NCBI GenBank assembly: GCA_003169975.1
Contig: PNAA01000031.1
Coordinates: forward strand, 1 to 42,239
Reading direction: 5' to 3'
Length of the DNA: 42,239 nt
Source of the DNA: Spartobacteria bacterium
Lineage (GTDB): Bacteria > Verrucomicrobiota > Verrucomicrobiia > Chthoniobacterales > UBA10450
Shown: positions 1 through 42,239 of the stretch, one piece after another
Position numbering within the stretch: the stretch's first letter is position 1
Layout of the letters: every line of letters starts with the position of its first letter
The notes under the pieces: generated by a model
Databases searched by the model: none
Told to the model about the DNA's origin: nothing
What the model saw: only the letters and a program-made list of their open reading frames with translations
Made by a program: the position numbers and the translations under genes

Positions 1-40
1 TACGGAGCCTGCGCTCCGCTCCGGCTCAGCAAAAAATGCG

Positions 41-103
41 GTGTCCTGGTTTGATCGCACAGTGTCCTGCTTTGCTTGCCCGGTGTCCTGCTTTGCTCGC
101 ACC
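41..103. repeat. 21-bp tandem repeat, three copies
   Basis: Three head-to-tail 21-base units begin at 41, 62 and 83, each starting GTGTCCTG and followed by a TTTG-containing half. They lie upstream of the tRNA gene. No function is evident. An open frame runs through them and into the tRNA, which argues against coding. Confidence 0.6.
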
Positions 104-173
104 ACGACAGCTTGAAATCGATCCGGTCGTTTTCGGTGGTGCCGGCTGGCGTTCCGTTGTTTCTTCCCGGCGG

Positions 174-250
174 GTGCCTGTAGCTCAACTGGATAGAGCA
201 TCTGACTTCGGATCAGAAGGTTGGGGGTTCGAATCCCTCCAGGCACGCCA
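174..250 (+). tRNA. tRNA-Arg (anticodon UCG), CCA encoded
   Basis: A full cloverleaf can be drawn. The acceptor arm is 174-180 paired with 240-246, and the D arm is GCTC/GAGC. The anticodon stem is TCTGA/TCAGA around the loop CTTCGGA, with anticodon TCG at 208-210. The T arm has loop TTCGAAT. The discriminator is G247, and CCA at 248-250 is encoded. The anticodon reads CGA (and possibly other CGN) arginine codons. The 3' half from 207 to 247 is repeated at 1815-1855, which makes this gene a likely integration target. Confidence 0.96.
207..247 (+). repeat. Left copy of 41-bp direct repeat (attL-like, 3' half of tRNA-Arg)
   Basis: This 41-base segment runs from the anticodon loop to the discriminator base of tRNA-Arg. 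It recurs at 1815-1855 with a single mismatch (G227 versus A1835). A repeat that ends with the tRNA gene and copies its 3' half is the usual footprint of tyrosine-recombinase integration into a tRNA gene. Confidence 0.85.
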
Positions 251-289
251 TAGTAAAACGAACGATACGCCTCAAAGCCTAAATCTTGC

Positions 290-308
290 TTGGCCATTTC
301 TTGGCCAA
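290..308 (+). terminator. Possible terminator downstream of tRNA-Arg
   Basis: TTGGCC (290-295) and GGCCAA (303-308) form a six-base stem with a seven-base loop, followed by the AT-rich run TTATTTGG. It sits 40 bases after the tRNA. The stem is short and the T tract is poor, so this is a weak candidate. Confidence 0.3.
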
Positions 309-429
309 TTATTTGGACTATTGTAGATGTCGAGTTCCCGTCCTCTTCCTCGACCCCGCCTTTCTTCTTCGGGGTATGGGGCTCCGGCGGTGGATAAAGG
401 ACGCTCGGGTTTCTCATCGTAGCTGTGTT

Positions 430-471
430 TCACCGAGGGCCGGGTCCCTGCCCCCCGGGGTCTCTCGGTGA
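430..471. repeat. Two-tier stem-loop (inverted repeat)
   Basis: TCACCGAG (430-437) pairs perfectly with CTCGGTGA (464-471). Inside it CCGGG (440-444) pairs with CCCGG (454-458) around a nine-base loop. It could be a structured RNA, a terminator-like element or an att accessory site. No U tract follows on either strand. Confidence 0.45.
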
Positions 472-774
472 GGGCTACCCGCGAGGGGTGTGGGAATGGG
501 GGTCTCGGTTGCTCATCCCCAGGTAAAAACCGAAAACCGTGGATGCTCTCAGGTTCTCTCAAGTGTGCCCAAAAACGCCAACTGGTGTATAAGACAGGTG
601 GATAAAGGATTTGACACTCCCTAACGAATCCGGCGACATTTTCGACCCCGCTTCCCTCTTGGCGTGCCCGTCTCGGTCGCGCCTAAGCGAGCTTTTAATT
701 GCCGACCAGCGATTTGCAGCGGCATCCTCAGCGGGGATTGACGTGCCGCCCAATTCCAAAATAGCATCCGAACC

Positions 775-1269
775 ATGAACAGCCCCGCCTCGGTAGTCAT
801 GTTTGCGGTGTCGATCTTGGCGCTGACCAGTTTGCACGCACAAAGTCTGGCTCCGAATACCCTTCCGAGTTTTCCTCTGACCCCCGAACTGCTGGGCAGG
901 TTGCTTGACCTGGTTGCCCGTAGAGGCACCGATTACGAGACCCCCGCGCTGGTCAGCAATGCCGTGGGGTTCGGCGCCACCGGCCATACCTGGCGGAACC
1001 GGCAGGTAAACACCCCTGACTCTCGGCCCGGCTGTAGCCATTGCTTTTCCATCGACCGCGGAGGCGAAAAGGATCTCGCCATTGTTTTCCGCACCCCGAA
1101 CGACATGAAAATCTATCGGACTGAGCGCAACGGGAAAATAGTCTCGGCCGTGATTTATGACAGCAAGACACGGCAAATCACGATGCGCGATCCCGTCGAG
1201 GCGCAGGCCGAAGTCAACGCGGAGTTCGTGTTCTGGGCCACAGCATTCAGGAAAGCTGATGCAGAGTAG
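775..1269 (+). CDS. Small secreted protein of unknown function
   Basis: This encodes 164 residues. The N-terminus is a convincing Sec signal peptide: a hydrophobic core at about residues 8-20, then an LHAQS-like cleavage region. The mature part has one CSHC motif near residue 92, then alternating charged and hydrophobic segments (DLAIVF, MKIYRT, KIVSAVIYD) that suggest a small beta-rich domain. The C-terminus is acidic. I do not recognise the family and assign no function. It is the only credible gene between the two tRNA-derived repeats, so it may be cargo of the lost element. No clear Shine-Dalgarno sequence precedes the ATG. The start rests on the signal peptide. The longer opposite-strand frame over the same bases lacks coding character. 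Confidence 0.65.
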   Translation: MNSPASVVMFAVSILALTSLHAQSLAPNTLPSFPLTPELLGRLLDLVARRGTDYETPALVSNAVGFGATGHTWRNRQVNTPDSRPGCSHCFSIDRGGEKDLAIVFRTPNDMKIYRTERNGKIVSAVIYDSKTRQITMRDPVEAQAEVNAEFVFWATAFRKADAE

Positions 1270-1814
1270 AGCCTCCCGGTCGGCAACCCATACTAGGAAT
1301 TGAGGGTGTCGCAATCCCGGCAGGGATCAGCGCAATTCCGCTCCACCTCCAGAAACGCCGTCAGCAGTTCATCCGAGCGCAGTCAGCGTTCACGATAAAA
1401 CAGTCTATTGCCCGCGTCCGTCGATGGCGGTCGCCATTCCCCGCGACCACGCTCACGGACTGGAACATGCTGAAGATCCCGGATGAAGAGCCCGCCCAAA
1501 ATGATGCCCCGCAACAACTCGGGGTCATTTGAAGAAGCCGTCTAGATCGGCCTTTACTGCTCAAGATCAAAGCAGAATTGCCGCCGTCTCAACCCCTCAC
1601 GGGTTGGCTCGACTGTTCGTCGGATCAGCCGTCCTTAAGGGTCTGATTACCCATCGCGCCTGCGTGAGTGAGTTTCGCCGCCGCGCCAAATGAATGTGTT
1701 GCGGTCATGGCATTTGGACATAACAGCTTCGATCAAAGAGTATTAGACAGATCAACCAATTCGCCTTTTCAGTGGAAGTTAGGATGTTGAAGTCTGTCCC
1801 ACAAACCTAAAAAT
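1270..1814. other. Gene-free stretch up to the right tRNA repeat
   Basis: Nothing with coding character is seen on either strand. The longest minus-strand frame (about 69 codons near 1361-1570) has no recognisable features. The stretch becomes AT-richer toward 1740-1814, just before the tRNA-derived repeat, as is common at the ends of integrated elements. Confidence 0.45.
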
Positions 1815-1855
1815 TTCGGATCAGAAGGTTGGGGATTCGAATCCCTCCAGGCACG
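1815..1855 (+). repeat. Right copy of 41-bp direct repeat (attR-like, partial tRNA-Arg)
   Basis: It matches bases 207-247 of the tRNA-Arg gene at 40 of 41 positions. It lacks the 5' half of the tRNA and the CCA, so it cannot make a tRNA. The single difference, A1835 in place of G227, breaks one T-stem pair, as expected for a copy no longer under selection as a tRNA. Confidence 0.85.
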
Positions 1856-1912
1856 GAATCCTCAAATAGTTGGCTCGGTCAACATTACGAATTGTCGCTT
1901 CAGGATGCCGGA

Positions 1913-4285
1913 TCACTGCAAGCAATAGACTTCAATCAGGCCGACACCGGTCTGTGCGCCGTTGCCGCGCACGATGGCAGTGTAGGCACCCGGCGTGAGC
2001 CAGCCGAGGGTGGCGGACTCCAGCGGGTCGGTCGGTGCCAGGGCCGCTGCTTGCAGGTCGAGCGCCTGGGTGTCGGCCCAATTATCGTTGGAGGTCACCA
2101 GCGCGCCATTCGAGTCGTGCAACTCCAGCGTCGGATCGGCCAGCGCGCCGCTCACCCCGAGAGTCGCGAGAGAAGGACCGAGTGCTCGCACAACCACTTT
2201 CGGACAGCCGGTCTCTCCGCCGAGAATAAATCCGCCGATCATGACGGAGTCCTGGAGGCCGACAAACCCGCGCGTGCTGATATTGGCGAGCTTGGAAGCA
2301 GAGGTCGGACTCAGGTCGTAGACCTCGGCCAGACCGATCCCGCCGCCACTCGCTCCACCTGACACGACGGCGGTGTATGCGCCCGGCGGGAGTGTGAGCC
2401 TGACGGCGGCTTCGGCATCGTTCGACGGCGCGAGGCCGCTTGCTGTGATCGCGTCTTTCTGCGTGCTTTGCCAGTCGTCATTCGAGGCGATGACGGCGCC
2501 GGTCTGATCGTGAATCTCCAAGGCAGGATTCGCGAGCACGCCCGACACCCCAAATTGGGCAAGCGACGGACCGAGCGCGCGCACCAGCAGATCCTTCGAC
2601 GCCGCGCCCGAGATGATAAAGCCGGCGATCGCCTGGTTCTCGCCCGGACCGACATTCATCCGGGTGGAAATGTTCGCCAGCCCCTGGGTGACCGTGATCG
2701 CCAGCGGCGCGGCGAGGATGACGGGGTCGTTGTTGCCTAACGTTCCGGACGGATCGCGCGGAAATTTTGCATAAGGCAGGCGCGCGCCTTCGAAGATCGT
2801 TTCATCCGCGCCGATCGCCAGCGGGGTGAGGAAATCGACCGTGCCGGAAGCCGCCACGAGGTCGTCCTGGTCCACGCCGTCGCCGCTCACGCCGATCGCG
2901 CCGATCATCTGTCCGTTGCGATAGAGCGGAAAGCCGCCCGGGAAAATGGTGATGCCGTTAGGCAGATTTTGATTGATGACGAAGTTCGGATTGAGGGTCA
3001 CGTTCGACAGTGTGCCTAACAAACCCGAGACCGCTTCCTGTTGACCGAAATACGGCCCGGCGTGGTTCGCGTCGATCCCCGGCGGGTAATGGCTTTGCGC
3101 GAGGAAACCCACCGTGCGCGCCGACATCGCCACCGTGTTGCCGTTATTCGAAAACGCGATCGCGGTGCGTGCTTTTTGCACCGCCACATCCCAACTGAAG
3201 ACGGTCGCTTCGCCGGTTCGAAAGGTTCCGAGGACAGTCGGCGCGATATTGTTCTGATTCGGAAAATTGACCACGCTGATGAATGCCTCCATCTGAACGC
3301 CGATCGGCAGCCGGATGCCGGCGCGCGTCGTGCGGACGCGGTCCGCGGCGGCCGCGAGAATGCCGGTCACTTCCGCCGCCGTGAGGCGCGCCTGCCCGTT
3401 AATCGTGCCGAGGATCGGATCGCTGATGATGGGCTGGCGAATTTGTCCCTGCACGCCGCCGAGGGTGACGACCGGATACGGGAACGGCGGCGGCGCGCCC
3501 TGGATCGGATACGCAGCCGCGACGTTTCCCGGCAGGGTCAGCGTGCCCGGCAGTTGCGTGCTGCTCTCGGTGTACTCGAGACTGATGCCGTTGATGAAAA
3601 CGTTTGTCGCGAGAATGTCCGACGACGGCTTGTAACCTATCTGCCCGGCCAGGGCGACGTCTTCGTCCTTGTCGTAGCCGGCAATAAAAATGAATGGGTT
3701 TTCCGCCCGGAAACCCACGATCGCCGGCGGCGTGCCGTCGCCTGTGACGCCGACACCACCGACCAGGTATCCGCCTTTATAAAGCGGAACGCCGCCCGGC
3801 GTGCCATCGAGCGATGTGAAAGGCACTGGCATGATGGCCGTGCCAGGCGTCGGACTGAAGACCGTGACGGTGCCCGGCGCCTTAAATTTGTTGATGTCGG
3901 AGAAAAAGAGACTCGACAAGCCGACCCCGACCAGCGGTCCAGTCGGGGTGTTGAAAACGCCGGGCGGGAAATGTTGTTGAATGATGAATCCGGCTGTGCG
4001 CGAAGTGAACGCGTTCTGATCGCTGCTCAGGAAGGCGGCCGAGCCCGCCTTGGAAACGCAGGTTGCGACTTCCTGCATGGTCGGCTCACCTCCGTGCACA
4101 TTCCAAACGCCGAGCACGAAGCCCTCGCGATCAACCACCGCGATGACGCTGTTCGGGGAAATTTGCTGCGCCCGGGAGGCGGCCTGGCTGATGATTTTTT
4201 GCACATCGCCCGCCGTCAGTTGAGCGACGGCGGATGAGGCCCAGCAAAGGGCCCCGAAAAGAAGAACAAGCCGGCGGAGAATCAT
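1913..4285 (-). CDS. Secreted double GlcG/HbpS-like protein with tandem C-terminal module
   Basis: This encodes 790 residues from the ATG at 4285, chosen because a classic signal peptide (MILRRLVLLF to AVAQ) starts there. A longer frame exists upstream but would bury it. Two domains resemble the GlcG/HbpS (DUF336) family, whose members include extracellular heme-binding proteins. They lie at about residues 25-275 and 340-560. Each has a VIAVVD- or FISVVN-like strand and a G-X-P-LY-(K/R)-(G/N)-G-X-(L/M)-(V/I)-G segment. Two copies of a roughly 115-residue module follow (ANISTR... NDDW ... PGAYTAVV ... EVY), the last ending at the C-terminus. The same module closes three other proteins here. 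Heme binding is inferred from family and from the neighbouring multiheme operon. No axial ligand was identified. It is divergent from the porin operon. Confidence 0.85.
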   Translation of the reverse strand: MILRRLVLLFGALCWASSAVAQLTAGDVQKIISQAASRAQQISPNSVIAVVDREGFVLGVWNVHGGEPTMQEVATCVSKAGSAAFLSSDQNAFTSRTAGFIIQQHFPPGVFNTPTGPLVGVGLSSLFFSDINKFKAPGTVTVFSPTPGTAIMPVPFTSLDGTPGGVPLYKGGYLVGGVGVTGDGTPPAIVGFRAENPFIFIAGYDKDEDVALAGQIGYKPSSDILATNVFINGISLEYTESSTQLPGTLTLPGNVAAAYPIQGAPPPFPYPVVTLGGVQGQIRQPIISDPILGTINGQARLTAAEVTGILAAAADRVRTTRAGIRLPIGVQMEAFISVVNFPNQNNIAPTVLGTFRTGEATVFSWDVAVQKARTAIAFSNNGNTVAMSARTVGFLAQSHYPPGIDANHAGPYFGQQEAVSGLLGTLSNVTLNPNFVINQNLPNGITIFPGGFPLYRNGQMIGAIGVSGDGVDQDDLVAASGTVDFLTPLAIGADETIFEGARLPYAKFPRDPSGTLGNNDPVILAAPLAITVTQGLANISTRMNVGPGENQAIAGFIISGAASKDLLVRALGPSLAQFGVSGVLANPALEIHDQTGAVIASNDDWQSTQKDAITASGLAPSNDAEAAVRLTLPPGAYTAVVSGGASGGGIGLAEVYDLSPTSASKLANISTRGFVGLQDSVMIGGFILGGETGCPKVVVRALGPSLATLGVSGALADPTLELHDSNGALVTSNDNWADTQALDLQAAALAPTDPLESATLGWLTPGAYTAIVRGNGAQTGVGLIEVYCLQ

Positions 4286-4423
4286 CCGACCGGCTTTGTA
4301 GCAACTGGCGCTGGGAACTGCCAAGAAAAAAAACCCGGGGCGACAAGCTTGCAAAATGACCGCGAACTCCGTCATCCTCCGCGAGCGATGCGCAAACCTG
4401 CCGCGGCGACGAGGAGTCACGTA
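4286..4423. promoter_or_regulatory. Divergent intergenic region between HbpS-like and porin genes
   Basis: These 138 bases separate two divergent starts (4285 on minus, 4424 on plus), so promoters for both must lie here or just inside. A strong Shine-Dalgarno GAGGAG at 4411-4416 stands seven bases before the ATG at 4424 and decides the porin start over earlier in-frame ATGs at 4349 and 4388. No confident -10/-35 pair was found by eye. Confidence 0.6.
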
Positions 4424-6550
4424 ATGATTTGCGTGGCTCTTCCGTTGGACGTTGGACGTTGGACGTTAAACGTTGGACGTTTTCTGGTCGGCTTGCTCTT
4501 CATTTCTTCGTCTCTGCGAGCGCAGGATCCCGCTGCCAAAGAAACGTTCAACGTCCAACTGGAAGACGAAAGCGATTCCCTGCGTCTGCGCGATCTCGGA
4601 TCCCAAAGATTCACGCTCGCCCAGATCCAGCGCCTCGCGCCGGATGCGGCCAAGGAAGAGCCCGCGCCATCTCCCTCACCTTCGCCGCCGCCGCCTTTCA
4701 ATCCCGACCCGGGCGCGCCTAACGAGCCGGAATCGATCGAGCCGCCGAGTTTGTTTCCACCGGTCATCCCGCCGCTTCCTCAGTACGGCGAAGAAGCGCT
4801 CCCGCGCTCGCTCGAGCTGCCGCGTCACGACATGCGCGAAATCGTGCCGGACCGGCACAAGCTCGAGTACGAGAATTATCCCGACGCCGCGCACAACCAG
4901 GGTCTCCTGCCCAACTCCCGGGCGGTGCCGAATCGATGGTTCGTCGGCTTCGGACGCTGGAAACGTTATGCCGATCCCTCGACCGAGACGCCCTACCAAT
5001 CAGGCGGTCTGAAACTCTGGCATCCTTATTTGCAGAGCACGCTGAAAGGCGACGCGCCGATCATCGGCGAGGATATTTTTCTTAATCTCACGCTAAGCGA
5101 CTTCTTCCAATTTGAAGCGCGCCGCCTGCCCACTCCCAGCGGCGTGAGCAGCGCGCGGCCGAACAGCTCGGAATTCTTCGGCCGCAGCGAGCAGTATTTT
5201 CTCTCGAACGACGTCTCGATCGGGATTGATCTCTTCCAAGGCGAGACCGCCTTCAAACCGGTCCAATGGGCGCTCCGTTTCCTCGGGGTTTACAACAACA
5301 ACTACACCGACGTGCAGGAGACCAACGTGCTCGATCCCGATCCGCGCCTCGCGAACACGACGCGCTACAAGGATTTCTACGCGCTTCAGGAAGCCTTCGC
5401 CGAGATCCACATCCGCGATCTTTCGAATAACTACGACTTCATTTCCTCGCGCTTCGGCATTCAACCGTTCGTGAGCGATTTTCGCGGCTTCATTTTCAAT
5501 GACTCCAACCTCGGCGTGCGCATCTTCGGCAACTACGACAACAATCGCTGGCAATACAATCTCGCCGCCTTCGAGATGCTCGAAAAGGATACCTACTCGG
5601 ACTTGAACACTTTCGATTCGCGCGATCAGCAGGTCTTGATTGCGAATGTTTTTCGGCAGGATTTTTTCGCCAAGGGCTACACCGCAGAGTTGAGTTTCCA
5701 CGCCGATCTTGACGGCGCGAGCCGGCACTACGACAAGAACGGTTTCATCACCCGGCCGGCGCCGATCGGCAAAGTGCAGGATCATTCCCTGGAGGCGTAT
5801 TACCTCGGGTGGACGGGCGACGGCCACATCGGCTGGCTCAACATCACCCACGCTTTTTATGAGGTCCTCGGGGAGGACAACCTGAACGGCATCGCGGGCC
5901 GGCGGGTCTCGATCAATGCGCAGATGGCGGCGCTCGAACTCTCGATCGACCGGGACTGGCTCCGCCAAAAGATCACGCTCTTTTACGCGAGCGGCGACAG
6001 CAAGCCGAGGGATGGGACCGCCACCGGTTTCGACACGATCATTGACCGGCCTTTTCTTTTTGGCGGACCGTTCAGCTTTTACGTGCACCAGGGCTTCAAT
6101 CTCGCGGGCACGGCGGTGAATTTTAAGCAGCGCGACAGCCTGGTGCCCGATTTTCGCACCAGCAAAACCGAGGGTCAGGCCAACTTCGTCAACCCCGGCG
6201 TGTTCCTCGTCGGTTACGGCCTCGATGCCGATGTCACGCCGAAACTGAAGGCTTTCGTCAACCTGAACTACATCCGGACGATGACCACCGCGGTCACCGA
6301 ACAGGTGCTCTTCACCAATCATGCGAGCAACGATATTGGATTCGATTTCAGCCTCGGATTGCAATGGCGCCCGCTGCTCACCGACAACGTGATCATTAGC
6401 GCGGGCATGGGGTTTCTTGTCCCGGGGCAGGGCTACAAGGATATCTACCGGACTAATACGCGGCCGGTGCCGGGGTTTGGGAATCCCCCGGCCGGGAGTG
6501 TGGATGATTTTCTGTATAGCGGGATTCTTACTGTCACGCTGACCTACTAA
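4424..6550 (+). CDS. Outer-membrane beta-barrel (porin-like) partner of decaheme cytochrome
   Basis: This encodes 708 residues from the ATG at 4424, which has a strong GAGGAG Shine-Dalgarno. The signal peptide (to SSSLRAQD) is unusual: its n-region LPLDVGRWTLNVGRF is encoded by the heptamer array at 4444-4481. A proline-rich linker (about residues 85-125) leads into a long beta-barrel. It shows alternating aromatic and polar strands, many Asn-Asn turns, and a C-terminal strand TVTLTY ending in an aromatic residue, the usual outer-membrane insertion signal. It resembles no named porin that I can identify. The downstream decaheme gene suggests a porin-cytochrome conduit, in which the barrel would sheathe or anchor the cytochrome. 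That role is inferred. An ordinary solute porin is the alternative. Confidence 0.8.
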   Translation: MICVALPLDVGRWTLNVGRFLVGLLFISSSLRAQDPAAKETFNVQLEDESDSLRLRDLGSQRFTLAQIQRLAPDAAKEEPAPSPSPSPPPPFNPDPGAPNEPESIEPPSLFPPVIPPLPQYGEEALPRSLELPRHDMREIVPDRHKLEYENYPDAAHNQGLLPNSRAVPNRWFVGFGRWKRYADPSTETPYQSGGLKLWHPYLQSTLKGDAPIIGEDIFLNLTLSDFFQFEARRLPTPSGVSSARPNSSEFFGRSEQYFLSNDVSIGIDLFQGETAFKPVQWALRFLGVYNNNYTDVQETNVLDPDPRLANTTRYKDFYALQEAFAEIHIRDLSNNYDFISSRFGIQPFVSDFRGFIFNDSNLGVRIFGNYDNNRWQYNLAAFEMLEKDTYSDLNTFDSRDQQVLIANVFRQDFFAKGYTAELSFHADLDGASRHYDKNGFITRPAPIGKVQDHSLEAYYLGWTGDGHIGWLNITHAFYEVLGEDNLNGIAGRRVSINAQMAALELSIDRDWLRQKITLFYASGDSKPRDGTATGFDTIIDRPFLFGGPFSFYVHQGFNLAGTAVNFKQRDSLVPDFRTSKTEGQANFVNPGVFLVGYGLDADVTPKLKAFVNLNYIRTMTTAVTEQVLFTNHASNDIGFDFSLGLQWRPLLTDNVIISAGMGFLVPGQGYKDIYRTNTRPVPGFGNPPAGSVDDFLYSGILTVTLTY
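4444..4481 (+). repeat. Heptanucleotide array, five GTTGRAC-type units (in porin signal peptide)
   Basis: Five 7-base units (four GTTGGAC, one GTTAAAC) plus GTT make 38 bases, preceded by CTCTTCC. Seven-base periodicity gives a seven-residue peptide periodicity across 21 bases. Arrays of the same length occur at 6642-6679 (inverted) and 7082-7119. Two inverted units, GTTCAAC and GTCCAAC, lie just downstream at 4546-4559. Confidence 0.9.
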
Positions 6551-6552
6551 TC

Positions 6553-7065
6553 ATGAGGAAGAAGAAAACGTTCAACGTTCAGCGCGACGGACGTGTTCGG
6601 GAAGAGCCTGACGCGTCCTTCAGTAGGGAAGAAAAAGGCAGAACGTCCAACGTCCAACGTCCAACGTCCAACGTCCAACGTAGAGGGGAAAACGGCGCGA
6701 CGTTGCGCGAGAAACCTTTTGATCTGGAAGACCGGCTGCTTGAATACGCAGTGCGAGTGATTCGATTGGTGGATTCGCTGCCCGCGACCAGGGCAGGCAG
6801 ACACGTTGCCGATCAGTTACTGCGCTGCGGGACCTCGCCGCTCGCAAATCATGGCGAACTTCAAGGGGCGGAATCACGCAAGGATTTCATTCACAAGCCT
6901 GGCATTTGCCTGAAAGAAATTCGGGAAGCGCAGCGCTGGCTCCGCCTGGTTCATCGCGTTCCGTTAGTCGCTCCAGGAAAAATTGAACCCTTGTTAAGCG
7001 AGACGGAAGCGCTCATCAAAATCTTCGCCGCCAGCATCCGCACGGCGGAGAAGAACGCGCGATGA
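6553..7065 (+). CDS. Four-helix-bundle protein (23S rRNA-intervening-sequence family) with repeat-encoded N-terminus
   Basis: This encodes 170 residues. The C-terminal 115 or so, from FDLEDRLLEYAVRVIRLV onward, match the four-helix-bundle family first known from 23S rRNA intervening sequences. Shared features are a CGTS-like turn, an N-H-G-E-(L/A) segment, an S-R-K-D-F-type helix and LLSETEALIKIF. The molecular role of the family is not established. The N-terminal 50 residues are basic and low-complexity and are partly encoded by heptamer repeats (SNVQRPTSNVQR), so the true start is uncertain. TTG at 6703 is a possible internal start. The gene begins two bases after the porin stop and overlaps the cytochrome start (ATGA at 7062-7065), so it is probably co-translated in the operon. 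Confidence 0.75.
   Translation: MRKKKTFNVQRDGRVREEPDASFSREEKGRTSNVQRPTSNVQRRGENGATLREKPFDLEDRLLEYAVRVIRLVDSLPATRAGRHVADQLLRCGTSPLANHGELQGAESRKDFIHKPGICLKEIREAQRWLRLVHRVPLVAPGKIEPLLSETEALIKIFAASIRTAEKNAR
6570..6583 (+). repeat. Two isolated inverted heptamer units
   Basis: GTTCAAC (6570-6576) and GTTCAGC (6577-6583) are inverse-orientation units of the same heptamer family, at the extreme 5' end of the four-helix-bundle gene. Confidence 0.6.
6642..6681 (-). repeat. Heptanucleotide array, five units, inverted orientation
   Basis: Five perfect GTCCAAC units (6645-6679) preceded by AAC read as five GTTGGAC units plus GTT on the minus strand. This is the same 38-base length as the arrays at 4444 and 7082. 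Together with the direct array at 7082-7119 it brackets the conserved part of the four-helix-bundle gene as an inverted pair. Confidence 0.9.
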
Positions 7066-10000
7066 CGAGTTCTTCTCTTCCGTTGAACGTTGAACGTTGG
7101 ACGTTGAACGTTGAACGTTTTCTTCTTCCTCTCCTACTTTTCCTTCCTTCCTTCGGCAGCGCACAGGATTCCACTTCCGGCTACGGTCCTCCCACCGCCG
7201 TCTCCCCTAACGAATCAATCACCGCTCCCGTCGCGCTCCCTCCGCGCAACTGGATCGACCAGACCCAGGCACAGGCCGACGCCAAGAGCATCGGCTGCAA
7301 CGAGTGTCACAATGGGATCGAGCCGATGCACGCCGCCCCGCATGTCGTGCTCGGTTGCACCGATTGCCACGGCGGCAACCCGGCTCGCGGCCTAACGAAA
7401 GAGCAGGCGCACGTCCCGCCGCGCAACCCGGAATTCTTTCGCACCTCGGCCAATCCCCCGCGCTCCGACGTCTGGCTCAACCATGAATCGCCCGAATTTA
7501 TTCAGTTCATGAACCCCGGCGACCTGCGCGTGGCGGAGAAGACCTGCGGTCTTTGTCACGGCGAAATCGTGCACAACGTCGATCACAGCATGATGAATCA
7601 CGGCGCCATGCTCTGGGGCGCCGCGCTTTATAACAACGGCGGTGTCCCCTACAAGAATTACCGCTTCGGCCAGGCCTACGGCGCGGATGGCGTCCCGTTG
7701 CGCCTCGTCAATTACACCCCGGTTACGCCTAACGACACCAAGGTGCACGGCATTCTCCCGTTCCTCGATCCGCTCCCGCGCTTTAACCTGAGCAACCCGG
7801 GCAACGTCCTGCGCATTTTTGAAAAAGGCGGCGAGAAACAGTTGCAGCTCGGTGTCCCGACGATCAACGAGCCGCCCGGCCGGCCGGCGCGCCGTTTATC
7901 CGAGCGCGGTCTCGGCACGCTCAACCGCACCGATCCGGTCTTCCTCGGTCTGCAAAAAACTCGGCTGCACGATCCGCTTCTCGGCTTCCTTGGGACGAAC
8001 GATCACCCGGGCGATTTTCGCTCGAGCGGCTGCTCGGCCTGCCACGTCGTTTACGCCAACGATCGCTCACCCTCGAACTCTGGCTGGTGGAGCAAATACG
8101 GCCACGACGGGCTCAGCTTCACGGCCGACAAATCGATTCCGAAAAACGAGCGCGGCCATCCGATCATGCACCAGTTCACGCGCTCGATCCCTTCCAGCCA
8201 GTGCATGAATTGCCACATGCATCAGGGCAATTTGTTTGTGAATCCCTATCTCGGTTACACCTGGTGGGATCAGGAAACCGACGGCGAATTCATGTATCCG
8301 AAGGTGCAGCACAACCCGACGGATGCGGAACTCGTCCAGGTCACGCAGAGCAATCCGGAGGCCGCCGCGGCGCGCGGCCTTTGGGGCGACCCCGATTTTG
8401 CCGCGCACACCGCCGAGTTAAATCCGAAATTGCAGCACACGCAGTTCGCCGATTATCACGGGCACGGCTGGATCTTTCGCGCAGTCTTCAAACACGATCG
8501 CAAGGGAGTCCTCCTCGACCTCGAGGACCACCCGATTTCGCCTAACGACCCGCAGAAATTCGCCAAAGCGATCCATCTGAAGGATATCCATCTCGCGCGC
8601 GGCATGCAGTGCGTCGACTGCCATTTCCTGAACGACGTGCACGGCAACGGTCAGCTCTATGGCGAGCCGCGGAACGCGACCTCGATCGGTTGCGTGGATT
8701 GTCACGGCTCCGTTGCGGATCGGCCCACGCTCATCACTTCCGGCAACGCCGGCCAGGTTAATTTGAAGAACAGCAACACGCCTTGGGGACCGCGTTTTAT
8801 CTGGGAGGGCACGGCGCTTTATCAGCAATCAAGCATGTCGCCCGATGTGCGCTGGGAAATTCCGCAGACGATCGACACGATTGATCCGGCCTCGTCGCAT
8901 TACAACGCGAAGTCGGCTTACGCGAAAACACTCCAGCGCGACGGGACAACGTGGGGAGGAGTTCCGAGCAGCTCGAAGGAACGGTGCCAGCGGCTCGCGC
9001 ACGACAACGGCGCGATGGATTGCCAGATCTGCCACACTTCCTGGGCGACGAGTTGTTTCGGCTGCCACCTGCCGATGAAGGCAAATCAGCGCGTCGCGCA
9101 AAACAAATTCGAAGGCGTCACCGACCGTAACTATACGACTTACAATCCGCAGGTCGTGCGCGACGACGTTTTCATGCTCGGGCTCGACGGCTCGGTGAAA
9201 AAGAATCGCATGGCCGTGATCCGCTCCTCGAGCGCGGTCGTGGTCAGTTCGCAGAATGCCAACCGCGAGTGGGTTTACTCGCAGCAACAAACTTTCTCCG
9301 CGGAAGGTTACAGCGGCCAGGCTTTCAATCCGCATTTCCCGCACACCACGAGCGGCGTCGGAACGACGAAAAATTGCGAGGACTGCCATCTCTCGCAGAA
9401 GAACGACAACAACGCCTGGATGACGTCGTTGTTAGGCTTCGGCACCGGTACGGTGAACTTTTTCGGTCGTTACGCCTACGTCGGCGCCGGGCGCGACGGT
9501 CTGCACGCGGTCGTTTGGACCGAACCAGACGAGCCGCAGGCGGTCATCGGCAGTCATCTGCAGAAGATCGCCTACCCGGATGATTACCGGAAGCATGTCG
9601 AGGGCGGCTCGGTTCTGACCGAAGCCTACGAGCATCGTGGACACGACATTCAGGACATCGTCTTGCGCGGCGAGTATCTCTACACCGCGAACGGACCGGG
9701 CGGCTTCGAAGTTTTCGACGTCGCGAATATCGACCAGAAAGGATTTTCCGAGCGGATTGTGAGCGCGCCGGTTTCGCCGCTTGGTCAACGTACGCGCATT
9801 CACACCAAATACGCGACGAGCATCGCGCTGCCGAGCACGCTCGCGCTCGATCCGGCGCGGCAACATCTGCCGGAAAACGAAGAACAAAAAATCCCCCTCT
9901 TCTACGCCTACGTCTACATTTCCGATCGCGAAGAAGGCCTCGTCATTTCCAATGTCGCGACCCTCGTGGACGGCAATCCCGACAACAATTTCCTGAAGGA

Positions 10001-10907
10001 GAGCGAGACGATCCGCTTCAACCCGAACGGCGTGCTCACGGGCGCGAGTTTTGTCGCGGCGGCCGGCCATCGGTTATACCTGACCACGCCGCAGGGCTTG
10101 TTCGTGGTCGAGGTCGGCGAGGATGGCTCGCATCCGCGCATCACGGGCCAGGTGACAAACGGTTTCCTGCGCCATCCGCGGTGCGTCGCGATTCAATTCC
10201 GCTACGCCTTTGTCACCGATGACGACGGGCTCAAGGTTCTCGACATCACCAATCCCGACCAGCCGGTCCCGGTGCGCAGCGGATTCGTTAGGCTAAAGAA
10301 TGCCGGCCGGTTATACGTCGCGCGCACCTACGCCTACATCGCCAATGGTCCGGAAGGCCTCGCGATTATCGACGTCGAAAATCCCGAGCGGCCGCGGCTC
10401 GACCAGATGTTCAACGCCGGCGGCGCGCTTAACGACACGCGCGCGGTGCAGGTCGGCAGCGTCAGCGCCTCGCAGTTCGCGCTCGTCGCCGATGGGAAAA
10501 ACGGATTGCGTGTTCTCCAGCTCATCTCACCCGACACGGTGCCCGGCGCGGCGGGCTTCAGTCCGCGCCCCAATCCAAAATTGATCGCGACCTACCCCGT
10601 GGAAGGAGAAGCGATCTGTGTCTCCCGCGGGCTGGAGCGCGACCGGGTGGTGGATGAAACCGGTGGACAAACCGTCGTCTTCGGCCGGCGCGGCGCGCGG
10701 CCGTTTCATCTCTCGGAAATGCTGCCGTTCCTGCGCCATTTCGACGGGATGTATCCGCCTAACGAAAACGCGACGCATACCGGGCCGCTTTACCGGGTGG
10801 AAAACGTCGAGTTGCATGGCGAGAAACTTTTCACCAGCAGCGCCCGTGAACTGGAGGCGATGCCGACACCTTCTCCGACACCTTCGCCCACCGTTCCCGC
10901 GCCCTGA
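7062..10907 (+). CDS. Secreted decaheme c-type cytochrome fused to LVIVD-type beta-propeller
   Basis: This encodes 1281 residues. A signal peptide (to FGSAQD) again has an n-region encoded by heptamer repeats. Ten CXXCH heme sites follow, at about residues 79, 99, 162, 324, 381, 516, 543, 653, 664 and 771. Many His residues between them could serve as distal ligands. From about residue 790 to 1190 come six or so repeats of the LVIVD type (YLYTANGPGGFEVFDV, YAFVTDDDGLKVLDI, YAYIANGPEGLAIIDV), predicted to form a beta-propeller. The protein ends in a Pro-Thr-Ser tail. It lies beyond the Sec pathway, in the periplasm or at the cell surface. The ATG overlaps the preceding stop, so it is translationally coupled. 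With the porin two genes upstream it suggests an outer-membrane electron conduit. An enzymatic multiheme oxidoreductase is the alternative. Confidence 0.92.
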   Translation: MTSSSLPLNVERWTLNVERFLLPLLLFLPSFGSAQDSTSGYGPPTAVSPNESITAPVALPPRNWIDQTQAQADAKSIGCNECHNGIEPMHAAPHVVLGCTDCHGGNPARGLTKEQAHVPPRNPEFFRTSANPPRSDVWLNHESPEFIQFMNPGDLRVAEKTCGLCHGEIVHNVDHSMMNHGAMLWGAALYNNGGVPYKNYRFGQAYGADGVPLRLVNYTPVTPNDTKVHGILPFLDPLPRFNLSNPGNVLRIFEKGGEKQLQLGVPTINEPPGRPARRLSERGLGTLNRTDPVFLGLQKTRLHDPLLGFLGTNDHPGDFRSSGCSACHVVYANDRSPSNSGWWSKYGHDGLSFTADKSIPKNERGHPIMHQFTRSIPSSQCMNCHMHQGNLFVNPYLGYTWWDQETDGEFMYPKVQHNPTDAELVQVTQSNPEAAAARGLWGDPDFAAHTAELNPKLQHTQFADYHGHGWIFRAVFKHDRKGVLLDLEDHPISPNDPQKFAKAIHLKDIHLARGMQCVDCHFLNDVHGNGQLYGEPRNATSIGCVDCHGSVADRPTLITSGNAGQVNLKNSNTPWGPRFIWEGTALYQQSSMSPDVRWEIPQTIDTIDPASSHYNAKSAYAKTLQRDGTTWGGVPSSSKERCQRLAHDNGAMDCQICHTSWATSCFGCHLPMKANQRVAQNKFEGVTDRNYTTYNPQVVRDDVFMLGLDGSVKKNRMAVIRSSSAVVVSSQNANREWVYSQQQTFSAEGYSGQAFNPHFPHTTSGVGTTKNCEDCHLSQKNDNNAWMTSLLGFGTGTVNFFGRYAYVGAGRDGLHAVVWTEPDEPQAVIGSHLQKIAYPDDYRKHVEGGSVLTEAYEHRGHDIQDIVLRGEYLYTANGPGGFEVFDVANIDQKGFSERIVSAPVSPLGQRTRIHTKYATSIALPSTLALDPARQHLPENEEQKIPLFYAYVYISDREEGLVISNVATLVDGNPDNNFLKESETIRFNPNGVLTGASFVAAAGHRLYLTTPQGLFVVEVGEDGSHPRITGQVTNGFLRHPRCVAIQFRYAFVTDDDGLKVLDITNPDQPVPVRSGFVRLKNAGRLYVARTYAYIANGPEGLAIIDVENPERPRLDQMFNAGGALNDTRAVQVGSVSASQFALVADGKNGLRVLQLISPDTVPGAAGFSPRPNPKLIATYPVEGEAICVSRGLERDRVVDETGGQTVVFGRRGARPFHLSEMLPFLRHFDGMYPPNENATHTGPLYRVENVELHGEKLFTSSARELEAMPTPSPTPSPTVPAP
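7082..7119 (+). repeat. Heptanucleotide array, five GTTGRAC units (in cytochrome signal peptide)
   Basis: Four GTTGAAC and one GTTGGAC unit plus GTT make 38 bases, preceded by CTCTTCC and followed by TTCT, exactly as in the array at 4444-4481. It encodes LPLNVERWTLNVERF at the start of the decaheme cytochrome, in the same reading frame as the porin copy. Confidence 0.9.
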
Positions 10908-10931
10908 CTGGACCGCGGAGAAACGCTTGAT

Positions 10932-13358
10932 TCAAGGCTTCGCCTTCTGCGACGGGGCCGCGGCGCTGAGTTTTTGAAAGCGCGGATCCTTGCGCAGCGG
11001 ATCGAACATCGGATCGAGGCGGAGGAGCGCGGGAGTAATCGGCAGGAGCGAAGCCAGCGCGCCCTCGCACGAGGGCATCGAGAGGAGCTTTTTGATAGCT
11101 GCGATGGCACGATCGGGCTCTCCCAGGCGTGCTGTCACGCGGGCGAGGACTTCAATCGGTGCGGAACTGGCCAACGCGTCTTTCTCGATTGGATTTGCGG
11201 CGATGGCCTGTTCCGCCAAAGCCACGGCGGCAGCCTTGTCGCCCAGGCTCATCGCGATCAGCGCGAGATCTCCCCGCAGGCTATAATTTTCCGGCTGCTC
11301 CTTGAGAAAAGATTCCAGTTCGTGGCGCGCTTCTCGCCAGGTTTCCCTCGCCGCGGTGGTGTCGCCCGCCACTTCTTGCGCCCAGCCTAACCAAAAGCGC
11401 AGTTCGCCATTGAGATAGCCCAAGGCGGGATCCGGCTTGGCCAATATCTCCTTGAGCCGAGGAATGACCGGTGCCGGGTTGCGCTCCAGAATCGCCTGGA
11501 AAAATTGTGTCTCCAACGCCGTGGTATCGTCCGCGGGCGGGTGAAGCGGAGCGAGAATCGCCGCGGCCCGCGGCAGATCGCCCTCGGCTTGTGCGATGCC
11601 CGCCTTGTTCACGAGGGTATCGATGTCGTCCGGCGCGATATTGAGCACCTGATCAAGCTTGCGCAGCGCTTCGGGAAAACGACGCTGGTCGATATAGAAG
11701 AGCGCGTACTGGGTTAATAACTCGACGTTGCGCGGGTCGAGCCGCTCGGCCTCTTTGAAATACGACTCGCACCGCTCCCACTGGCCTCGCCGCCGCGCGA
11801 CATAAGCCAGCCATTCAGGAACTTTGCTGCTATTGGGCAGAAGTGGGCGTGCCTGCTCAAAGTATCGCTCCGCGGTGTCCCAATCTTTCAGGCCGGAGTA
11901 ATAGTAATATCCTTTGGCCATCACGGCCTCGCCGAGATTGGGCTGAAGAGCGAGCGCTGTGTCGGCTGCCCGCTGCGTCTCTGCACGGAGCTCGACCGTG
12001 GGTTGCAGAGTCAGGGTGTCGTATCCGAGCGCATCGACATAGGCCAGCAGCGCCCAACCAAGGGCGAACTTCGGGTCCAACCTAACCGCTTCCCTGAGAT
12101 ATTTCTGTGCGTCAAGGGCGTTGGCGGATGTGTTACCACTCTTCAAGGTATAGGCCAGTCCGCGGAGGTAGGCGGTGTAGGCGTCCGGATTGTCGGTCGG
12201 CCGGGCGGCGATGACTTGCTCCTCCCGCCCGCTGAGGTGCGCGCGCAATTGATCGGCGATGGCTTTGGCGACGTCACTCTCGACTGAGAAGATGTCGGTC
12301 AGTTTGCGATCGAAGGTATCGGCCCAAAGATGGGAGTCATTGGCGGCCTTGATCAACTGCACGTTTACTCGCACGGCTGCGCCGTTCTTCTGCACGCTTC
12401 CTTCCAGGATGTGGGCGACACCAAGTTGTCGGGCGATCTCGGGCAGGTTTTCCGGCGCGCTTTTGTAGTGCTCAGTCGATGTCCGCGAGATCACCTTCAG
12501 ATCGGCGATCTTGGATAAGCGCGTCAGGATTTCGTCCTGGATGCCGTCGGCAAAGTAGGCGTTCGCCTTGTCTTCGCTCAGGTTTTGGAACGGCAGCACC
12601 GCGATCGATTTTTCCGGGATCACCGCGAGTGACGCCGCGGTGGAAGACCCTCTCGAGCCAGACCGATGTGAGAAAATGTAAAATCCCGCGGCGACGGCCG
12701 CGATGACGAGCGCGGCGATCAATGGACGTGACCATCTCGCCGGTTTCGCGTTCGCCCGCGCTGTTTGCGCCTCTCTTGCCTTGCGGAATTTCGCCGGCTC
12801 TTCCGGGTTGCCGAGTTCCTCCGTGTAGAGATTAACGACGGAGACGCGCACGCCGTGTTTCACCTCGCATTCGCCCAGGTCGTGCAGGTGCGGACGCCAT
12901 TCCGGATAATGCTCGAGGTCATCCGCCACATGTTTGGAGAGAAGGATGTGTCCGGCATCGCCGCAATCCATCACGCGCTGCGCCATGTTGATCCCGACGC
13001 CGGCCACGCCCGCCTGCTCGTTCACATCGATGACGCCACTGACCGGCCCGCTGTGCACACCCATGCGTAATTGCAGGTTGGGGTGGTCTTTCAGCGCGCG
13101 GCTGATTTCGAGCGCACATTCCGCCGGCTCTTCCGGGCTCCCGTAGAAAACCAGCGCCATCCCATCGCCCGTGGGAATCTTGATCAGTTTGCCGGCGGCT
13201 TCCGCCGCTTGAAATTCCTCCGTGTTGCGGACGATTTGGATAAGCGTATCGCGCAACGCGCGCTGCTCGCTAATCAGCAGCTTCGAGTAACCGACGATGT
13301 CGCTGAACAAGACATGCGCGATCTCGAGGTGAATTTCTCTTTTAACTTCGGTGGACAT
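10932..13358 (-). CDS. Class III nucleotidyl cyclase with membrane segment, FlgO/TolB-like and TPR domains
   Basis: This encodes 808 residues. Residues 10-180 are a class III cyclase catalytic domain. The metal-binding aspartates are D20 (LFSDIVGYS) and D65 (TGDGMAL), K60 is a candidate base-recognition lysine, and N124 and R128 fit the transition-state pair. The position that is Thr or Asp in typical adenylate cyclases appears to be Gly, so nucleotide preference is uncertain. A single transmembrane segment lies at 212-229. After it comes an IAVLPFQNLSED... ISRTS domain, common in such cyclases, then many TPRs to the C-terminus. The TPR half would lie on the far side of the membrane and may sense a partner. 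It is the last gene of a three-gene operon, starting 12 bases after the decaheme cytochrome stop. Confidence 0.9.
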   Translation of the reverse strand: MSTEVKREIHLEIAHVLFSDIVGYSKLLISEQRALRDTLIQIVRNTEEFQAAEAAGKLIKIPTGDGMALVFYGSPEEPAECALEISRALKDHPNLQLRMGVHSGPVSGVIDVNEQAGVAGVGINMAQRVMDCGDAGHILLSKHVADDLEHYPEWRPHLHDLGECEVKHGVRVSVVNLYTEELGNPEEPAKFRKAREAQTARANAKPARWSRPLIAALVIAAVAAGFYIFSHRSGSRGSSTAASLAVIPEKSIAVLPFQNLSEDKANAYFADGIQDEILTRLSKIADLKVISRTSTEHYKSAPENLPEIARQLGVAHILEGSVQKNGAAVRVNVQLIKAANDSHLWADTFDRKLTDIFSVESDVAKAIADQLRAHLSGREEQVIAARPTDNPDAYTAYLRGLAYTLKSGNTSANALDAQKYLREAVRLDPKFALGWALLAYVDALGYDTLTLQPTVELRAETQRAADTALALQPNLGEAVMAKGYYYYSGLKDWDTAERYFEQARPLLPNSSKVPEWLAYVARRRGQWERCESYFKEAERLDPRNVELLTQYALFYIDQRRFPEALRKLDQVLNIAPDDIDTLVNKAGIAQAEGDLPRAAAILAPLHPPADDTTALETQFFQAILERNPAPVIPRLKEILAKPDPALGYLNGELRFWLGWAQEVAGDTTAARETWREARHELESFLKEQPENYSLRGDLALIAMSLGDKAAAVALAEQAIAANPIEKDALASSAPIEVLARVTARLGEPDRAIAAIKKLLSMPSCEGALASLLPITPALLRLDPMFDPLRKDPRFQKLSAAAPSQKAKP

Positions 13359-13370
13359 TTCGCCGAAGCT

Positions 13371-14852
13371 TCACTGCCGCCGCGCGGTCGCGGCTTTTTG
13401 GCCAAGCCTTGTTTCTGCCGCGGTGAGTGACGCCGGCGCATGGTAGCTGTGGCAGGTGAGGCATTCGGCCACGACTTTTCCTTTTGGGCTGTGGCAGGTG
13501 ACGCAACTGGCTATGCCCGGCATGAGCACATCGGAGGTGAGGCGGCTGCGCGTGGCGTGATGGCACTCGTTGCAAGCGAGGGGCCGGAGCGTATTCGGGT
13601 CGACTTGATGTTTGGCGTGATCGAACCGGGCTCGGAGCATCCAGCGATCGACGAAAATCGGCTTGGCGATGAACGGCGCCTCATGCGCCACCGGTTGCAC
13701 GTCGTGGCAAAGCGCGCAGCCATAAAATAAGGCGCGCACCCGCGGCTCGGTTTCCAGCTGCGGCTTGTAGGGGTCCTTGGTAAAAAAAATCTGGTGCTCG
13801 AAATCTTCGCCCGAATGCACGCGCGCGCGCAATTGCAGCATTTGCCGGGTAACGAAGTTTTTGATCTCGTTAGGCTGGGTGATCCCTTTTCTTGCCGCCA
13901 GCTCCGCGTAATGCGCCGGAAGGCTGAGGAGGAAGCCACGTACCGCCGTCGTGTTGCCATGGGGCAAAGTGAGCTCGGGATTCTTCGGATCGAACTGGAG
14001 CGAATGACAGGCCTGGCACTGTGCCGCGAAAGTGATGCGCTGATTATTGTAACGCCCCTCGGAGTCGGGCTGGTGACAATAATTGCACGCGAGCTTCTTG
14101 CCGCCGACGATCGGGATGTCGGGAGCGAAATGCCGCTCGTGATTAAACTTCAGCGCGTCGCGATCGCGCGCCGGCTCCCGCTTGAGCTGAAATTCCGGAT
14201 GACCATCCCAGAACGAAGGGAAAACCTGGGTGTAACCGTCCACCGGCCGCGGCAAATCGAAGACGATCTGATGGGGCGGGTGGGGATGCCGCTGGAAATT
14301 TGTCCAGTCGAGCTGCCGCCCTTTCAGGGCGGAAGCTGCCATCGTTAGGCGATCGTCGTGGCAGGCGGCGCATTGCGCGCTCGCCACTATTTTCATCGGC
14401 CCGGGGCCGCGATGTTCCTGATGACAGACTGAACACGAGCGATTTTTCACGACGTTCGGCTCGTGAAAGTCGTAGATCCGCTTGTCCTGTTTGAGATGGC
14501 AGGCCGCGCAATTTTTGTCGATCGGGTCAAAGGCAATGCCGTGATGAAACCGATCGCTCAGCACCTTTTGGAATTTGATCGGCCTCAGCCGAGCGTCGGT
14601 CAGCGACGACTTGTCGTGGCAGCTCGCGCATTTTTCGATCAGGGCCGCGTGAGCGGCCGAAAGTTTTCCCGGGTTAAAGAATCTTTCGTCGCCTCTCCTC
14701 TGATAAGCGATGATCGCCGCGAGTCCGACGGAGAGGGCGAGAAAGCTCGCGATGAAACGCGCCGATCGCCACAAGTGGGCCTTGCGGTAATAGCCGAGAT
14801 TGCCTTGGTATTTCTCGGCGATCTGCTTCTGCGTCCTTCGGGGCGTGGCCAT
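13371..14852 (-). CDS. Membrane-anchored decaheme c-type cytochrome
   Basis: This encodes 493 residues. One uncleaved transmembrane helix at about 31-50, after a basic cytoplasmic tail, anchors a periplasmic domain. That domain has ten CXXCH sites, the first at residues 75, 115, 140 and 161 and the last three clustered near 437, 458 and 470. Histidine-rich segments such as HHGIAFDP, HPHPPH and FNHERHF could supply distal ligands, as in doubled-CXXCH and c7-type cytochromes. The start lies six bases after the cytochrome-b-like stop, and a cyclase follows. The likely role is to receive electrons from the membrane protein and pass them through the periplasm. Direction and partners are inferred. 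Confidence 0.92.
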   Translation of the reverse strand: MATPRRTQKQIAEKYQGNLGYYRKAHLWRSARFIASFLALSVGLAAIIAYQRRGDERFFNPGKLSAAHAALIEKCASCHDKSSLTDARLRPIKFQKVLSDRFHHGIAFDPIDKNCAACHLKQDKRIYDFHEPNVVKNRSCSVCHQEHRGPGPMKIVASAQCAACHDDRLTMAASALKGRQLDWTNFQRHPHPPHQIVFDLPRPVDGYTQVFPSFWDGHPEFQLKREPARDRDALKFNHERHFAPDIPIVGGKKLACNYCHQPDSEGRYNNQRITFAAQCQACHSLQFDPKNPELTLPHGNTTAVRGFLLSLPAHYAELAARKGITQPNEIKNFVTRQMLQLRARVHSGEDFEHQIFFTKDPYKPQLETEPRVRALFYGCALCHDVQPVAHEAPFIAKPIFVDRWMLRARFDHAKHQVDPNTLRPLACNECHHATRSRLTSDVLMPGIASCVTCHSPKGKVVAECLTCHSYHAPASLTAAETRLGQKAATARRQ

Positions 14853-14858
14853 CGGCTC

Positions 14859-15773
14859 TCAGTAATAAAACAGGGTCACAAACGCATGCCATGCGGTGAG
14901 CATGAGGAGGAGAAAGGAAAAAGGCACATGCACGAAAAGCCAGGCGTGCAGCCAGTGGTGCAACCGGATTTGCAAATCGAGCAGCCGGCGCTGATCGCAC
15001 CACGCCTGCATTTCTTCGAGCCGGCTGTGATACGCTTCCGTCACCCGGAGTCTTACGAAACGGAAGGCGTCGTCCGAATAAGCGTTGTCGCCGAGCCGAA
15101 ACCCTCGGCCGCGCCGCGCCTTGAGATAAGGCATGACTTGTTCTTCGAGAAACGCGACGAGCGCGGTCTCCGATTCGGCGTCGACGGCTGAAGGGCTCGC
15201 CGCAGTCTTCTGGGGCGCGGCCGACTTGAAGGCGTGGCACATCTTTTCCGCCGCGCGAAAGAGCTGCGCGCGAATGTGCGGGATTTGTTCGTAGACGGTT
15301 TCGGCGGGCAATCGCTCTTGCATGACGCGGGGCATCCGGTTTTGCAGGAACAATCCGTAGATGCCGCTCACCATGACCACGCTGTAAAACACCATGAGCA
15401 GAGTGGTCATCGGCCCGCCGAGCCGAAAGCCGCTGTGCAGGAGAACGAGCGGGATGGTGAGCAGGGTGAGCCAGATGTGAGCGCGCAGCCAGCGTTGCAC
15501 GCTGCCGATGGGCCAGAGGACCACTCTTTTGCGCAGGCTGAGGAGCGCGCCAAAAATAAAAATCGCGAATGAAACCGCGCCGAAAATCAAACCGACGGGA
15601 GTGCCGCCGATGCTGCGATGTTCCGATGTCTTTTGCACGAGCGCCGAGGGCAAACTCAGCCGGGGGGGTAACCGCGCCGGATAAAAATTTTCCACATAGA
15701 TCCAGCCGGCGGCGATGGTCGCCAGCACGACAAAGAGGAACCAGGGAACGTGCGCGCGATTAAGAATTCGCAT
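14859..15773 (-). CDS. Cytochrome-b-like integral membrane protein
   Basis: This encodes 304 residues with about five transmembrane helices at roughly 10-27, 60-80, 97-117, 124-144 and 279-300. Two helices carry histidines with 13 residues between them (H99 and H113, H282 and H296). This is the spacing expected for two bis-histidine b hemes stacked across the membrane. A 130-residue hydrophilic, helical loop separates helices 4 and 5. The protein probably exchanges electrons with the quinone pool or the cytoplasmic side and delivers them to the decaheme cytochrome encoded six bases downstream. I cannot assign it to a named cytochrome b family. Ferric-reductase-like or di-heme b-type subunits are the closest ideas. 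Confidence 0.8.
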   Translation of the reverse strand: MRILNRAHVPWFLFVVLATIAAGWIYVENFYPARLPPRLSLPSALVQKTSEHRSIGGTPVGLIFGAVSFAIFIFGALLSLRKRVVLWPIGSVQRWLRAHIWLTLLTIPLVLLHSGFRLGGPMTTLLMVFYSVVMVSGIYGLFLQNRMPRVMQERLPAETVYEQIPHIRAQLFRAAEKMCHAFKSAAPQKTAASPSAVDAESETALVAFLEEQVMPYLKARRGRGFRLGDNAYSDDAFRFVRLRVTEAYHSRLEEMQAWCDQRRLLDLQIRLHHWLHAWLFVHVPFSFLLLMLTAWHAFVTLFYY

Positions 15774-15987
15774 GCGCGCTCATGCCTCGATCAATGAAGC
15801 GACGCTCAGCGGGTTACCGCCGGTCAGCTTTTCGACAACGTCCTGCATGCGGATTTTTCTCGGGGAGTTGGCGCCAGAATACTCTTCCGGCGTTTTCAGG
15901 GAAGAACTTTTGCGTTGTTAGGCGGGATGGACGCCGATTCAGTTATTAGCTGGCTTTGCCGCCGCGCTCTCCGCTAACGTCGGGAGC
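15774..15987. promoter_or_regulatory. Divergent promoter region between the cytochrome b operon and the tetraheme operon
   Basis: These 214 bases separate the minus-strand cytochrome operon (start 15773) from the plus-strand tetraheme-NuoEF operon (start 15988). Shared control of the two arms is plausible. The left part holds a possible small minus-strand gene (15780-15848). No promoter hexamers could be called confidently by eye. Confidence 0.5.
15780..15848 (-). CDS. Possible 22-residue small protein upstream of cytochrome b gene
   Basis: A short frame starts at the ATG at 15848 and stops six bases before the cytochrome b start, the same spacing seen at the next junction of the operon. The peptide begins MQDVVEKLTGGN and continues as an amphipathic segment. 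The frame stays open upstream to a stop near 15920, so a longer non-ATG start is possible. No good Shine-Dalgarno is visible. It could be a leader peptide, a small subunit, or chance. Confidence 0.25.
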   Translation of the reverse strand: MQDVVEKLTGGNPLSVASLIEA

Positions 15988-17151
15988 GTGAGCGATGGAG
16001 CGTTTTACCGGTGGGCGGCCTGCGGGGCGATCGCCGTTTATCTGGCCGGGAACCCGGCCGCAGCAGGAAACACCGTCCCGCTTCAGACTGGCCAATTTGT
16101 CGGAACGGCCGGTTGCAAATCGTCCAGTTGCCACGGCGGGGCCGGCGAAAAGCGCAGCCAATATTTCACCTGGGTGCAGCAGGATTTTCACGCACGGGCT
16201 TATGCGGTCCTGGTCGACGCCCGCTCGGCGCGGATGGCCGAGACCCTTTCCTTGCCGGCCGCGCAAACGAGCGAACGCTGCACGGTTTGTCATTCCCCGT
16301 TGCAATCGGTCGCCCCCGCGCGCCTCGCGAAAACCGCCCGCGTCGATGAAGGCGTCTCCTGCGAAAGTTGTCACGGGGCCGCCGGGCCATGGCTCCGCGG
16401 GCACACCCGCAAAGACTGGAGTTACGCCACCCGCGTGACCGCCGGGATGCACGATCTCCGCAACTTCTACGTCCGCGCGAATACCTGCGTCGCCTGCCAC
16501 CAGAATCTTGCTCCGGAACTTCTGCAGGCCGGCCATCCGGAACTCATCTTCGAGTTGGATGGCCAGTCGGTCGCGGAGCCGGAGCACTGGAAGGACGATG
16601 ATCCGGCACGTGGCCCGCGCGCGTGGCTGGTCGGGCAGGCGGTCGCACTGCGCGAGATGAGTTGGGCGCTCGCGCAAAATGAGACGGTCGACTCGGAAAG
16701 CGTGAACCGTTGGCAGGGGCTCGCCTGGCTGCTGGCCAAAGCCACAGCCACCCAATCGCACCTGCCGCTTATCGCCCCGCCCGGCGAGTCAACCAGCCAC
16801 GCCTTGTTTGTCAGCGTGCAGGAACAGGCGGACTCGCTCGCGCGGCGCGCCGCGGTCGATCCGTGGAACGATGCCTTTGCCGCCACGGCCCTGCGCGCGC
16901 TGGCTTCTGCCGACGCGGATTTCGTCCCAGCAAAAAACATCTCTGCGGACCTGCTTTTTCGTCGCGCGCGGAGACTCGTTCTCGCGCTCGATCGCCTCTC
17001 CCGCGCGACGCAACAGCAGCCATTGGGCGCGACGAAGAATCCCGCACTTTCCCCCCTTTTCGAGGACCTCCGGTTGCAAGCCGATTTTCAGCCCGCGAAA
17101 TTTGCGGCCGATCTGGTAACTTTTCGCACGACAATGGAACGCTCGCCGTAA
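15988..17151 (+). CDS. Tetraheme c-type cytochrome, cytochrome c554-like
   Basis: This encodes 387 residues from a GTG at 15988, the start that preserves the signal peptide (to NPAAAG). Four heme sites are seen: a CX4CH at 43-49 followed by GG, then CXXCH at 98, 125 and 167. Surrounding residues (QDFHARAYAVL, EGVSCESCHG, LQAGHPELIFELD) match the widespread c554-like multiheme family. The C-terminal half lacks heme sites and is mostly helical. It is a periplasmic electron carrier or redox enzyme. The gene heads the plus-strand operon and is followed 101 bases later by the NuoE-NuoF fusion, so it probably shares an electron pathway with that protein. Confidence 0.88.
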   Translation: MSDGAFYRWAACGAIAVYLAGNPAAAGNTVPLQTGQFVGTAGCKSSSCHGGAGEKRSQYFTWVQQDFHARAYAVLVDARSARMAETLSLPAAQTSERCTVCHSPLQSVAPARLAKTARVDEGVSCESCHGAAGPWLRGHTRKDWSYATRVTAGMHDLRNFYVRANTCVACHQNLAPELLQAGHPELIFELDGQSVAEPEHWKDDDPARGPRAWLVGQAVALREMSWALAQNETVDSESVNRWQGLAWLLAKATATQSHLPLIAPPGESTSHALFVSVQEQADSLARRAAVDPWNDAFAATALRALASADADFVPAKNISADLLFRRARRLVLALDRLSRATQQQPLGATKNPALSPLFEDLRLQADFQPAKFAADLVTFRTTMERSP

Positions 17152-17252
17152 TAGCATTGCCCTGCCTCTATGCCTAACGAACCCCGGATTTTCGGCAACG
17201 CGACGCCGACTCCCTGCGCCCTGATCTTCGGGGCGGCGTCCGGATAAGAAAA

Positions 17253-19307
17253 ATGGATACCGAACGGCTGACTTTGTATGCTCCGGTGCTCGTTCCGGCG
17301 TTGCACCGCATTCAGGACGAATTCGGCTACCTCAAGCCAGAGGCTCTCGCGGAGTTCTCGAAAGAGTCGGGTGTGCCGCAGTATCGGCTTCAGGCGGTGG
17401 CCAGTTTCTTTCCCCATTTTCTGCTCACACCGCCCAAGAAAGTCGTGCTGCGAGTCTGCCGCGATCTGTCGTGTCACCTGGCCGGGTCCGGCAAAATGCT
17501 GCCGGAATTGGACGCGCTCACGGGCGAACACGTCGCGGTCGAAGGCGTGTCGTGTCTGGGCCGCTGCGACCGCGCGCCGGCCGCGTGCCTCTCGGTCCAG
17601 GGCTCGGAACACGAACACTATTATCTGGCCCGCTCGAGTGATGAGTTGAAGGCCATCGTCGCGGCCACTCTCCAGGGTGCGCCACCCGCGCCGGACCATG
17701 ATATCGATCGCAGTTTTCTGGGCGATGACGCCATCATCGATCCCTACAAAGGAGAAGCACCAGACTATCGGGCGGTGCGCGCCGCGATCGCGGCCCGTGA
17801 CGCCTCGTTAGGCACGGCGATGAAATTACTCTCGGCCAGGCCGGAGTGGACTCTGGGAATGCTGGAGAAGTTTCGCATCGCGGCCATTCGCCAAATGCGA
17901 GTCGATTTCGAAATGGAGCCGGCCATTCGCGAGGCGGTCCGCTCCTGGCAGACGGAAGGCGAATGGGCGAAAGGTCCGGAGTTAGGTGGATGGTCGGACA
18001 TCCTTCTCAATGAGATCCGCGACGCCGATCTCCGCGGATTAGGCGGTGCGGGAATTCCCGCGGTGCAAAAATGGCAGGACGTACGAGACGCCGTCCGGAA
18101 AGCCCGCCAGCGGGAGTCGGACGATCGGGCGTTTATCGTGGTCAACGGCGACGAGAGCGAACCGGGCACGTTCAAGGACCGCGAGCTTCTCCTCCGCACC
18201 CCGCACCTGGTCGTCGAAGCGGTCATCCTGGCGAGTCTGATCACCGAGGCCACTCAGGGTTTCATCTACATCCGCCATGAGTACGCCGAACAAATCGAGG
18301 CGTGTCGGCGCGAGATTCGGCGCGCGGAGCAACTTGGCCTCTGCGGCGAGAATGCGATGGTGCTCGGCCGGTCTTTGCCCATTGCTGTGTTCGTTAGTCC
18401 GGGGGGTTACATTTGCGGGGAACAAAGCGCGCTCATCGAAGCCATGTCGGATCGGCGCGGCGAGCCGCGCAACATGCCGCCGAAATTGGAGACGAATGGG
18501 TTGAACGATCTCCCGACGCTGGTGAGCAATGTGGAAACCTTTGCCTGGGTTCCTTTTGTCTGCCTGCGCGGCGGCAAAACCTACGCCGCCCAAGGCGTGA
18601 ATGGTTGGAAAGGTCGCCGAATATTCTCGGTCTCAGGAGACGTCAAGCGCCCGGGTGTCTATGAGGTCCCCATGGGACTCACCCTGCGCGAACTGATTTA
18701 CGGCGAGCAGTATTGTCGCGGGATCGCGGGCGATAAGAAGCTCAAAGGTTTTGCCCCCTCGGGCCCATCCGGTGGATTTCTTCCCGCAAAACTTACACCG
18801 GGTAAGGGCTTGCCGCGCGACCACACGAACAATAAGAGCTGGCAGGCGCTGGCCACTCGACGCGGGTTTGATCCGGCCTCGGCTGAACTCGACATCCTCG
18901 ATCTCGAGCTGGAGTTAAATCTTTTCCGCGCCCTAAGTCCTACCCAGGCGCTGGGCGCCGGGTTAACCGTTTATGCAGAGGGACGGGACATGGCTGAGCA
19001 AGCCGTCAATTCGGTGGAGTTCTTTCGCAATGAGTCATGCGGCAAATGTGTGCCGTGCCGGCTGGGATCGCAGAAAATGGCGTCGCTCGGATCCCATTTG
19101 CTGAGTGGCAAGATTCAAGCGGCCAGCTGGAAGAATGAAATTCTGCCGCTCATTAAAGAAATGGGGACAGCGATTGAGTTAGCCTCGATCTGCGGGCTGG
19201 GACGGTCGGTCCCGATTCCTCTCAAGACGGCAGCGGCCTTTTTTGAGGAAGATGTGACCAAACATTTGTCAGAGAATGGGGCGGCCCCTGCCGCCAAACC
19301 TGGATAG
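17253..19307 (+). CDS. NuoE-NuoF fusion: NADH-oxidising flavin/iron-sulfur subunit
   Basis: This encodes 684 residues. Residues 1-145 are a NuoE-like thioredoxin fold with the [2Fe-2S] pattern CX4C (C69, C74) and CX3C (C101, C105). From about 165 it is NuoF-like. The FMN loop GLGGAG is at 262-267, the nucleotide segment GDESEPGTFKDRELL at 299-313, and YICGEQSALIEA near 386. The [4Fe-4S] ligands are CX2CX2C at 596, 599 and 602 plus C647. The expected role is oxidation of NADH (or NADPH) in the cytoplasm and transfer of single electrons to the Fe-S chain. A 65-residue insert precedes the FMN loop, unlike standard NuoF. No other complex I genes are present. The next gene starts three bases after the stop, so they almost surely form a complex. 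Confidence 0.93.
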   Translation: MDTERLTLYAPVLVPALHRIQDEFGYLKPEALAEFSKESGVPQYRLQAVASFFPHFLLTPPKKVVLRVCRDLSCHLAGSGKMLPELDALTGEHVAVEGVSCLGRCDRAPAACLSVQGSEHEHYYLARSSDELKAIVAATLQGAPPAPDHDIDRSFLGDDAIIDPYKGEAPDYRAVRAAIAARDASLGTAMKLLSARPEWTLGMLEKFRIAAIRQMRVDFEMEPAIREAVRSWQTEGEWAKGPELGGWSDILLNEIRDADLRGLGGAGIPAVQKWQDVRDAVRKARQRESDDRAFIVVNGDESEPGTFKDRELLLRTPHLVVEAVILASLITEATQGFIYIRHEYAEQIEACRREIRRAEQLGLCGENAMVLGRSLPIAVFVSPGGYICGEQSALIEAMSDRRGEPRNMPPKLETNGLNDLPTLVSNVETFAWVPFVCLRGGKTYAAQGVNGWKGRRIFSVSGDVKRPGVYEVPMGLTLRELIYGEQYCRGIAGDKKLKGFAPSGPSGGFLPAKLTPGKGLPRDHTNNKSWQALATRRGFDPASAELDILDLELELNLFRALSPTQALGAGLTVYAEGRDMAEQAVNSVEFFRNESCGKCVPCRLGSQKMASLGSHLLSGKIQAASWKNEILPLIKEMGTAIELASICGLGRSVPIPLKTAAAFFEEDVTKHLSENGAAPAAKPG

Positions 19308-19310
19308 CAT

Positions 19311-21845
19311 ATGCCACAAGGTTCGGATTTCGTTGCCGGTTTATTCGTTCGTGACGACGACGAAGGGTTATTCAGCCGCGACATCAATGGACAACTCGTC
19401 CGGCTGGATACGCCGACGGAGTCCGACTACGAAAAGGATGTTACTCTGCAGATCGATGGTTTGCCGGTGACGGTGCCCTTGGCCGAGCCGTTAACTGATG
19501 CCAACGGCAATATCGTGGTCGACTTGGAAGGGCGCACGACCCCGCGGTACACCACGATTTATGACGCGGCGCGGAAGCTTTACGTTGAGCAGATAGGTGA
19601 CGAAAAGAAGATCCCGATTCCGGTTTTGTGCCATCAGCCGCATATGACTCCGGTGGCGGTCTGCCGCCTTTGCATCGTCCAGATCTACGGCCAAAAGCGC
19701 GGTCGCCGGGCGGCGGAGCGCAAGCTGCTGCCTGCCTGCCAGCACCAGGTCAAGGAAGGGATGGAAGTTTTCACCATGAATGCCCCCGGCCCCGATGGCG
19801 ATCGGGTCCGCCAGACCGTGAAGGTGATGACCGAACTGTTGGCGGCCGACCATTTGAAGCCGGCGAAACCTCCTGAGCTGGAGAAAGAGTTCTCGCAATT
19901 CAATGAGCTCGGCCAGATGACGCAACGATGCGGGGCCGACCCCTCGCGCTTCAAGCTGGAGATCCTGTCGAACCCGCCACCGCCCGCACGGCCCAACGCC
20001 GGCCGGCGCGAAGCCGATTCTTCCTCGCCCGTCTTCCTCGTCGATCACAGCGCCTGTATTCTCTGCGATCGCTGTGTGCGCGCCTGTGATGATGTCCGGG
20101 AGAACCACGTCATCGGGCGGACGGGCAAAGGCGCGACGACTGGGATTGGATTCGATCTCAACGTGCCGATGGGGCAATCGACCTGCGTGCAATGCGGCGA
20201 ATGCATGGTGTCCTGTCCGACGAGCGCCATCACCTTTAAACCCGTCGCGGAAGTGAAGATTCTCGGGCAGAGCCGATCCGCCGAAGTGTTGACGGCGCGC
20301 GAACTGACTTCCGATCCTGTCTTCGCGGGCATTCCACCAAAGTTCTTGCTCTGGCAGCGCGGCTTGGTCATTCGTCGAAGAGTTAGAGCTGGCCAGGTCT
20401 TGTGCCGCCAGGGAGATCCGGGTAACACCGCGTTCATTATCCGCGACGGCCGGTTCAGGGTAAAAATTCTGCCCAAGCCGTCAGGGGCCGGCAGCGGTCT
20501 GTCATGGTTGGGTCGCCCGAAGCCCATTATCAGGCAGCGGACTCCAGCCGATGTGATTATCGGCGAAATGGCCTGTTTGAATGGAACACCACGCACGGCC
20601 GATGTTACGGCACTGGAAGATGGCGAGGTCTGGGAGATCCGCCGCAACGTGCTCGACCGGCTCATGCGCCTCCCCAGTCAGCGCCAGAGATTTGAGAGCG
20701 AATATCGTAAGAGCTCTTTGGACCTGGCGTTGCAAAACATGGACCTGTTCAGTGACATCGTGCGGGAAGAATACGGCCGGATCGTGGAGTTCCTGCGGCA
20801 ACGACTAACCTTCGTCCGCGTGCAACCGGGTCAAACTCTCTTCAAAGAGGGCGAGATAGCGACTCGTTTGTATCTCATCCGCCTCGGCCACGTCCGGGTC
20901 GGTGTGCAACAGCATGGCAAGGAAGCCAAGATTATCACCAAAGGTCCCGGCACCATTCTGGGAGAGATCGGATTGCTTGCTCTTTCCCTCGATGACGAGC
21001 GAAAAACGGTCGAAGAAATCGACCGCGCCTTGAAGTATAAGCTCGATCAGGCCGGGGACGACTTGACCGCCGTCCTTCCGCCCGGGGTACGCAGCGCGAC
21101 CTGCTCGGCCTTGAATCAGCTCGAGCTGGCGCAACTTAGTCGGGCCGACTTTCTCGAGATGCTGCGCAAGTTCGGCGTCTTGCGCCGCAGGATCGTCGAG
21201 CAATCTCTCGCCCGTTTGTACAGCTCGACCGTGGGTCACCGGATCCTCGACGACTACGTCGAGCAGGGTCTCTATGAAGGTCAGAGCATTCTGGTGCTCG
21301 ACCTGGATAACTGCACACGCTGCGACGCCTGCACCAGGGGCTGTGTCGAGCGCCATGGGACGGAGACCCACGGCATCCCCATCCCGCGCCTGCTCCGAGC
21401 CGGGCGACGGCTCGATAATTTCCTGGTCGCTACCTCCTGCCGGTCCTGCACGGATCCACATTGCATGGTCGGATGTCCCGTCGACTCCATTCATCGCGGC
21501 AAGCACCTCCAAATCGTCATCGAAGACCACTGTATCGGGTGCGGTCTGTGCGCCGAAAACTGCCCCTACGGCAGCATTTTCATGATACCTAACGAACGAA
21601 AGCCAGTTTCCCTGCCCGACCCGGAGCACGCCGGGCGAACTCACTTCGTCGGTCAGCTGAAGGCCGCCAACTGCGACCTGTGCGACGCACACGGGGACCT
21701 CTCCGCGCCACGTCCGGCCTGCGTCGCGGCCTGTCCGCATGATGCGGCCTTTCGCATGACCGGGCCGCAACTGCTCGAGCGCGTGATGGGAGCGCATGCC
21801 GAAGACCTGGCCGCGGCTGGCCTGCGTGGCCGCATGACCGCCTGA
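19311..21845 (+). CDS. NuoG-N-like / double cNMP-binding / four-cluster ferredoxin fusion protein
   Basis: This encodes 844 residues, no signal peptide, cytoplasmic. The order of parts is as follows. A NuoG-type [2Fe-2S] domain has C107, C118, C121 and C143. The His-Cys cluster region that normally follows has lost its cysteines. Two [4Fe-4S] sites lie at C249-C259 and C292-C302. Two cyclic-nucleotide-binding domains follow (about 345-455 and 480-625), each with a phosphate-binding cassette that keeps Glu and Arg (E419/R428 and E552/R594). The second has an insert of about 35 residues. Last is a DmsB/PsrB-like ferredoxin with four cysteine quartets (from 668, 710, 741 and 788). It could carry seven Fe-S clusters. 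It likely relays electrons from the NuoEF fusion under cNMP control. The output partner is unknown. Confidence 0.93.
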   Translation: MPQGSDFVAGLFVRDDDEGLFSRDINGQLVRLDTPTESDYEKDVTLQIDGLPVTVPLAEPLTDANGNIVVDLEGRTTPRYTTIYDAARKLYVEQIGDEKKIPIPVLCHQPHMTPVAVCRLCIVQIYGQKRGRRAAERKLLPACQHQVKEGMEVFTMNAPGPDGDRVRQTVKVMTELLAADHLKPAKPPELEKEFSQFNELGQMTQRCGADPSRFKLEILSNPPPPARPNAGRREADSSSPVFLVDHSACILCDRCVRACDDVRENHVIGRTGKGATTGIGFDLNVPMGQSTCVQCGECMVSCPTSAITFKPVAEVKILGQSRSAEVLTARELTSDPVFAGIPPKFLLWQRGLVIRRRVRAGQVLCRQGDPGNTAFIIRDGRFRVKILPKPSGAGSGLSWLGRPKPIIRQRTPADVIIGEMACLNGTPRTADVTALEDGEVWEIRRNVLDRLMRLPSQRQRFESEYRKSSLDLALQNMDLFSDIVREEYGRIVEFLRQRLTFVRVQPGQTLFKEGEIATRLYLIRLGHVRVGVQQHGKEAKIITKGPGTILGEIGLLALSLDDERKTVEEIDRALKYKLDQAGDDLTAVLPPGVRSATCSALNQLELAQLSRADFLEMLRKFGVLRRRIVEQSLARLYSSTVGHRILDDYVEQGLYEGQSILVLDLDNCTRCDACTRGCVERHGTETHGIPIPRLLRAGRRLDNFLVATSCRSCTDPHCMVGCPVDSIHRGKHLQIVIEDHCIGCGLCAENCPYGSIFMIPNERKPVSLPDPEHAGRTHFVGQLKAANCDLCDAHGDLSAPRPACVAACPHDAAFRMTGPQLLERVMGAHAEDLAAAGLRGRMTA

Positions 21846-21871
21846 GGCGCGGGTCGACTGGAACGCCGCGG

Positions 21872-23872
21872 TTATTTTTCCGATAGCTCAATGATTCCGT
21901 TCCAATTTTCTATCTTGTCCTGGCGTGACAGGGTCGCAATCTTTCGTAGATAAAACTCGACAGGGCCGTCCGTGCCGCCCCGCAGTTCACGGGTACGGCT
22001 CATTAGCTCGGCGGCCTTGGAAAAGTCGCCCACCCGAAAGGTCTCCAGCCCCGCTTCGAAAACTTCAATCCAAGCCCGCTCACCTGCCTCTGCCCCAGAG
22101 CGACAGAGCAGCTCGTGAATGACTACGCCATGTGTCTTGCCGGCGACCCGAAATTCTCCCAGGCGCCGGGTGATAAATTTACTGTCCAGCTGTTGGCGGA
22201 CAGAGTCGGAAATCAAGACTTGGGTACCGAGATACTTGTTCAGTGACTCAAGGCGGGAGGCAAAGTTTGTCGTATCTCCGATCATCGTATAATCAAACCG
22301 GAACGAAGAGCCGAGATTGCCCGCCAGCACTTTGCCGCTATTGACTCCAACCCGCGTCCGCAATTTTTTCCCCCTCACTTCCATTTCGCTGAGACACCGA
22401 AGGTCGCAGGCCGCCTCCGCGGCGCGAATGGCGTGCGCTGGCTCATCGACCGGCGCGCCCCAGGCCGCCATCACCGCGTCACCGACATATTTGATGATCG
22501 TGCCCTTGTTCTCGAGAATGCAGCGCGTGGTTTGCTCGAAATAGGCAATCAAGATCGCGGAAACCTCCGCCGGGTCCAGGTCTTCGGACAAGGTCGTAAA
22601 GTTTTCCAGATCGGTAAAAATCACCGTAGCCTCGACAACTTTGCCACCTGGCCGGAGATCGAAATCAGAGTTGGCAATCCTATCCGCCATTTGCGGCGAG
22701 AGATAGAAACCGAAAGCCTTGCGCAACTCCTTGCGACGGCGCGATTCGAGGAGGTATTGCGAGCCAACGCTCCAGGTCAGGCCAAACGGTATTTGCACCG
22801 CCACGGGAATCAGCCAGGCAAACCAGATGCGTTGGTGCCAGACAAGGAAGCAGGCAGCGCACGCCATGCCGGCGGAGATAATGACCGCCAAAAGAGTCGC
22901 CGGGATGGGTCGCAAGAAACTGAGGCCGCCGGCTAAGAGACCGATGAGGACGATCAGGGCAGTCTCTCGATTCAACGCTATGCGCGTGAGCCAGTCGCCG
23001 CGCAGCAAATTCAGCAGGATGGTGGCATGAACTTCGGTCCCGGGAGTAAATTGGTGATTCGACCTCGAGTAGGGCGTGCTGAATTCGTCTCTCTGGACTT
23101 TTTGGCCACCAAGAGCGAGCTGTCCACCAACGAGGACGATTTTGTTTTTGAAAAAATCAGGAGGAACCCCGTTCGGCGTAAGCGCCTGCGCAATGCTCAC
23201 GGAGGAAAAGGTCCCGCACGGACCGTAGTAATTCACCCAGTGCGGCTTCAGGGTGTCTCGTGTCTCGCCGGTCATCTTTGCTCCGAGGAATTTGGCGGCT
23301 TCCCAAGTAGCCTCCGCTTTGACACTGTTGCCGAAATAGATGTGCCGCACTCCGTAATCGGGATCGACCGGCCTGAAGGCCAGAAGGCCCCAACTGGCCG
23401 CGGCTTTGCGCAATAGCTTGATCGGCGGCGAAACGCTCTCCGATCTCACGCCCTGCCGTTCCTTGAGATCGAGCGCCGCGCCCAGAATCACTCTCCCATT
23501 CTTGCGCATGGAATCCGCGAAAGCGACATCGGCGGTGGGATCGGGGGCGGGCTGGTCGAAGACAATATCGTAGAAGACCACGCGCGCCATATCCTCAGTG
23601 AGGCGATTCAGCAGGGCGACGTGCAGCGCCCGGTTCCAGACGTCGTCCAGTGGTTGGTTCAACTGTTTCGCGGAATACTCGTCGAGATAGACGAGGACGA
23701 CTTCGTGGGTGTCGATAGGAGCGCGCCAGAGGAAAGGCAGATCATAGCTTTGCCGGACCAACGGCTCGGCGAAAGAGTAGCGCAGGCAGGCGAGGCCTAA
23801 CCCCACGGCAATCAACGCGCCGGCTGCGATCGTTAGGCCGCGGGTCAGATGCCTGATCTGGCGAATCTGCAT
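21872..23872 (-). CDS. CHASE2-domain class III adenylate cyclase
   Basis: This encodes 666 residues. A first transmembrane helix at about 12-30 leads to a CHASE2 extracytoplasmic sensor domain (about 35-300), then three transmembrane helices (about 303-372). The class III cyclase domain is at about 410-560. The metal aspartates are D421 (IFTDLENFT) and D465 (YVGDAVMA). K461 and T529 fit adenine selection of the class IIIb type, and N536 and R540 are the transition-state pair, so cAMP production is likely. A short C-terminal TPR-like tail follows. The gene starts 57 bases after the FecR-TPR-barrel gene, and FecR and CHASE2 cyclases are often neighbours. It converges with the cNMP-binding Fe-S gene, 26 bases apart. 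Confidence 0.93.
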   Translation of the reverse strand: MQIRQIRHLTRGLTIAAGALIAVGLGLACLRYSFAEPLVRQSYDLPFLWRAPIDTHEVVLVYLDEYSAKQLNQPLDDVWNRALHVALLNRLTEDMARVVFYDIVFDQPAPDPTADVAFADSMRKNGRVILGAALDLKERQGVRSESVSPPIKLLRKAAASWGLLAFRPVDPDYGVRHIYFGNSVKAEATWEAAKFLGAKMTGETRDTLKPHWVNYYGPCGTFSSVSIAQALTPNGVPPDFFKNKIVLVGGQLALGGQKVQRDEFSTPYSRSNHQFTPGTEVHATILLNLLRGDWLTRIALNRETALIVLIGLLAGGLSFLRPIPATLLAVIISAGMACAACFLVWHQRIWFAWLIPVAVQIPFGLTWSVGSQYLLESRRRKELRKAFGFYLSPQMADRIANSDFDLRPGGKVVEATVIFTDLENFTTLSEDLDPAEVSAILIAYFEQTTRCILENKGTIIKYVGDAVMAAWGAPVDEPAHAIRAAEAACDLRCLSEMEVRGKKLRTRVGVNSGKVLAGNLGSSFRFDYTMIGDTTNFASRLESLNKYLGTQVLISDSVRQQLDSKFITRRLGEFRVAGKTHGVVIHELLCRSGAEAGERAWIEVFEAGLETFRVGDFSKAAELMSRTRELRGGTDGPVEFYLRKIATLSRQDKIENWNGIIELSEK

Positions 23873-23929
23873 CGACTCAATTGGCGTCGCTGCTGGGTCT
23901 CACAGAACCCAAAAATACTGCGCTCACTC

Positions 23930-26900
23930 TTAGAAGTTCAAACGTACCCGCGCCACGAAGGTTCGCTCGCGCGGCAGCTCGTTGTAGTAATTGAGCGGAT
24001 TCAGTTTGTAATCCTGATCGTTGATGTCGAGAAAACCGAGCGTGATGTCGCCGTAGTTGCGGCGAAAACGATATCCGGCATAGGCGTTAAGCTGGAAGAT
24101 TTCATCGCCGGGTTCGTCTGGCGCGTAACCAACATTACTCTGTCGCGCCCAGTAGCCTTCGAGACGCCCGAACCAACCGGACGGGTGATTGTAAATCGCA
24201 AAAACCTGCGCCTGATGGAGCGTGCCTTTCTGGCGGCTATCCGCGAGCGGGGAAATCGCGCGTGGGATTTCAGGAAAGATCATTTCGAGGTCGGAGAAGG
24301 AAAGCTGATACTTGGCGCCCACGGACCATCGGTCACCCAGTAGCTGGTTGAAGGTGAAGAGGAGATCCTGCTCTTCGTAGCGCAGTTGTTCGGGGGTGGA
24401 GGAAGGAATGATCGGCGGAGTGATCCGGTCGTTGGCGACGAAGGCGTCGAAGGTTCCAAGCCGGCGATCCACGTCGGAGCGCAGGAGAATGGCTTGTGCC
24501 GCCACGTAGGTGCCGGAGCCAAATTTATCTTCGATCATCAGCCCTGCGTTCTCATAATTGGGCGCCGCCACCGAGCCGACGGCCGATTCGGAAATAATGC
24601 TGCGAAAGACCTGATTGAAACCCGCGACCTGATTGGGCTCGAGCTGGACGCTCTCATCGAAACTGACTCCGCCCAGTGCGCGAGTATAGGCAGCACGAAC
24701 AACCAGGCTGCCGCACGGGTTCCAGATCACGCCGGCTTTGGGCGAAACCCGGGAGCGCGAACTTTCAGAGTCAATGATCGGGGGGTTGCGATAGTTTGCC
24801 GGAAAACCCACGTGATCGTAGCTGATCCCGCCAGTGAGCGACAGGCCTCGAAACGGCCGCCAGGTGTCGTAGGCATAAAAGCTTTGGCGTTCGAAGCTGG
24901 TGTTGAAATCCTGGGCCGCTGCCGGAACGGTGAAAAAGGGTGCCGCGAAAGGTGGCGGGTTATTCAACTGATCGCTGGTGTGGAATTCGCCCGCTTGAAA
25001 GCGCGCGCCGAAGATGAGCGTATTCTTCTCGGTCTCCCAGATCTGGTTAAACTCCCCGGTATAGGTCGTGAACGTGCTGTGATAGTGAAGGTCGAGTGGG
25101 AGGACAAAGGGAGCGAGTGTCACCGCGCCAGTTGCGTCGCGGGGAATGATTAGGGAGCGACTCACGTTGGGGTGCAATCCGGTCAGGTCGAACTCGGCCA
25201 CGTCGGCGGCTTTATTGAGATCGTTGAACGTAATGTCGTCAGCCAGTCTCCCGGCCAGGAGCAGGGTGTGAACGCCGGGTGCCCACTCGTGATGATAACC
25301 GATGAGAATGATCGCGGGCTGCTGGAGCTCGCGAAAATGAGCGCCGGGCTCGGCCTGGATCTGGTCGTAGCGCTGCAGTAAGTCTCCCTGCCGCGTGTCC
25401 TGATACTTGGTCTGGAAAAAGATGCTGTCCTGCGGAGTCAGTTGCACCTTGGCCTGGGCGTAGGATTCGGAGCGCGTGATCTCGTTGTTGGGCCGGCGAC
25501 CGTTGTCGTACTGAAACTCGGTATCGAGCGAGTAACTCACGTTTCCGAAGATTCCGTACTGCGAAGCCGTCTCGCGCAGCTCGCCACTGCTGAAGTAAGT
25601 GGAGGTCGAGCTGATCCCGAAGCGATCTGCTTCGAACAGTTTCGAGTATTCCTGCTCCGAGACAAACTGGGACAACGGTCCGCCGCCAACCGGGGCAAGA
25701 AGGTTGGCCAGCAGGAGCTCGTTAAACCAGGGCGTCTCGTAGCGCAGGTTGATCCGTTGCGGATCGCGCAAGGCATTGTAGCTGTTGGCGAGAAAGAGAT
25801 GGGCGGAAGCATTGGAGTAATCCGAGTCCACGCCCCGGGTGGCTTCGCGCACGCTCAGGTCGTCCATCCCATCTTCCTGGTAAATCGCCGCCAGGTTCGC
25901 GCTCCGCACCGCGCGATCCTGATCAAGCAGAAACTTCGAGCGATACAGCTGCCGGTTATCGTTTAGTTCGATCGATTTCTCCAGGTCGCGCACGGCCTCG
26001 TTGATTCGGTTGTCCTGCCGGTTTTCGATCGCGGAATAAATCCAGGGAGTAGGATCACCCGGATCGAGTTGTTTGGCGCGATCGAGATCCTTCCGCGCTT
26101 TCTGCTCGTCGCCGGCGTTGCTGAACGCTTTCCCGAGATAACTGTGCAAGATCGAACGATTCGGCTCCAACGCTGCGGCCGCTTGGAGATCGCGCCGCCC
26201 CTCTTCCGCGTGACCCTGCCGAATCGCGCAGAGGCCGCGGCCCAGCCAGGCGTTGCCGAGTGCGCTATCCAGCGATAGGGCCTTTTCAAAGGAATCCCTC
26301 GCACCATTGATGTTGTTTTCCGCGCTCAGGAGAAAGCCGCGCAGCGCATGTGCAGCCGGATTGCGCGGAGCCAGGTTAAGTCCTTTTTCCAATGCCTCCT
26401 TCGCCTGTGGCACCCGGCCGAAACCAAATTCCAACTCGGCCACCCGTGTCCGGGCGAAGCCAAATGTCTGGTCAAGGGCGGTGGCATGCTGCGCCGCTTC
26501 CAAGGCGCCCGTAAGATCCTTGTTCGATTGCCGATAGTAGGATTCAGCGACCCAATCGCTCGCCGTGCGCGGCGGGCCCGCGCTTGCTTTTGTCTGCAAG
26601 GTCACGGCGGCAATCAAAGTGGAAAGCGCTTCGCGTCCGGGCGCGTCCTGACTTATTCCGCGCAGCAGACGCTCTGCCTTCTCCACCTGACCGACGACGA
26701 GAAATAACCCTGCACGATAAACTCTTTCCGCGGGAGAGGCGGGCGACCGGTGCGGAGGGTATGCCTTGAGGGCCTTAAGCAAATCGCCCTGGTTGTAGGC
26801 GGTGAGTGATTCTCGCAGCGCATCCCGGGTTTCCGAAGAAAGCCTCAGATCGTTCAGATCAAGGACGCCCGGATAATAGAGGCACCACTGGACGAGGTTG

Positions 26901-27547
26901 ACCGTCATGATAACGGCCGTCTTCGTCGGCTTGCGGCCCGGCTCGACATCTGCGCGTTCGCCACTCTGCACCAACACCGAGCCTTGCGCATTGGAAACCT
27001 CGACTTCGCCATCGAGCATCGTAAAGGTGCTACGACCGTTCGCCGCCACCGCCACAACAAATTCCGTCCCGCGGATCGCCCCGTTCGCGGCCGGGGTTTT
27101 GACATTGGTTTCCCGCGATTTTTCGCGGCTGAAGAAATAGGCGGTGCCTTGCTTCAAATCCACCGTTGGCTTGTCGCTCGCTGCCTGCGGCGGCAGGATT
27201 TCTCCTTCCCAAAACTCGTCGGCCCGCAGGATGGTTGCGTTGCTCAGTCGCACGGCCGCGCGACTATCCTCACCCGTTCGCAGCCGGTCATGCCAGGCTA
27301 GCTTCTGGCCGACCGATGCGGGGCTCCATGCTGCCGACGGCCTTGAAGTATCGACCAGGTTCTCCTTCGAAATAATCTCCGCTGCGTCCGGGTGGCTGGC
27401 GTCCTGGGCCGGCGCGACTCGAATAGATATAGCTCCCAGGCAGAGGATCGCGACCGACGTCGCGACTCGTTTTATGGCGCAGATGTAACTGTTTGCCCCG
27501 CCGAGCGGCGTTTCGCACTCGATTCCTAACAAAGTTCTGGGATTCAT
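23930..27547 (-). CDS. FecR-domain / TPR / outer-membrane beta-barrel fusion protein
   Basis: This encodes 1205 residues from the ATG at 27547. A GTG at 27631 would add 28 residues, but alignment with the paralogue at 39864 begins near this ATG. A signal or anchor segment (VATSVAILCLGAISI) is followed by a FecR domain (about 50-215; RGTEFVV, GEVEVSN), TPRs (about 270-560), and a TonB-receptor-like barrel (about 600-1205) ending in VRLNF, with an aromatic last residue. No plug domain is evident, so it is not a standard TonB receptor. It may link an outer-membrane pore to a periplasmic TPR scaffold. It is followed by the CHASE2 cyclase, with which it is probably co-transcribed. The first 560 residues are paralogous to 38020-39864. 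Confidence 0.85.
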   Translation of the reverse strand: MNPRTLLGIECETPLGGANSYICAIKRVATSVAILCLGAISIRVAPAQDASHPDAAEIISKENLVDTSRPSAAWSPASVGQKLAWHDRLRTGEDSRAAVRLSNATILRADEFWEGEILPPQAASDKPTVDLKQGTAYFFSREKSRETNVKTPAANGAIRGTEFVVAVAANGRSTFTMLDGEVEVSNAQGSVLVQSGERADVEPGRKPTKTAVIMTVNLVQWCLYYPGVLDLNDLRLSSETRDALRESLTAYNQGDLLKALKAYPPHRSPASPAERVYRAGLFLVVGQVEKAERLLRGISQDAPGREALSTLIAAVTLQTKASAGPPRTASDWVAESYYRQSNKDLTGALEAAQHATALDQTFGFARTRVAELEFGFGRVPQAKEALEKGLNLAPRNPAAHALRGFLLSAENNINGARDSFEKALSLDSALGNAWLGRGLCAIRQGHAEEGRRDLQAAAALEPNRSILHSYLGKAFSNAGDEQKARKDLDRAKQLDPGDPTPWIYSAIENRQDNRINEAVRDLEKSIELNDNRQLYRSKFLLDQDRAVRSANLAAIYQEDGMDDLSVREATRGVDSDYSNASAHLFLANSYNALRDPQRINLRYETPWFNELLLANLLAPVGGGPLSQFVSEQEYSKLFEADRFGISSTSTYFSSGELRETASQYGIFGNVSYSLDTEFQYDNGRRPNNEITRSESYAQAKVQLTPQDSIFFQTKYQDTRQGDLLQRYDQIQAEPGAHFRELQQPAIILIGYHHEWAPGVHTLLLAGRLADDITFNDLNKAADVAEFDLTGLHPNVSRSLIIPRDATGAVTLAPFVLPLDLHYHSTFTTYTGEFNQIWETEKNTLIFGARFQAGEFHTSDQLNNPPPFAAPFFTVPAAAQDFNTSFERQSFYAYDTWRPFRGLSLTGGISYDHVGFPANYRNPPIIDSESSRSRVSPKAGVIWNPCGSLVVRAAYTRALGGVSFDESVQLEPNQVAGFNQVFRSIISESAVGSVAAPNYENAGLMIEDKFGSGTYVAAQAILLRSDVDRRLGTFDAFVANDRITPPIIPSSTPEQLRYEEQDLLFTFNQLLGDRWSVGAKYQLSFSDLEMIFPEIPRAISPLADSRQKGTLHQAQVFAIYNHPSGWFGRLEGYWARQSNVGYAPDEPGDEIFQLNAYAGYRFRRNYGDITLGFLDINDQDYKLNPLNYYNELPRERTFVARVRLNF

Positions 27548-27627
27548 GATGGTGTGGTGGGTGGACGATATCCTGCCCGAAAGTGAGAGCGATCGTCGAT
27601 GTTTATTCTTGATGGATTGCGTCCTTC

Positions 27628-30600
27628 TCACGGCAGCACGTACACTTCCATCAAGGCGACCCCAGTCGAGCCATTCTTGCCGGACACCGTTGCTGAATAA
27701 CTTCCCGGCTCCAGGCTTTGCAGGATGGCTGACTCATGCGGATTGCTCGGCGCCAAACCCGTGAAGAGAAGCTCCGCTTCCTGAGCGCTTTCCCAATCGT
27801 CGTTGGAAGCCAATAACACCCCGTTGCTATCGTATAGGTCCAACACCGGATCCTGCAGCGCCCCGAAGACTCCTTCTCCGGTAAGCTCTGGGCCAAGGGC
27901 CCGAATCACTACATCAGACGAAGAATTACCTTCGATAATAAAACCGCCTATCATGATATCGTCTCCCGTCTGGACATTGCCACGGGTCGAAATGTTGACT
28001 AATTGAGACTGGCTCTCGATGTTCAAACTAGCGGTTCCCAGGTCGTAAACCTCCACCAGGCCGATACCCGTCGCGTTGTTCTTCCCTCGAAGAATTGCGG
28101 TGTAACTTCCCGGTATCAAAGTGCACAAGATGGCCGACTCTCGATCATTCGGTGGCGCCAGGCTGGTGGCAAGAATCTCGGCCTCCTGTGATAACCGCCA
28201 GTCGTCGTTGTAAAGCAACAACAGTCCATGGCTGTCATGCAGCTCCAGCGTCGTGTCCTGGAGCGCGTCCGCGAGCGGCACCCCATTAATGTTGAGCGAC
28301 GGTCCAATCGCGCGCAGGAGTACTTGTTTTGGTGCGTTCCCGTCGATAATGAAGCCACCGATGAGGGCGTCATCACCAGCGCCCACCTTGAGACGAGTCG
28401 AAAGGTTACCTGCACCCGGCGGCGCCAAGGTGAAGAGAAGCGGGATCGTGCCGGTACCCTTGGAGTTGCGGGCGAAGAGTTGCACACTGCCGACGAAGTT
28501 CGGCGGCCCTCCCGCCAATCCTTTCCACACTCGAGTGCTGGGCGTCCTTTCGGCTTGCGGATTATAGGAGCCGGAGATGGTTCCAGTCTTAGTGTCGAAG
28601 GTTAGGCCTGCGGGCAACACGCCGTCATAAGCATAGGTAGTGGGATCGGAAACGGGATCGGCGCTGCTTGGTGCGAAAATGGTGTAAGTGAAAGCCCGTC
28701 CCACCAAAAGAGTCGCCTCGCTCGGGCTGGATATTACGGGAATCGATGTGTCAGACGTAAACGTTAGGTCCAAGGTGGAGGTGACCTGGCTAACGTTGTC
28801 CTGCACGGTCAGGATTATTAATGAGCTACCGTCTTGGGCAGGAATACTCGTCGTCAGCTCACTCGCCGGATCGACAAAGAGTTGAGCGGGCAATACGCCC
28901 GAGATGATACCTGTGACTGGATTCATGGTAAGTCCTGCGGGGAGCGTGTTGGCAGTCACCGTCGCGCCTGAAGTGAAACCTGCGGCCCGCACCTGGTAAC
29001 TGAAGAAATGACCAGTAGCGCCTGTCGCCCCGGCCCCACTCACGACCACGCCTTCTGCAAAGGGTGCGGGTTGGACATTGAGGAGAAGCGTCCCCGTAGT
29101 TTCGCCAATCGCATTGCTGGCGCTCAGTTCAATCTGGTACGAACCGGCTGCGGTTGGGGTACCTTTGACAGCAGATAGAGTGGAGTCGAACATTAGTCCC
29201 GGCACGGAATCCGGTGCTTTCAAGGACTGCGCCCCATCCGCCTGGAACTGGTAGACAAATGGATTGCCCACCACCGCGGTGACGACATCCGGGCTTGTTA
29301 TGCTTTTGATGACCGGGGGCGCGGCGACGCCCACTCGGATCGTGCTGTTGGTTCCGTCCACGACAAAGAGTCGTCCTGCTTTGTCGATGGCCGTGCCCGC
29401 CGGTTGGTCGAAGCGCGCGACACTGCCTGGGCCATCCAGCGCGCCCGCTCTGCCGGGTGACCCAGCGAGGGTGCTTACCTTGCCATCGGGTGTGACTTTG
29501 CGTAGAGAATCGTTAAAGCTGTCGCCGACATAGACGTTACCAGCGCTATCCACCGCCACCCCTTTAGGGGACCAAAACCTTGCCTGCTCGCCGGTGGCAT
29601 CTACACTATTAGGGTCACCTGCCAAACCGGCCAGAGTAGTTACAACCGCCTCGGGCGTAATCTTGCGGATGGTGTCGTTAAGATTGTCGGCCACATAGAG
29701 GTTGCCGGCGCTATCAAGTGCTACCCCCTCGGGCATGTCAAAGCGCGCCGCCAGGCCAGTGCCATCGTTACTGCCGGGTGGATGCGCGGCGTTCCCCGCG
29801 AAGGGAGTTACGCAAGCCTCACCATTTGCGGTAAAGGTTATTTTCCGGATGGTGTCATTTTGGCTATCTGCCACGTAGAGAAGAGTGCCGGCGGCATTCA
29901 CAGCCACGCCATAGGGGTTATTGAAGCGTGCTTCGCTCCCTATTCCGTCTACGTTTCCCGGGAGCGCCGGCGGAGGCGCGCCGGCCAGCGTCGTAACAAC
30001 GCCATCTGGAGTGACCTTGCGAATGGTGTTGTTCATCCAATCGCCCACATAGACATTTCCCAAGCTGTCTACCGCAATCCCCCGAGGTAAATTGAATTGG
30101 GCGGCGCCGCCCTTCCCATCAGCACTGCCAGCGACGCCTGGCATGCCGGCGAGCGTGGTGACAAAGCCATTCGGGTCGATTTTGCGGATCGTGTCGTTAA
30201 CTACATCTGCGATGTACAGGTTGTCTGCGGCGTCCACGGCCACTCCGTTTGGAAAGTTAAACCGCGCGGCAACCCCGAGACCGTCAACACTTCCCGCCCC
30301 CGATAGCCCCGCGAAAGTGCTTACGGCCCTGGCCGGCGTGAGTTGGCGAATAGTATTGTTGTGACCATCCGCTACGTAAACATTCCCCGTGTTAGTCACC
30401 GTGACTCCGCGAGGCCTATTAAACCGTGCCGTGTCACCTATGCCATCGACATTACCAGGTTCGCCTGGGGAACCCGCCAAAGTAGTGACAACTCTGTCAG
30501 GTGTGACCTGGCGGATTGTCTGGTTGGAGCTATCAGCTACGTAGATATTGTCCGACTTGTCGATCGCGACGGCGACCGGAAGGTTGAAGCGCGCGTTTTG

Positions 30601-31416
30601 TCCTGTGCCGTCCGCCCGGCCTGGTGTGCCGGGCGTTCCGGCGAACGTGCTCACGACCGCTTCGGTAGTAATTTTTCGAATCGTCTGATCTTGAGAATCG
30701 GCTACAAAGACATTCCCCGCGCCATCAACCGCTACTCCTGACGGAACAGTAAAATGCGCCGCGCTGCCGGTTCCATCAACGTTGCCGGATTGTCCAGGAG
30801 ACCCGGCGAAGGTACTTACCGTAGCCGCTGCACCGGGAGTGAGGAGGATTTTGCGGATGGTGTTGTCCACGCCATCGGTTACGTAAAGAGTATTGTCGCC
30901 GTCTAATGCTATTCCGATTGGGAAATCAAATCGCGCCGCGCTGCCCGATCCATCAGCGCTGCCAGCGACGCCAGCTAATCCCGCTATAGTGGTGACAATG
31001 GCTTCGGGAGTAACCTTACGAATCGTATAATTGTTGGAATCGGCCACGTAAATATTCCCCGAGCTGTCTACCGCTACGCTCCTGGGAAAGAAAAACCTCG
31101 CTTTGTCCCCAGTGCCATTGGCGTTGCCATCATGGCCAGCTGAGCCGGCCAGAGTAGTCACAACTCCACCAGGAGTTATTTTGCGAATGGTGCTGTTATT
31201 AGCGTCCGCGACATAAATATTTCCCGCGTTATCCGCCGCCATGCCAACGGGGCCGTCCAAGCGTGCATTGCTGCCTGTGCCATCAGCACTGCCAGGCGGC
31301 GTCCCGGCCAGGGTTGTGATAGAGTACGGTTCGTAAATCGTCTGGACCTGACCTCCTACGCCACCGCATGCGCCGCAAGCAATCAACAATAATAATGGCA
31401 AACGAACCCTTTTCAT
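27628..31416 (-). CDS. Giant NHL-repeat secreted protein or lipoprotein with Ig-like domains and C-terminal modules
   Basis: This encodes 1262 residues from the ATG at 31416. Twelve NHL repeats follow the short signal sequence, each with a YVADxxNxTIRKxTP core preceded by ARFxxPxGVAVD. Twelve repeats suggest two six-bladed propellers. About three putative Ig-like domains come next (PVISSP ... GLTFDxxTGxISG), then two copies of the window's C-terminal module, the last ending MEVYVLP. The signal sequence contains LIAC at residues 11-14, so lipidation at C14 is possible. The propellers would bind ligands or surfaces, but the partner is unknown. The upstream 300 bases resemble those of the delta-60 gene. 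The stop lies 80 bases before the FecR-TPR-barrel start, so co-transcription is likely. Confidence 0.88.
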   Translation of the reverse strand: MKRVRLPLLLLIACGACGGVGGQVQTIYEPYSITTLAGTPPGSADGTGSNARLDGPVGMAADNAGNIYVADANNSTIRKITPGGVVTTLAGSAGHDGNANGTGDKARFFFPRSVAVDSSGNIYVADSNNYTIRKVTPEAIVTTIAGLAGVAGSADGSGSAARFDFPIGIALDGDNTLYVTDGVDNTIRKILLTPGAAATVSTFAGSPGQSGNVDGTGSAAHFTVPSGVAVDGAGNVFVADSQDQTIRKITTEAVVSTFAGTPGTPGRADGTGQNARFNLPVAVAIDKSDNIYVADSSNQTIRQVTPDRVVTTLAGSPGEPGNVDGIGDTARFNRPRGVTVTNTGNVYVADGHNNTIRQLTPARAVSTFAGLSGAGSVDGLGVAARFNFPNGVAVDAADNLYIADVVNDTIRKIDPNGFVTTLAGMPGVAGSADGKGGAAQFNLPRGIAVDSLGNVYVGDWMNNTIRKVTPDGVVTTLAGAPPPALPGNVDGIGSEARFNNPYGVAVNAAGTLLYVADSQNDTIRKITFTANGEACVTPFAGNAAHPPGSNDGTGLAARFDMPEGVALDSAGNLYVADNLNDTIRKITPEAVVTTLAGLAGDPNSVDATGEQARFWSPKGVAVDSAGNVYVGDSFNDSLRKVTPDGKVSTLAGSPGRAGALDGPGSVARFDQPAGTAIDKAGRLFVVDGTNSTIRVGVAAPPVIKSITSPDVVTAVVGNPFVYQFQADGAQSLKAPDSVPGLMFDSTLSAVKGTPTAAGSYQIELSASNAIGETTGTLLLNVQPAPFAEGVVVSGAGATGATGHFFSYQVRAAGFTSGATVTANTLPAGLTMNPVTGIISGVLPAQLFVDPASELTTSIPAQDGSSLIILTVQDNVSQVTSTLDLTFTSDTSIPVISSPSEATLLVGRAFTYTIFAPSSADPVSDPTTYAYDGVLPAGLTFDTKTGTISGSYNPQAERTPSTRVWKGLAGGPPNFVGSVQLFARNSKGTGTIPLLFTLAPPGAGNLSTRLKVGAGDDALIGGFIIDGNAPKQVLLRAIGPSLNINGVPLADALQDTTLELHDSHGLLLLYNDDWRLSQEAEILATSLAPPNDRESAILCTLIPGSYTAILRGKNNATGIGLVEVYDLGTASLNIESQSQLVNISTRGNVQTGDDIMIGGFIIEGNSSSDVVIRALGPELTGEGVFGALQDPVLDLYDSNGVLLASNDDWESAQEAELLFTGLAPSNPHESAILQSLEPGSYSATVSGKNGSTGVALMEVYVLP

Positions 31417-31493
31417 GTTGCCGAGCCGTCCGCCGCGAGCAAAGCGACGCGAATACCTATTCCCTTCATCAAGTAGTGGAGCCAAAGTAGTGG

Positions 31494-31790
31494 CGATCGC
31501 GGCAAGCGGCGATCTCAGCGCAGGTCCGATTCCTTGGGCTTTTTTGCAGCCCAGAAGGGAGATTCGTTGAAACGTCGGGTGACGTAATCGGGCGGAGTTT
31601 GGTCAAAGAGCGTTAGGCCTGTCAACACTAGTTTTGCGATTTCTTTGGCTTGATTGCGGTTTTGCCCACGTCCGCCTTGAACGGGAGAGTTCCCGATCGT
31701 CCTGCGGGAGCGCGAAACCTTGACTGGGCGAGAAAATCTTCATCTTTCACCAACCATCTACGGGAAAGACAATGCGAAGTTGCTCCCGGA
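31494..31790 (-). promoter_or_regulatory. Duplicated leader segment, copy A (upstream of NHL gene)
   Basis: Several blocks match the region upstream of the delta-60 gene (37765-37960) almost base for base. One block, near 31730-31785, contains CACCAACCATCTACGGGAAAG. Another, near 31577-31605, contains ACGTCGGGTGACGTAATCG. A third, near 31495-31518, starts GATCGCGGCA. Order and orientation are conserved while the spacers differ. Shared promoter or 5' UTR control of the two surface-protein genes is inferred. Confidence 0.6.
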
Positions 31791-31818
31791 GATTCTTTTC
31801 TTGAAGGCGAGCATCGCT

Positions 31819-31849
31819 GGGCCGCTCCCCTGATGCGTGGGAGCGGCCC
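31819..31849. terminator. Strong inverted repeat downstream of delta-60 gene
   Basis: GGGCCGCTCCC (31819-31829) pairs perfectly with GGGAGCGGCCC (31839-31849) around a nine-base loop. It lies about 90 bases after the delta-60 stop on the minus strand. No T tract follows, so it may be a REP-like element rather than a true terminator. Confidence 0.5.
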
Positions 31850-31883
31850 TCCGTGCGTGGCGGCGCTGGGCGCGATGCGTTCA

Positions 31884-31898
31884 GCGGTCATAGACCGC
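31884..31898. repeat. Short perfect hairpin (REP-like)
   Basis: GCGGTC and GACCGC form a six-base stem around ATA. It lies 35 bases from the larger inverted repeat, and the pair may be one dispersed intergenic element. Confidence 0.4.
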
Positions 31899-31939
31899 CG
31901 CTACAACGCCTTTGCAGCCATCTCGCGTTTGCGTCGGCG

Positions 31940-34900
31940 TCACGGCAGGACATAAGCCTCGACCAGCGCGACGCCGGTGGTGTTGTTTTTGCCGCGGACG
32001 ATCGCGGTGTAGTTACCGGGGTTGAGCGTCGCGACGATGGCTGATTCGCGTGGGTCGGTCGGCGGGACTGTGGTGTCGATGATCTGCTGCTTTTGGTCGC
32101 TTTCCCAATCGTCGTTCGATTGAAGCAAGACGGCATTCACGTCCCGCAGTTCCAGCGTCGTATCCTGCAAGGCGCCAGCGACTCCCAGCGCGGTCAGCTC
32201 CGGTCCAATGGCCCGCACCAGGATGTTGGAGGCTGTGCTGCCTCCAACAATGAATCCGCCGATCATGACGTTGTCGTCGGTTTGCACTTTGCCGCGAGTC
32301 GATATGTTGGCCAGGTGTGACTCGCTTGAAATATCCAGGCTGGCCGTGCCCAGGTCATAAACTTCAACCAACCCGATGCCGGTCGAGGCGTTCTTTCCGC
32401 TGACAATGACGGTGTAAGCCCCGCTGCCGGGGATTTTCGGGTCGAGGGGCGCGAGCGTGGCCACGATGGCTGATTCGAGGTCATTGGTTGGCGGAATGGT
32501 GGTATCGATGATCTCCTGTTCCTGCGTATCGCGCCAGTTATCATTAGCGCTGAGGAGCCCGTTGCTGTCGTGCAGCTCAAGAGTCGGATCCTGGAGAGTT
32601 CCTGTTACCGGTAGGGAGGGTCCGATGGCGCGAATGATGACTTTCTTGGGCGCGTTGCCGGTGACAATAAAGCCGCCGATCAGGACGTCGCTGCTCGTGC
32701 CGACGGCGAGCCGGGTCGAAATGTTGACCGCACCAGTAGGAGTCAGGACAAAGAGCAGTGGAATGGTGCTCGTGCCATGAGAGTTAGTGGCAAAGAGTTG
32801 CACATTGGTCACGATGCCACCCGAGAGTTTGGGGCCTGGCACATTGCCGAGACGGCTTTGGAACATCCCCGAAATCGTGCCCGTAGCCTGGTGGAAGCTG
32901 AGCCCCGATGGCAGGGTGCCGACGAGGGCGAAGGTGACCGGGTCACCCGAGTCTGAGCTTGGCGCTACAATTGTGTAGCTAAAGGGTTGACCTGAAACAA
33001 GAGCCGTCTGGCTCGGACTGACGATGACCGGAATTGTAGTATCGGAGGTGAAGGTCAGCTCCAAGGTCGCCGTGGTCGTCAGGTTGCCGTCAGTCACGGT
33101 GAGAGATACCTTAAAGCTTCCTTCCGATGTGGGCGTTCCGGAAATCTGGCCCGTGACCGGATCAAAGCTCAAACCGGGCGGCAAACCGCTCGCACTCAGT
33201 CGCGCTGCGGCGGTGCCCCCGCTTGTGATCACCTGAAAGCTAAAGAAAAGCGCAGGGCGGCCGGTCGCGCTCGTGCTGCTGATGATGACCGGACCGGAGG
33301 CGGGCGCGGGCTGGATGGTGAGTGTAAGGGTGGCGTTCGTAGTGCCGCCCGCGTTGGAAGCGCTCAGCATGATCTGAGAGGTTCCTGCCACAGTTGGAGT
33401 GCCGACAATCGCGGAAAGCGAAGGGTCGAAAGTCAATCCCGCGGGCAGATTGCTTGCCGCCAGGGAGGTCGCCCCCATCGCCACGAATTGATAGACGAAC
33501 TGCTGGCCGACGGTGCCAGCGGCGGTCAAGGGACTAATAATGACCGGCGGAGCTATGGCTACATCGAGGGTCAAGGTTGCATTACCGGTGCCGCCGGTGT
33601 TCGTGGCGCTCAGGTTGACGGTAAAAGTTCCCGAGGCCGAGGGCGTCCCGCTGATGAGTCCAGAACTGGTATTAACGGTCACTCCCGCTGGAAGGCCGGT
33701 CGCGTCGAAACTCGTCGGCGAATTCGTCGCCGTGATCTGATAGGTGAAGGGCTGCCCTATTGTTGCCATGGTAGACAAGGGACTTGTGATGACAGGAAGA
33801 GCCATGGCGACATCGAGCGATAAAGTCGCGCTGCCAGTGCCGCCCGGGTTAGTGGCGCTCAGGCTGACTGAGAAGGATCCGGCAGCAGAAGGTGTTCCAC
33901 TGATTACTCCAGTGCCAGTATCAACCGTTAATCCCGCCGGCAACCCGGTCGCGTTGAAGCTGGTCGGCGCGTTAGTCGCCGTGATTTGGTAGCTGAATGC
34001 CTGGCCAACAGTGGCGGTTGCCGTCGCAGGACTGGTGATGACCGGAGGAGGTGGGTTGACGGTCAGGGTTAAGGGAGCCGCGCCAGTGCCGCCCGCATTG
34101 GTTGCGCTCAGGGTGATCGAGAAAATTCCTGGGGCCGCCGGCGTTCCGCTGATCAGCCCGGTGGAAGTATTCACGGTTAGATTCGCGGGCAGCCCGGTCG
34201 CACCAAAACTCGTCGGGTTGAGCGTCGCGGTGATTTGGTAGCTGAATGCCTGGCCAACGGCGCCAGTTGCGGTCGAAGGACTGGTGATGACCGGTGGAGG
34301 CGGGTTTACGGTAAGGGTTAGCGGAGCCGTGCCGGTGCCACCTGCATTGGTTGCGCTCAGAGTGATCGAGAAAGTTCCTGCGGCCGATGGCGTTCCGCTG
34401 ATCAGCCCGGTGGAAGTATCCACGGTTAGGTTCGCGGGCAGCCCGGTCGCATCAAAGCTGGTCGGGTTGTTGGTCGCGGTAATTTGGTAGCTGAATGCCT
34501 GGTTAACGGCGCCAGTTGCGGTCGAAGGACTGGTGATGACCGGAGGAGGTGGGTTGACGGTAAGGGTTAGCGGAGCCGTGCCGGTGCCACCTGCATTGGT
34601 TGCGCTCAGAGTGATCGAGAAAGTTCCTGCGGCCGATGGCGTTCCGCTGATCAGCCCGGTGGAAGTATCCACGGTTAGGTTCGCGGGCAGCCCGGTCGCA
34701 CCAAAGCTCGTCGGATTGTTAGTCGCCGTGATTTGGTAGCTGAATGCCTGGTTAACAGTGGCGGTTGCGGTCGAAGGACTGGTGATGACCGGAGGAGGTG
34801 AGTTTACGGTGAGGGTTAACGGAGCCGTGCCGGTGCCACCTGCGTTGGTTGCGCTCAGGGTGATCGAGAAAGTTCCTGCGGCCGACGGCGTTCCGCTAAT

Positions 34901-37741
34901 CAGCCCGGTGGAGGTATCCACAGTTAGGTTCGCGGGCAGCCCGGTCGCATTGAAGGTCGTGGGCGAATTGGTCGCGGTGATCTGATACGTAAACGGCTGT
35001 CCCACTATCGTCGTCGCAGACAACGGACTGGTGATGACTGGTGTTAGAGTGACGAAAGCGCTGCGCACCGTCTCGACGATTGAGCCTGAGCCGTTTTCTT
35101 CACCCGTCGAGTAGAAGCCGCGAGCGCGGATGAAAATGTTCTGTTGAATCGGCAAGCTTTGACCAGTCAGTTGCCAGCCGCCGGTGATGCGGCCTGGATT
35201 GGGGAGCGCGCCGTAATTGATGCCGTCGGCAGACAGTTCAAAGGTGACGCGGTCAACTTCGGGCGAGGCGCTGCTGCGAAGCCAGGTGATGGTCGTGCCA
35301 TCGTTCTCGACGGTAAGCTCCTGTAAAGCGGCATCGGTGTTAGTCAGCCTGCCGATGAAGTTGCGCGTAGTTGTGCCGGTGCCGCCGCCGCCGAGGGTGG
35401 TGAACTGTCCACCAACTAAAATCTTGCCGTCCGCTTGCACCGCCAGAGCAAAGACAAAGCTGTCCGCACCGGGATCGAAGGTGGTGTCAAGCGTGCCATC
35501 CAGATTAAGTCGTCCGATGCTGTTGCGCGTGTCCCCGCCGAGGGTGGTGAAATCTCCACCGACTATAATCTTGCCATCCGTTTGCACCGCCAGAGCGTCA
35601 ACACCGAGTTCACCACCGTTCGCTCCAGGATCGAAGCTGGTGTCGAGCGTGCCGTCCGAATTAAGACGTCCGATGTTGTTGCGCGTGTCCCCGCCGAGGG
35701 TGGTGAACGCTCCGCCGACTAAAATCTGGCCTTCCGCTTGCACCGCCAGAGCTTCGACAGCGCTGTCCGCACCCGGATCGAAGGTTGTGTCAAGCCCTCC
35801 GTCCGAACTAAGGCGTCCGATGTTGTTGCGCGTGGTGGTTCCGGTGCCGCCGCCGCCGAGGGTGGTGAACTGTCCACCGACTAAAATCTGGCCGTCCGCT
35901 TGCACCGCCAGAGCAAAGACATCGCCGTTCGCACCAGGTTCGAAGCTGGTGTCAAGCGTGCCGTCTGACTTAAGTCGTCCGATGGACTGGCGCGTGGTTG
36001 TGCCGGTGCCGCCGCCTCCGAGGGTGGTGAAATCTCCACCGACTAAAATCTGGCCGTCAGGTTGCACCGCCAGAGCTTCGACAAAGCTGTCCGCGCCGGG
36101 ATCGAAGCCTTCGTCGCTCGTGCCGTCCGAACTAAGACGTCCGATGTTGTTGCGCGTGACCCCGCCGAGGGTGGTGAACCCTCCACCGACTAAAATCTGG
36201 CCGTCCGCTTGCACCGCCAGAGCAAGGACAACGAAGTTCGCGCCGGGATCGAAGCTGGTGTCAATCGTGCCGTCTGGATTAAGTCGTCCGATGTTGTTGC
36301 GCGCGGTGGTGCCAGTGCCGCCGCCTCCGAGGGTCGTGAACTGTCCACCAACCAAAATCTTGCCGTCCGCTTGCACCGCCAGAGCAAAGACATCGCCGTT
36401 CGCACCAGGATCGAAGCTGCTGTCAAGGGTGCCGTCTGGATTAAGTCGTCCGATGTTGTTGCGCGTGGTTGTGCCGGTGCCGCCGCCGCCCAGGGTGGTG
36501 AAAAATCCACCGACTAGAATCTTGCCATCTGCTTGTACCGCCAGAGAAAGGACCGTAGAGTCAGCCCCGGGATCGAAACCGGTGTCGAGCGTGCCGTCTG
36601 GATTAAGGCGCCCGATGCTGCTCCGTGGGGTTGTGCCGGTGCCGCCGCCGCCTAGGGTAGTGAAATCTCCACCGACTAAAGTCTTGCCGTCCGTTTGCAC
36701 CGCCACAGTTCGGACAATGTTGTTCGCACCGGGATCGAAGCTGGTGTCAATCGTGCCGTCTGGATTAAGGCGTCCGATGAAGTTGCGCGTGGTTGTGCCG
36801 GTGCCACCGCCGCCGAGCGTGGTAAAACCGCCACCGACTAGAATTTTGCCGTCCGCTTGCACTGCCAGAGCGAAGGTAGTGGCGTTCGCCCCGGGATCGA
36901 AGCTGGTGTCAAGCGTGCCGTCTGGATTAAGGCGTCCGATGTGGCTGCGCGCGGTTGTCCCGGTGCCGCCCCCGCCGAGCAGGTTAAAATCTCCACAGAT
37001 TACAATCTTACCGTCCGCTTGCACTGCTATAGAAAAGACCTGGCCGTCGCAACCGGGATCGAAGCTGGTATCCAGCGTGCCGTCCGAATTAAGTCGTCCA
37101 ATGAAGTTGCGCGTGGTTGTGCCGGTACCGCCGCCGCCCAGGGTGCTGAAATTCCCACCGACTAAAATCTTACCGTCCGCTTGCACTGCTAGAGAAACGA
37201 CCTGGCTGTTGCAACCGGGATCGAAGCTGGTGTCCAGCATCCCGTCTGAATTAAGCCGTCCGATGTTGTTGCGGGTAGTTGTGCCAGTGCCGCCACCGCC
37301 GAGGGTGCTGAAAGCTCCACCGACTAAAATCTGGCCGTCCGCTTGAACCGCCAGAGCTTCGACAACATTGTTCGCACCGGGATCGAAGCTGCTGTCAAGC
37401 GTGCCGTCTGGATTCAGTCGCCCGATGTTGTTGCGCGTGGTTGTGCCGGTGCCGCCCCCGCCGAGGGTGGTGAAAAATCCACCGATTAAAATCTTGCCGT
37501 CCGCCTGCACCGCCAGAGCCCCGACAGGACCGTTCGCGCCGGGATCGAAGCCATCCAGAGCAGACTGCGCGTGCGCCTCGAACGACAGCAACAGTGACAT
37601 CATTAGCATCGCCACCATTTTTAGAAGCGTGCGCGGTGTCGTGCTGATAGAAGGTCTGGTCCCAGTCGCAGCGGTGAATATCCACCGGAGCGTGCGCTCA
37701 GGCGCGGGAGAAACCTTTGCGCGCGTTAGTGCGCGTTTCAT
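31940..37741 (-). CDS. Giant delta-60-repeat secreted protein with nine Ig-like domains and two C-terminal modules
   Basis: This encodes 1933 residues from the ATG at 37741. An internal ATG at 37618 would give a plain signal peptide (MVAMLMMSLLLS to AHAQ). An ATG at 37855 lies in the leader segment and is unlikely. After the signal come 14 delta-60 repeats of about 54 residues (SFDPGAN... LAVQADGKILVGG.F.TLGG), which would fit two seven-bladed propellers. A linker domain follows, then nine Ig-like domains of the PVITSPxxAT ... LPANLTVDTSTGLISGTP type, the first six nearly identical. Two copies of the shared C-terminal module end in EAYVLP. It is secreted, and a surface adhesin or structural role is likely but unproven. 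The repeats make this gene prone to recombination and misassembly. Confidence 0.88.
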   Translation of the reverse strand: MKRALTRAKVSPAPERTLRWIFTAATGTRPSISTTPRTLLKMVAMLMMSLLLSFEAHAQSALDGFDPGANGPVGALAVQADGKILIGGFFTTLGGGGTGTTTRNNIGRLNPDGTLDSSFDPGANNVVEALAVQADGQILVGGAFSTLGGGGTGTTTRNNIGRLNSDGMLDTSFDPGCNSQVVSLAVQADGKILVGGNFSTLGGGGTGTTTRNFIGRLNSDGTLDTSFDPGCDGQVFSIAVQADGKIVICGDFNLLGGGGTGTTARSHIGRLNPDGTLDTSFDPGANATTFALAVQADGKILVGGGFTTLGGGGTGTTTRNFIGRLNPDGTIDTSFDPGANNIVRTVAVQTDGKTLVGGDFTTLGGGGTGTTPRSSIGRLNPDGTLDTGFDPGADSTVLSLAVQADGKILVGGFFTTLGGGGTGTTTRNNIGRLNPDGTLDSSFDPGANGDVFALAVQADGKILVGGQFTTLGGGGTGTTARNNIGRLNPDGTIDTSFDPGANFVVLALAVQADGQILVGGGFTTLGGVTRNNIGRLSSDGTSDEGFDPGADSFVEALAVQPDGQILVGGDFTTLGGGGTGTTTRQSIGRLKSDGTLDTSFEPGANGDVFALAVQADGQILVGGQFTTLGGGGTGTTTRNNIGRLSSDGGLDTTFDPGADSAVEALAVQAEGQILVGGAFTTLGGDTRNNIGRLNSDGTLDTSFDPGANGGELGVDALAVQTDGKIIVGGDFTTLGGDTRNSIGRLNLDGTLDTTFDPGADSFVFALAVQADGKILVGGQFTTLGGGGTGTTTRNFIGRLTNTDAALQELTVENDGTTITWLRSSASPEVDRVTFELSADGINYGALPNPGRITGGWQLTGQSLPIQQNIFIRARGFYSTGEENGSGSIVETVRSAFVTLTPVITSPLSATTIVGQPFTYQITATNSPTTFNATGLPANLTVDTSTGLISGTPSAAGTFSITLSATNAGGTGTAPLTLTVNSPPPVITSPSTATATVNQAFSYQITATNNPTSFGATGLPANLTVDTSTGLISGTPSAAGTFSITLSATNAGGTGTAPLTLTVNPPPPVITSPSTATGAVNQAFSYQITATNNPTSFDATGLPANLTVDTSTGLISGTPSAAGTFSITLSATNAGGTGTAPLTLTVNPPPPVITSPSTATGAVGQAFSYQITATLNPTSFGATGLPANLTVNTSTGLISGTPAAPGIFSITLSATNAGGTGAAPLTLTVNPPPPVITSPATATATVGQAFSYQITATNAPTSFNATGLPAGLTVDTGTGVISGTPSAAGSFSVSLSATNPGGTGSATLSLDVAMALPVITSPLSTMATIGQPFTYQITATNSPTSFDATGLPAGVTVNTSSGLISGTPSASGTFTVNLSATNTGGTGNATLTLDVAIAPPVIISPLTAAGTVGQQFVYQFVAMGATSLAASNLPAGLTFDPSLSAIVGTPTVAGTSQIMLSASNAGGTTNATLTLTIQPAPASGPVIISSTSATGRPALFFSFQVITSGGTAAARLSASGLPPGLSFDPVTGQISGTPTSEGSFKVSLTVTDGNLTTTATLELTFTSDTTIPVIVSPSQTALVSGQPFSYTIVAPSSDSGDPVTFALVGTLPSGLSFHQATGTISGMFQSRLGNVPGPKLSGGIVTNVQLFATNSHGTSTIPLLFVLTPTGAVNISTRLAVGTSSDVLIGGFIVTGNAPKKVIIRAIGPSLPVTGTLQDPTLELHDSNGLLSANDNWRDTQEQEIIDTTIPPTNDLESAIVATLAPLDPKIPGSGAYTVIVSGKNASTGIGLVEVYDLGTASLDISSESHLANISTRGKVQTDDNVMIGGFIVGGSTASNILVRAIGPELTALGVAGALQDTTLELRDVNAVLLQSNDDWESDQKQQIIDTTVPPTDPRESAIVATLNPGNYTAIVRGKNNTTGVALVEAYVLP
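33545..35045 (-). repeat. Six tandem 249-bp repeats encoding Ig-like domains
   Basis: The unit begin points near 34031, 34280, 34529 and 34778 are exactly 249 bases (83 codons) apart. The middle units are nearly identical in DNA, showing recent duplication or gene conversion. The outer units are more diverged. Confidence 0.85.
35340..37550 (-). repeat. Fourteen tandem delta-60 repeats, about 162 bp each
   Basis: Fourteen units share near-identical segments. Each contains a GGTGCCGGCAC-type glycine and threonine stretch and the VQADGKILVGG coding segment. Units 9, 12 and 13 lack the GGGTGTT hexapeptide-coding insert and are shorter. The count of 14 was made by eye from the translation. Confidence 0.88.
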
Positions 37742-37764
37742 CTCAGTTAATTTGGTTAGGAGTT

Positions 37765-37960
37765 GGATCTGGAGATCGCGGCAGGCGGCAATCTCAGCCC
37801 CGAATGCCTTCGGGGTTGAAACGTCGGGTGACGTAATCGAGCACGTCTTAATCAAAAAGCTTCTTGTCCGTCAACAGCAATCTTTCCTTTTCGGGAGCGT
37901 CGTCGGGGCAGAAAATCTTCATCTCTCACCAACCATCTACGGGAAAGGCAATGCGAAGTT
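37765..37960 (-). promoter_or_regulatory. Duplicated leader segment, copy B (upstream of delta-60 gene)
   Basis: It matches copy A (31494-31790) in several blocks in the same order, including ACGTCGGGTGACGTAATCG and CACCAACCATCTACGGGAAAG. It is about 100 bases shorter, because the spacer between two blocks is reduced. It lies immediately upstream of, and partly overlaps the unused 5' extension of, the delta-60 frame. Confidence 0.6.
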
Positions 37961-38019
37961 TCGCTTGTCGCACGATGACCCCGGCATCATCCTAGGCCCG
38001 GGTGTCCACGGGGGTCGAT

Positions 38020-39864
38020 TCAGTAGGGAGCGGGCGACTGACTCGGCGTAGGTCTCTTCTTCTTGCCTTTGGCTGGCTGCTGGGTTGCCGGAGCTGCGGG
38101 GATGCCGGCGCGCTGTGCCGGTTGCGCTTGTTTGGGCTGGCGGACTGGATGACCCCGCCCCGGACGCTCGGAGGGCGTTGGGCGCGGAGTAGGTTTGGGA
38201 CGGCGCGGTGTCGGGCCGGGGGCTGTCTTGGGAGGACCTTCCGGACGGGACGGTCTCGGGGTTGCCGTTGGTCTGGCACGCTGAGGACGCCCGGAATGTT
38301 CCGGCTTTGGGCTCGCGCTTTTCCCGGGACGTGAGATAGGTCCTAGATAGTAGGGCCTTGAGCCTGCGGTTATCCCGGGAGGCGGGATAAGTCCCGGATA
38401 ATACGGCCTCGGGCCCGCAGTTACTCCGGAGGGCGGGACGTGTCCCTTTTGTGTTGTGGTCTTGCTCCCGCCGTCGCTGAAATCCTTGTCGAGATAGGTG
38501 CGGAAAATGGCGCGATTTGGTTCCAGTGCCGCGGCGGTGAGGATATCACGCCGGCCGGCCTTTTCGTGACCCTGGCGAATGAGGCACAGACCATGGCCGA
38601 GCCAGGCGTCGCCCAGCGCGCTATCGAGTGACATGGCTTTTTCGAAAGAATCTTTGGCCTCACTGAGCCTGCCTTCCGCGCTCAGGATGAACCCGCGCAG
38701 CGCGTGCGCGGCAGGATTGCGCGGGGCGAGGCTGAGGCCTTTCTCCAGTGCTGTTTTCGCCTGCGACGTGCGACCAGAGCTAAGTTCCAACTCGGCGACC
38801 CGGGTCCAGCCAAAGCCGAAGTCTGGATCAAGCGCGGTAGCGCGGTTAGCCGCTTGCAGAGCGCCTATAAGGTGACCTTTGGATTGCAGATAATAGGATT
38901 CTGCGCTCCAATCGCTCGCCGTTTGCGGTGACTCTCCACCTTGCCTGTCCTTCAATGTTATCGCTGCGATAAGGGTGGAAAGGGCCTGCCGATCATGAAC
39001 ATCGTGGGCGATGTCTGCCAGCAGATCCTCTGCTTTGGCAACCTGACCTGCAAACAGGAGTAAGCCGGCCCGATAAGCCTTTTCTTCGGGCGAAGCGGGT
39101 GACCGGTCGCTCGGGTATTGCTGGAGCGCCATGAGCAGGTCGCCTTCGCGGTAGGCAGAGAGAGATGCTTGCAGCGCGCCGGGGTCTTTGATGGAAGCCA
39201 GCACTTCTTTCGGATCGAGGACGCCCGGATAATAGAAACACCACTGGGCGGAATCGATCGGGTTGGCCACCGAGGTCTTAGCAGCCTTTTGTCCGGGTTC
39301 TATTTCTGCCCGTTCGCCACTCCGCACCACGAGCGAGCCGCTGGGATTGGATAACTCCACTTCGCCGTCGATCATCGTAAAGCTGGTCGATCCATCGGCC
39401 GCCACCGTCACGACAAACTCCGTTCCGCGAATCCCGCCATTCGCGGCCGGGGTTTGCACATTGATCTCCCGTGATTTCTCGCGGCTGAAGAAATAGGCCG
39501 TGCCTTGCTTGAGGTCCACCGTCGGTTTGGCGGACGCCACAGGTGGCGGCAAGACCTCCGCCTCAGTTAGTTCGTCCAGTCTTAGGATGCTTGAATCGCT
39601 TAGCCGCACCGCCGCTCTGCTATCCTCGCCCGTTCGCAGTCGATCATGCCAGGCCAGCTTCTGACCCACCGTGGCGGGCCACCAGACGGCCGGTGGTGCC
39701 AAGCTCTCGACCGAATTTTCTGTTGAAATAATCTCCGCCGCGTCCGGATGGCTGGCATTCTCGGCCGTCGCGATTCGCGCGCAGGCGATTCCCAGGCACA
39801 GCACGGCAACCAGGATCGCCGATCGCTTTGTCCCGGCTCTGGGTGTTTCGAGAATGCCTAACAT
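38020..39864 (-). CDS. FecR-domain / TPR protein with proline-rich tail (barrel-less paralogue)
   Basis: This encodes 614 residues from the ATG at 39864, where similarity to the paralogue at 27547 begins (LGI-ETP...). The signal segment ILVAVLCLGIACA is followed by a FecR domain starting at SHPDAAEII (RGTEFVV, GEVELSN) and TPRs, all closely similar to the first 480 or so residues of the other protein. After about residue 480 the similarity stops. Instead of a beta-barrel there is a Pro-Arg-Lys-rich, low-complexity tail of about 130 residues (P-G-I-T-A-G-S-R-P-Y-Y-type repeats, then PRPTPS) ending in PAPY. It is periplasmic or envelope-associated. The basic proline-rich tail may bind cell wall or nucleic acid. 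That is inference. Confidence 0.85.
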   Translation of the reverse strand: MLGILETPRAGTKRSAILVAVLCLGIACARIATAENASHPDAAEIISTENSVESLAPPAVWWPATVGQKLAWHDRLRTGEDSRAAVRLSDSSILRLDELTEAEVLPPPVASAKPTVDLKQGTAYFFSREKSREINVQTPAANGGIRGTEFVVTVAADGSTSFTMIDGEVELSNPSGSLVVRSGERAEIEPGQKAAKTSVANPIDSAQWCFYYPGVLDPKEVLASIKDPGALQASLSAYREGDLLMALQQYPSDRSPASPEEKAYRAGLLLFAGQVAKAEDLLADIAHDVHDRQALSTLIAAITLKDRQGGESPQTASDWSAESYYLQSKGHLIGALQAANRATALDPDFGFGWTRVAELELSSGRTSQAKTALEKGLSLAPRNPAAHALRGFILSAEGRLSEAKDSFEKAMSLDSALGDAWLGHGLCLIRQGHEKAGRRDILTAAALEPNRAIFRTYLDKDFSDGGSKTTTQKGHVPPSGVTAGPRPYYPGLIPPPGITAGSRPYYLGPISRPGKSASPKPEHSGRPQRARPTATPRPSRPEGPPKTAPGPTPRRPKPTPRPTPSERPGRGHPVRQPKQAQPAQRAGIPAAPATQQPAKGKKKRPTPSQSPAPY

Positions 39865-39973
39865 GGTCGCGTTCCATCCTGGCCAGCCACGCCTCCTGCC
39901 AGGCAGCACCGGAAATATCTGGCCTTACTTTACAGCTACTTCCCAGCCCGGAGCAAACATCGCCTCGAGGTGA
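39865..39973. other. Short intergenic stretch upstream of FecR-TPR gene
   Basis: It is upstream of the ATG at 39864. No obvious promoter was identified and no match to the duplicated leader segments was seen. Confidence 0.4.
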
Positions 39974-40073
39974 TCATGGCAGGACATAAGCCTCGACCTG
40001 AGCGACGCCGGGTGGTGTTATTCTTGCCGCGCACGATCGCGATGTAGCTGCCGGGGTTGAGCGTCGCCACGAT
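39974..40073 (-). pseudogene. Frameshifted remnant of the shared C-terminal module
   Basis: These 100 bases closely resemble the last 100 coding bases of the delta-60 gene (31940-32040), including its terminal VATLNPG-YTAIVRGKNNTT segment. An extra C changes the frame after NNTT, giving RRRSGRG instead of GVALVEA, before a TGA. It lies just past the stop of the Kelch gene. It is therefore a leftover of a former gene end or of recombination between modules. Confidence 0.75.
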
Positions 40074-40078
40074 TTCGA

Positions 40079-42239
40079 TCACGGGCATAAGGTTCCCAGA
40101 CAACCATCAACAGGGTTTCCAAAATAGGCCTCCACGAGAGCGACGCCGGTGGTGCCGTTGACGCCTTTTACGATCGCGGTGTAGTGGCCTTCGCCGACCG
40201 GGAGCGTTATCGCGATCGCCGATTCGAGCGCGTTCGTCGGCGGGATGGTCGTCGCCATGATGTCCGCTTTCTGGGCCGGGTCCGTCATCCAGTTGTCGTT
40301 CGTGGCGATGATTGTGTCTGTGCCGCCAATATTTTGATGTAACTCAAGTGTGGGATCCGCCAGCTTGCCGGTCACCGACAGAGAAGGCCCGATGGCCCGG
40401 AGCAAGACCTTGATCGGAATGGCTCCCTCGTTGATAAAGCCACCGATCATCACGTTGTCGCCGGTCTGCACATTGCCGCGGGTCGAAATGTTAGCCAGGT
40501 TCGCTGCGCTCGATACGTCCAGACTGGCCGCACCCAGATTGTAGACCTCGACCAGACCGACGCCTGTCCCATTGTTCGTTCCGCGTAGAATCGCGGTATA
40601 AATCCCGGGGTTTAAAACGGCCAGAATCGCTGACTCAAGATCATTCGTGGGAGCAATCCCGGTATTTTCGATCGCCACCTCCTGGCTGCCTCCCGCCAAG
40701 TTCACCTTCCAGTTATCGTTAGTTGCAATCGTGGAGGTGCGGTCGTGCAGTTCAAGAAACGGATCAGCCAGCGGACCCGTCACCGGCAAGGATGGCCCGA
40801 TCCCACGAAGGACGAGTTTCATCGGCGCGTTTCCCTGGGTAATGAACCCGCCAATGAGGACGTTATCACCGGTGCCGACGTCGAGCCGGGTCGAGATATT
40901 GGCCGCGCCGGTCGGGAGGAGGAAAAAAAGTCCCTGGGCAGCACAGCCGCTGGCATTGCAGGCGAAGATTTGCACATTGGTGACGACGCCGCCCGAGAGT
41001 TGGGGCGAGGGCTGGAGCCCGAATCTAAGAGTCGGGATCCCGGAAATGATGCCCGTAGTCTGGTCCAGGCCCAAGCCCGCGGGCAGTTGGCCAACGACGG
41101 AGTAGATGACCTGGTCAGACGTATCCGAGTTAGGCGCCATGATCGCGTAACTAAAAGACACGCCTGGATAGAGTAAGGCGTTATCCTGACTCACGATCAC
41201 TGGCACAGCGAGATCAGAGGTAAAGGTCAATTCCAGGGAGGCGGTATTAGTGATGCCCACGTCGGTGGCGGAAAGCGTCACCGAAAAGCTTCCATCGGTT
41301 GTGACCGTTCCTGAAATCTCTCCCGTCATGGAATCAGCCGTCAGGCCGGACGGCAGACCAGTTGCAGTGAGACGCGTCAAAGCGCTGCCACCGCTGGTTA
41401 TGACCTGAAAGTTGAAAGGACTCCCCGTTCTACCCTTCGCGCTCGTGACACTGATGATCACCGGACCGGTGGCCGGTAAAGGTTGGCTCGTTAGGACGAG
41501 GTTGGCATTCGTGGTCCCGGCCGAGTTAGAAGCGGTTAATGCTATCTGGAACATTTCCTGCGCTGTTGGGTTGCCGACGATAGCGCGAAGCGTAGGGTCA
41601 AAGCTTAAGCCGCCGGGTAAATCGCCGACCGCCAAAGAGGTCGCTCCAGTGGCCTCGAACTGATAACTAAAAGGTAGACTAACGGTTCCCGTCGCTGCGA
41701 GCGGGCTAATAATAAGTGGTGGCTGCAGGGCCGGGTCGTAGAGTTCCGCGCTCGCGGAAACATTGGAACTGCTATCACGTCCCCCTGCCACCAGCACCAT
41801 GCCGTTGGGCAGCAACGTGGCCGTGTGCAAATAGCGTGCGATGTTGAGGTCGCCGGTGAGACTCCAGGTTCCGCTCGAAGAATCGTACAGTTCCGCGCTC
41901 GCGGTAGGGTTGCTACTGCTATCAAATCCCCCTGCCACCAGCACCGTGCCGTTGGGCAGCAAGGTCGCCGTGTCCAAATAGCGTGCGGTGTTGAGGCTGC
42001 CCGTCACAGTCCAGGTTCCTCCCGTTGGGTCGTAGAGTTCCGCACTCGCGGAAGTGCTGAAATTACTGTCCTCTCCCCCTGCCACCAGCACCATGCCGTT
42101 GGGCAGCAACGTGGCCGTGTGCAAATAGCGTGCGATGTTGAGGTCGCCGGTGAGACTCCAAGTCCCGCGCGAAGAATCGTACAGTTCCGCGCTCGCGGAA
42201 GGGTTTTCCCTGTCACCAACTCCCCCTGCCACGAGCACC
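40079..42239 (-). CDS. Kelch-repeat secreted protein with Ig-like domains and C-terminal modules (5' end outside window)
   Basis: At least 719 residues are visible, and the gene continues past the right edge. The first visible residues are already inside a Kelch unit, so the apparent start is not real. At least four Kelch-type units (SASAELYDP..GTWSLTG .. ARYLHTATLLPNGMVLVAGG) are followed by about three Ig-like domains and two copies of the shared module (ANISTR... NDNW ... VEVYNL). Unlike its relatives, the final module does not end the chain in EVYVLP but runs into FGNPVDGCLGTLCP. A frameshifted copy of a normal module end lies just downstream (39974-40073), so this C-terminus may be an altered one. 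It is secreted, and its role is unknown. Confidence 0.85.
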   Translation of the reverse strand, partial: VLVAGGVGDRENPSASAELYDSSRGTWSLTGDLNIARYLHTATLLPNGMVLVAGGEDSNFSTSASAELYDPTGGTWTVTGSLNTARYLDTATLLPNGTVLVAGGFDSSSNPTASAELYDSSSGTWSLTGDLNIARYLHTATLLPNGMVLVAGGRDSSSNVSASAELYDPALQPPLIISPLAATGTVSLPFSYQFEATGATSLAVGDLPGGLSFDPTLRAIVGNPTAQEMFQIALTASNSAGTTNANLVLTSQPLPATGPVIISVTSAKGRTGSPFNFQVITSGGSALTRLTATGLPSGLTADSMTGEISGTVTTDGSFSVTLSATDVGITNTASLELTFTSDLAVPVIVSQDNALLYPGVSFSYAIMAPNSDTSDQVIYSVVGQLPAGLGLDQTTGIISGIPTLRFGLQPSPQLSGGVVTNVQIFACNASGCAAQGLFFLLPTGAANISTRLDVGTGDNVLIGGFITQGNAPMKLVLRGIGPSLPVTGPLADPFLELHDRTSTIATNDNWKVNLAGGSQEVAIENTGIAPTNDLESAILAVLNPGIYTAILRGTNNGTGVGLVEVYNLGAASLDVSSAANLANISTRGNVQTGDNVMIGGFINEGAIPIKVLLRAIGPSLSVTGKLADPTLELHQNIGGTDTIIATNDNWMTDPAQKADIMATTIPPTNALESAIAITLPVGEGHYTAIVKGVNGTTGVALVEAYFGNPVDGCLGTLCP
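41735..42239 (-). repeat. Tandem 147-bp Kelch-coding repeats
   Basis: Matching points near 41791, 41938, 42085 and 42232 are 147 bases (49 codons) apart. The alternate units are the most similar, which suggests duplication in pairs. The array continues beyond the window. Confidence 0.85.

What the first reader, a model, noticed from the sequence alone, without database searches (positions are those of the whole stretch)
4424..10907. Porin plus decaheme-LVIVD cytochrome: possible new outer-membrane electron conduit
Seen: a beta-barrel ending in an aromatic residue and a secreted decaheme protein are encoded in one tight operon. The cytochrome is fused to a beta-propeller of LVIVD-type repeats. 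Known: porin-cytochrome pairs (the MtrAB and PCC types) move electrons across outer membranes. Here the barrel shows no similarity I can recognise to MtrB, and the propeller fusion is not part of the described conduits I know.
Basis: partly seen in the sequence, partly recalled or inferred. Interest (0 to 1): 0.72.

Follow-up and report, generated by a model that had tools for sequence, protein, structure and literature searches.

The report
Outer-membrane channel paired with decaheme cytochrome
A soil bacterium carries a real, widely conserved gene pair, an outer-membrane channel plus a large ten-heme protein, that belongs to an NAD(P)H-fed electron-export chain; the channel looks like an ordinary narrow transport barrel rather than the wide sheath of known electron conduits, and the same gene set on plasmids of culturable Sphingobium makes its job testable.

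Summary
In detail: window 4424-6550 encodes a secreted beta-barrel, 7062-10907 a secreted protein with ten CXXCH motifs and an LVIVD beta-propeller. Both occur in exactly the same 11 of 387 phylum genomes, also where unlinked, and on the same 13 Sphingobium/Sphingopyxis plasmids: they are partners.

The MtrAB-like conduit reading is weakened. The barrel model matches the alginate exporter AlgE (Foldseek 1.7e-17, Z 28), about 18 strands; the cytochrome uses about 76 residues per heme, not a compact wire.

The pair travels with an inner-membrane module: an NAD(P)H flavoprotein (three interchangeable types), a cyclic-nucleotide-binding Fe-S protein, a diheme cytochrome b, a decaheme and a tetraheme cytochrome. 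This core meets most published PCC4 features (PMC5566968) but lacks the pentaheme. PMC13264449 (2026) lists large decahemes beside porins of about 20 strands, often near a ferredoxin-NADP reductase: probably the same system.

Best reading: a new variant of a known porin-cytochrome kind, an NAD(P)H-driven electron-export chain whose terminal decaheme works at the outer membrane with a substrate or shuttle channel. Substrate unknown.

The parts
4424..6550 (+). outer-membrane beta-barrel, AlgE/OprD-like, about 18 strands, after a low-confidence, probably disordered N-terminal stretch of about 165 mature residues
6553..7065 (+). TIGR02436 / PF05635 four-helix-bundle (IVP) gene between the pair; absent from the homologous position in most relatives
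7062..10907 (+). secreted decaheme c-type cytochrome fused to an LVIVD beta-propeller (propeller roughly residues 800-1195, about 9459-10646)
1913..4285 (-). divergent secreted HbpS-like protein (ORF open to 4420; likely start MILRRL at 4285); conserved neighbour of the pair
   Evidence: PF03928 1.9e-19; found in 39 of 50 named loci with at least 8 kb upstream
13371..14852 (-). decaheme cytochrome with an N-terminal hydrophobic anchor (MHC of the inner-membrane module)
   Evidence: found in 21 of the same 50 loci
14859..15773 (-). diheme cytochrome b-like inner-membrane protein with two WX3HX13H motifs and SGXXG (CYB)
   Evidence: W95, H99, H113, G137, G140, W278, H282, H296 invariant in 18 sequences; co-occurrence
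15988..17151 (+). cytochrome c554-like protein, 3 CX2CH + 1 CX4CH
17253..19307 (+). NuoE-NuoF fusion (FMN/NADH-binding module)
19311..21845 (+). Fe-S protein: 2Fe-2S/HoxU-like N-terminus, two cyclic-nucleotide-binding domains, HydN/DmsB-like 4Fe-4S C-terminus (FES)
10932..13358 (-). class III adenylate/guanylate cyclase-TPR protein next to the pair (possible regulator, untested)
21872..23872 (-). CHASE2-class III cyclase on the far side of the module (possible regulator, untested)
4443..4481 (+). 7-bp tandem array (CGTTGGA) inside the barrel signal-peptide codons
6642..6681 (-). 7-bp tandem array, opposite orientation, inside the four-helix gene
7081..7119 (+). 7-bp tandem array (CGTTGAA) inside the cytochrome signal-peptide codons

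Best explanation
The pair is the outer-membrane end of an NAD(P)H-driven electron-export chain. Inferred electron path: NADH, then flavin/Fe-S of the NuoEF-like protein, then the cyclic-nucleotide-binding Fe-S protein, then the two b hemes of the inner-membrane protein, then the anchored decaheme, then the tetraheme c554-like protein, then the decaheme-LVIVD protein. That last protein is the terminal oxidoreductase, probably in the periplasm or held at the outer membrane. The barrel is an AlgE/OprD-type channel that brings a soluble substrate or redox shuttle to the cytochrome, or lets the product out; it is not a sheath around a heme wire. Shown here: gene content, co-occurrence, conservation of all hemes, barrel fold class (predicted), b-heme ligand motifs. 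Inferred: direction of flow, contacts, location of the cytochrome, role of the channel. Unknown: the substrate.
For: Partnership: in 58 relatives the cytochrome is in 19 and the barrel in 18, all 18 of them cytochrome-positive. The exception, G030, has a cytochrome match that starts at residue 183 and only 7 hemes. In 387 phylum genomes both occur in the same 11. In 3 genomes they are on different contigs yet both present. 72 of 80 named loci hold the barrel gene within the fetched stretch. 13 of 13 plasmids with at least 80% of the cytochrome also hold the barrel. Chain: the b-type protein is in 15 of 15 pair-positive genomes and 0 of 10 others tested, and in 11 of 11 pair-positive against 6 of 376 pair-negative genomes. 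Direction: three different NAD(P)H flavoprotein types accompany the same Fe-S/b/c core: NuoEF in the window, an FNR/Fer2 type in IMCC26134, and a Pyr_redox domain fused to the Fe-S protein in Sphingobium. Channel rather than sheath: AlgE is the top fold match, with Occ/OprD channels also high, and 3 of 49 members hit Pfam Alginate_exp (best 4.1e-5). The cytochrome has about 76 residues per heme, against about 33 quoted for MtrA homologues (PMC5566968 section 15).
Against: No complex was predicted; the tool takes single chains. The heme part of the cytochrome model failed (mean pLDDT 52), so active sites and heme order are unknown. 13 invariant non-motif His are enough for ten bis-His hemes, which does not favour an enzyme. 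He et al. interpret PCC4 as uptake from an extracellular donor, the opposite direction. The barrel's 165-residue N-terminal stretch is unmodelled and could dock or thread cytochrome. Relatives share ancestry, so the co-occurrence counts are not independent.
Confidence: 0.48

Rival explanations
1. True trans-outer-membrane electron conduit: part of the cytochrome (or its N-terminus) inserts into the barrel and carries electrons outwards, as in MtrAB or, with one heme, Cyc2.
For: Barrel and decaheme are near-obligate partners. The module core resembles PCC4, which its authors interpret as an EET conduit. Similar pairs are called PCCs in PMC13264449.
Against: AlgE/OprD-like barrel of about 18 strands; about 76 residues per heme; a propeller of about 400 residues that cannot enter such a barrel.
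Confidence: 0.2
2. Surface cytochrome: the decaheme-LVIVD protein sits on the outside (propeller on barrel) and reduces extracellular acceptors, the barrel acting as docking site or export aid.
For: A surface beta-propeller that serves an outer-membrane barrel, BtuG, appears among the propeller matches (its docking on BtuB is recalled). The HbpS-like partner of Sphingobium has a lipoprotein-like signal.
Against: The script flagged no lipobox in any of 65 cytochrome N-termini, and no sorting domain was recognised by eye; no other route across the barrel for electrons is seen.
Confidence: 0.15
3. Reverse flow: an extracellular or periplasmic donor (metal, phenolic, other) is oxidised by the decaheme and electrons end up on NAD(P)+.
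For: He et al. drew PCC4 with an extracellular electron donor.
Against: Reducing NAD(P)+ from a weak donor is uphill without a coupled quinone or proton-motive step; three NAD(P)H flavoprotein types on one core fit export more simply (inference).
Confidence: 0.1
4. The barrel is a nutrient porin whose linkage to the cytochrome is incidental.
For: Its fold class is that of uptake/export channels.
Against: Co-occurrence in the same 11 of 387 genomes and on the same 13 plasmids, also when unlinked.
Confidence: 0.03

Closest known systems
PCC4 gene cluster (He et al. 2017, PMC5566968)
   Same: 10-heme and 4-heme periplasmic cytochromes, inner-membrane protein with two WX3HX13H motifs and SGXXG, Fe-S protein, redox flavoprotein, porin
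   Different: no pentaheme; instead a 1281-aa decaheme-LVIVD protein and an AlgE-like barrel with no hhalign similarity to the barrel of a PCC4-looking cluster (L139)
'Group 1' porin-cytochrome clusters of PMC13264449 (2026)
   Same: large decaheme (4-5 kb gene) next to a porin of about 20 strands, ferredoxin-NADP reductase nearby in 7 of 11
   Different: sequences not compared here; LVIVD domain, barrel fold and full module are not described in the parts read; 21 of its 36 PCC-bearing MAGs (all groups together) are Gammaproteobacteria or Acidobacteriota
Porin-octaheme cluster of freshwater Verrucomicrobia (He et al. 2017, PMC5615132)
   Same: putative porin-multiheme system in the same phylum, also reported from IMCC26134 and Udaeobacter
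   Different: adjacent cytochrome has eight hemes. A cluster with a DmsE/GSU2203-like 8-heme protein (7 CX2CH + 1 CX4CH) and an unrelated barrel exists separately in this genome (L133) and in IMCC26134 (L135)
Geobacter ExtHIJKLMNOPQS (ExtI porin, ExtM 12-heme; PMC5877670)
   Same: porin plus large multiheme cytochrome and b-type cytochrome; the porin is not a demonstrated conduit; distant ExtM similarity (1.7e-19)
   Different: ExtM score 69.6 against a cut-off of 800; Rieske protein, selenoprotein and rhodanese of that cluster not seen here
MtrAB / MtoAB / PioAB
   Same: outer-membrane barrel plus decaheme
   Different: barrel size class and cytochrome compactness differ
AlgE (alginate export) and OprD/Occ channels
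   Same: barrel fold (AlgE Z 28.1, 2.9 A over 360 residues)
   Different: only 12-14% identity; long N-terminal extension and cytochrome partner

Membership tests
MtrAB/MtoAB/PioAB conduit | very large barrel (24-32 transmembrane regions for MtoB/PioB, PMC5566968) | tested here: not met
   model has 19 strand segments; best match AlgE
MtrAB/MtoAB/PioAB conduit | sequence relation of barrel to MtrB/PioB | tested here: inconclusive
   no MtrB-type family among Pfam hits for 49 barrels; presence of that model in the library was not checked
MtrAB/MtoAB/PioAB conduit | compact wire-like decaheme (about 33 residues per heme) | tested here: not met
   about 76 residues per heme over the cytochrome part; ratio quoted
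MtrAB/MtoAB/PioAB conduit | cytochrome inserted in barrel | not testable with these tools
   single-chain predictions only
PCC4 | inner-membrane protein with two WX3HX13H and SGXXG | tested here: met
   (18 sequences); motif
PCC4 | 10-heme and 4-heme periplasmic cytochromes | tested here: met
   10 CX2CH; 3 CX2CH + 1 CX4CH
PCC4 | 5-heme cytochrome | tested here: not met
   no such ORF among the listed ORFs of the module region; decaheme-LVIVD in its place
PCC4 | Fe-S protein with pfam13247 upstream of the inner-membrane protein | tested here: inconclusive
   window protein hits PF13247 at 1e-4, 22.9 bits, under its cut-off of 26.2, with other Fer4 families above theirs; IMCC26134 relative 2.4e-10, above it; gene order differs in the window
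PCC4 | porin homologous to PCC4 porins | not tested
   no PCC4 porin sequence was fetched by name; one PCC4-looking barrel (L139) shows no similarity
Alginate_exp/AlgE barrels | Pfam PF13372 match | tested here: inconclusive
   3 of 49 members at best 4.1e-5, window barrel none; fold match strong
ExtM | NCBIfam NF040943 cut-off 800 bits | tested here: not met
   69.6 bits
Octaheme nitrite reductase | full-length similarity | tested here: not met
   profile E 2.6e-4, best stretch about 65 residues

The most novel reading that the evidence does not exclude
A distinct class of outer-membrane redox system: a narrow AlgE/OprD-type channel plus a decaheme-propeller oxidoreductase, fed by interchangeable NAD(P)H modules through a cyclic-nucleotide-gated Fe-S protein (cyclases flank it here, a CpdA-annotated phosphodiesterase in Sphingobium), moved between phyla as a set on plasmids, and in this lineage possibly phase-variable through 7-bp repeats in both signal peptides.
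Probability: 0.25. Interest if true: 0.8.

Novelty: new variant of a known kind. Interest (0 to 1): 0.55.

Why it matters
If right, many soil and freshwater Verrucomicrobiota, and plasmid-bearing sphingomonads, share a dedicated NAD(P)H-to-outer-membrane electron route that current porin-cytochrome searches count as a conduit although its barrel looks too narrow. It would force a distinction between 'sheathed wire' and 'channel plus terminal reductase' among genome-predicted electron-transfer systems. The S. herbicidovorans MH plasmid copy gives a cultured host for a direct knockout test.

Tried and rejected
Conduit by homology: the window barrel had no Pfam or NCBIfam hit and no convincing PDB sequence match; 4 Pfam families hit a few of the 49 barrels and none was an MtrB-type family. 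No MtrB chain appears among the 50 rows shown; by the tool's own note this does not exclude it.

The same system as He 2017 (PMC5615132): rejected on description and sequence. Its cytochrome has eight hemes; a matching 8-heme cluster lies elsewhere in this genome and in IMCC26134, with no similarity between barrels (E 0.15, probability 0.4%; that profile had only two rows). Figure 7 of that paper was not visible, so the identification of its cluster is inferred.

Decaheme as a known enzyme: only weak local similarity to eight-heme nitrite reductase. The 50 rows shown of the fold search with the full cytochrome model look like matches of the propeller only, because the heme part was modelled badly.

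Charge of the barrel lumen: a strand-parity estimate gave 10 positive and 16 negative conserved inward positions; not informative.

sigma-70 promoters: none found, 1.6 expected by chance, uninformative. PHROGs for the four-helix gene: none.

Literature: 'LVIVD' with 'multiheme cytochrome' gave 0 papers; 'LVIVD' with 'cytochrome' gave 2 with unrelated titles; 'alginate export' with 'multiheme cytochrome' and 'outer membrane' gave 0. Other paper searches. What was read: PMC5615132 passages and section 12; PMC6344600 passages; PMC5566968 passages and sections 15 and 16; PMC13264449 passages and section 18; PMC5877670 passages; PMC11976967 passages. The other papers named by searches were seen as search listings only.

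Rows dropped: L089 was left out of alignment A3 because its match range contains stop codons (error). A2 holds the window and 48 named loci, A3 the window and 35; partial barrels were not used. One search was given 65 of the 80 named loci; the other 15 were not put into that script. One search kept the best 80 of 279 relatives, so more distant named relatives were not seen.

Recalled, not from a call: strand numbers of AlgE and OprD (18), BtuG docking on BtuB, the general meaning of slippage in 7-bp repeats, and that PF11854 is the MtrB family.
Full report
OBSERVATION. The barrel ORF runs from ATG 4424 to the stop at 6550 and ends in ...VTLTY; the cytochrome ORF runs from 7062 to 10907. The cytochrome has ten CX2CH motifs and an LVIVD propeller. 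A four-helix-bundle gene (6553-7065) lies between them in this genome. In the 80 named loci a relative of it is found at this place in 7 (L053, L054, L058, L059, L072, L100, L111).

CONSERVATION. 11 close homologues of the cytochrome are 64-83% identical to the window protein, and the 12 aligned sequences keep all ten motifs. The named-genome scan returned 80 loci, most of them titled as Verrucomicrobiota, out of 279 relatives. 72 of the 80 have the barrel gene in the fetched stretch. The other eight are L068, L075, L079, L099, L114, L117, L118 and L127; in L068, L099 and L118 the contig ends within about 600 bases upstream. G041, G050 and G057 carry the barrel on another contig than the cytochrome.

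CO-OCCURRENCE. In 58 relatives: cytochrome in 19, barrel in 18, overlap 18 (Fisher 4e-14). In 387 genomes of the phylum: 11 and 11, the same genomes (Fisher 2e-21). The two samples share members, and relatedness is ignored by these tests. The one discordant genome, G030, has a cytochrome ORF with 7 hemes, and its match begins at query residue 183. It also lacks the b-type protein, as expected of decay; a misassembly is possible.

HORIZONTAL COPY. A translated search of plasmids found full-length cytochrome homologues (41-46% identity, 99% of the query) on 13 Sphingobium/Sphingopyxis plasmids (3 further cyanobacterial records match the propeller end only). A search with the Sphingobium barrel hit the same 13 records and no other. 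In S. herbicidovorans MH plasmid pMSHV the order is c554-like, HbpS-like, barrel, decaheme, nearly without gaps. Nearby on the opposite strand are a decaheme cytochrome, the b-type protein, the cyclic-nucleotide-binding Fe-S protein and a metallophosphoesterase; in TomMM7A the neighbour is annotated as the cAMP phosphodiesterase CpdA. Matches of the smaller parts are weaker: c554 36%, HbpS 30%, Fe-S 27-30%, b-type 26-28%, MHC 27-28%. In Sphingopyxis only the four-gene half lies in the fetched stretch.

THE ELECTRON-INPUT MODULE. Beside the pair the window encodes an anchored decaheme, a b-type protein, a tetraheme c554-like protein, a NuoEF fusion and a Fe-S protein with two cyclic-nucleotide-binding domains. 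In an alignment of 18 b-type proteins all four histidines of two HX13H motifs are invariant. The b-type protein is in 15 of 15 pair-positive and 0 of 10 other genomes tested (25 genomes chosen from the 58). Across the phylum it is in 11 of 11 pair-positive and 6 of 376 pair-negative genomes. So in these samples the pair is not seen without the b-type gene, but that gene occurs without the pair. Of the six genomes with the module alone, one (G180, locus L139) has a different barrel and a five-heme protein next to the module and looks like a published PCC4 cluster; I saw no such pair in the stretches of the other five. Of 50 named loci with at least 8 kb upstream, 21 show MHC and b-type genes, 19 the Fe-S gene, 17 an FNR-type gene and 2 NuoEF; no locus has both FNR and NuoEF. 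Three NAD(P)H flavoprotein types with one core suggest that electrons enter from NAD(P)H; this is inference.

BARREL STRUCTURE. The AlphaFold model from 49 sequences (mean pLDDT 76.8; barrel part mostly around 90) has 19 strand segments. Foldseek's best matches are AlgE structures (1.7e-17), then MOMP, chitoporin and Occ/OprD channels. VIA-align gives AlgE Z 28.1, 2.9 A over 360 residues. 3 of 49 members hit Pfam Alginate_exp. MtoB/PioB are given as 24-32 transmembrane regions in PMC5566968. A barrel of this class is unlikely to sheath a decaheme wire, though one or two hemes, as proposed for Cyc2, cannot be excluded.

CYTOCHROME. Only the propeller was modelled well. In 39 sequences, 13 histidines outside the motifs are invariant, so ten bis-His hemes are possible and no open heme site can be claimed. 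There are about 76 residues per heme. Distant similarity to ExtM and local similarity to octaheme nitrite reductase leave a terminal-reductase role open.

RELATION TO KNOWN SYSTEMS. PCC4 (PMC5566968) supplies the nearest module; the five-heme component is missing here and the decaheme-LVIVD protein takes its place. PMC13264449 reports 11 clusters with a large decaheme beside a porin of about 20 strands, 7 of them with a ferredoxin-NADP reductase nearby; this is probably the same system, but no sequences were compared. The porin-octaheme cluster of PMC5615132 appears to be a different locus, present elsewhere in this genome. The paper searches run here (in particular) found no description of the LVIVD fusion or of an AlgE-like barrel in such a system.

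VERDICT. A real, conserved and transferable electron-transfer unit; the conduit claim is only partly supported. Most likely mechanism: channel plus terminal decaheme oxidoreductase fed by NAD(P)H. Substrate and cellular location are open. New variant of a known kind.

Noticed in passing
window 4443-4481, 6642-6681, 7081-7119: Three 7-bp tandem arrays, all inside this operon: two code for the signal-peptide start of the barrel and the cytochrome, the third lies inverted in the four-helix gene. A 7-bp unit shifts the reading frame on slippage, so phase variation is conceivable. The exact 21-mer pattern occurs 16 times at few sites genome-wide.
   Followed up: partly
window 6553-7065; L053, L059, L072, L100, L111, L078: Where the four-helix-bundle gene lies between the pair, heptamer-type repeats occur at or near the cytochrome start in several relatives (the unit's sequence differs); L054 and L058 have the gene without a repeat found by the script, and L078 has a different heptamer without the gene. 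May be a mobile unit.
   Followed up: partly
window 10932-13358 and 21872-23872; L151 19942-20790: Class III cyclases flank the module here, and a metallophosphoesterase (CpdA-annotated in L153) lies beside it in Sphingobium, while the Fe-S protein carries two cyclic-nucleotide-binding domains.
   Followed up: partly
L133 (G000:C13, about 7896-10924) and L135 10135-13268: A second porin plus DmsE/GSU2203-like octaheme cluster in the same genome and in IMCC26134, probably the type published in PMC5615132.
   Followed up: partly
window 1913-3000, 27628-31485, 31940-37855, 40079-42238: A C-terminal repeat resembling 'NISTRxxVxxGDxxxIGGFI...' is shared by the HbpS-like protein and several large repeat proteins of the window; possibly a secretion or surface domain (by eye).
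   Followed up: no
L139 7502-19921: A PCC4-like cluster with a 486-aa barrel and a five-heme C554/MtrC-like protein beside the same inner-membrane module, in a genome without the decaheme-LVIVD pair.
   Followed up: partly

Follow-up and report, generated by a model that had tools for sequence, protein, structure and literature searches.

A candidate cyclic-nucleotide-gated NADH-to-multiheme electron-transfer system in a Spartobacteria genome

Bacterial second messengers are viewed as acting on respiration mainly through transcription. In Shewanella, cAMP-CRP control of respiration is of this transcriptional kind (PMC12210985). For the export of electrons from the cell, porin genes lying beside multiheme cytochrome genes have been reported in Verrucomicrobia, and extracellular electron transfer has been proposed for them (He et al., 2017; PMC5615132). 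The periplasmic cytochromes of that study carry eight hemes, its inner-membrane step is undefined, and cyclic nucleotides are unmentioned. The porin-multiheme systems PioAB and MtoAB have been proposed for Fe(II) oxidation (PMC6344600). Here, we analyzed a stretch of 42,239 nucleotides from a Spartobacteria bacterium (contig PNAA01000031.1, hereafter the window) that encodes an NADH input module, an iron-sulfur protein with two cyclic-nucleotide-binding (cNMP) domains, a membrane cytochrome b and several multiheme cytochromes (Table 1). On balance, we read this locus as one case of a widespread and apparently undescribed NADH-to-multiheme chain gated by a cyclic nucleotide. A literature search, with subscription papers mostly and bioRxiv wholly outside its scope, found no published description of the FeS/cNMP protein, which we call the hub, or of cNMP-gated respiration.

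Table 1. Genes of the cluster and domains of the hub, in window coordinates.
Feature	Coordinates	Strand	Evidence
Predicted outer-membrane beta-barrel, porin-like, 733 aa (start uncertain)	4349..6550	+	HMM match 788 bits
LVIVD-repeat decaheme cytochrome c, 1281 aa	7062..10907	+	10 CxxCH; PF08309 E 4e-16
cyc1, class III cyclase with TPR repeats	10932..13358	-	PF00211 E 5e-8
Membrane-anchored decaheme cytochrome c, 493 aa	13371..14852	-	10 CxxCH, PF14522; N-terminal hydrophobic segment
Transmembrane cytochrome b, 304 aa	14859..15773	-	Four invariant His: H99, H113, H282, H296
c554-type tetraheme cytochrome	15988..17151	+	PF13435; 3 CxxCH and 1 CxxxxCH
NuoE-NuoF fusion, 684 aa, NADH/FMN input module	17253..19307	+	PF01257, PF01512, PF10589, SLBB
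FeS/cNMP hub protein, 844 aa	19311..21845	+	PF00027 stretches, Fer2_4, Fer4 families
Hub, NuoG/HoxU-like half, residues 43-316	19437..20258	+	Cys conservation, Foldseek to HydABCSL and FDH
Hub, cNMP domain 1, residues 356-453	20376..20669	+	Cassette G418 E419 ... P427 R428
Hub, cNMP domain 2, residues about 500-612	20808..21146	+	E552, R594; cassette split by insertion
Hub, HydN/DmsB-like half, residues about 660-815	21288..21755	+	16 conserved Cys
cyc2, CHASE2 class III cyclase	21872..23872	-	CHASE2 E 3e-34, PF00211 E 1e-25

Every gene named in the initial annotation was found where it had been placed, and the block reaches further left than was first noted, to take in the barrel and LVIVD decaheme genes. 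The cytochrome that had been called tetraheme does have four heme motifs, but only three are of the canonical form. The putative beta-barrel protein, predicted as such from its sequence character, ends in ...GILTVTLTY. In the f9 relatives, a gene of 787-807 aa stands ahead of the LVIVD cytochrome gene, and an HMM made from it matched the window's barrel gene. The neighboring LVIVD decaheme is 62-68% identical to the copies in these relatives and weakly resembles ExtM. At the other end of the block, cyc2 is convergent with the hub gene across a gap of about 26 bp. A simple-pattern scan of the spacer at 15774-15987 found no CRP-like binding site, and a search for repeats across the block returned nothing of note. 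A viral origin of the system was considered and dropped, as viral contigs held no relatives.

The hub consists of a NuoG/HoxU-like Fe-S half, a tandem cNMP receptor resembling the PKA regulatory subunit, and a HydN-like Fe-S half, in that order. Its AlphaFold2 model (pLDDT 78, pTM 0.77) gave as best Foldseek match the tandem CNB domains of a PKA regulatory subunit (6rsx, E 7e-15), and the N-terminal half of the model was HydABCSL/FDH-like (7t30, E 1e-13). The two cNMP stretches match PF00027 (110 bits, E 4e-32), above the domain cut-off. The match to the NuoG model TIGR01973 reached 46 bits and falls below the curated cut-off of 470. Cysteine positions in the N-terminal half predict one [2Fe-2S] site (C107, C118, C121, C143) and two [4Fe-4S] sites (C249-C302); N3-type Cys ligands are absent from the window's hub, where region 178-203 was inspected. 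The C-terminal half has NCBIfam similarity to HydN, and its conserved cysteines would provide four [4Fe-4S] sites.

In the first cNMP domain, the cassette Gly, Glu and Arg are intact in all 95 proteins that have sequence at the site. In the second domain, E552 is present in 69 of 70 proteins of the long architecture and R594 in 67 of 70; in the FNR-fed subgroup, described below, this cassette is partly lost. The initial annotation had both domains of the window retaining the Glu/Arg cassette, which holds for the two residues themselves, but roughly 30-40 inserted residues interrupt the cassette of domain 2. The hub is predicted to bind a cyclic nucleotide. No HTH or other DNA-binding domain was found among its Pfam matches, and its C-terminus is Fer4. 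Because the cNMP domains sit between the two Fe-S halves of a protein in which no DNA-binding domain was found, any effect of the nucleotide would fall on the protein and not on transcription. Together with the invariant first cassette, this agrees with the allosteric action originally suggested.

Upstream of the hub, the NuoE-NuoF fusion (PF01257 E 1e-19, PF01512 E 3e-35, PF10589 E 3e-18) has the elements of an NADH input: a thioredoxin-like [2Fe-2S] NuoE domain, the FMN/NADH domain of NuoF and a 4Fe-4S region. The cytochrome b is less easily placed. Its four histidines are invariant across 35 homologues and sit on helices in an AlphaFold2 model of pLDDT 90, and by the criterion of four axial His it is predicted to be a transmembrane diheme cytochrome. 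No Pfam or NCBIfam family matched it, Foldseek returned nothing at E <= 0.001 for the model, and VIA found only generic helical bundles, with STEAP1/2 at Z about 7. A homologue in Sphingobium weakly matches cytochrome b561/Ni_hydr_CYTB.

Full-length or near full-length homologues of the hub are found in Verrucomicrobiota, Planctomycetota, Acidobacteriota, Rokubacteria and one Rhodanobacteraceae bin, and many of the loci compared derive from metagenome bins. Cultured organisms with such a locus include Granulicella aggregans (L114), Roseiconus nitratireducens (L061) and Tautonia sociabilis (L074). Since the architecture recurs across phyla, the grouping seen in the window exceeds chance. NuoEF lies directly upstream of the hub gene in 61/61 loci that have NuoEF, and of the 74 loci with cytochrome b, 69 have the decaheme gene next to it in the same orientation. 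An apparent cytochrome b-decaheme fusion in one locus (L117) was set aside because the frame does not include the last transmembrane helix. Among the 41 loci with adequate flanks, the tetraheme cytochrome is present in 30, and the porin-like gene and the LVIVD decaheme in 14 each; these two adjoin each other in the window and in many loci, the barrel nature of the former being a prediction. Furthermore, the input module is swapped for unrelated NAD(P)H-type modules while the cNMP-FeS protein, cytochrome b and multiheme gene persist: loci of the L042 type have an FNR-type (ferredoxin-reductase-type) flavoprotein, and in Sphingobium the input is a fused Pyr_redox domain.

The analysis shows the parts, how they are built, how far they are conserved and how they are linked. 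From these we infer the following path, in which the filling of heme and cluster sites, the direction of electron flow, nucleotide binding and gating are all predicted. The FMN site of the NuoE-NuoF fusion would oxidize NADH, a role taken in other lineages by the ferredoxin-reductase-type flavoprotein or the fused pyridine-nucleotide-type domain. Electrons would enter the NuoG/HoxU-like half of the hub, cross to the HydN-like half and pass through the transmembrane cytochrome b to the periplasmic, membrane-anchored decaheme, and from there to the tetraheme cytochrome. Where present, the porin-like barrel and LVIVD decaheme may export them from the cell. A class III cyclase would make the cyclic nucleotide and a phosphodiesterase would remove it; its binding at the tandem receptor would shift the Fe-S halves relative to each other, thereby opening or closing the electron path.

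Of 80 loci, 12 (15%) have a class III cyclase no more than 10 kb away versus 1.21 expected (P about 7e-9), a tenfold excess in genomes with a median of 3 cyclases; at 2 kb, the count is 6 versus 0.57. A class II cAMP phosphodiesterase (PF02112) is near the cluster in 4 loci versus 0.08 expected (P 2e-6); these genes (L069, L072, L077, L088) score 47-63 bits against a gathering score of 23.7, and RNase Z-like MBL proteins (L101, L103, L114, L117) were excluded from the count. On the acidobacterial contig L088, NuoEF, hub, cytochrome b, decaheme, phosphodiesterase and cyclase follow one another on one strand with short gaps, and this cyclase is the sole class III match of that genome. As a control, GGDEF genes were counted at 50 of these loci, and 0 were seen versus 1.1 expected, with one GGDEF match across all loci; although the counts are low, general clustering of signaling genes by chance was dropped on this ground. 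All 12 cyclase positives are in this control set, and the one unbiased figure for cyclases is therefore that from the 80 loci. On the hub tree, the cyclase label requires 12 changes for 13 positives, and the linkage is therefore scattered. The initial annotation had named a lack of conserved linkage in related genomes as evidence against its proposal. With cyclase and phosphodiesterase both enriched, linkage is present as a statistical statement, but conserved linkage as then worded was rejected: it is confined to the minority of loci given above and was missing from the examined flanks of L054, the window's closest relative. In the Planctomycete cyclases adjoining the hub, such as those of the L061 and L072 type, the purine-specifying Lys is replaced by Asp, so the nucleotide is possibly not cAMP, or not made; in these organisms it may be non-canonical.

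The window's own cyclases are unequal. In the alignment, both metal Asp, the Lys/Asp purine pair, and the Asn and Arg are in place in cyc2, which alone of the two has the complete catalytic set. The metal Asp, Asn and Arg are also present in cyc1, where the Lys is shifted and the adenine-specifying Asp is missing (GVGIN versus GDTVN in the active form). As both genes are on the strand opposite NuoEF and the hub, they stand outside that operon, and the host genome has 24 class III cyclase matches, so two neighbors alone are weak evidence. The pair could be chance neighbors in a cyclase-rich genome, as the unlinked closest relative would suggest, but the tenfold excess across the 80 genomes and the CHASE2 cyclases like cyc2 that lie close to the cluster in L096, L101 and L114 argue otherwise, and we find this reading somewhat doubtful for the window's cyclases as a whole. 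For cyc1 it is the favored one: no TPR-type cyclase was found beside the other loci examined, and with its adenine-specifying residue missing as well, cyc1 is probably an incidental neighbor and was set aside as a member of the system.

It is also conceivable that the NADH-to-cytochrome pathway is real and that the cNMP domains have a structural role, as in assembly or dimerization, or recognize some other ligand, with nearby cyclases serving other targets, for example CRP-type regulators. The minority of loci with a cyclase, the further cNMP-domain proteins in the genome and the degenerate cNMP-2 of the FNR-fed subgroup would fit. However, a purely structural domain would not need the first-domain Gly, Glu and Arg, which are invariant over several phyla; given also the enrichment of cyclase and phosphodiesterase, once within one gene run, and a hub that lacks an HTH domain, we regard this as unlikely. 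Were the cytochrome b a quinone reductase, the system would act as an NADH:quinone oxidoreductase under cNMP regulation, and the cytochromes would form a separate branch. The weak match of the Sphingobium homologue is to a family with quinone-reactive members, yet the near-constant pairing of decaheme and cytochrome b makes this option rather improbable. Electrons could, finally, run in reverse, so that an external donor feeds the outer cytochromes and NAD+ is reduced by the chain, and porin-multiheme systems have been proposed for both directions (PioAB and MtoAB for Fe(II) oxidation; PMC6344600). Reduction of NAD+ from a high-potential donor through this chain would be uphill by established thermodynamics, but no energy-coupling subunit was recognized here, and the swapped modules are NAD(P)H-type inputs; reverse flow thus appears quite unlikely. 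Forward flow through a nucleotide-gated hub remains our preferred reading. As for the wider claim that cNMP directly gates an entire class of respiratory chains, with the receptor inside the NADH-to-membrane carrier and its own cyclase and phosphodiesterase in some operons, we hold the case to be evenly poised.

If the proposal is true, a cell could admit or block electron flow along this path without having to express new genes, and there would be a candidate inner-membrane step for the porin-multiheme systems put forward for Verrucomicrobia and their relatives. The gene set is carried by many uncultured soil and water bacteria, and the relevant settings are soils, bogs and sediments, where extracellular electron disposal affects carbon turnover. 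For the class III cyclases of Planctomycetes and Acidobacteria, the hub offers a testable target.

Compared with described systems, the locus is closest at its input end to NuoEFG, HoxFU and HydABC, sharing NuoE and NuoF domains, in which regions for binding FMN, NADH and a 4Fe-4S cluster are recognizable, and a hub N-terminal half that matches HoxU, HydA1 and NuoG. It differs in that this half has no N3-type Cys (in the window), molybdopterin or hydrogenase domain and continues in the same polypeptide into a tandem cNMP receptor and another Fe-S half. That receptor shares tandem CNB domains and a conserved cassette with the PKA regulatory subunit, but is bacterial, lies within an Fe-S electron carrier and has no known kinase partner. 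CRP/FNR-type regulators have the same cNMP-binding fold and cassette, whereas the hub has no detected DNA-binding domain and ends in an Fe-S half. The mycobacterial Pat acetyltransferase and family 2B encapsulins, to which the hub or its Sphingobium relative shows weak NCBIfam similarity, likewise fuse CNB to a non-DNA-binding partner; unlike the hub, they are not Fe-S electron carriers. The cytochrome b resembles STEAP/NOX-type diheme cytochromes in having His pairs on two transmembrane helices that would carry two hemes across the membrane, but it has no significant sequence or fold match, STEAP appearing at weak Z. The clusters of He et al., 2017 (PMC5615132) share with the window the phylum, the placing of a porin gene (predicted in the window) beside multiheme cytochrome genes, and a proposed role in extracellular electron transfer. 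Finally, respiration under cyclic-nucleotide control, which is proposed for the window, is common ground with cAMP-CRP in Shewanella, but the window's receptor is part of the electron carrier itself.

Re-examination of the window's genes bore out the gene set described in the initial annotation (table). The 844-residue FeS/cNMP protein, here called the hub, has an N-terminal half that resembles NuoG, HoxU and HydA1 and carries one [2Fe-2S] and two [4Fe-4S] motifs, a middle of two cNMP-binding domains (cNMP-1 and cNMP-2), and a HydN/DmsB-like C-terminal half with 16 conserved cysteines. Its AlphaFold2 model (42 aligned sequences) reached a mean pLDDT of 78 and a pTM of 0.77, and in Foldseek searches its middle hit PKA regulatory subunits (E 7e-15), with HydABCSL and formate dehydrogenases hit by the N-terminal half (E about 1e-13). 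The hub showed no DNA-binding domain, and the cNMP domains therefore most likely act through the hub protein itself. At hub residues 181-198 (window about 19851-19904), potential N3-type cluster cysteines occur in roughly 40 of 70 long homologues; the window's protein is without them.

Genes of the window and of the L088 locus, a hub-type run in another genome
Locus	Feature	Coordinates	Strand	Remark
Window	Large protein with two HbpS-like (haem-degrading-type) stretches	1913-4420	minus	left of porin-like gene
Window	Porin-like barrel	4349-6550		leftmost gene of block
Window	Small 23S rRNA-intervening-sequence-type protein	6553-7065		same strand as flanking porin-like and LVIVD genes
Window	LVIVD-repeat decaheme	7062-10907
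Window	cyc1, class III cyclase	10932-13358	minus
Window	Decaheme and cytochrome b	13371-15773	minus
Window	Tetraheme	15988-17151
Window	NuoE-NuoF fusion (NuoEF)	17253-19307
Window	FeS/cNMP hub	19311-21845	plus
Window	cyc2, class III cyclase	21872-23872	minus
Window	FecR, TPR repeats and TonB-dependent-receptor-like barrel in single frame	23930-27631
L088	NuoEF	500-2335		all L088 genes on one strand
L088	Hub	2338-4500
L088	Cytochrome b	4500-5417
L088	Decaheme	to 6861
L088	Phosphodiesterase	6863-7633
L088	Cyclase	7653-9278		also with FHA domain

The Gly-Glu...Arg cassette binds the phosphate of cyclic nucleotides. In cNMP-1, residues G418, E419 and R428 are present in 95/95 proteins having sequence at that region, and P427 (90), A430 (91) and A434 (92 of 95) are near-constant. 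Within the long architecture, cNMP-2 keeps E552 (69 of 70 proteins) and R594 (67 of 70), and the window's own cNMP-2 cassette is interrupted by an insertion. Where a flavin reductase feeds the hub (the FNR-fed subgroup), cNMP-2 shows partial degeneration and cNMP-1 does not. This pattern is that of a working receptor, and nucleotide binding is predicted on the basis of sequence.

A second full-length hub match was found only in G258 among 289 genomes of the phylum in that search. The wider set comprised the best 80 of 570 candidate loci passing a profile scan of named genomes, top-scoring rather than random and mostly from metagenome bins, and their flanks were searched with local HMMs. Hosts were Verrucomicrobiota, Planctomycetota, Acidobacteriota, Rokubacteria, Wallbacteria, one Rhodanobacteraceae bin and one labelled Actinobacteria. 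NuoEF lies directly upstream of the hub on the same strand in 61/61 loci where it was found, and the decaheme adjoins cytochrome b in 69/74. Among 41 loci with adequate flanks, cytochrome b was found in 35, the decaheme in 34, NuoEF in 31, the tetraheme in 30, porin-like and LVIVD genes in 14 each and a cyclase in 8. In L062 the decaheme and tetraheme are fused as one 14-heme frame. On the hub tree, the window groups with Chthoniobacterales, closest to L054.

Thirty-five cytochrome b sequences share H99, H113, H282, H296 and W95, which a model (pLDDT 90) places on two long helices; this model had no significant match to a known fold. Because of the conserved histidines, we infer that cytochrome b is a transmembrane diheme carrier.

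The input side of the system is exchangeable. In f9-type (FNR-fed) relatives a flavin reductase gene (FAD, NAD and 2Fe-2S domains) comes before a hub that has no NuoG-like half, while on Sphingobium plasmids the hub carries a fused pyridine-nucleotide-disulphide-oxidoreductase domain. Within the window's own family (G013, G167), a short hub accompanies a cytochrome b and a decaheme that share 56-71% identity with those of the window. The cNMP-cNMP-FeS core, cytochrome b and the multiheme gene are kept across input types; what does not vary is therefore the receptor together with the HydN-like half, which supports it as the point of entry into the membrane chain. The fused version occurs on megaplasmids, one typed conjugative (L053, Sphingobium herbicidovorans pMSHV and related plasmids), where the multiheme protein has an FHA-like domain. 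In L050 (G126) the flavin reductase gene includes an FHA domain, and its input side may thus also be controlled by phosphorylation. One genome (G121) holds two diverged short-hub cores, L045 and L046.

The initial annotation had tied both of the window's cyclases to the cluster, and this held better for one than for the other. The CHASE2 cyclase cyc2 has a full catalytic residue set and is convergent with the hub across a gap of about 26 bp, and cyclases of the CHASE2 type were likewise found close to the hub in L096, L101 and L114; cyc2 is a plausible partner for the hub. In contrast, cyc1 is of a TPR type found beside no other locus examined and is missing the adenine-specifying Asp, and we regard it as an incidental neighbor. 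The genome itself is 4.47 Mb in 59 contigs, with 24 class III cyclase and 12 cNMP-domain matches. About nine of its cyclase matches fall within 20 kb (G000:C20:39359-59159; open frames 663-880 aa). They seem to be long cyclases that expanded in tandem, perhaps sharing the TPR type of cyc1. A further protein with two strong cNMP domains lies at G000:C23:174435-175082 (open frame 1053 aa).

To judge whether such linkage exceeds chance, the number of loci expected to have a cyclase in the examined flanks was calculated from the PF00211 count and size of each genome (n=80). Presuming uniform gene placement and independent loci, cyclases were in excess within 10 kb of the hub (12 observed vs 1.21 expected, P 7e-9), within 2 kb (6 vs 0.57, P 3e-5) and within 200 bp (3 vs 0.32) across the 80 loci. 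The GGDEF control family was near the hub in none of 50 loci, a subset containing every cyclase positive (1.1 expected). The genomes of L088, L096 and L104 each have a single PF00211 match, namely the linked cyclase. The flanks of L054, examined over 10 kb to one side and 2.5 kb to the other, showed no cyclase, and the window's cyclase link is therefore recent or lineage-specific. A quick hub tree required 12 changes to account for the 13 positives, the window among them; the link is thus scattered and does not derive from one inherited event. Planctomycete hub-side cyclases (L061, L065, L066, L067, L072, L077) have Asp at the purine-specifying Lys (VDYIGD), and in several the second specifying residue is also altered (GH, GN, GQ), which suggests another nucleotide or a changed activity.

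The class II cAMP phosphodiesterase PF02112, of which each of the 50 genomes searched has at most one copy, was near the hub in 4 loci vs 0.08 expected: L072, L077, L088 and L069, where 28 bp separate it from the hub. In Sphingobium, a CpdA/SpdA-like phosphoesterase, scoring below curated cut-offs, lies 3' of the multiheme gene.

NuoEF domains oxidize NADH, and class III cyclases synthesize cyclic nucleotides. Beyond the gene content, architecture, conserved residues and non-random linkage established here, we infer that electrons run from NADH outward, because the input modules are of NAD(P)H type and there is no recognised energy-coupling subunit. The path would lead from NADH through FMN, Fe-S clusters, the HydN-like half, cytochrome b and the decaheme to outer cytochromes, and nucleotide binding could move the two Fe-S halves and so open or close it.

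In the literature surveyed (few subscription papers, no bioRxiv preprints), no published account of the hub or of a cNMP-gated electron carrier was found. Porin-multiheme clusters in Verrucomicrobia have been reported, with the inner-membrane step left open and the word 'cyclic' absent from the paper (He et al., 2017; PMC5615132). If the gating reading holds, this would be a new kind of system, and the conserved gene set stands regardless.

Follow-up and report, generated by a model that had tools for sequence, protein, structure and literature searches.

A cyclic-nucleotide-binding iron-sulfur adapter that may couple NADH to trans-envelope cytochromes in Verrucomicrobia and Planctomycetota

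What is the role of a protein that places two cyclic-nucleotide-binding (CNB) domains between a NuoG-like module and a four-cluster ferredoxin? Such a protein, of 844 residues, is encoded in a 42,239-nucleotide stretch of DNA from a Spartobacteria bacterium (contig PNAA01000031.1; the whole stretch is called the window here), in a reading frame that begins 4 bases after the stop codon of a gene for a NuoE-NuoF fusion (NuoEF) (Table 1). We propose, at a probability of roughly 0.6, that it is an adapter carrying electrons from NADH and NuoEF to a cytochrome b and from there to trans-envelope cytochromes, with a cyclic nucleotide most likely controlling the coupling.

Table 1. Features of the adapter locus; positions are those of the window
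Feature	Position	Strand	Evidence or remark
HbpS-like tandem heme-binding-type protein	1913..4420	-	PF03928 in the homolog of locus L023
Probable outer-membrane beta-barrel, 733 aa	4349..6550	+	Ends in ...TVTLTY; start position uncertain
Decaheme cytochrome with LVIVD repeats, 1281 aa	7062..10907	+	10 CXXCH
Class III nucleotide cyclase homolog with TPR repeats	10932..13358	-	PF00211, 33 bits
Decaheme cytochrome, predicted membrane-anchored and periplasmic	13371..14852	-	10 CXXCH, all invariant in 27/27
Cytochrome b, diheme membrane protein that probably anchors the adapter	14859..15773	-	HX13H twice
Tetraheme cytochrome, c554 family, predicted secreted	15988..17151	+	PF13435; heme motifs
NuoE-NuoF fusion (NADH, FMN, [2Fe-2S], N3 [4Fe-4S])	17253..19307	+	Pfam
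CNB/Fe-S adapter protein	19311..21845	+	844 aa, ATG start
Adapter, NuoG-type [2Fe-2S] cysteines C107, C118, C121, C143	19629..19739	+	Fer2_4; invariant in 35/35
Adapter, two ferredoxin-type [4Fe-4S] quartets C249/252/255/259 and C292/295/298/302	20055..20216	+	Invariant in 35/35
Adapter, first CNB domain (E419, R428)	20376..20669	+	PF00027; E and R in 35/35
Adapter, second CNB domain (E552, R594)	20808..21140	+	PF00027; limits approximate; E in 35/35, R in 34/35
Adapter, DmsB/HycB-like half, four [4Fe-4S] quartets C668-C808	21312..21734	+	Invariant in 35/35 and 34/34
CHASE2 class III nucleotide cyclase	21872..23872	-	PF05226; PF00211, 91 bits

The initial annotation had described the protein as a fusion in which two electron-carrying halves flank two CNB domains, and had suggested a family search for this domain order. 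The fusion is genuine, as both the reading frame and the domains are conserved. The order recurs in Planctomycetota, at 32-40% identity over the best segment, and in Verrucomicrobia-type loci, at 57-78%; because it is conserved in these two bacterial phyla, the adapter is neither an assembly join nor a frame artefact or chance arrangement. Pfam places Fer2_4 at residues 43-156, ferredoxin families at about 244-310 and 704-812, and the cNMP_binding family on two stretches (E 4e-32). Conservation was read from an alignment of 35 full-length adapters, namely 33 of the 43 loci L017-L059 (those with a usable frame of more than 700 residues), locus L072 and the window. The other ten of these loci, presumably affected by contig-end cuts or by masking of the frame by one on the opposite strand, were left out, as were four unrelated frames (L002, L003, L006 and L073). 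One locus, labelled 'Riflebacteria' (L029), lies on a contig that may be mis-binned.

All 28 cluster cysteines are invariant in the aligned adapters. This holds for 35 of 35 sequences, and for 34 of 34 at the last four positions, where one row is cut by a contig end. On the input side, residues 43-349 of the adapter model match Aquifex NuoG (7q5y_A) with Z 16.2 and rmsd 2.9 over 208 aligned residues. The His-Cys [4Fe-4S] site of NuoG is absent from 29 of 29 aligned adapter sequences, which bears out the earlier suggestion that this cluster had been lost; C207, which lies in the corresponding region, is variable (cysteine in 15/35). The C-terminal quartets (C668-678, C710-722, C741-751 and C788-808) belong to a half whose profile matches are HycB3, HycB4 and formate hydrogenlyase subunit 2.

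Between these halves, PF00027 scores 110.4 bits over two stretches, against a gathering cut-off of 27.5. The tandem region matches the regulatory domains of PKA and PKG both by profile and by fold, and model residues 458-642, which include the second domain, align with 4muv_A (Z 18.4, rmsd 3.1, 142 aligned). As judged from sequence, both domains keep their phosphate-binding residues intact, a point absent from the initial annotation; these are a Glu/Arg pair that we take to be the ligand contacts, and the second domain has an insertion within its phosphate-binding cassette. The position after this Arg is variable, with T, A, S, N or other residues, so we make no call on a preference for cAMP or cGMP. 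With two sensor domains of the cAMP/cGMP type in the middle of the protein, direct control of the current by a small signalling molecule is a possibility. The AlphaFold2 model of the whole adapter (mean pLDDT 65, pTM 0.52) has low-confidence cluster loops and is too weak for inter-cluster distances.

The neighbouring genes suggest what the adapter may connect. NuoEF lies upstream of it in 39 of 43 loci; the four exceptions begin at a contig edge. The NuoEF cluster cysteines (C69/74/101/105 and C596/599/602/647) are invariant in 31/31. On the other side, the initial annotation had held that the ferredoxin half came without an encoded membrane subunit, a view overturned by a diheme cytochrome b gene that diverges from the adapter operon and is followed in the same cluster by the gene for the membrane-anchored decaheme. 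Its paired histidines, H99/H113 and H282/H296, occur in every one of 35 rows, six of which are second copies of the same gene. Cytochrome b is present at 27 of the 43 adapter loci and directly adjoins the CNB-ferredoxin gene in all nine loci of shorter relatives (described below); it was not found in the fetched stretch, reaching at least 5 kb upstream, of loci L018, L020, L022 and L030. The window protein gave no clear family match in Pfam, NCBIfam, PDB sequence, PDB profile, Foldseek or VIA-align searches, and a Sphingobium homolog matches PF01292 below threshold. A 20-sequence alignment was also made; the predicted model is helical (pLDDT 83), and its fold comparison returned weak rows only, such as SpNOX (8qq7, E 4.2) and STEAP1 (8ucd_A, Z 6.1).

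The tetraheme cytochrome has one CX4CH and three CXXCH motifs, with its heme sites invariant in 25/25; it and the anchored decaheme are probably both periplasmic, a location read from their sequences. Further out, homologs of the LVIVD decaheme occur in 41 of 43 adapter-bearing genomes, and the relative at locus L021 has LVIVD, C3 and C7 Pfam matches. The barrel candidate adjoins this decaheme across phyla as a conserved gene pair; no Pfam family was found for its homologs and no NCBIfam family for the window protein. The HbpS-like gene is a recurring neighbour, present also in the Planctomycetota and Sphingobium modules.

Taken together, the adapter would be a cytoplasmic protein that, in complex with NuoEF, takes hydride-derived electrons from NADH. 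These would pass through FMN, N3, the [2Fe-2S] cluster and the two [4Fe-4S] clusters of the input side, and the C-terminal half would hand them to the two hemes of cytochrome b. From there they could move to the anchored decaheme, the tetraheme and finally the barrel and LVIVD decaheme, presumably at the outer membrane, where the decaheme may face the surface and deliver them outside the cell. The tandem CNB pair would bind cAMP or cGMP, and the bound nucleotide would most likely permit or block the coupling of the NADH side to the membrane side.

Planctomycetota have the module too, as does a Sphingobium plasmid; the other plasmid matches listed cover the NuoG-like part only and are mostly named formate dehydrogenase. 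The constant part of the module is the CNB domains with the four-cluster half, and the NAD(P)H input can be exchanged. Three inputs occur on this core: NuoEF with the NuoG-like part; an FNR-type reductase, as a gene with FAD/NAD and Fer2 domains adjoining a short adapter; and a Pyr_redox flavoprotein fused to the CNB domains and four clusters in Sphingobium herbicidovorans. The S. herbicidovorans locus also holds homologs of cytochrome b, the decaheme, the tetraheme, HbpS, the barrel and the LVIVD decaheme. Among 13 genomes, full NuoEF was found only in the two whose adapter has the NuoG-like part.

In two phyla, genomes carry the adapter and the LVIVD decaheme together far more often than expected by chance. 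In a set of 387 genomes each was found in 11 and both in 9 (Fisher p 6e-15, kinship ignored), and in 294 Planctomycetota genomes the adapter was found in 30, the decaheme in 33 and both in 21 (Fisher p 5e-17, kinship again ignored). The C-terminal half of the adapter was not matched at E 1e-30 in 12 of these 33 decaheme genomes; decaheme surroundings were fetched for 11 of the 12, and an adapter lies nearby in 3.

Each part of the adapter resembles a known system. The N-terminal modules of NuoG, HoxU and FdhA likewise combine a [2Fe-2S] cluster and two ferredoxin-type [4Fe-4S] sites with a NuoEF partner, whereas the adapter lacks the His-Cys cluster and any molybdopterin-type or hydrogenase domain and carries the CNB pair and four-cluster half instead (TIGR01973, NuoG: 46.1 bits, below the cut-off of 470.05). 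Its C-terminal half has the four quartets of DmsB, NrfC and HycB subunits in the usual pattern, but here they share one chain with CNB domains and an input module, and the neighbour is a diheme cytochrome b rather than NrfD (TIGR02951, DmsB/NrfC: 49.8 bits, below 214.1). Diheme proteins of the NADPH oxidase and ferric reductase type have a family pattern of two HXnH helices, with the hemes stacked across the membrane. The cytochrome b shares with them two HX13H helices (predicted heme ligands) and a cytoplasmic NAD(P)H input, but has no detectable sequence match or clear fold match to them, and an Fe-S adapter stands between flavin and heme. The LVIVD decaheme matches the Geobacter Ext cytochrome ExtM (NF040943) at E 1.7e-19, with 69.6 bits, below the cut-off of 800, and differs by its added LVIVD repeats. 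Finally, the regulatory tandem of PKA and PKG, the best tandem match, controls a kinase, whereas in the adapter it would control an electron carrier.

He et al. 2017 (PMC5615132; statements on this paper refer to the part available to us) proposed porin-multiheme cytochrome c clusters for extracellular electron transfer in freshwater Verrucomicrobia and reported that Ca. Udaeobacter and Opitutus have homologs. Those clusters contain barrel and multiheme cytochrome genes, as here, and the host lineages and labels overlap; their periplasmic cytochromes have eight conserved heme sites. The inner-membrane step is labelled only 'ET in IM', and the available part names no NADH module, CNB protein or cytochrome b, all of which are present here. 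Those clusters are probably the outer part of the present system. A literature search, judged partly by title and start of abstract, showed no CNB/Fe-S fusion in an electron conduit among the matches listed; the part seen of PMC5585712 is unrelated.

Could the CNB domains be mere scaffold? On this account the electron route is the same and the domains serve assembly, or bind a ligand for stability only, with no regulation of flow. Its appeal lies in the short relatives, where the second Glu/Arg pair is lost in 5/7, so that the superfamily as a whole needs no two working CNB sites, and in the cyclase genes, which adjoin a minority of loci. A pure scaffold, however, would need neither pair, yet 34 of 35 full-length adapters retain the second, and the first is kept throughout, in 35/35 full-length and 6/6 readable short forms; we therefore consider this account unlikely. 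The two cyclase genes that flank the adapter operon do not settle the matter: CHASE2-type matches occur at only 7 of 43 adapter loci, and the flanking genes are too weak as proof of regulation since the source genome has 24 cyclases.

The direction and end point of the route may also be questioned. An extracellular or periplasmic donor could feed the outer cytochromes, and through cytochrome b, the adapter and NuoEF reduce NAD+. Reversibility of NuoEF-type modules is known from other enzymes, and the decaheme and barrel set could work either way. Yet three unrelated NAD(P)H modules feed the same core, among them FNR-type and Pyr_redox enzymes, which are usually NAD(P)H-oxidising reductases, and uphill NAD+ reduction uncoupled from a proton gradient requires a donor of very low potential, all of which makes an inward route improbable. 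We give still less credence to a quinone oxidoreductase resembling complex I or DmsB/NrfD, whose four-cluster half would dock to an NrfD encoded elsewhere. The half is indeed DmsB/HycB-like, and the genome has two NrfD genes; these, however, lie on other contigs (C58 and C52), each close to a ferredoxin-type match of its own. None was found in the window, as first annotated, and it is cytochrome b that is conserved beside the adapter, making NrfD an unlikely partner.

Returning to export from NADH through the adapter, a bolder form, which we hold only tentatively, is that a second messenger switches the wire itself: the CNB ligand would move the two cluster sets in or out of tunnelling range, and the flanking cyclases would toggle export within seconds and without transcription. 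The core would then be a general regulated socket into which various NAD(P)H dehydrogenases have been fitted across Verrucomicrobia, Planctomycetota and Alphaproteobacteria. These ideas are testable now because named carriers are on record, namely Sphingobium herbicidovorans (plasmid), Zavarzinella formosa and Limnoglobus roseus. If the proposal is true, common soil bacteria, the Udaeobacter-type Verrucomicrobia and Gemmata-type Planctomycetota, have a trans-envelope conduit whose inner-membrane half, missing until now, would be supplied by the adapter system. It would mean that such conduits can run on NAD(P)H instead of quinol, and would suggest that a cyclic nucleotide exerts direct allosteric control over electron export.

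The start of the adapter, our name for the CNB/Fe-S protein (CNB, cyclic-nucleotide-binding), lies 4 bases on from the stop codon of the NuoE-NuoF fusion. Its Pfam domains (2Fe-2S, ferredoxin sites, two CNB domains and a second ferredoxin region) and an alignment of 35 full-length sequences (33 of the 43 adapter loci L017-L059, L072 and the window) bear out the one-chain fusion with a four-cluster half described in the initial annotation: none of the 28 cluster cysteines varies, the last four being scored in 34/34 readable rows. The NuoG His-Cys cluster, reported there as lost, was not found in any of 29 aligned adapter sequences. The family search that had been proposed recovered the same domain order in Chthoniobacterales-type Verrucomicrobia (identity up to 78%) and in Gemmataceae and other Planctomycetota (32-40%). 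An AlphaFold2 model (pLDDT 65, pTM 0.52) was too low in confidence to settle cluster distances. One record from another phylum (L029, JACQZM010000063.1, labelled Riflebacteria) carries an adapter and NuoEF 57-60% identical, reflecting either transfer or a mis-binned contig. Frames of ~950-1280 aa in Planctomycetota genomes such as G663, G529 and G605 match adapter residues 64-313 only, at ~50%, and may be proteins of the formate-dehydrogenase type that are close to the NuoG-like part.

Features of the window (forward-strand coordinates)
Feature	Position	Strand	Residues	Found via
HbpS-like tandem protein	1913-4420
Probable outer-membrane barrel	4349-6550		733	L021
Decaheme cytochrome with LVIVD repeats	7062-10907		1281	L021
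Decaheme cytochrome	13371-14852	-
Cytochrome b	14859-15773	-	304
Tetraheme cytochrome	15988-17151	+
NuoEF	17253-19307	+
Adapter	19311-21845	+	844
Protein with repeated 'DGKILVGG' and Ig-like segments	31940-37855		1971

NuoEF lies upstream of the adapter in 39/43 loci, and the remaining four start at a contig edge. Further upstream in the window are a c554-type tetraheme cytochrome, the first plus-strand gene of the cluster, and, on the opposite strand, cytochrome b and a decaheme cytochrome. Cytochrome b keeps H99, H113, H282 and H296 in 35/35 rows (29 distinct genes), a pattern of two HX13H helices; heme sites are likewise kept in the decaheme (all ten, 27/27) and the tetraheme (25/25). Short adapters, relatives without the NuoG-like part, directly adjoin cytochrome b in 9/9 loci of other Verrucomicrobia. 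The earlier statement that no membrane subunit is encoded thus stands for NrfD, whose genes occur only on other contigs of this genome, but not for membrane subunits in general: the conserved diheme cytochrome b is the likely membrane partner of the four-cluster half. We infer that these proteins form one complex. In two loci of one bacterial family (L065:7984-9300, L066:8691-10070) the cytochrome b homologs adjoining short adapters have longer frames, of 438-459 residues versus 304 in the window.

The best evidence for the job of the core comes from its exchangeable input. Among 13 genomes, the full NuoEF fusion occurs only in the two whose adapter has the NuoG-like part; of the other 11, nine give nothing beyond ordinary NuoF-type matches (about 34%) and two give no match. 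Two short-adapter clusters (L068, L069) hold a gene for an FAD/NAD(P)H reductase of the FNR type that also carries a 2Fe-2S domain; in L069 this gene directly precedes the short adapter, and genome G307 is arranged likewise. In Sphingobium herbicidovorans, plasmid pMSHV encodes WP_231568103.1, a single chain made up of a pyridine-nucleotide oxidoreductase domain, two CNB domains and the four-cluster half, in a locus with homologs of the window's cytochrome b (26%), decaheme (27%), tetraheme (36%), HbpS-like protein (30%), barrel (39%) and LVIVD decaheme (46%). Three unrelated NAD(P)H modules are therefore found on one constant core, which argues that the core hands electrons from NAD(P)H on to cytochrome b. 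FHA domains, on an FNR-type reductase (L067:4154-7824) adjoining a short adapter with an extra N-terminal stretch, and FHA-like at the N-terminus of the Sphingobium decaheme (L107:9225-11024), hint at phosphorylation control in other branches.

The LVIVD decaheme and barrel of the window were traced from a Ca. Udaeobacter locus (L021). The decaheme resembles Geobacter-type ExtM of the selenite/tellurite operon family, but scores far below the family cut-off. Family searches of the barrel and its homologs gave no match; its C-terminal residue is aromatic, as is usual for outer-membrane barrels. In Planctomycetota and Sphingobium, too, the HbpS-like protein neighbours the barrel and the LVIVD decaheme. 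Elsewhere in the window, the 'DGKILVGG' protein is large and of the surface-type repeat kind.

Of the 43 genomes holding adapter loci, 41 have the LVIVD decaheme. When 387 genomes of the phylum were drawn evenly, 11 had adapter-like matches, 11 had the decaheme and 9 had both (Fisher p 6e-15, a test that ignores kinship); the two decaheme-only genomes, G045 and G307, each carry a short-kind adapter near the decaheme. Among 294 Planctomycetota genomes, 30 had the adapter C-terminal half, 33 the decaheme and 21 both (p 5e-17, again ignoring kinship). The surroundings were examined in 11 of the 12 decaheme-only genomes: an adapter was nearby in three (G442, G481, G583) and none was found in the other eight within the stretches examined, some of them short.

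Within the CNB domains, contact residues E419, R428 and E552 are invariant in 35/35 full-length adapters, and R594 of the second domain is present in 34/35. The retention of these Glu and Arg residues speaks for genuine ligand binding, as read from sequence. By profile and fold the tandem pair groups with the regulatory domains of PKA and PKG; structures of CNB domains with bound ligand are matched by one of the two at Z about 18. Either cAMP or cGMP could be the ligand. The first site appears the more essential, since short adapters retain it in 6/6 readable sequences versus 2/7 for the second. The operon is flanked by two genes for class III cyclases, and L021 has both as well; they are only suggestive of cyclic-nucleotide control, because CHASE2-type matches occur in only 7/43 adapter loci and 24 cyclases are encoded in this genome. 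In the same genome, outside the window, eight PF00211 cyclase-type matches within about 20 kb (G000:C20:39359-59159) look like a tandem array of class III cyclase genes.

Electrons would most likely run from NADH through FMN, N3 and [2Fe-2S] to the two [4Fe-4S] clusters of the adapter, and then, across a CNB-controlled junction, to its four [4Fe-4S] clusters. From there they would pass to the two hemes b of cytochrome b, the ten hemes c of the decaheme, and the tetraheme and LVIVD decaheme/barrel; junction, flow direction and delivery to the outer surface are the presumed parts of this route. The missing His-Cys cluster would not necessarily interrupt it, because in complex I the [2Fe-2S] cluster N1b passes to N4 before N5.

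The window cluster is probably, by description, of the kind reported in Verrucomicrobia by He et al. 2017 (PMC5615132), excerpts of which propose new porin-multiheme clusters that would serve extracellular electron transfer and have homologs in Opitutus and Ca. Udaeobacter; those cytochromes have eight conserved heme sites, whereas the window's have ten. The excerpts leave the inner-membrane step unnamed, and no description of the adapter was found in the literature searched. A bolder reading is that the CNB domains of the adapter would gate electron flow.
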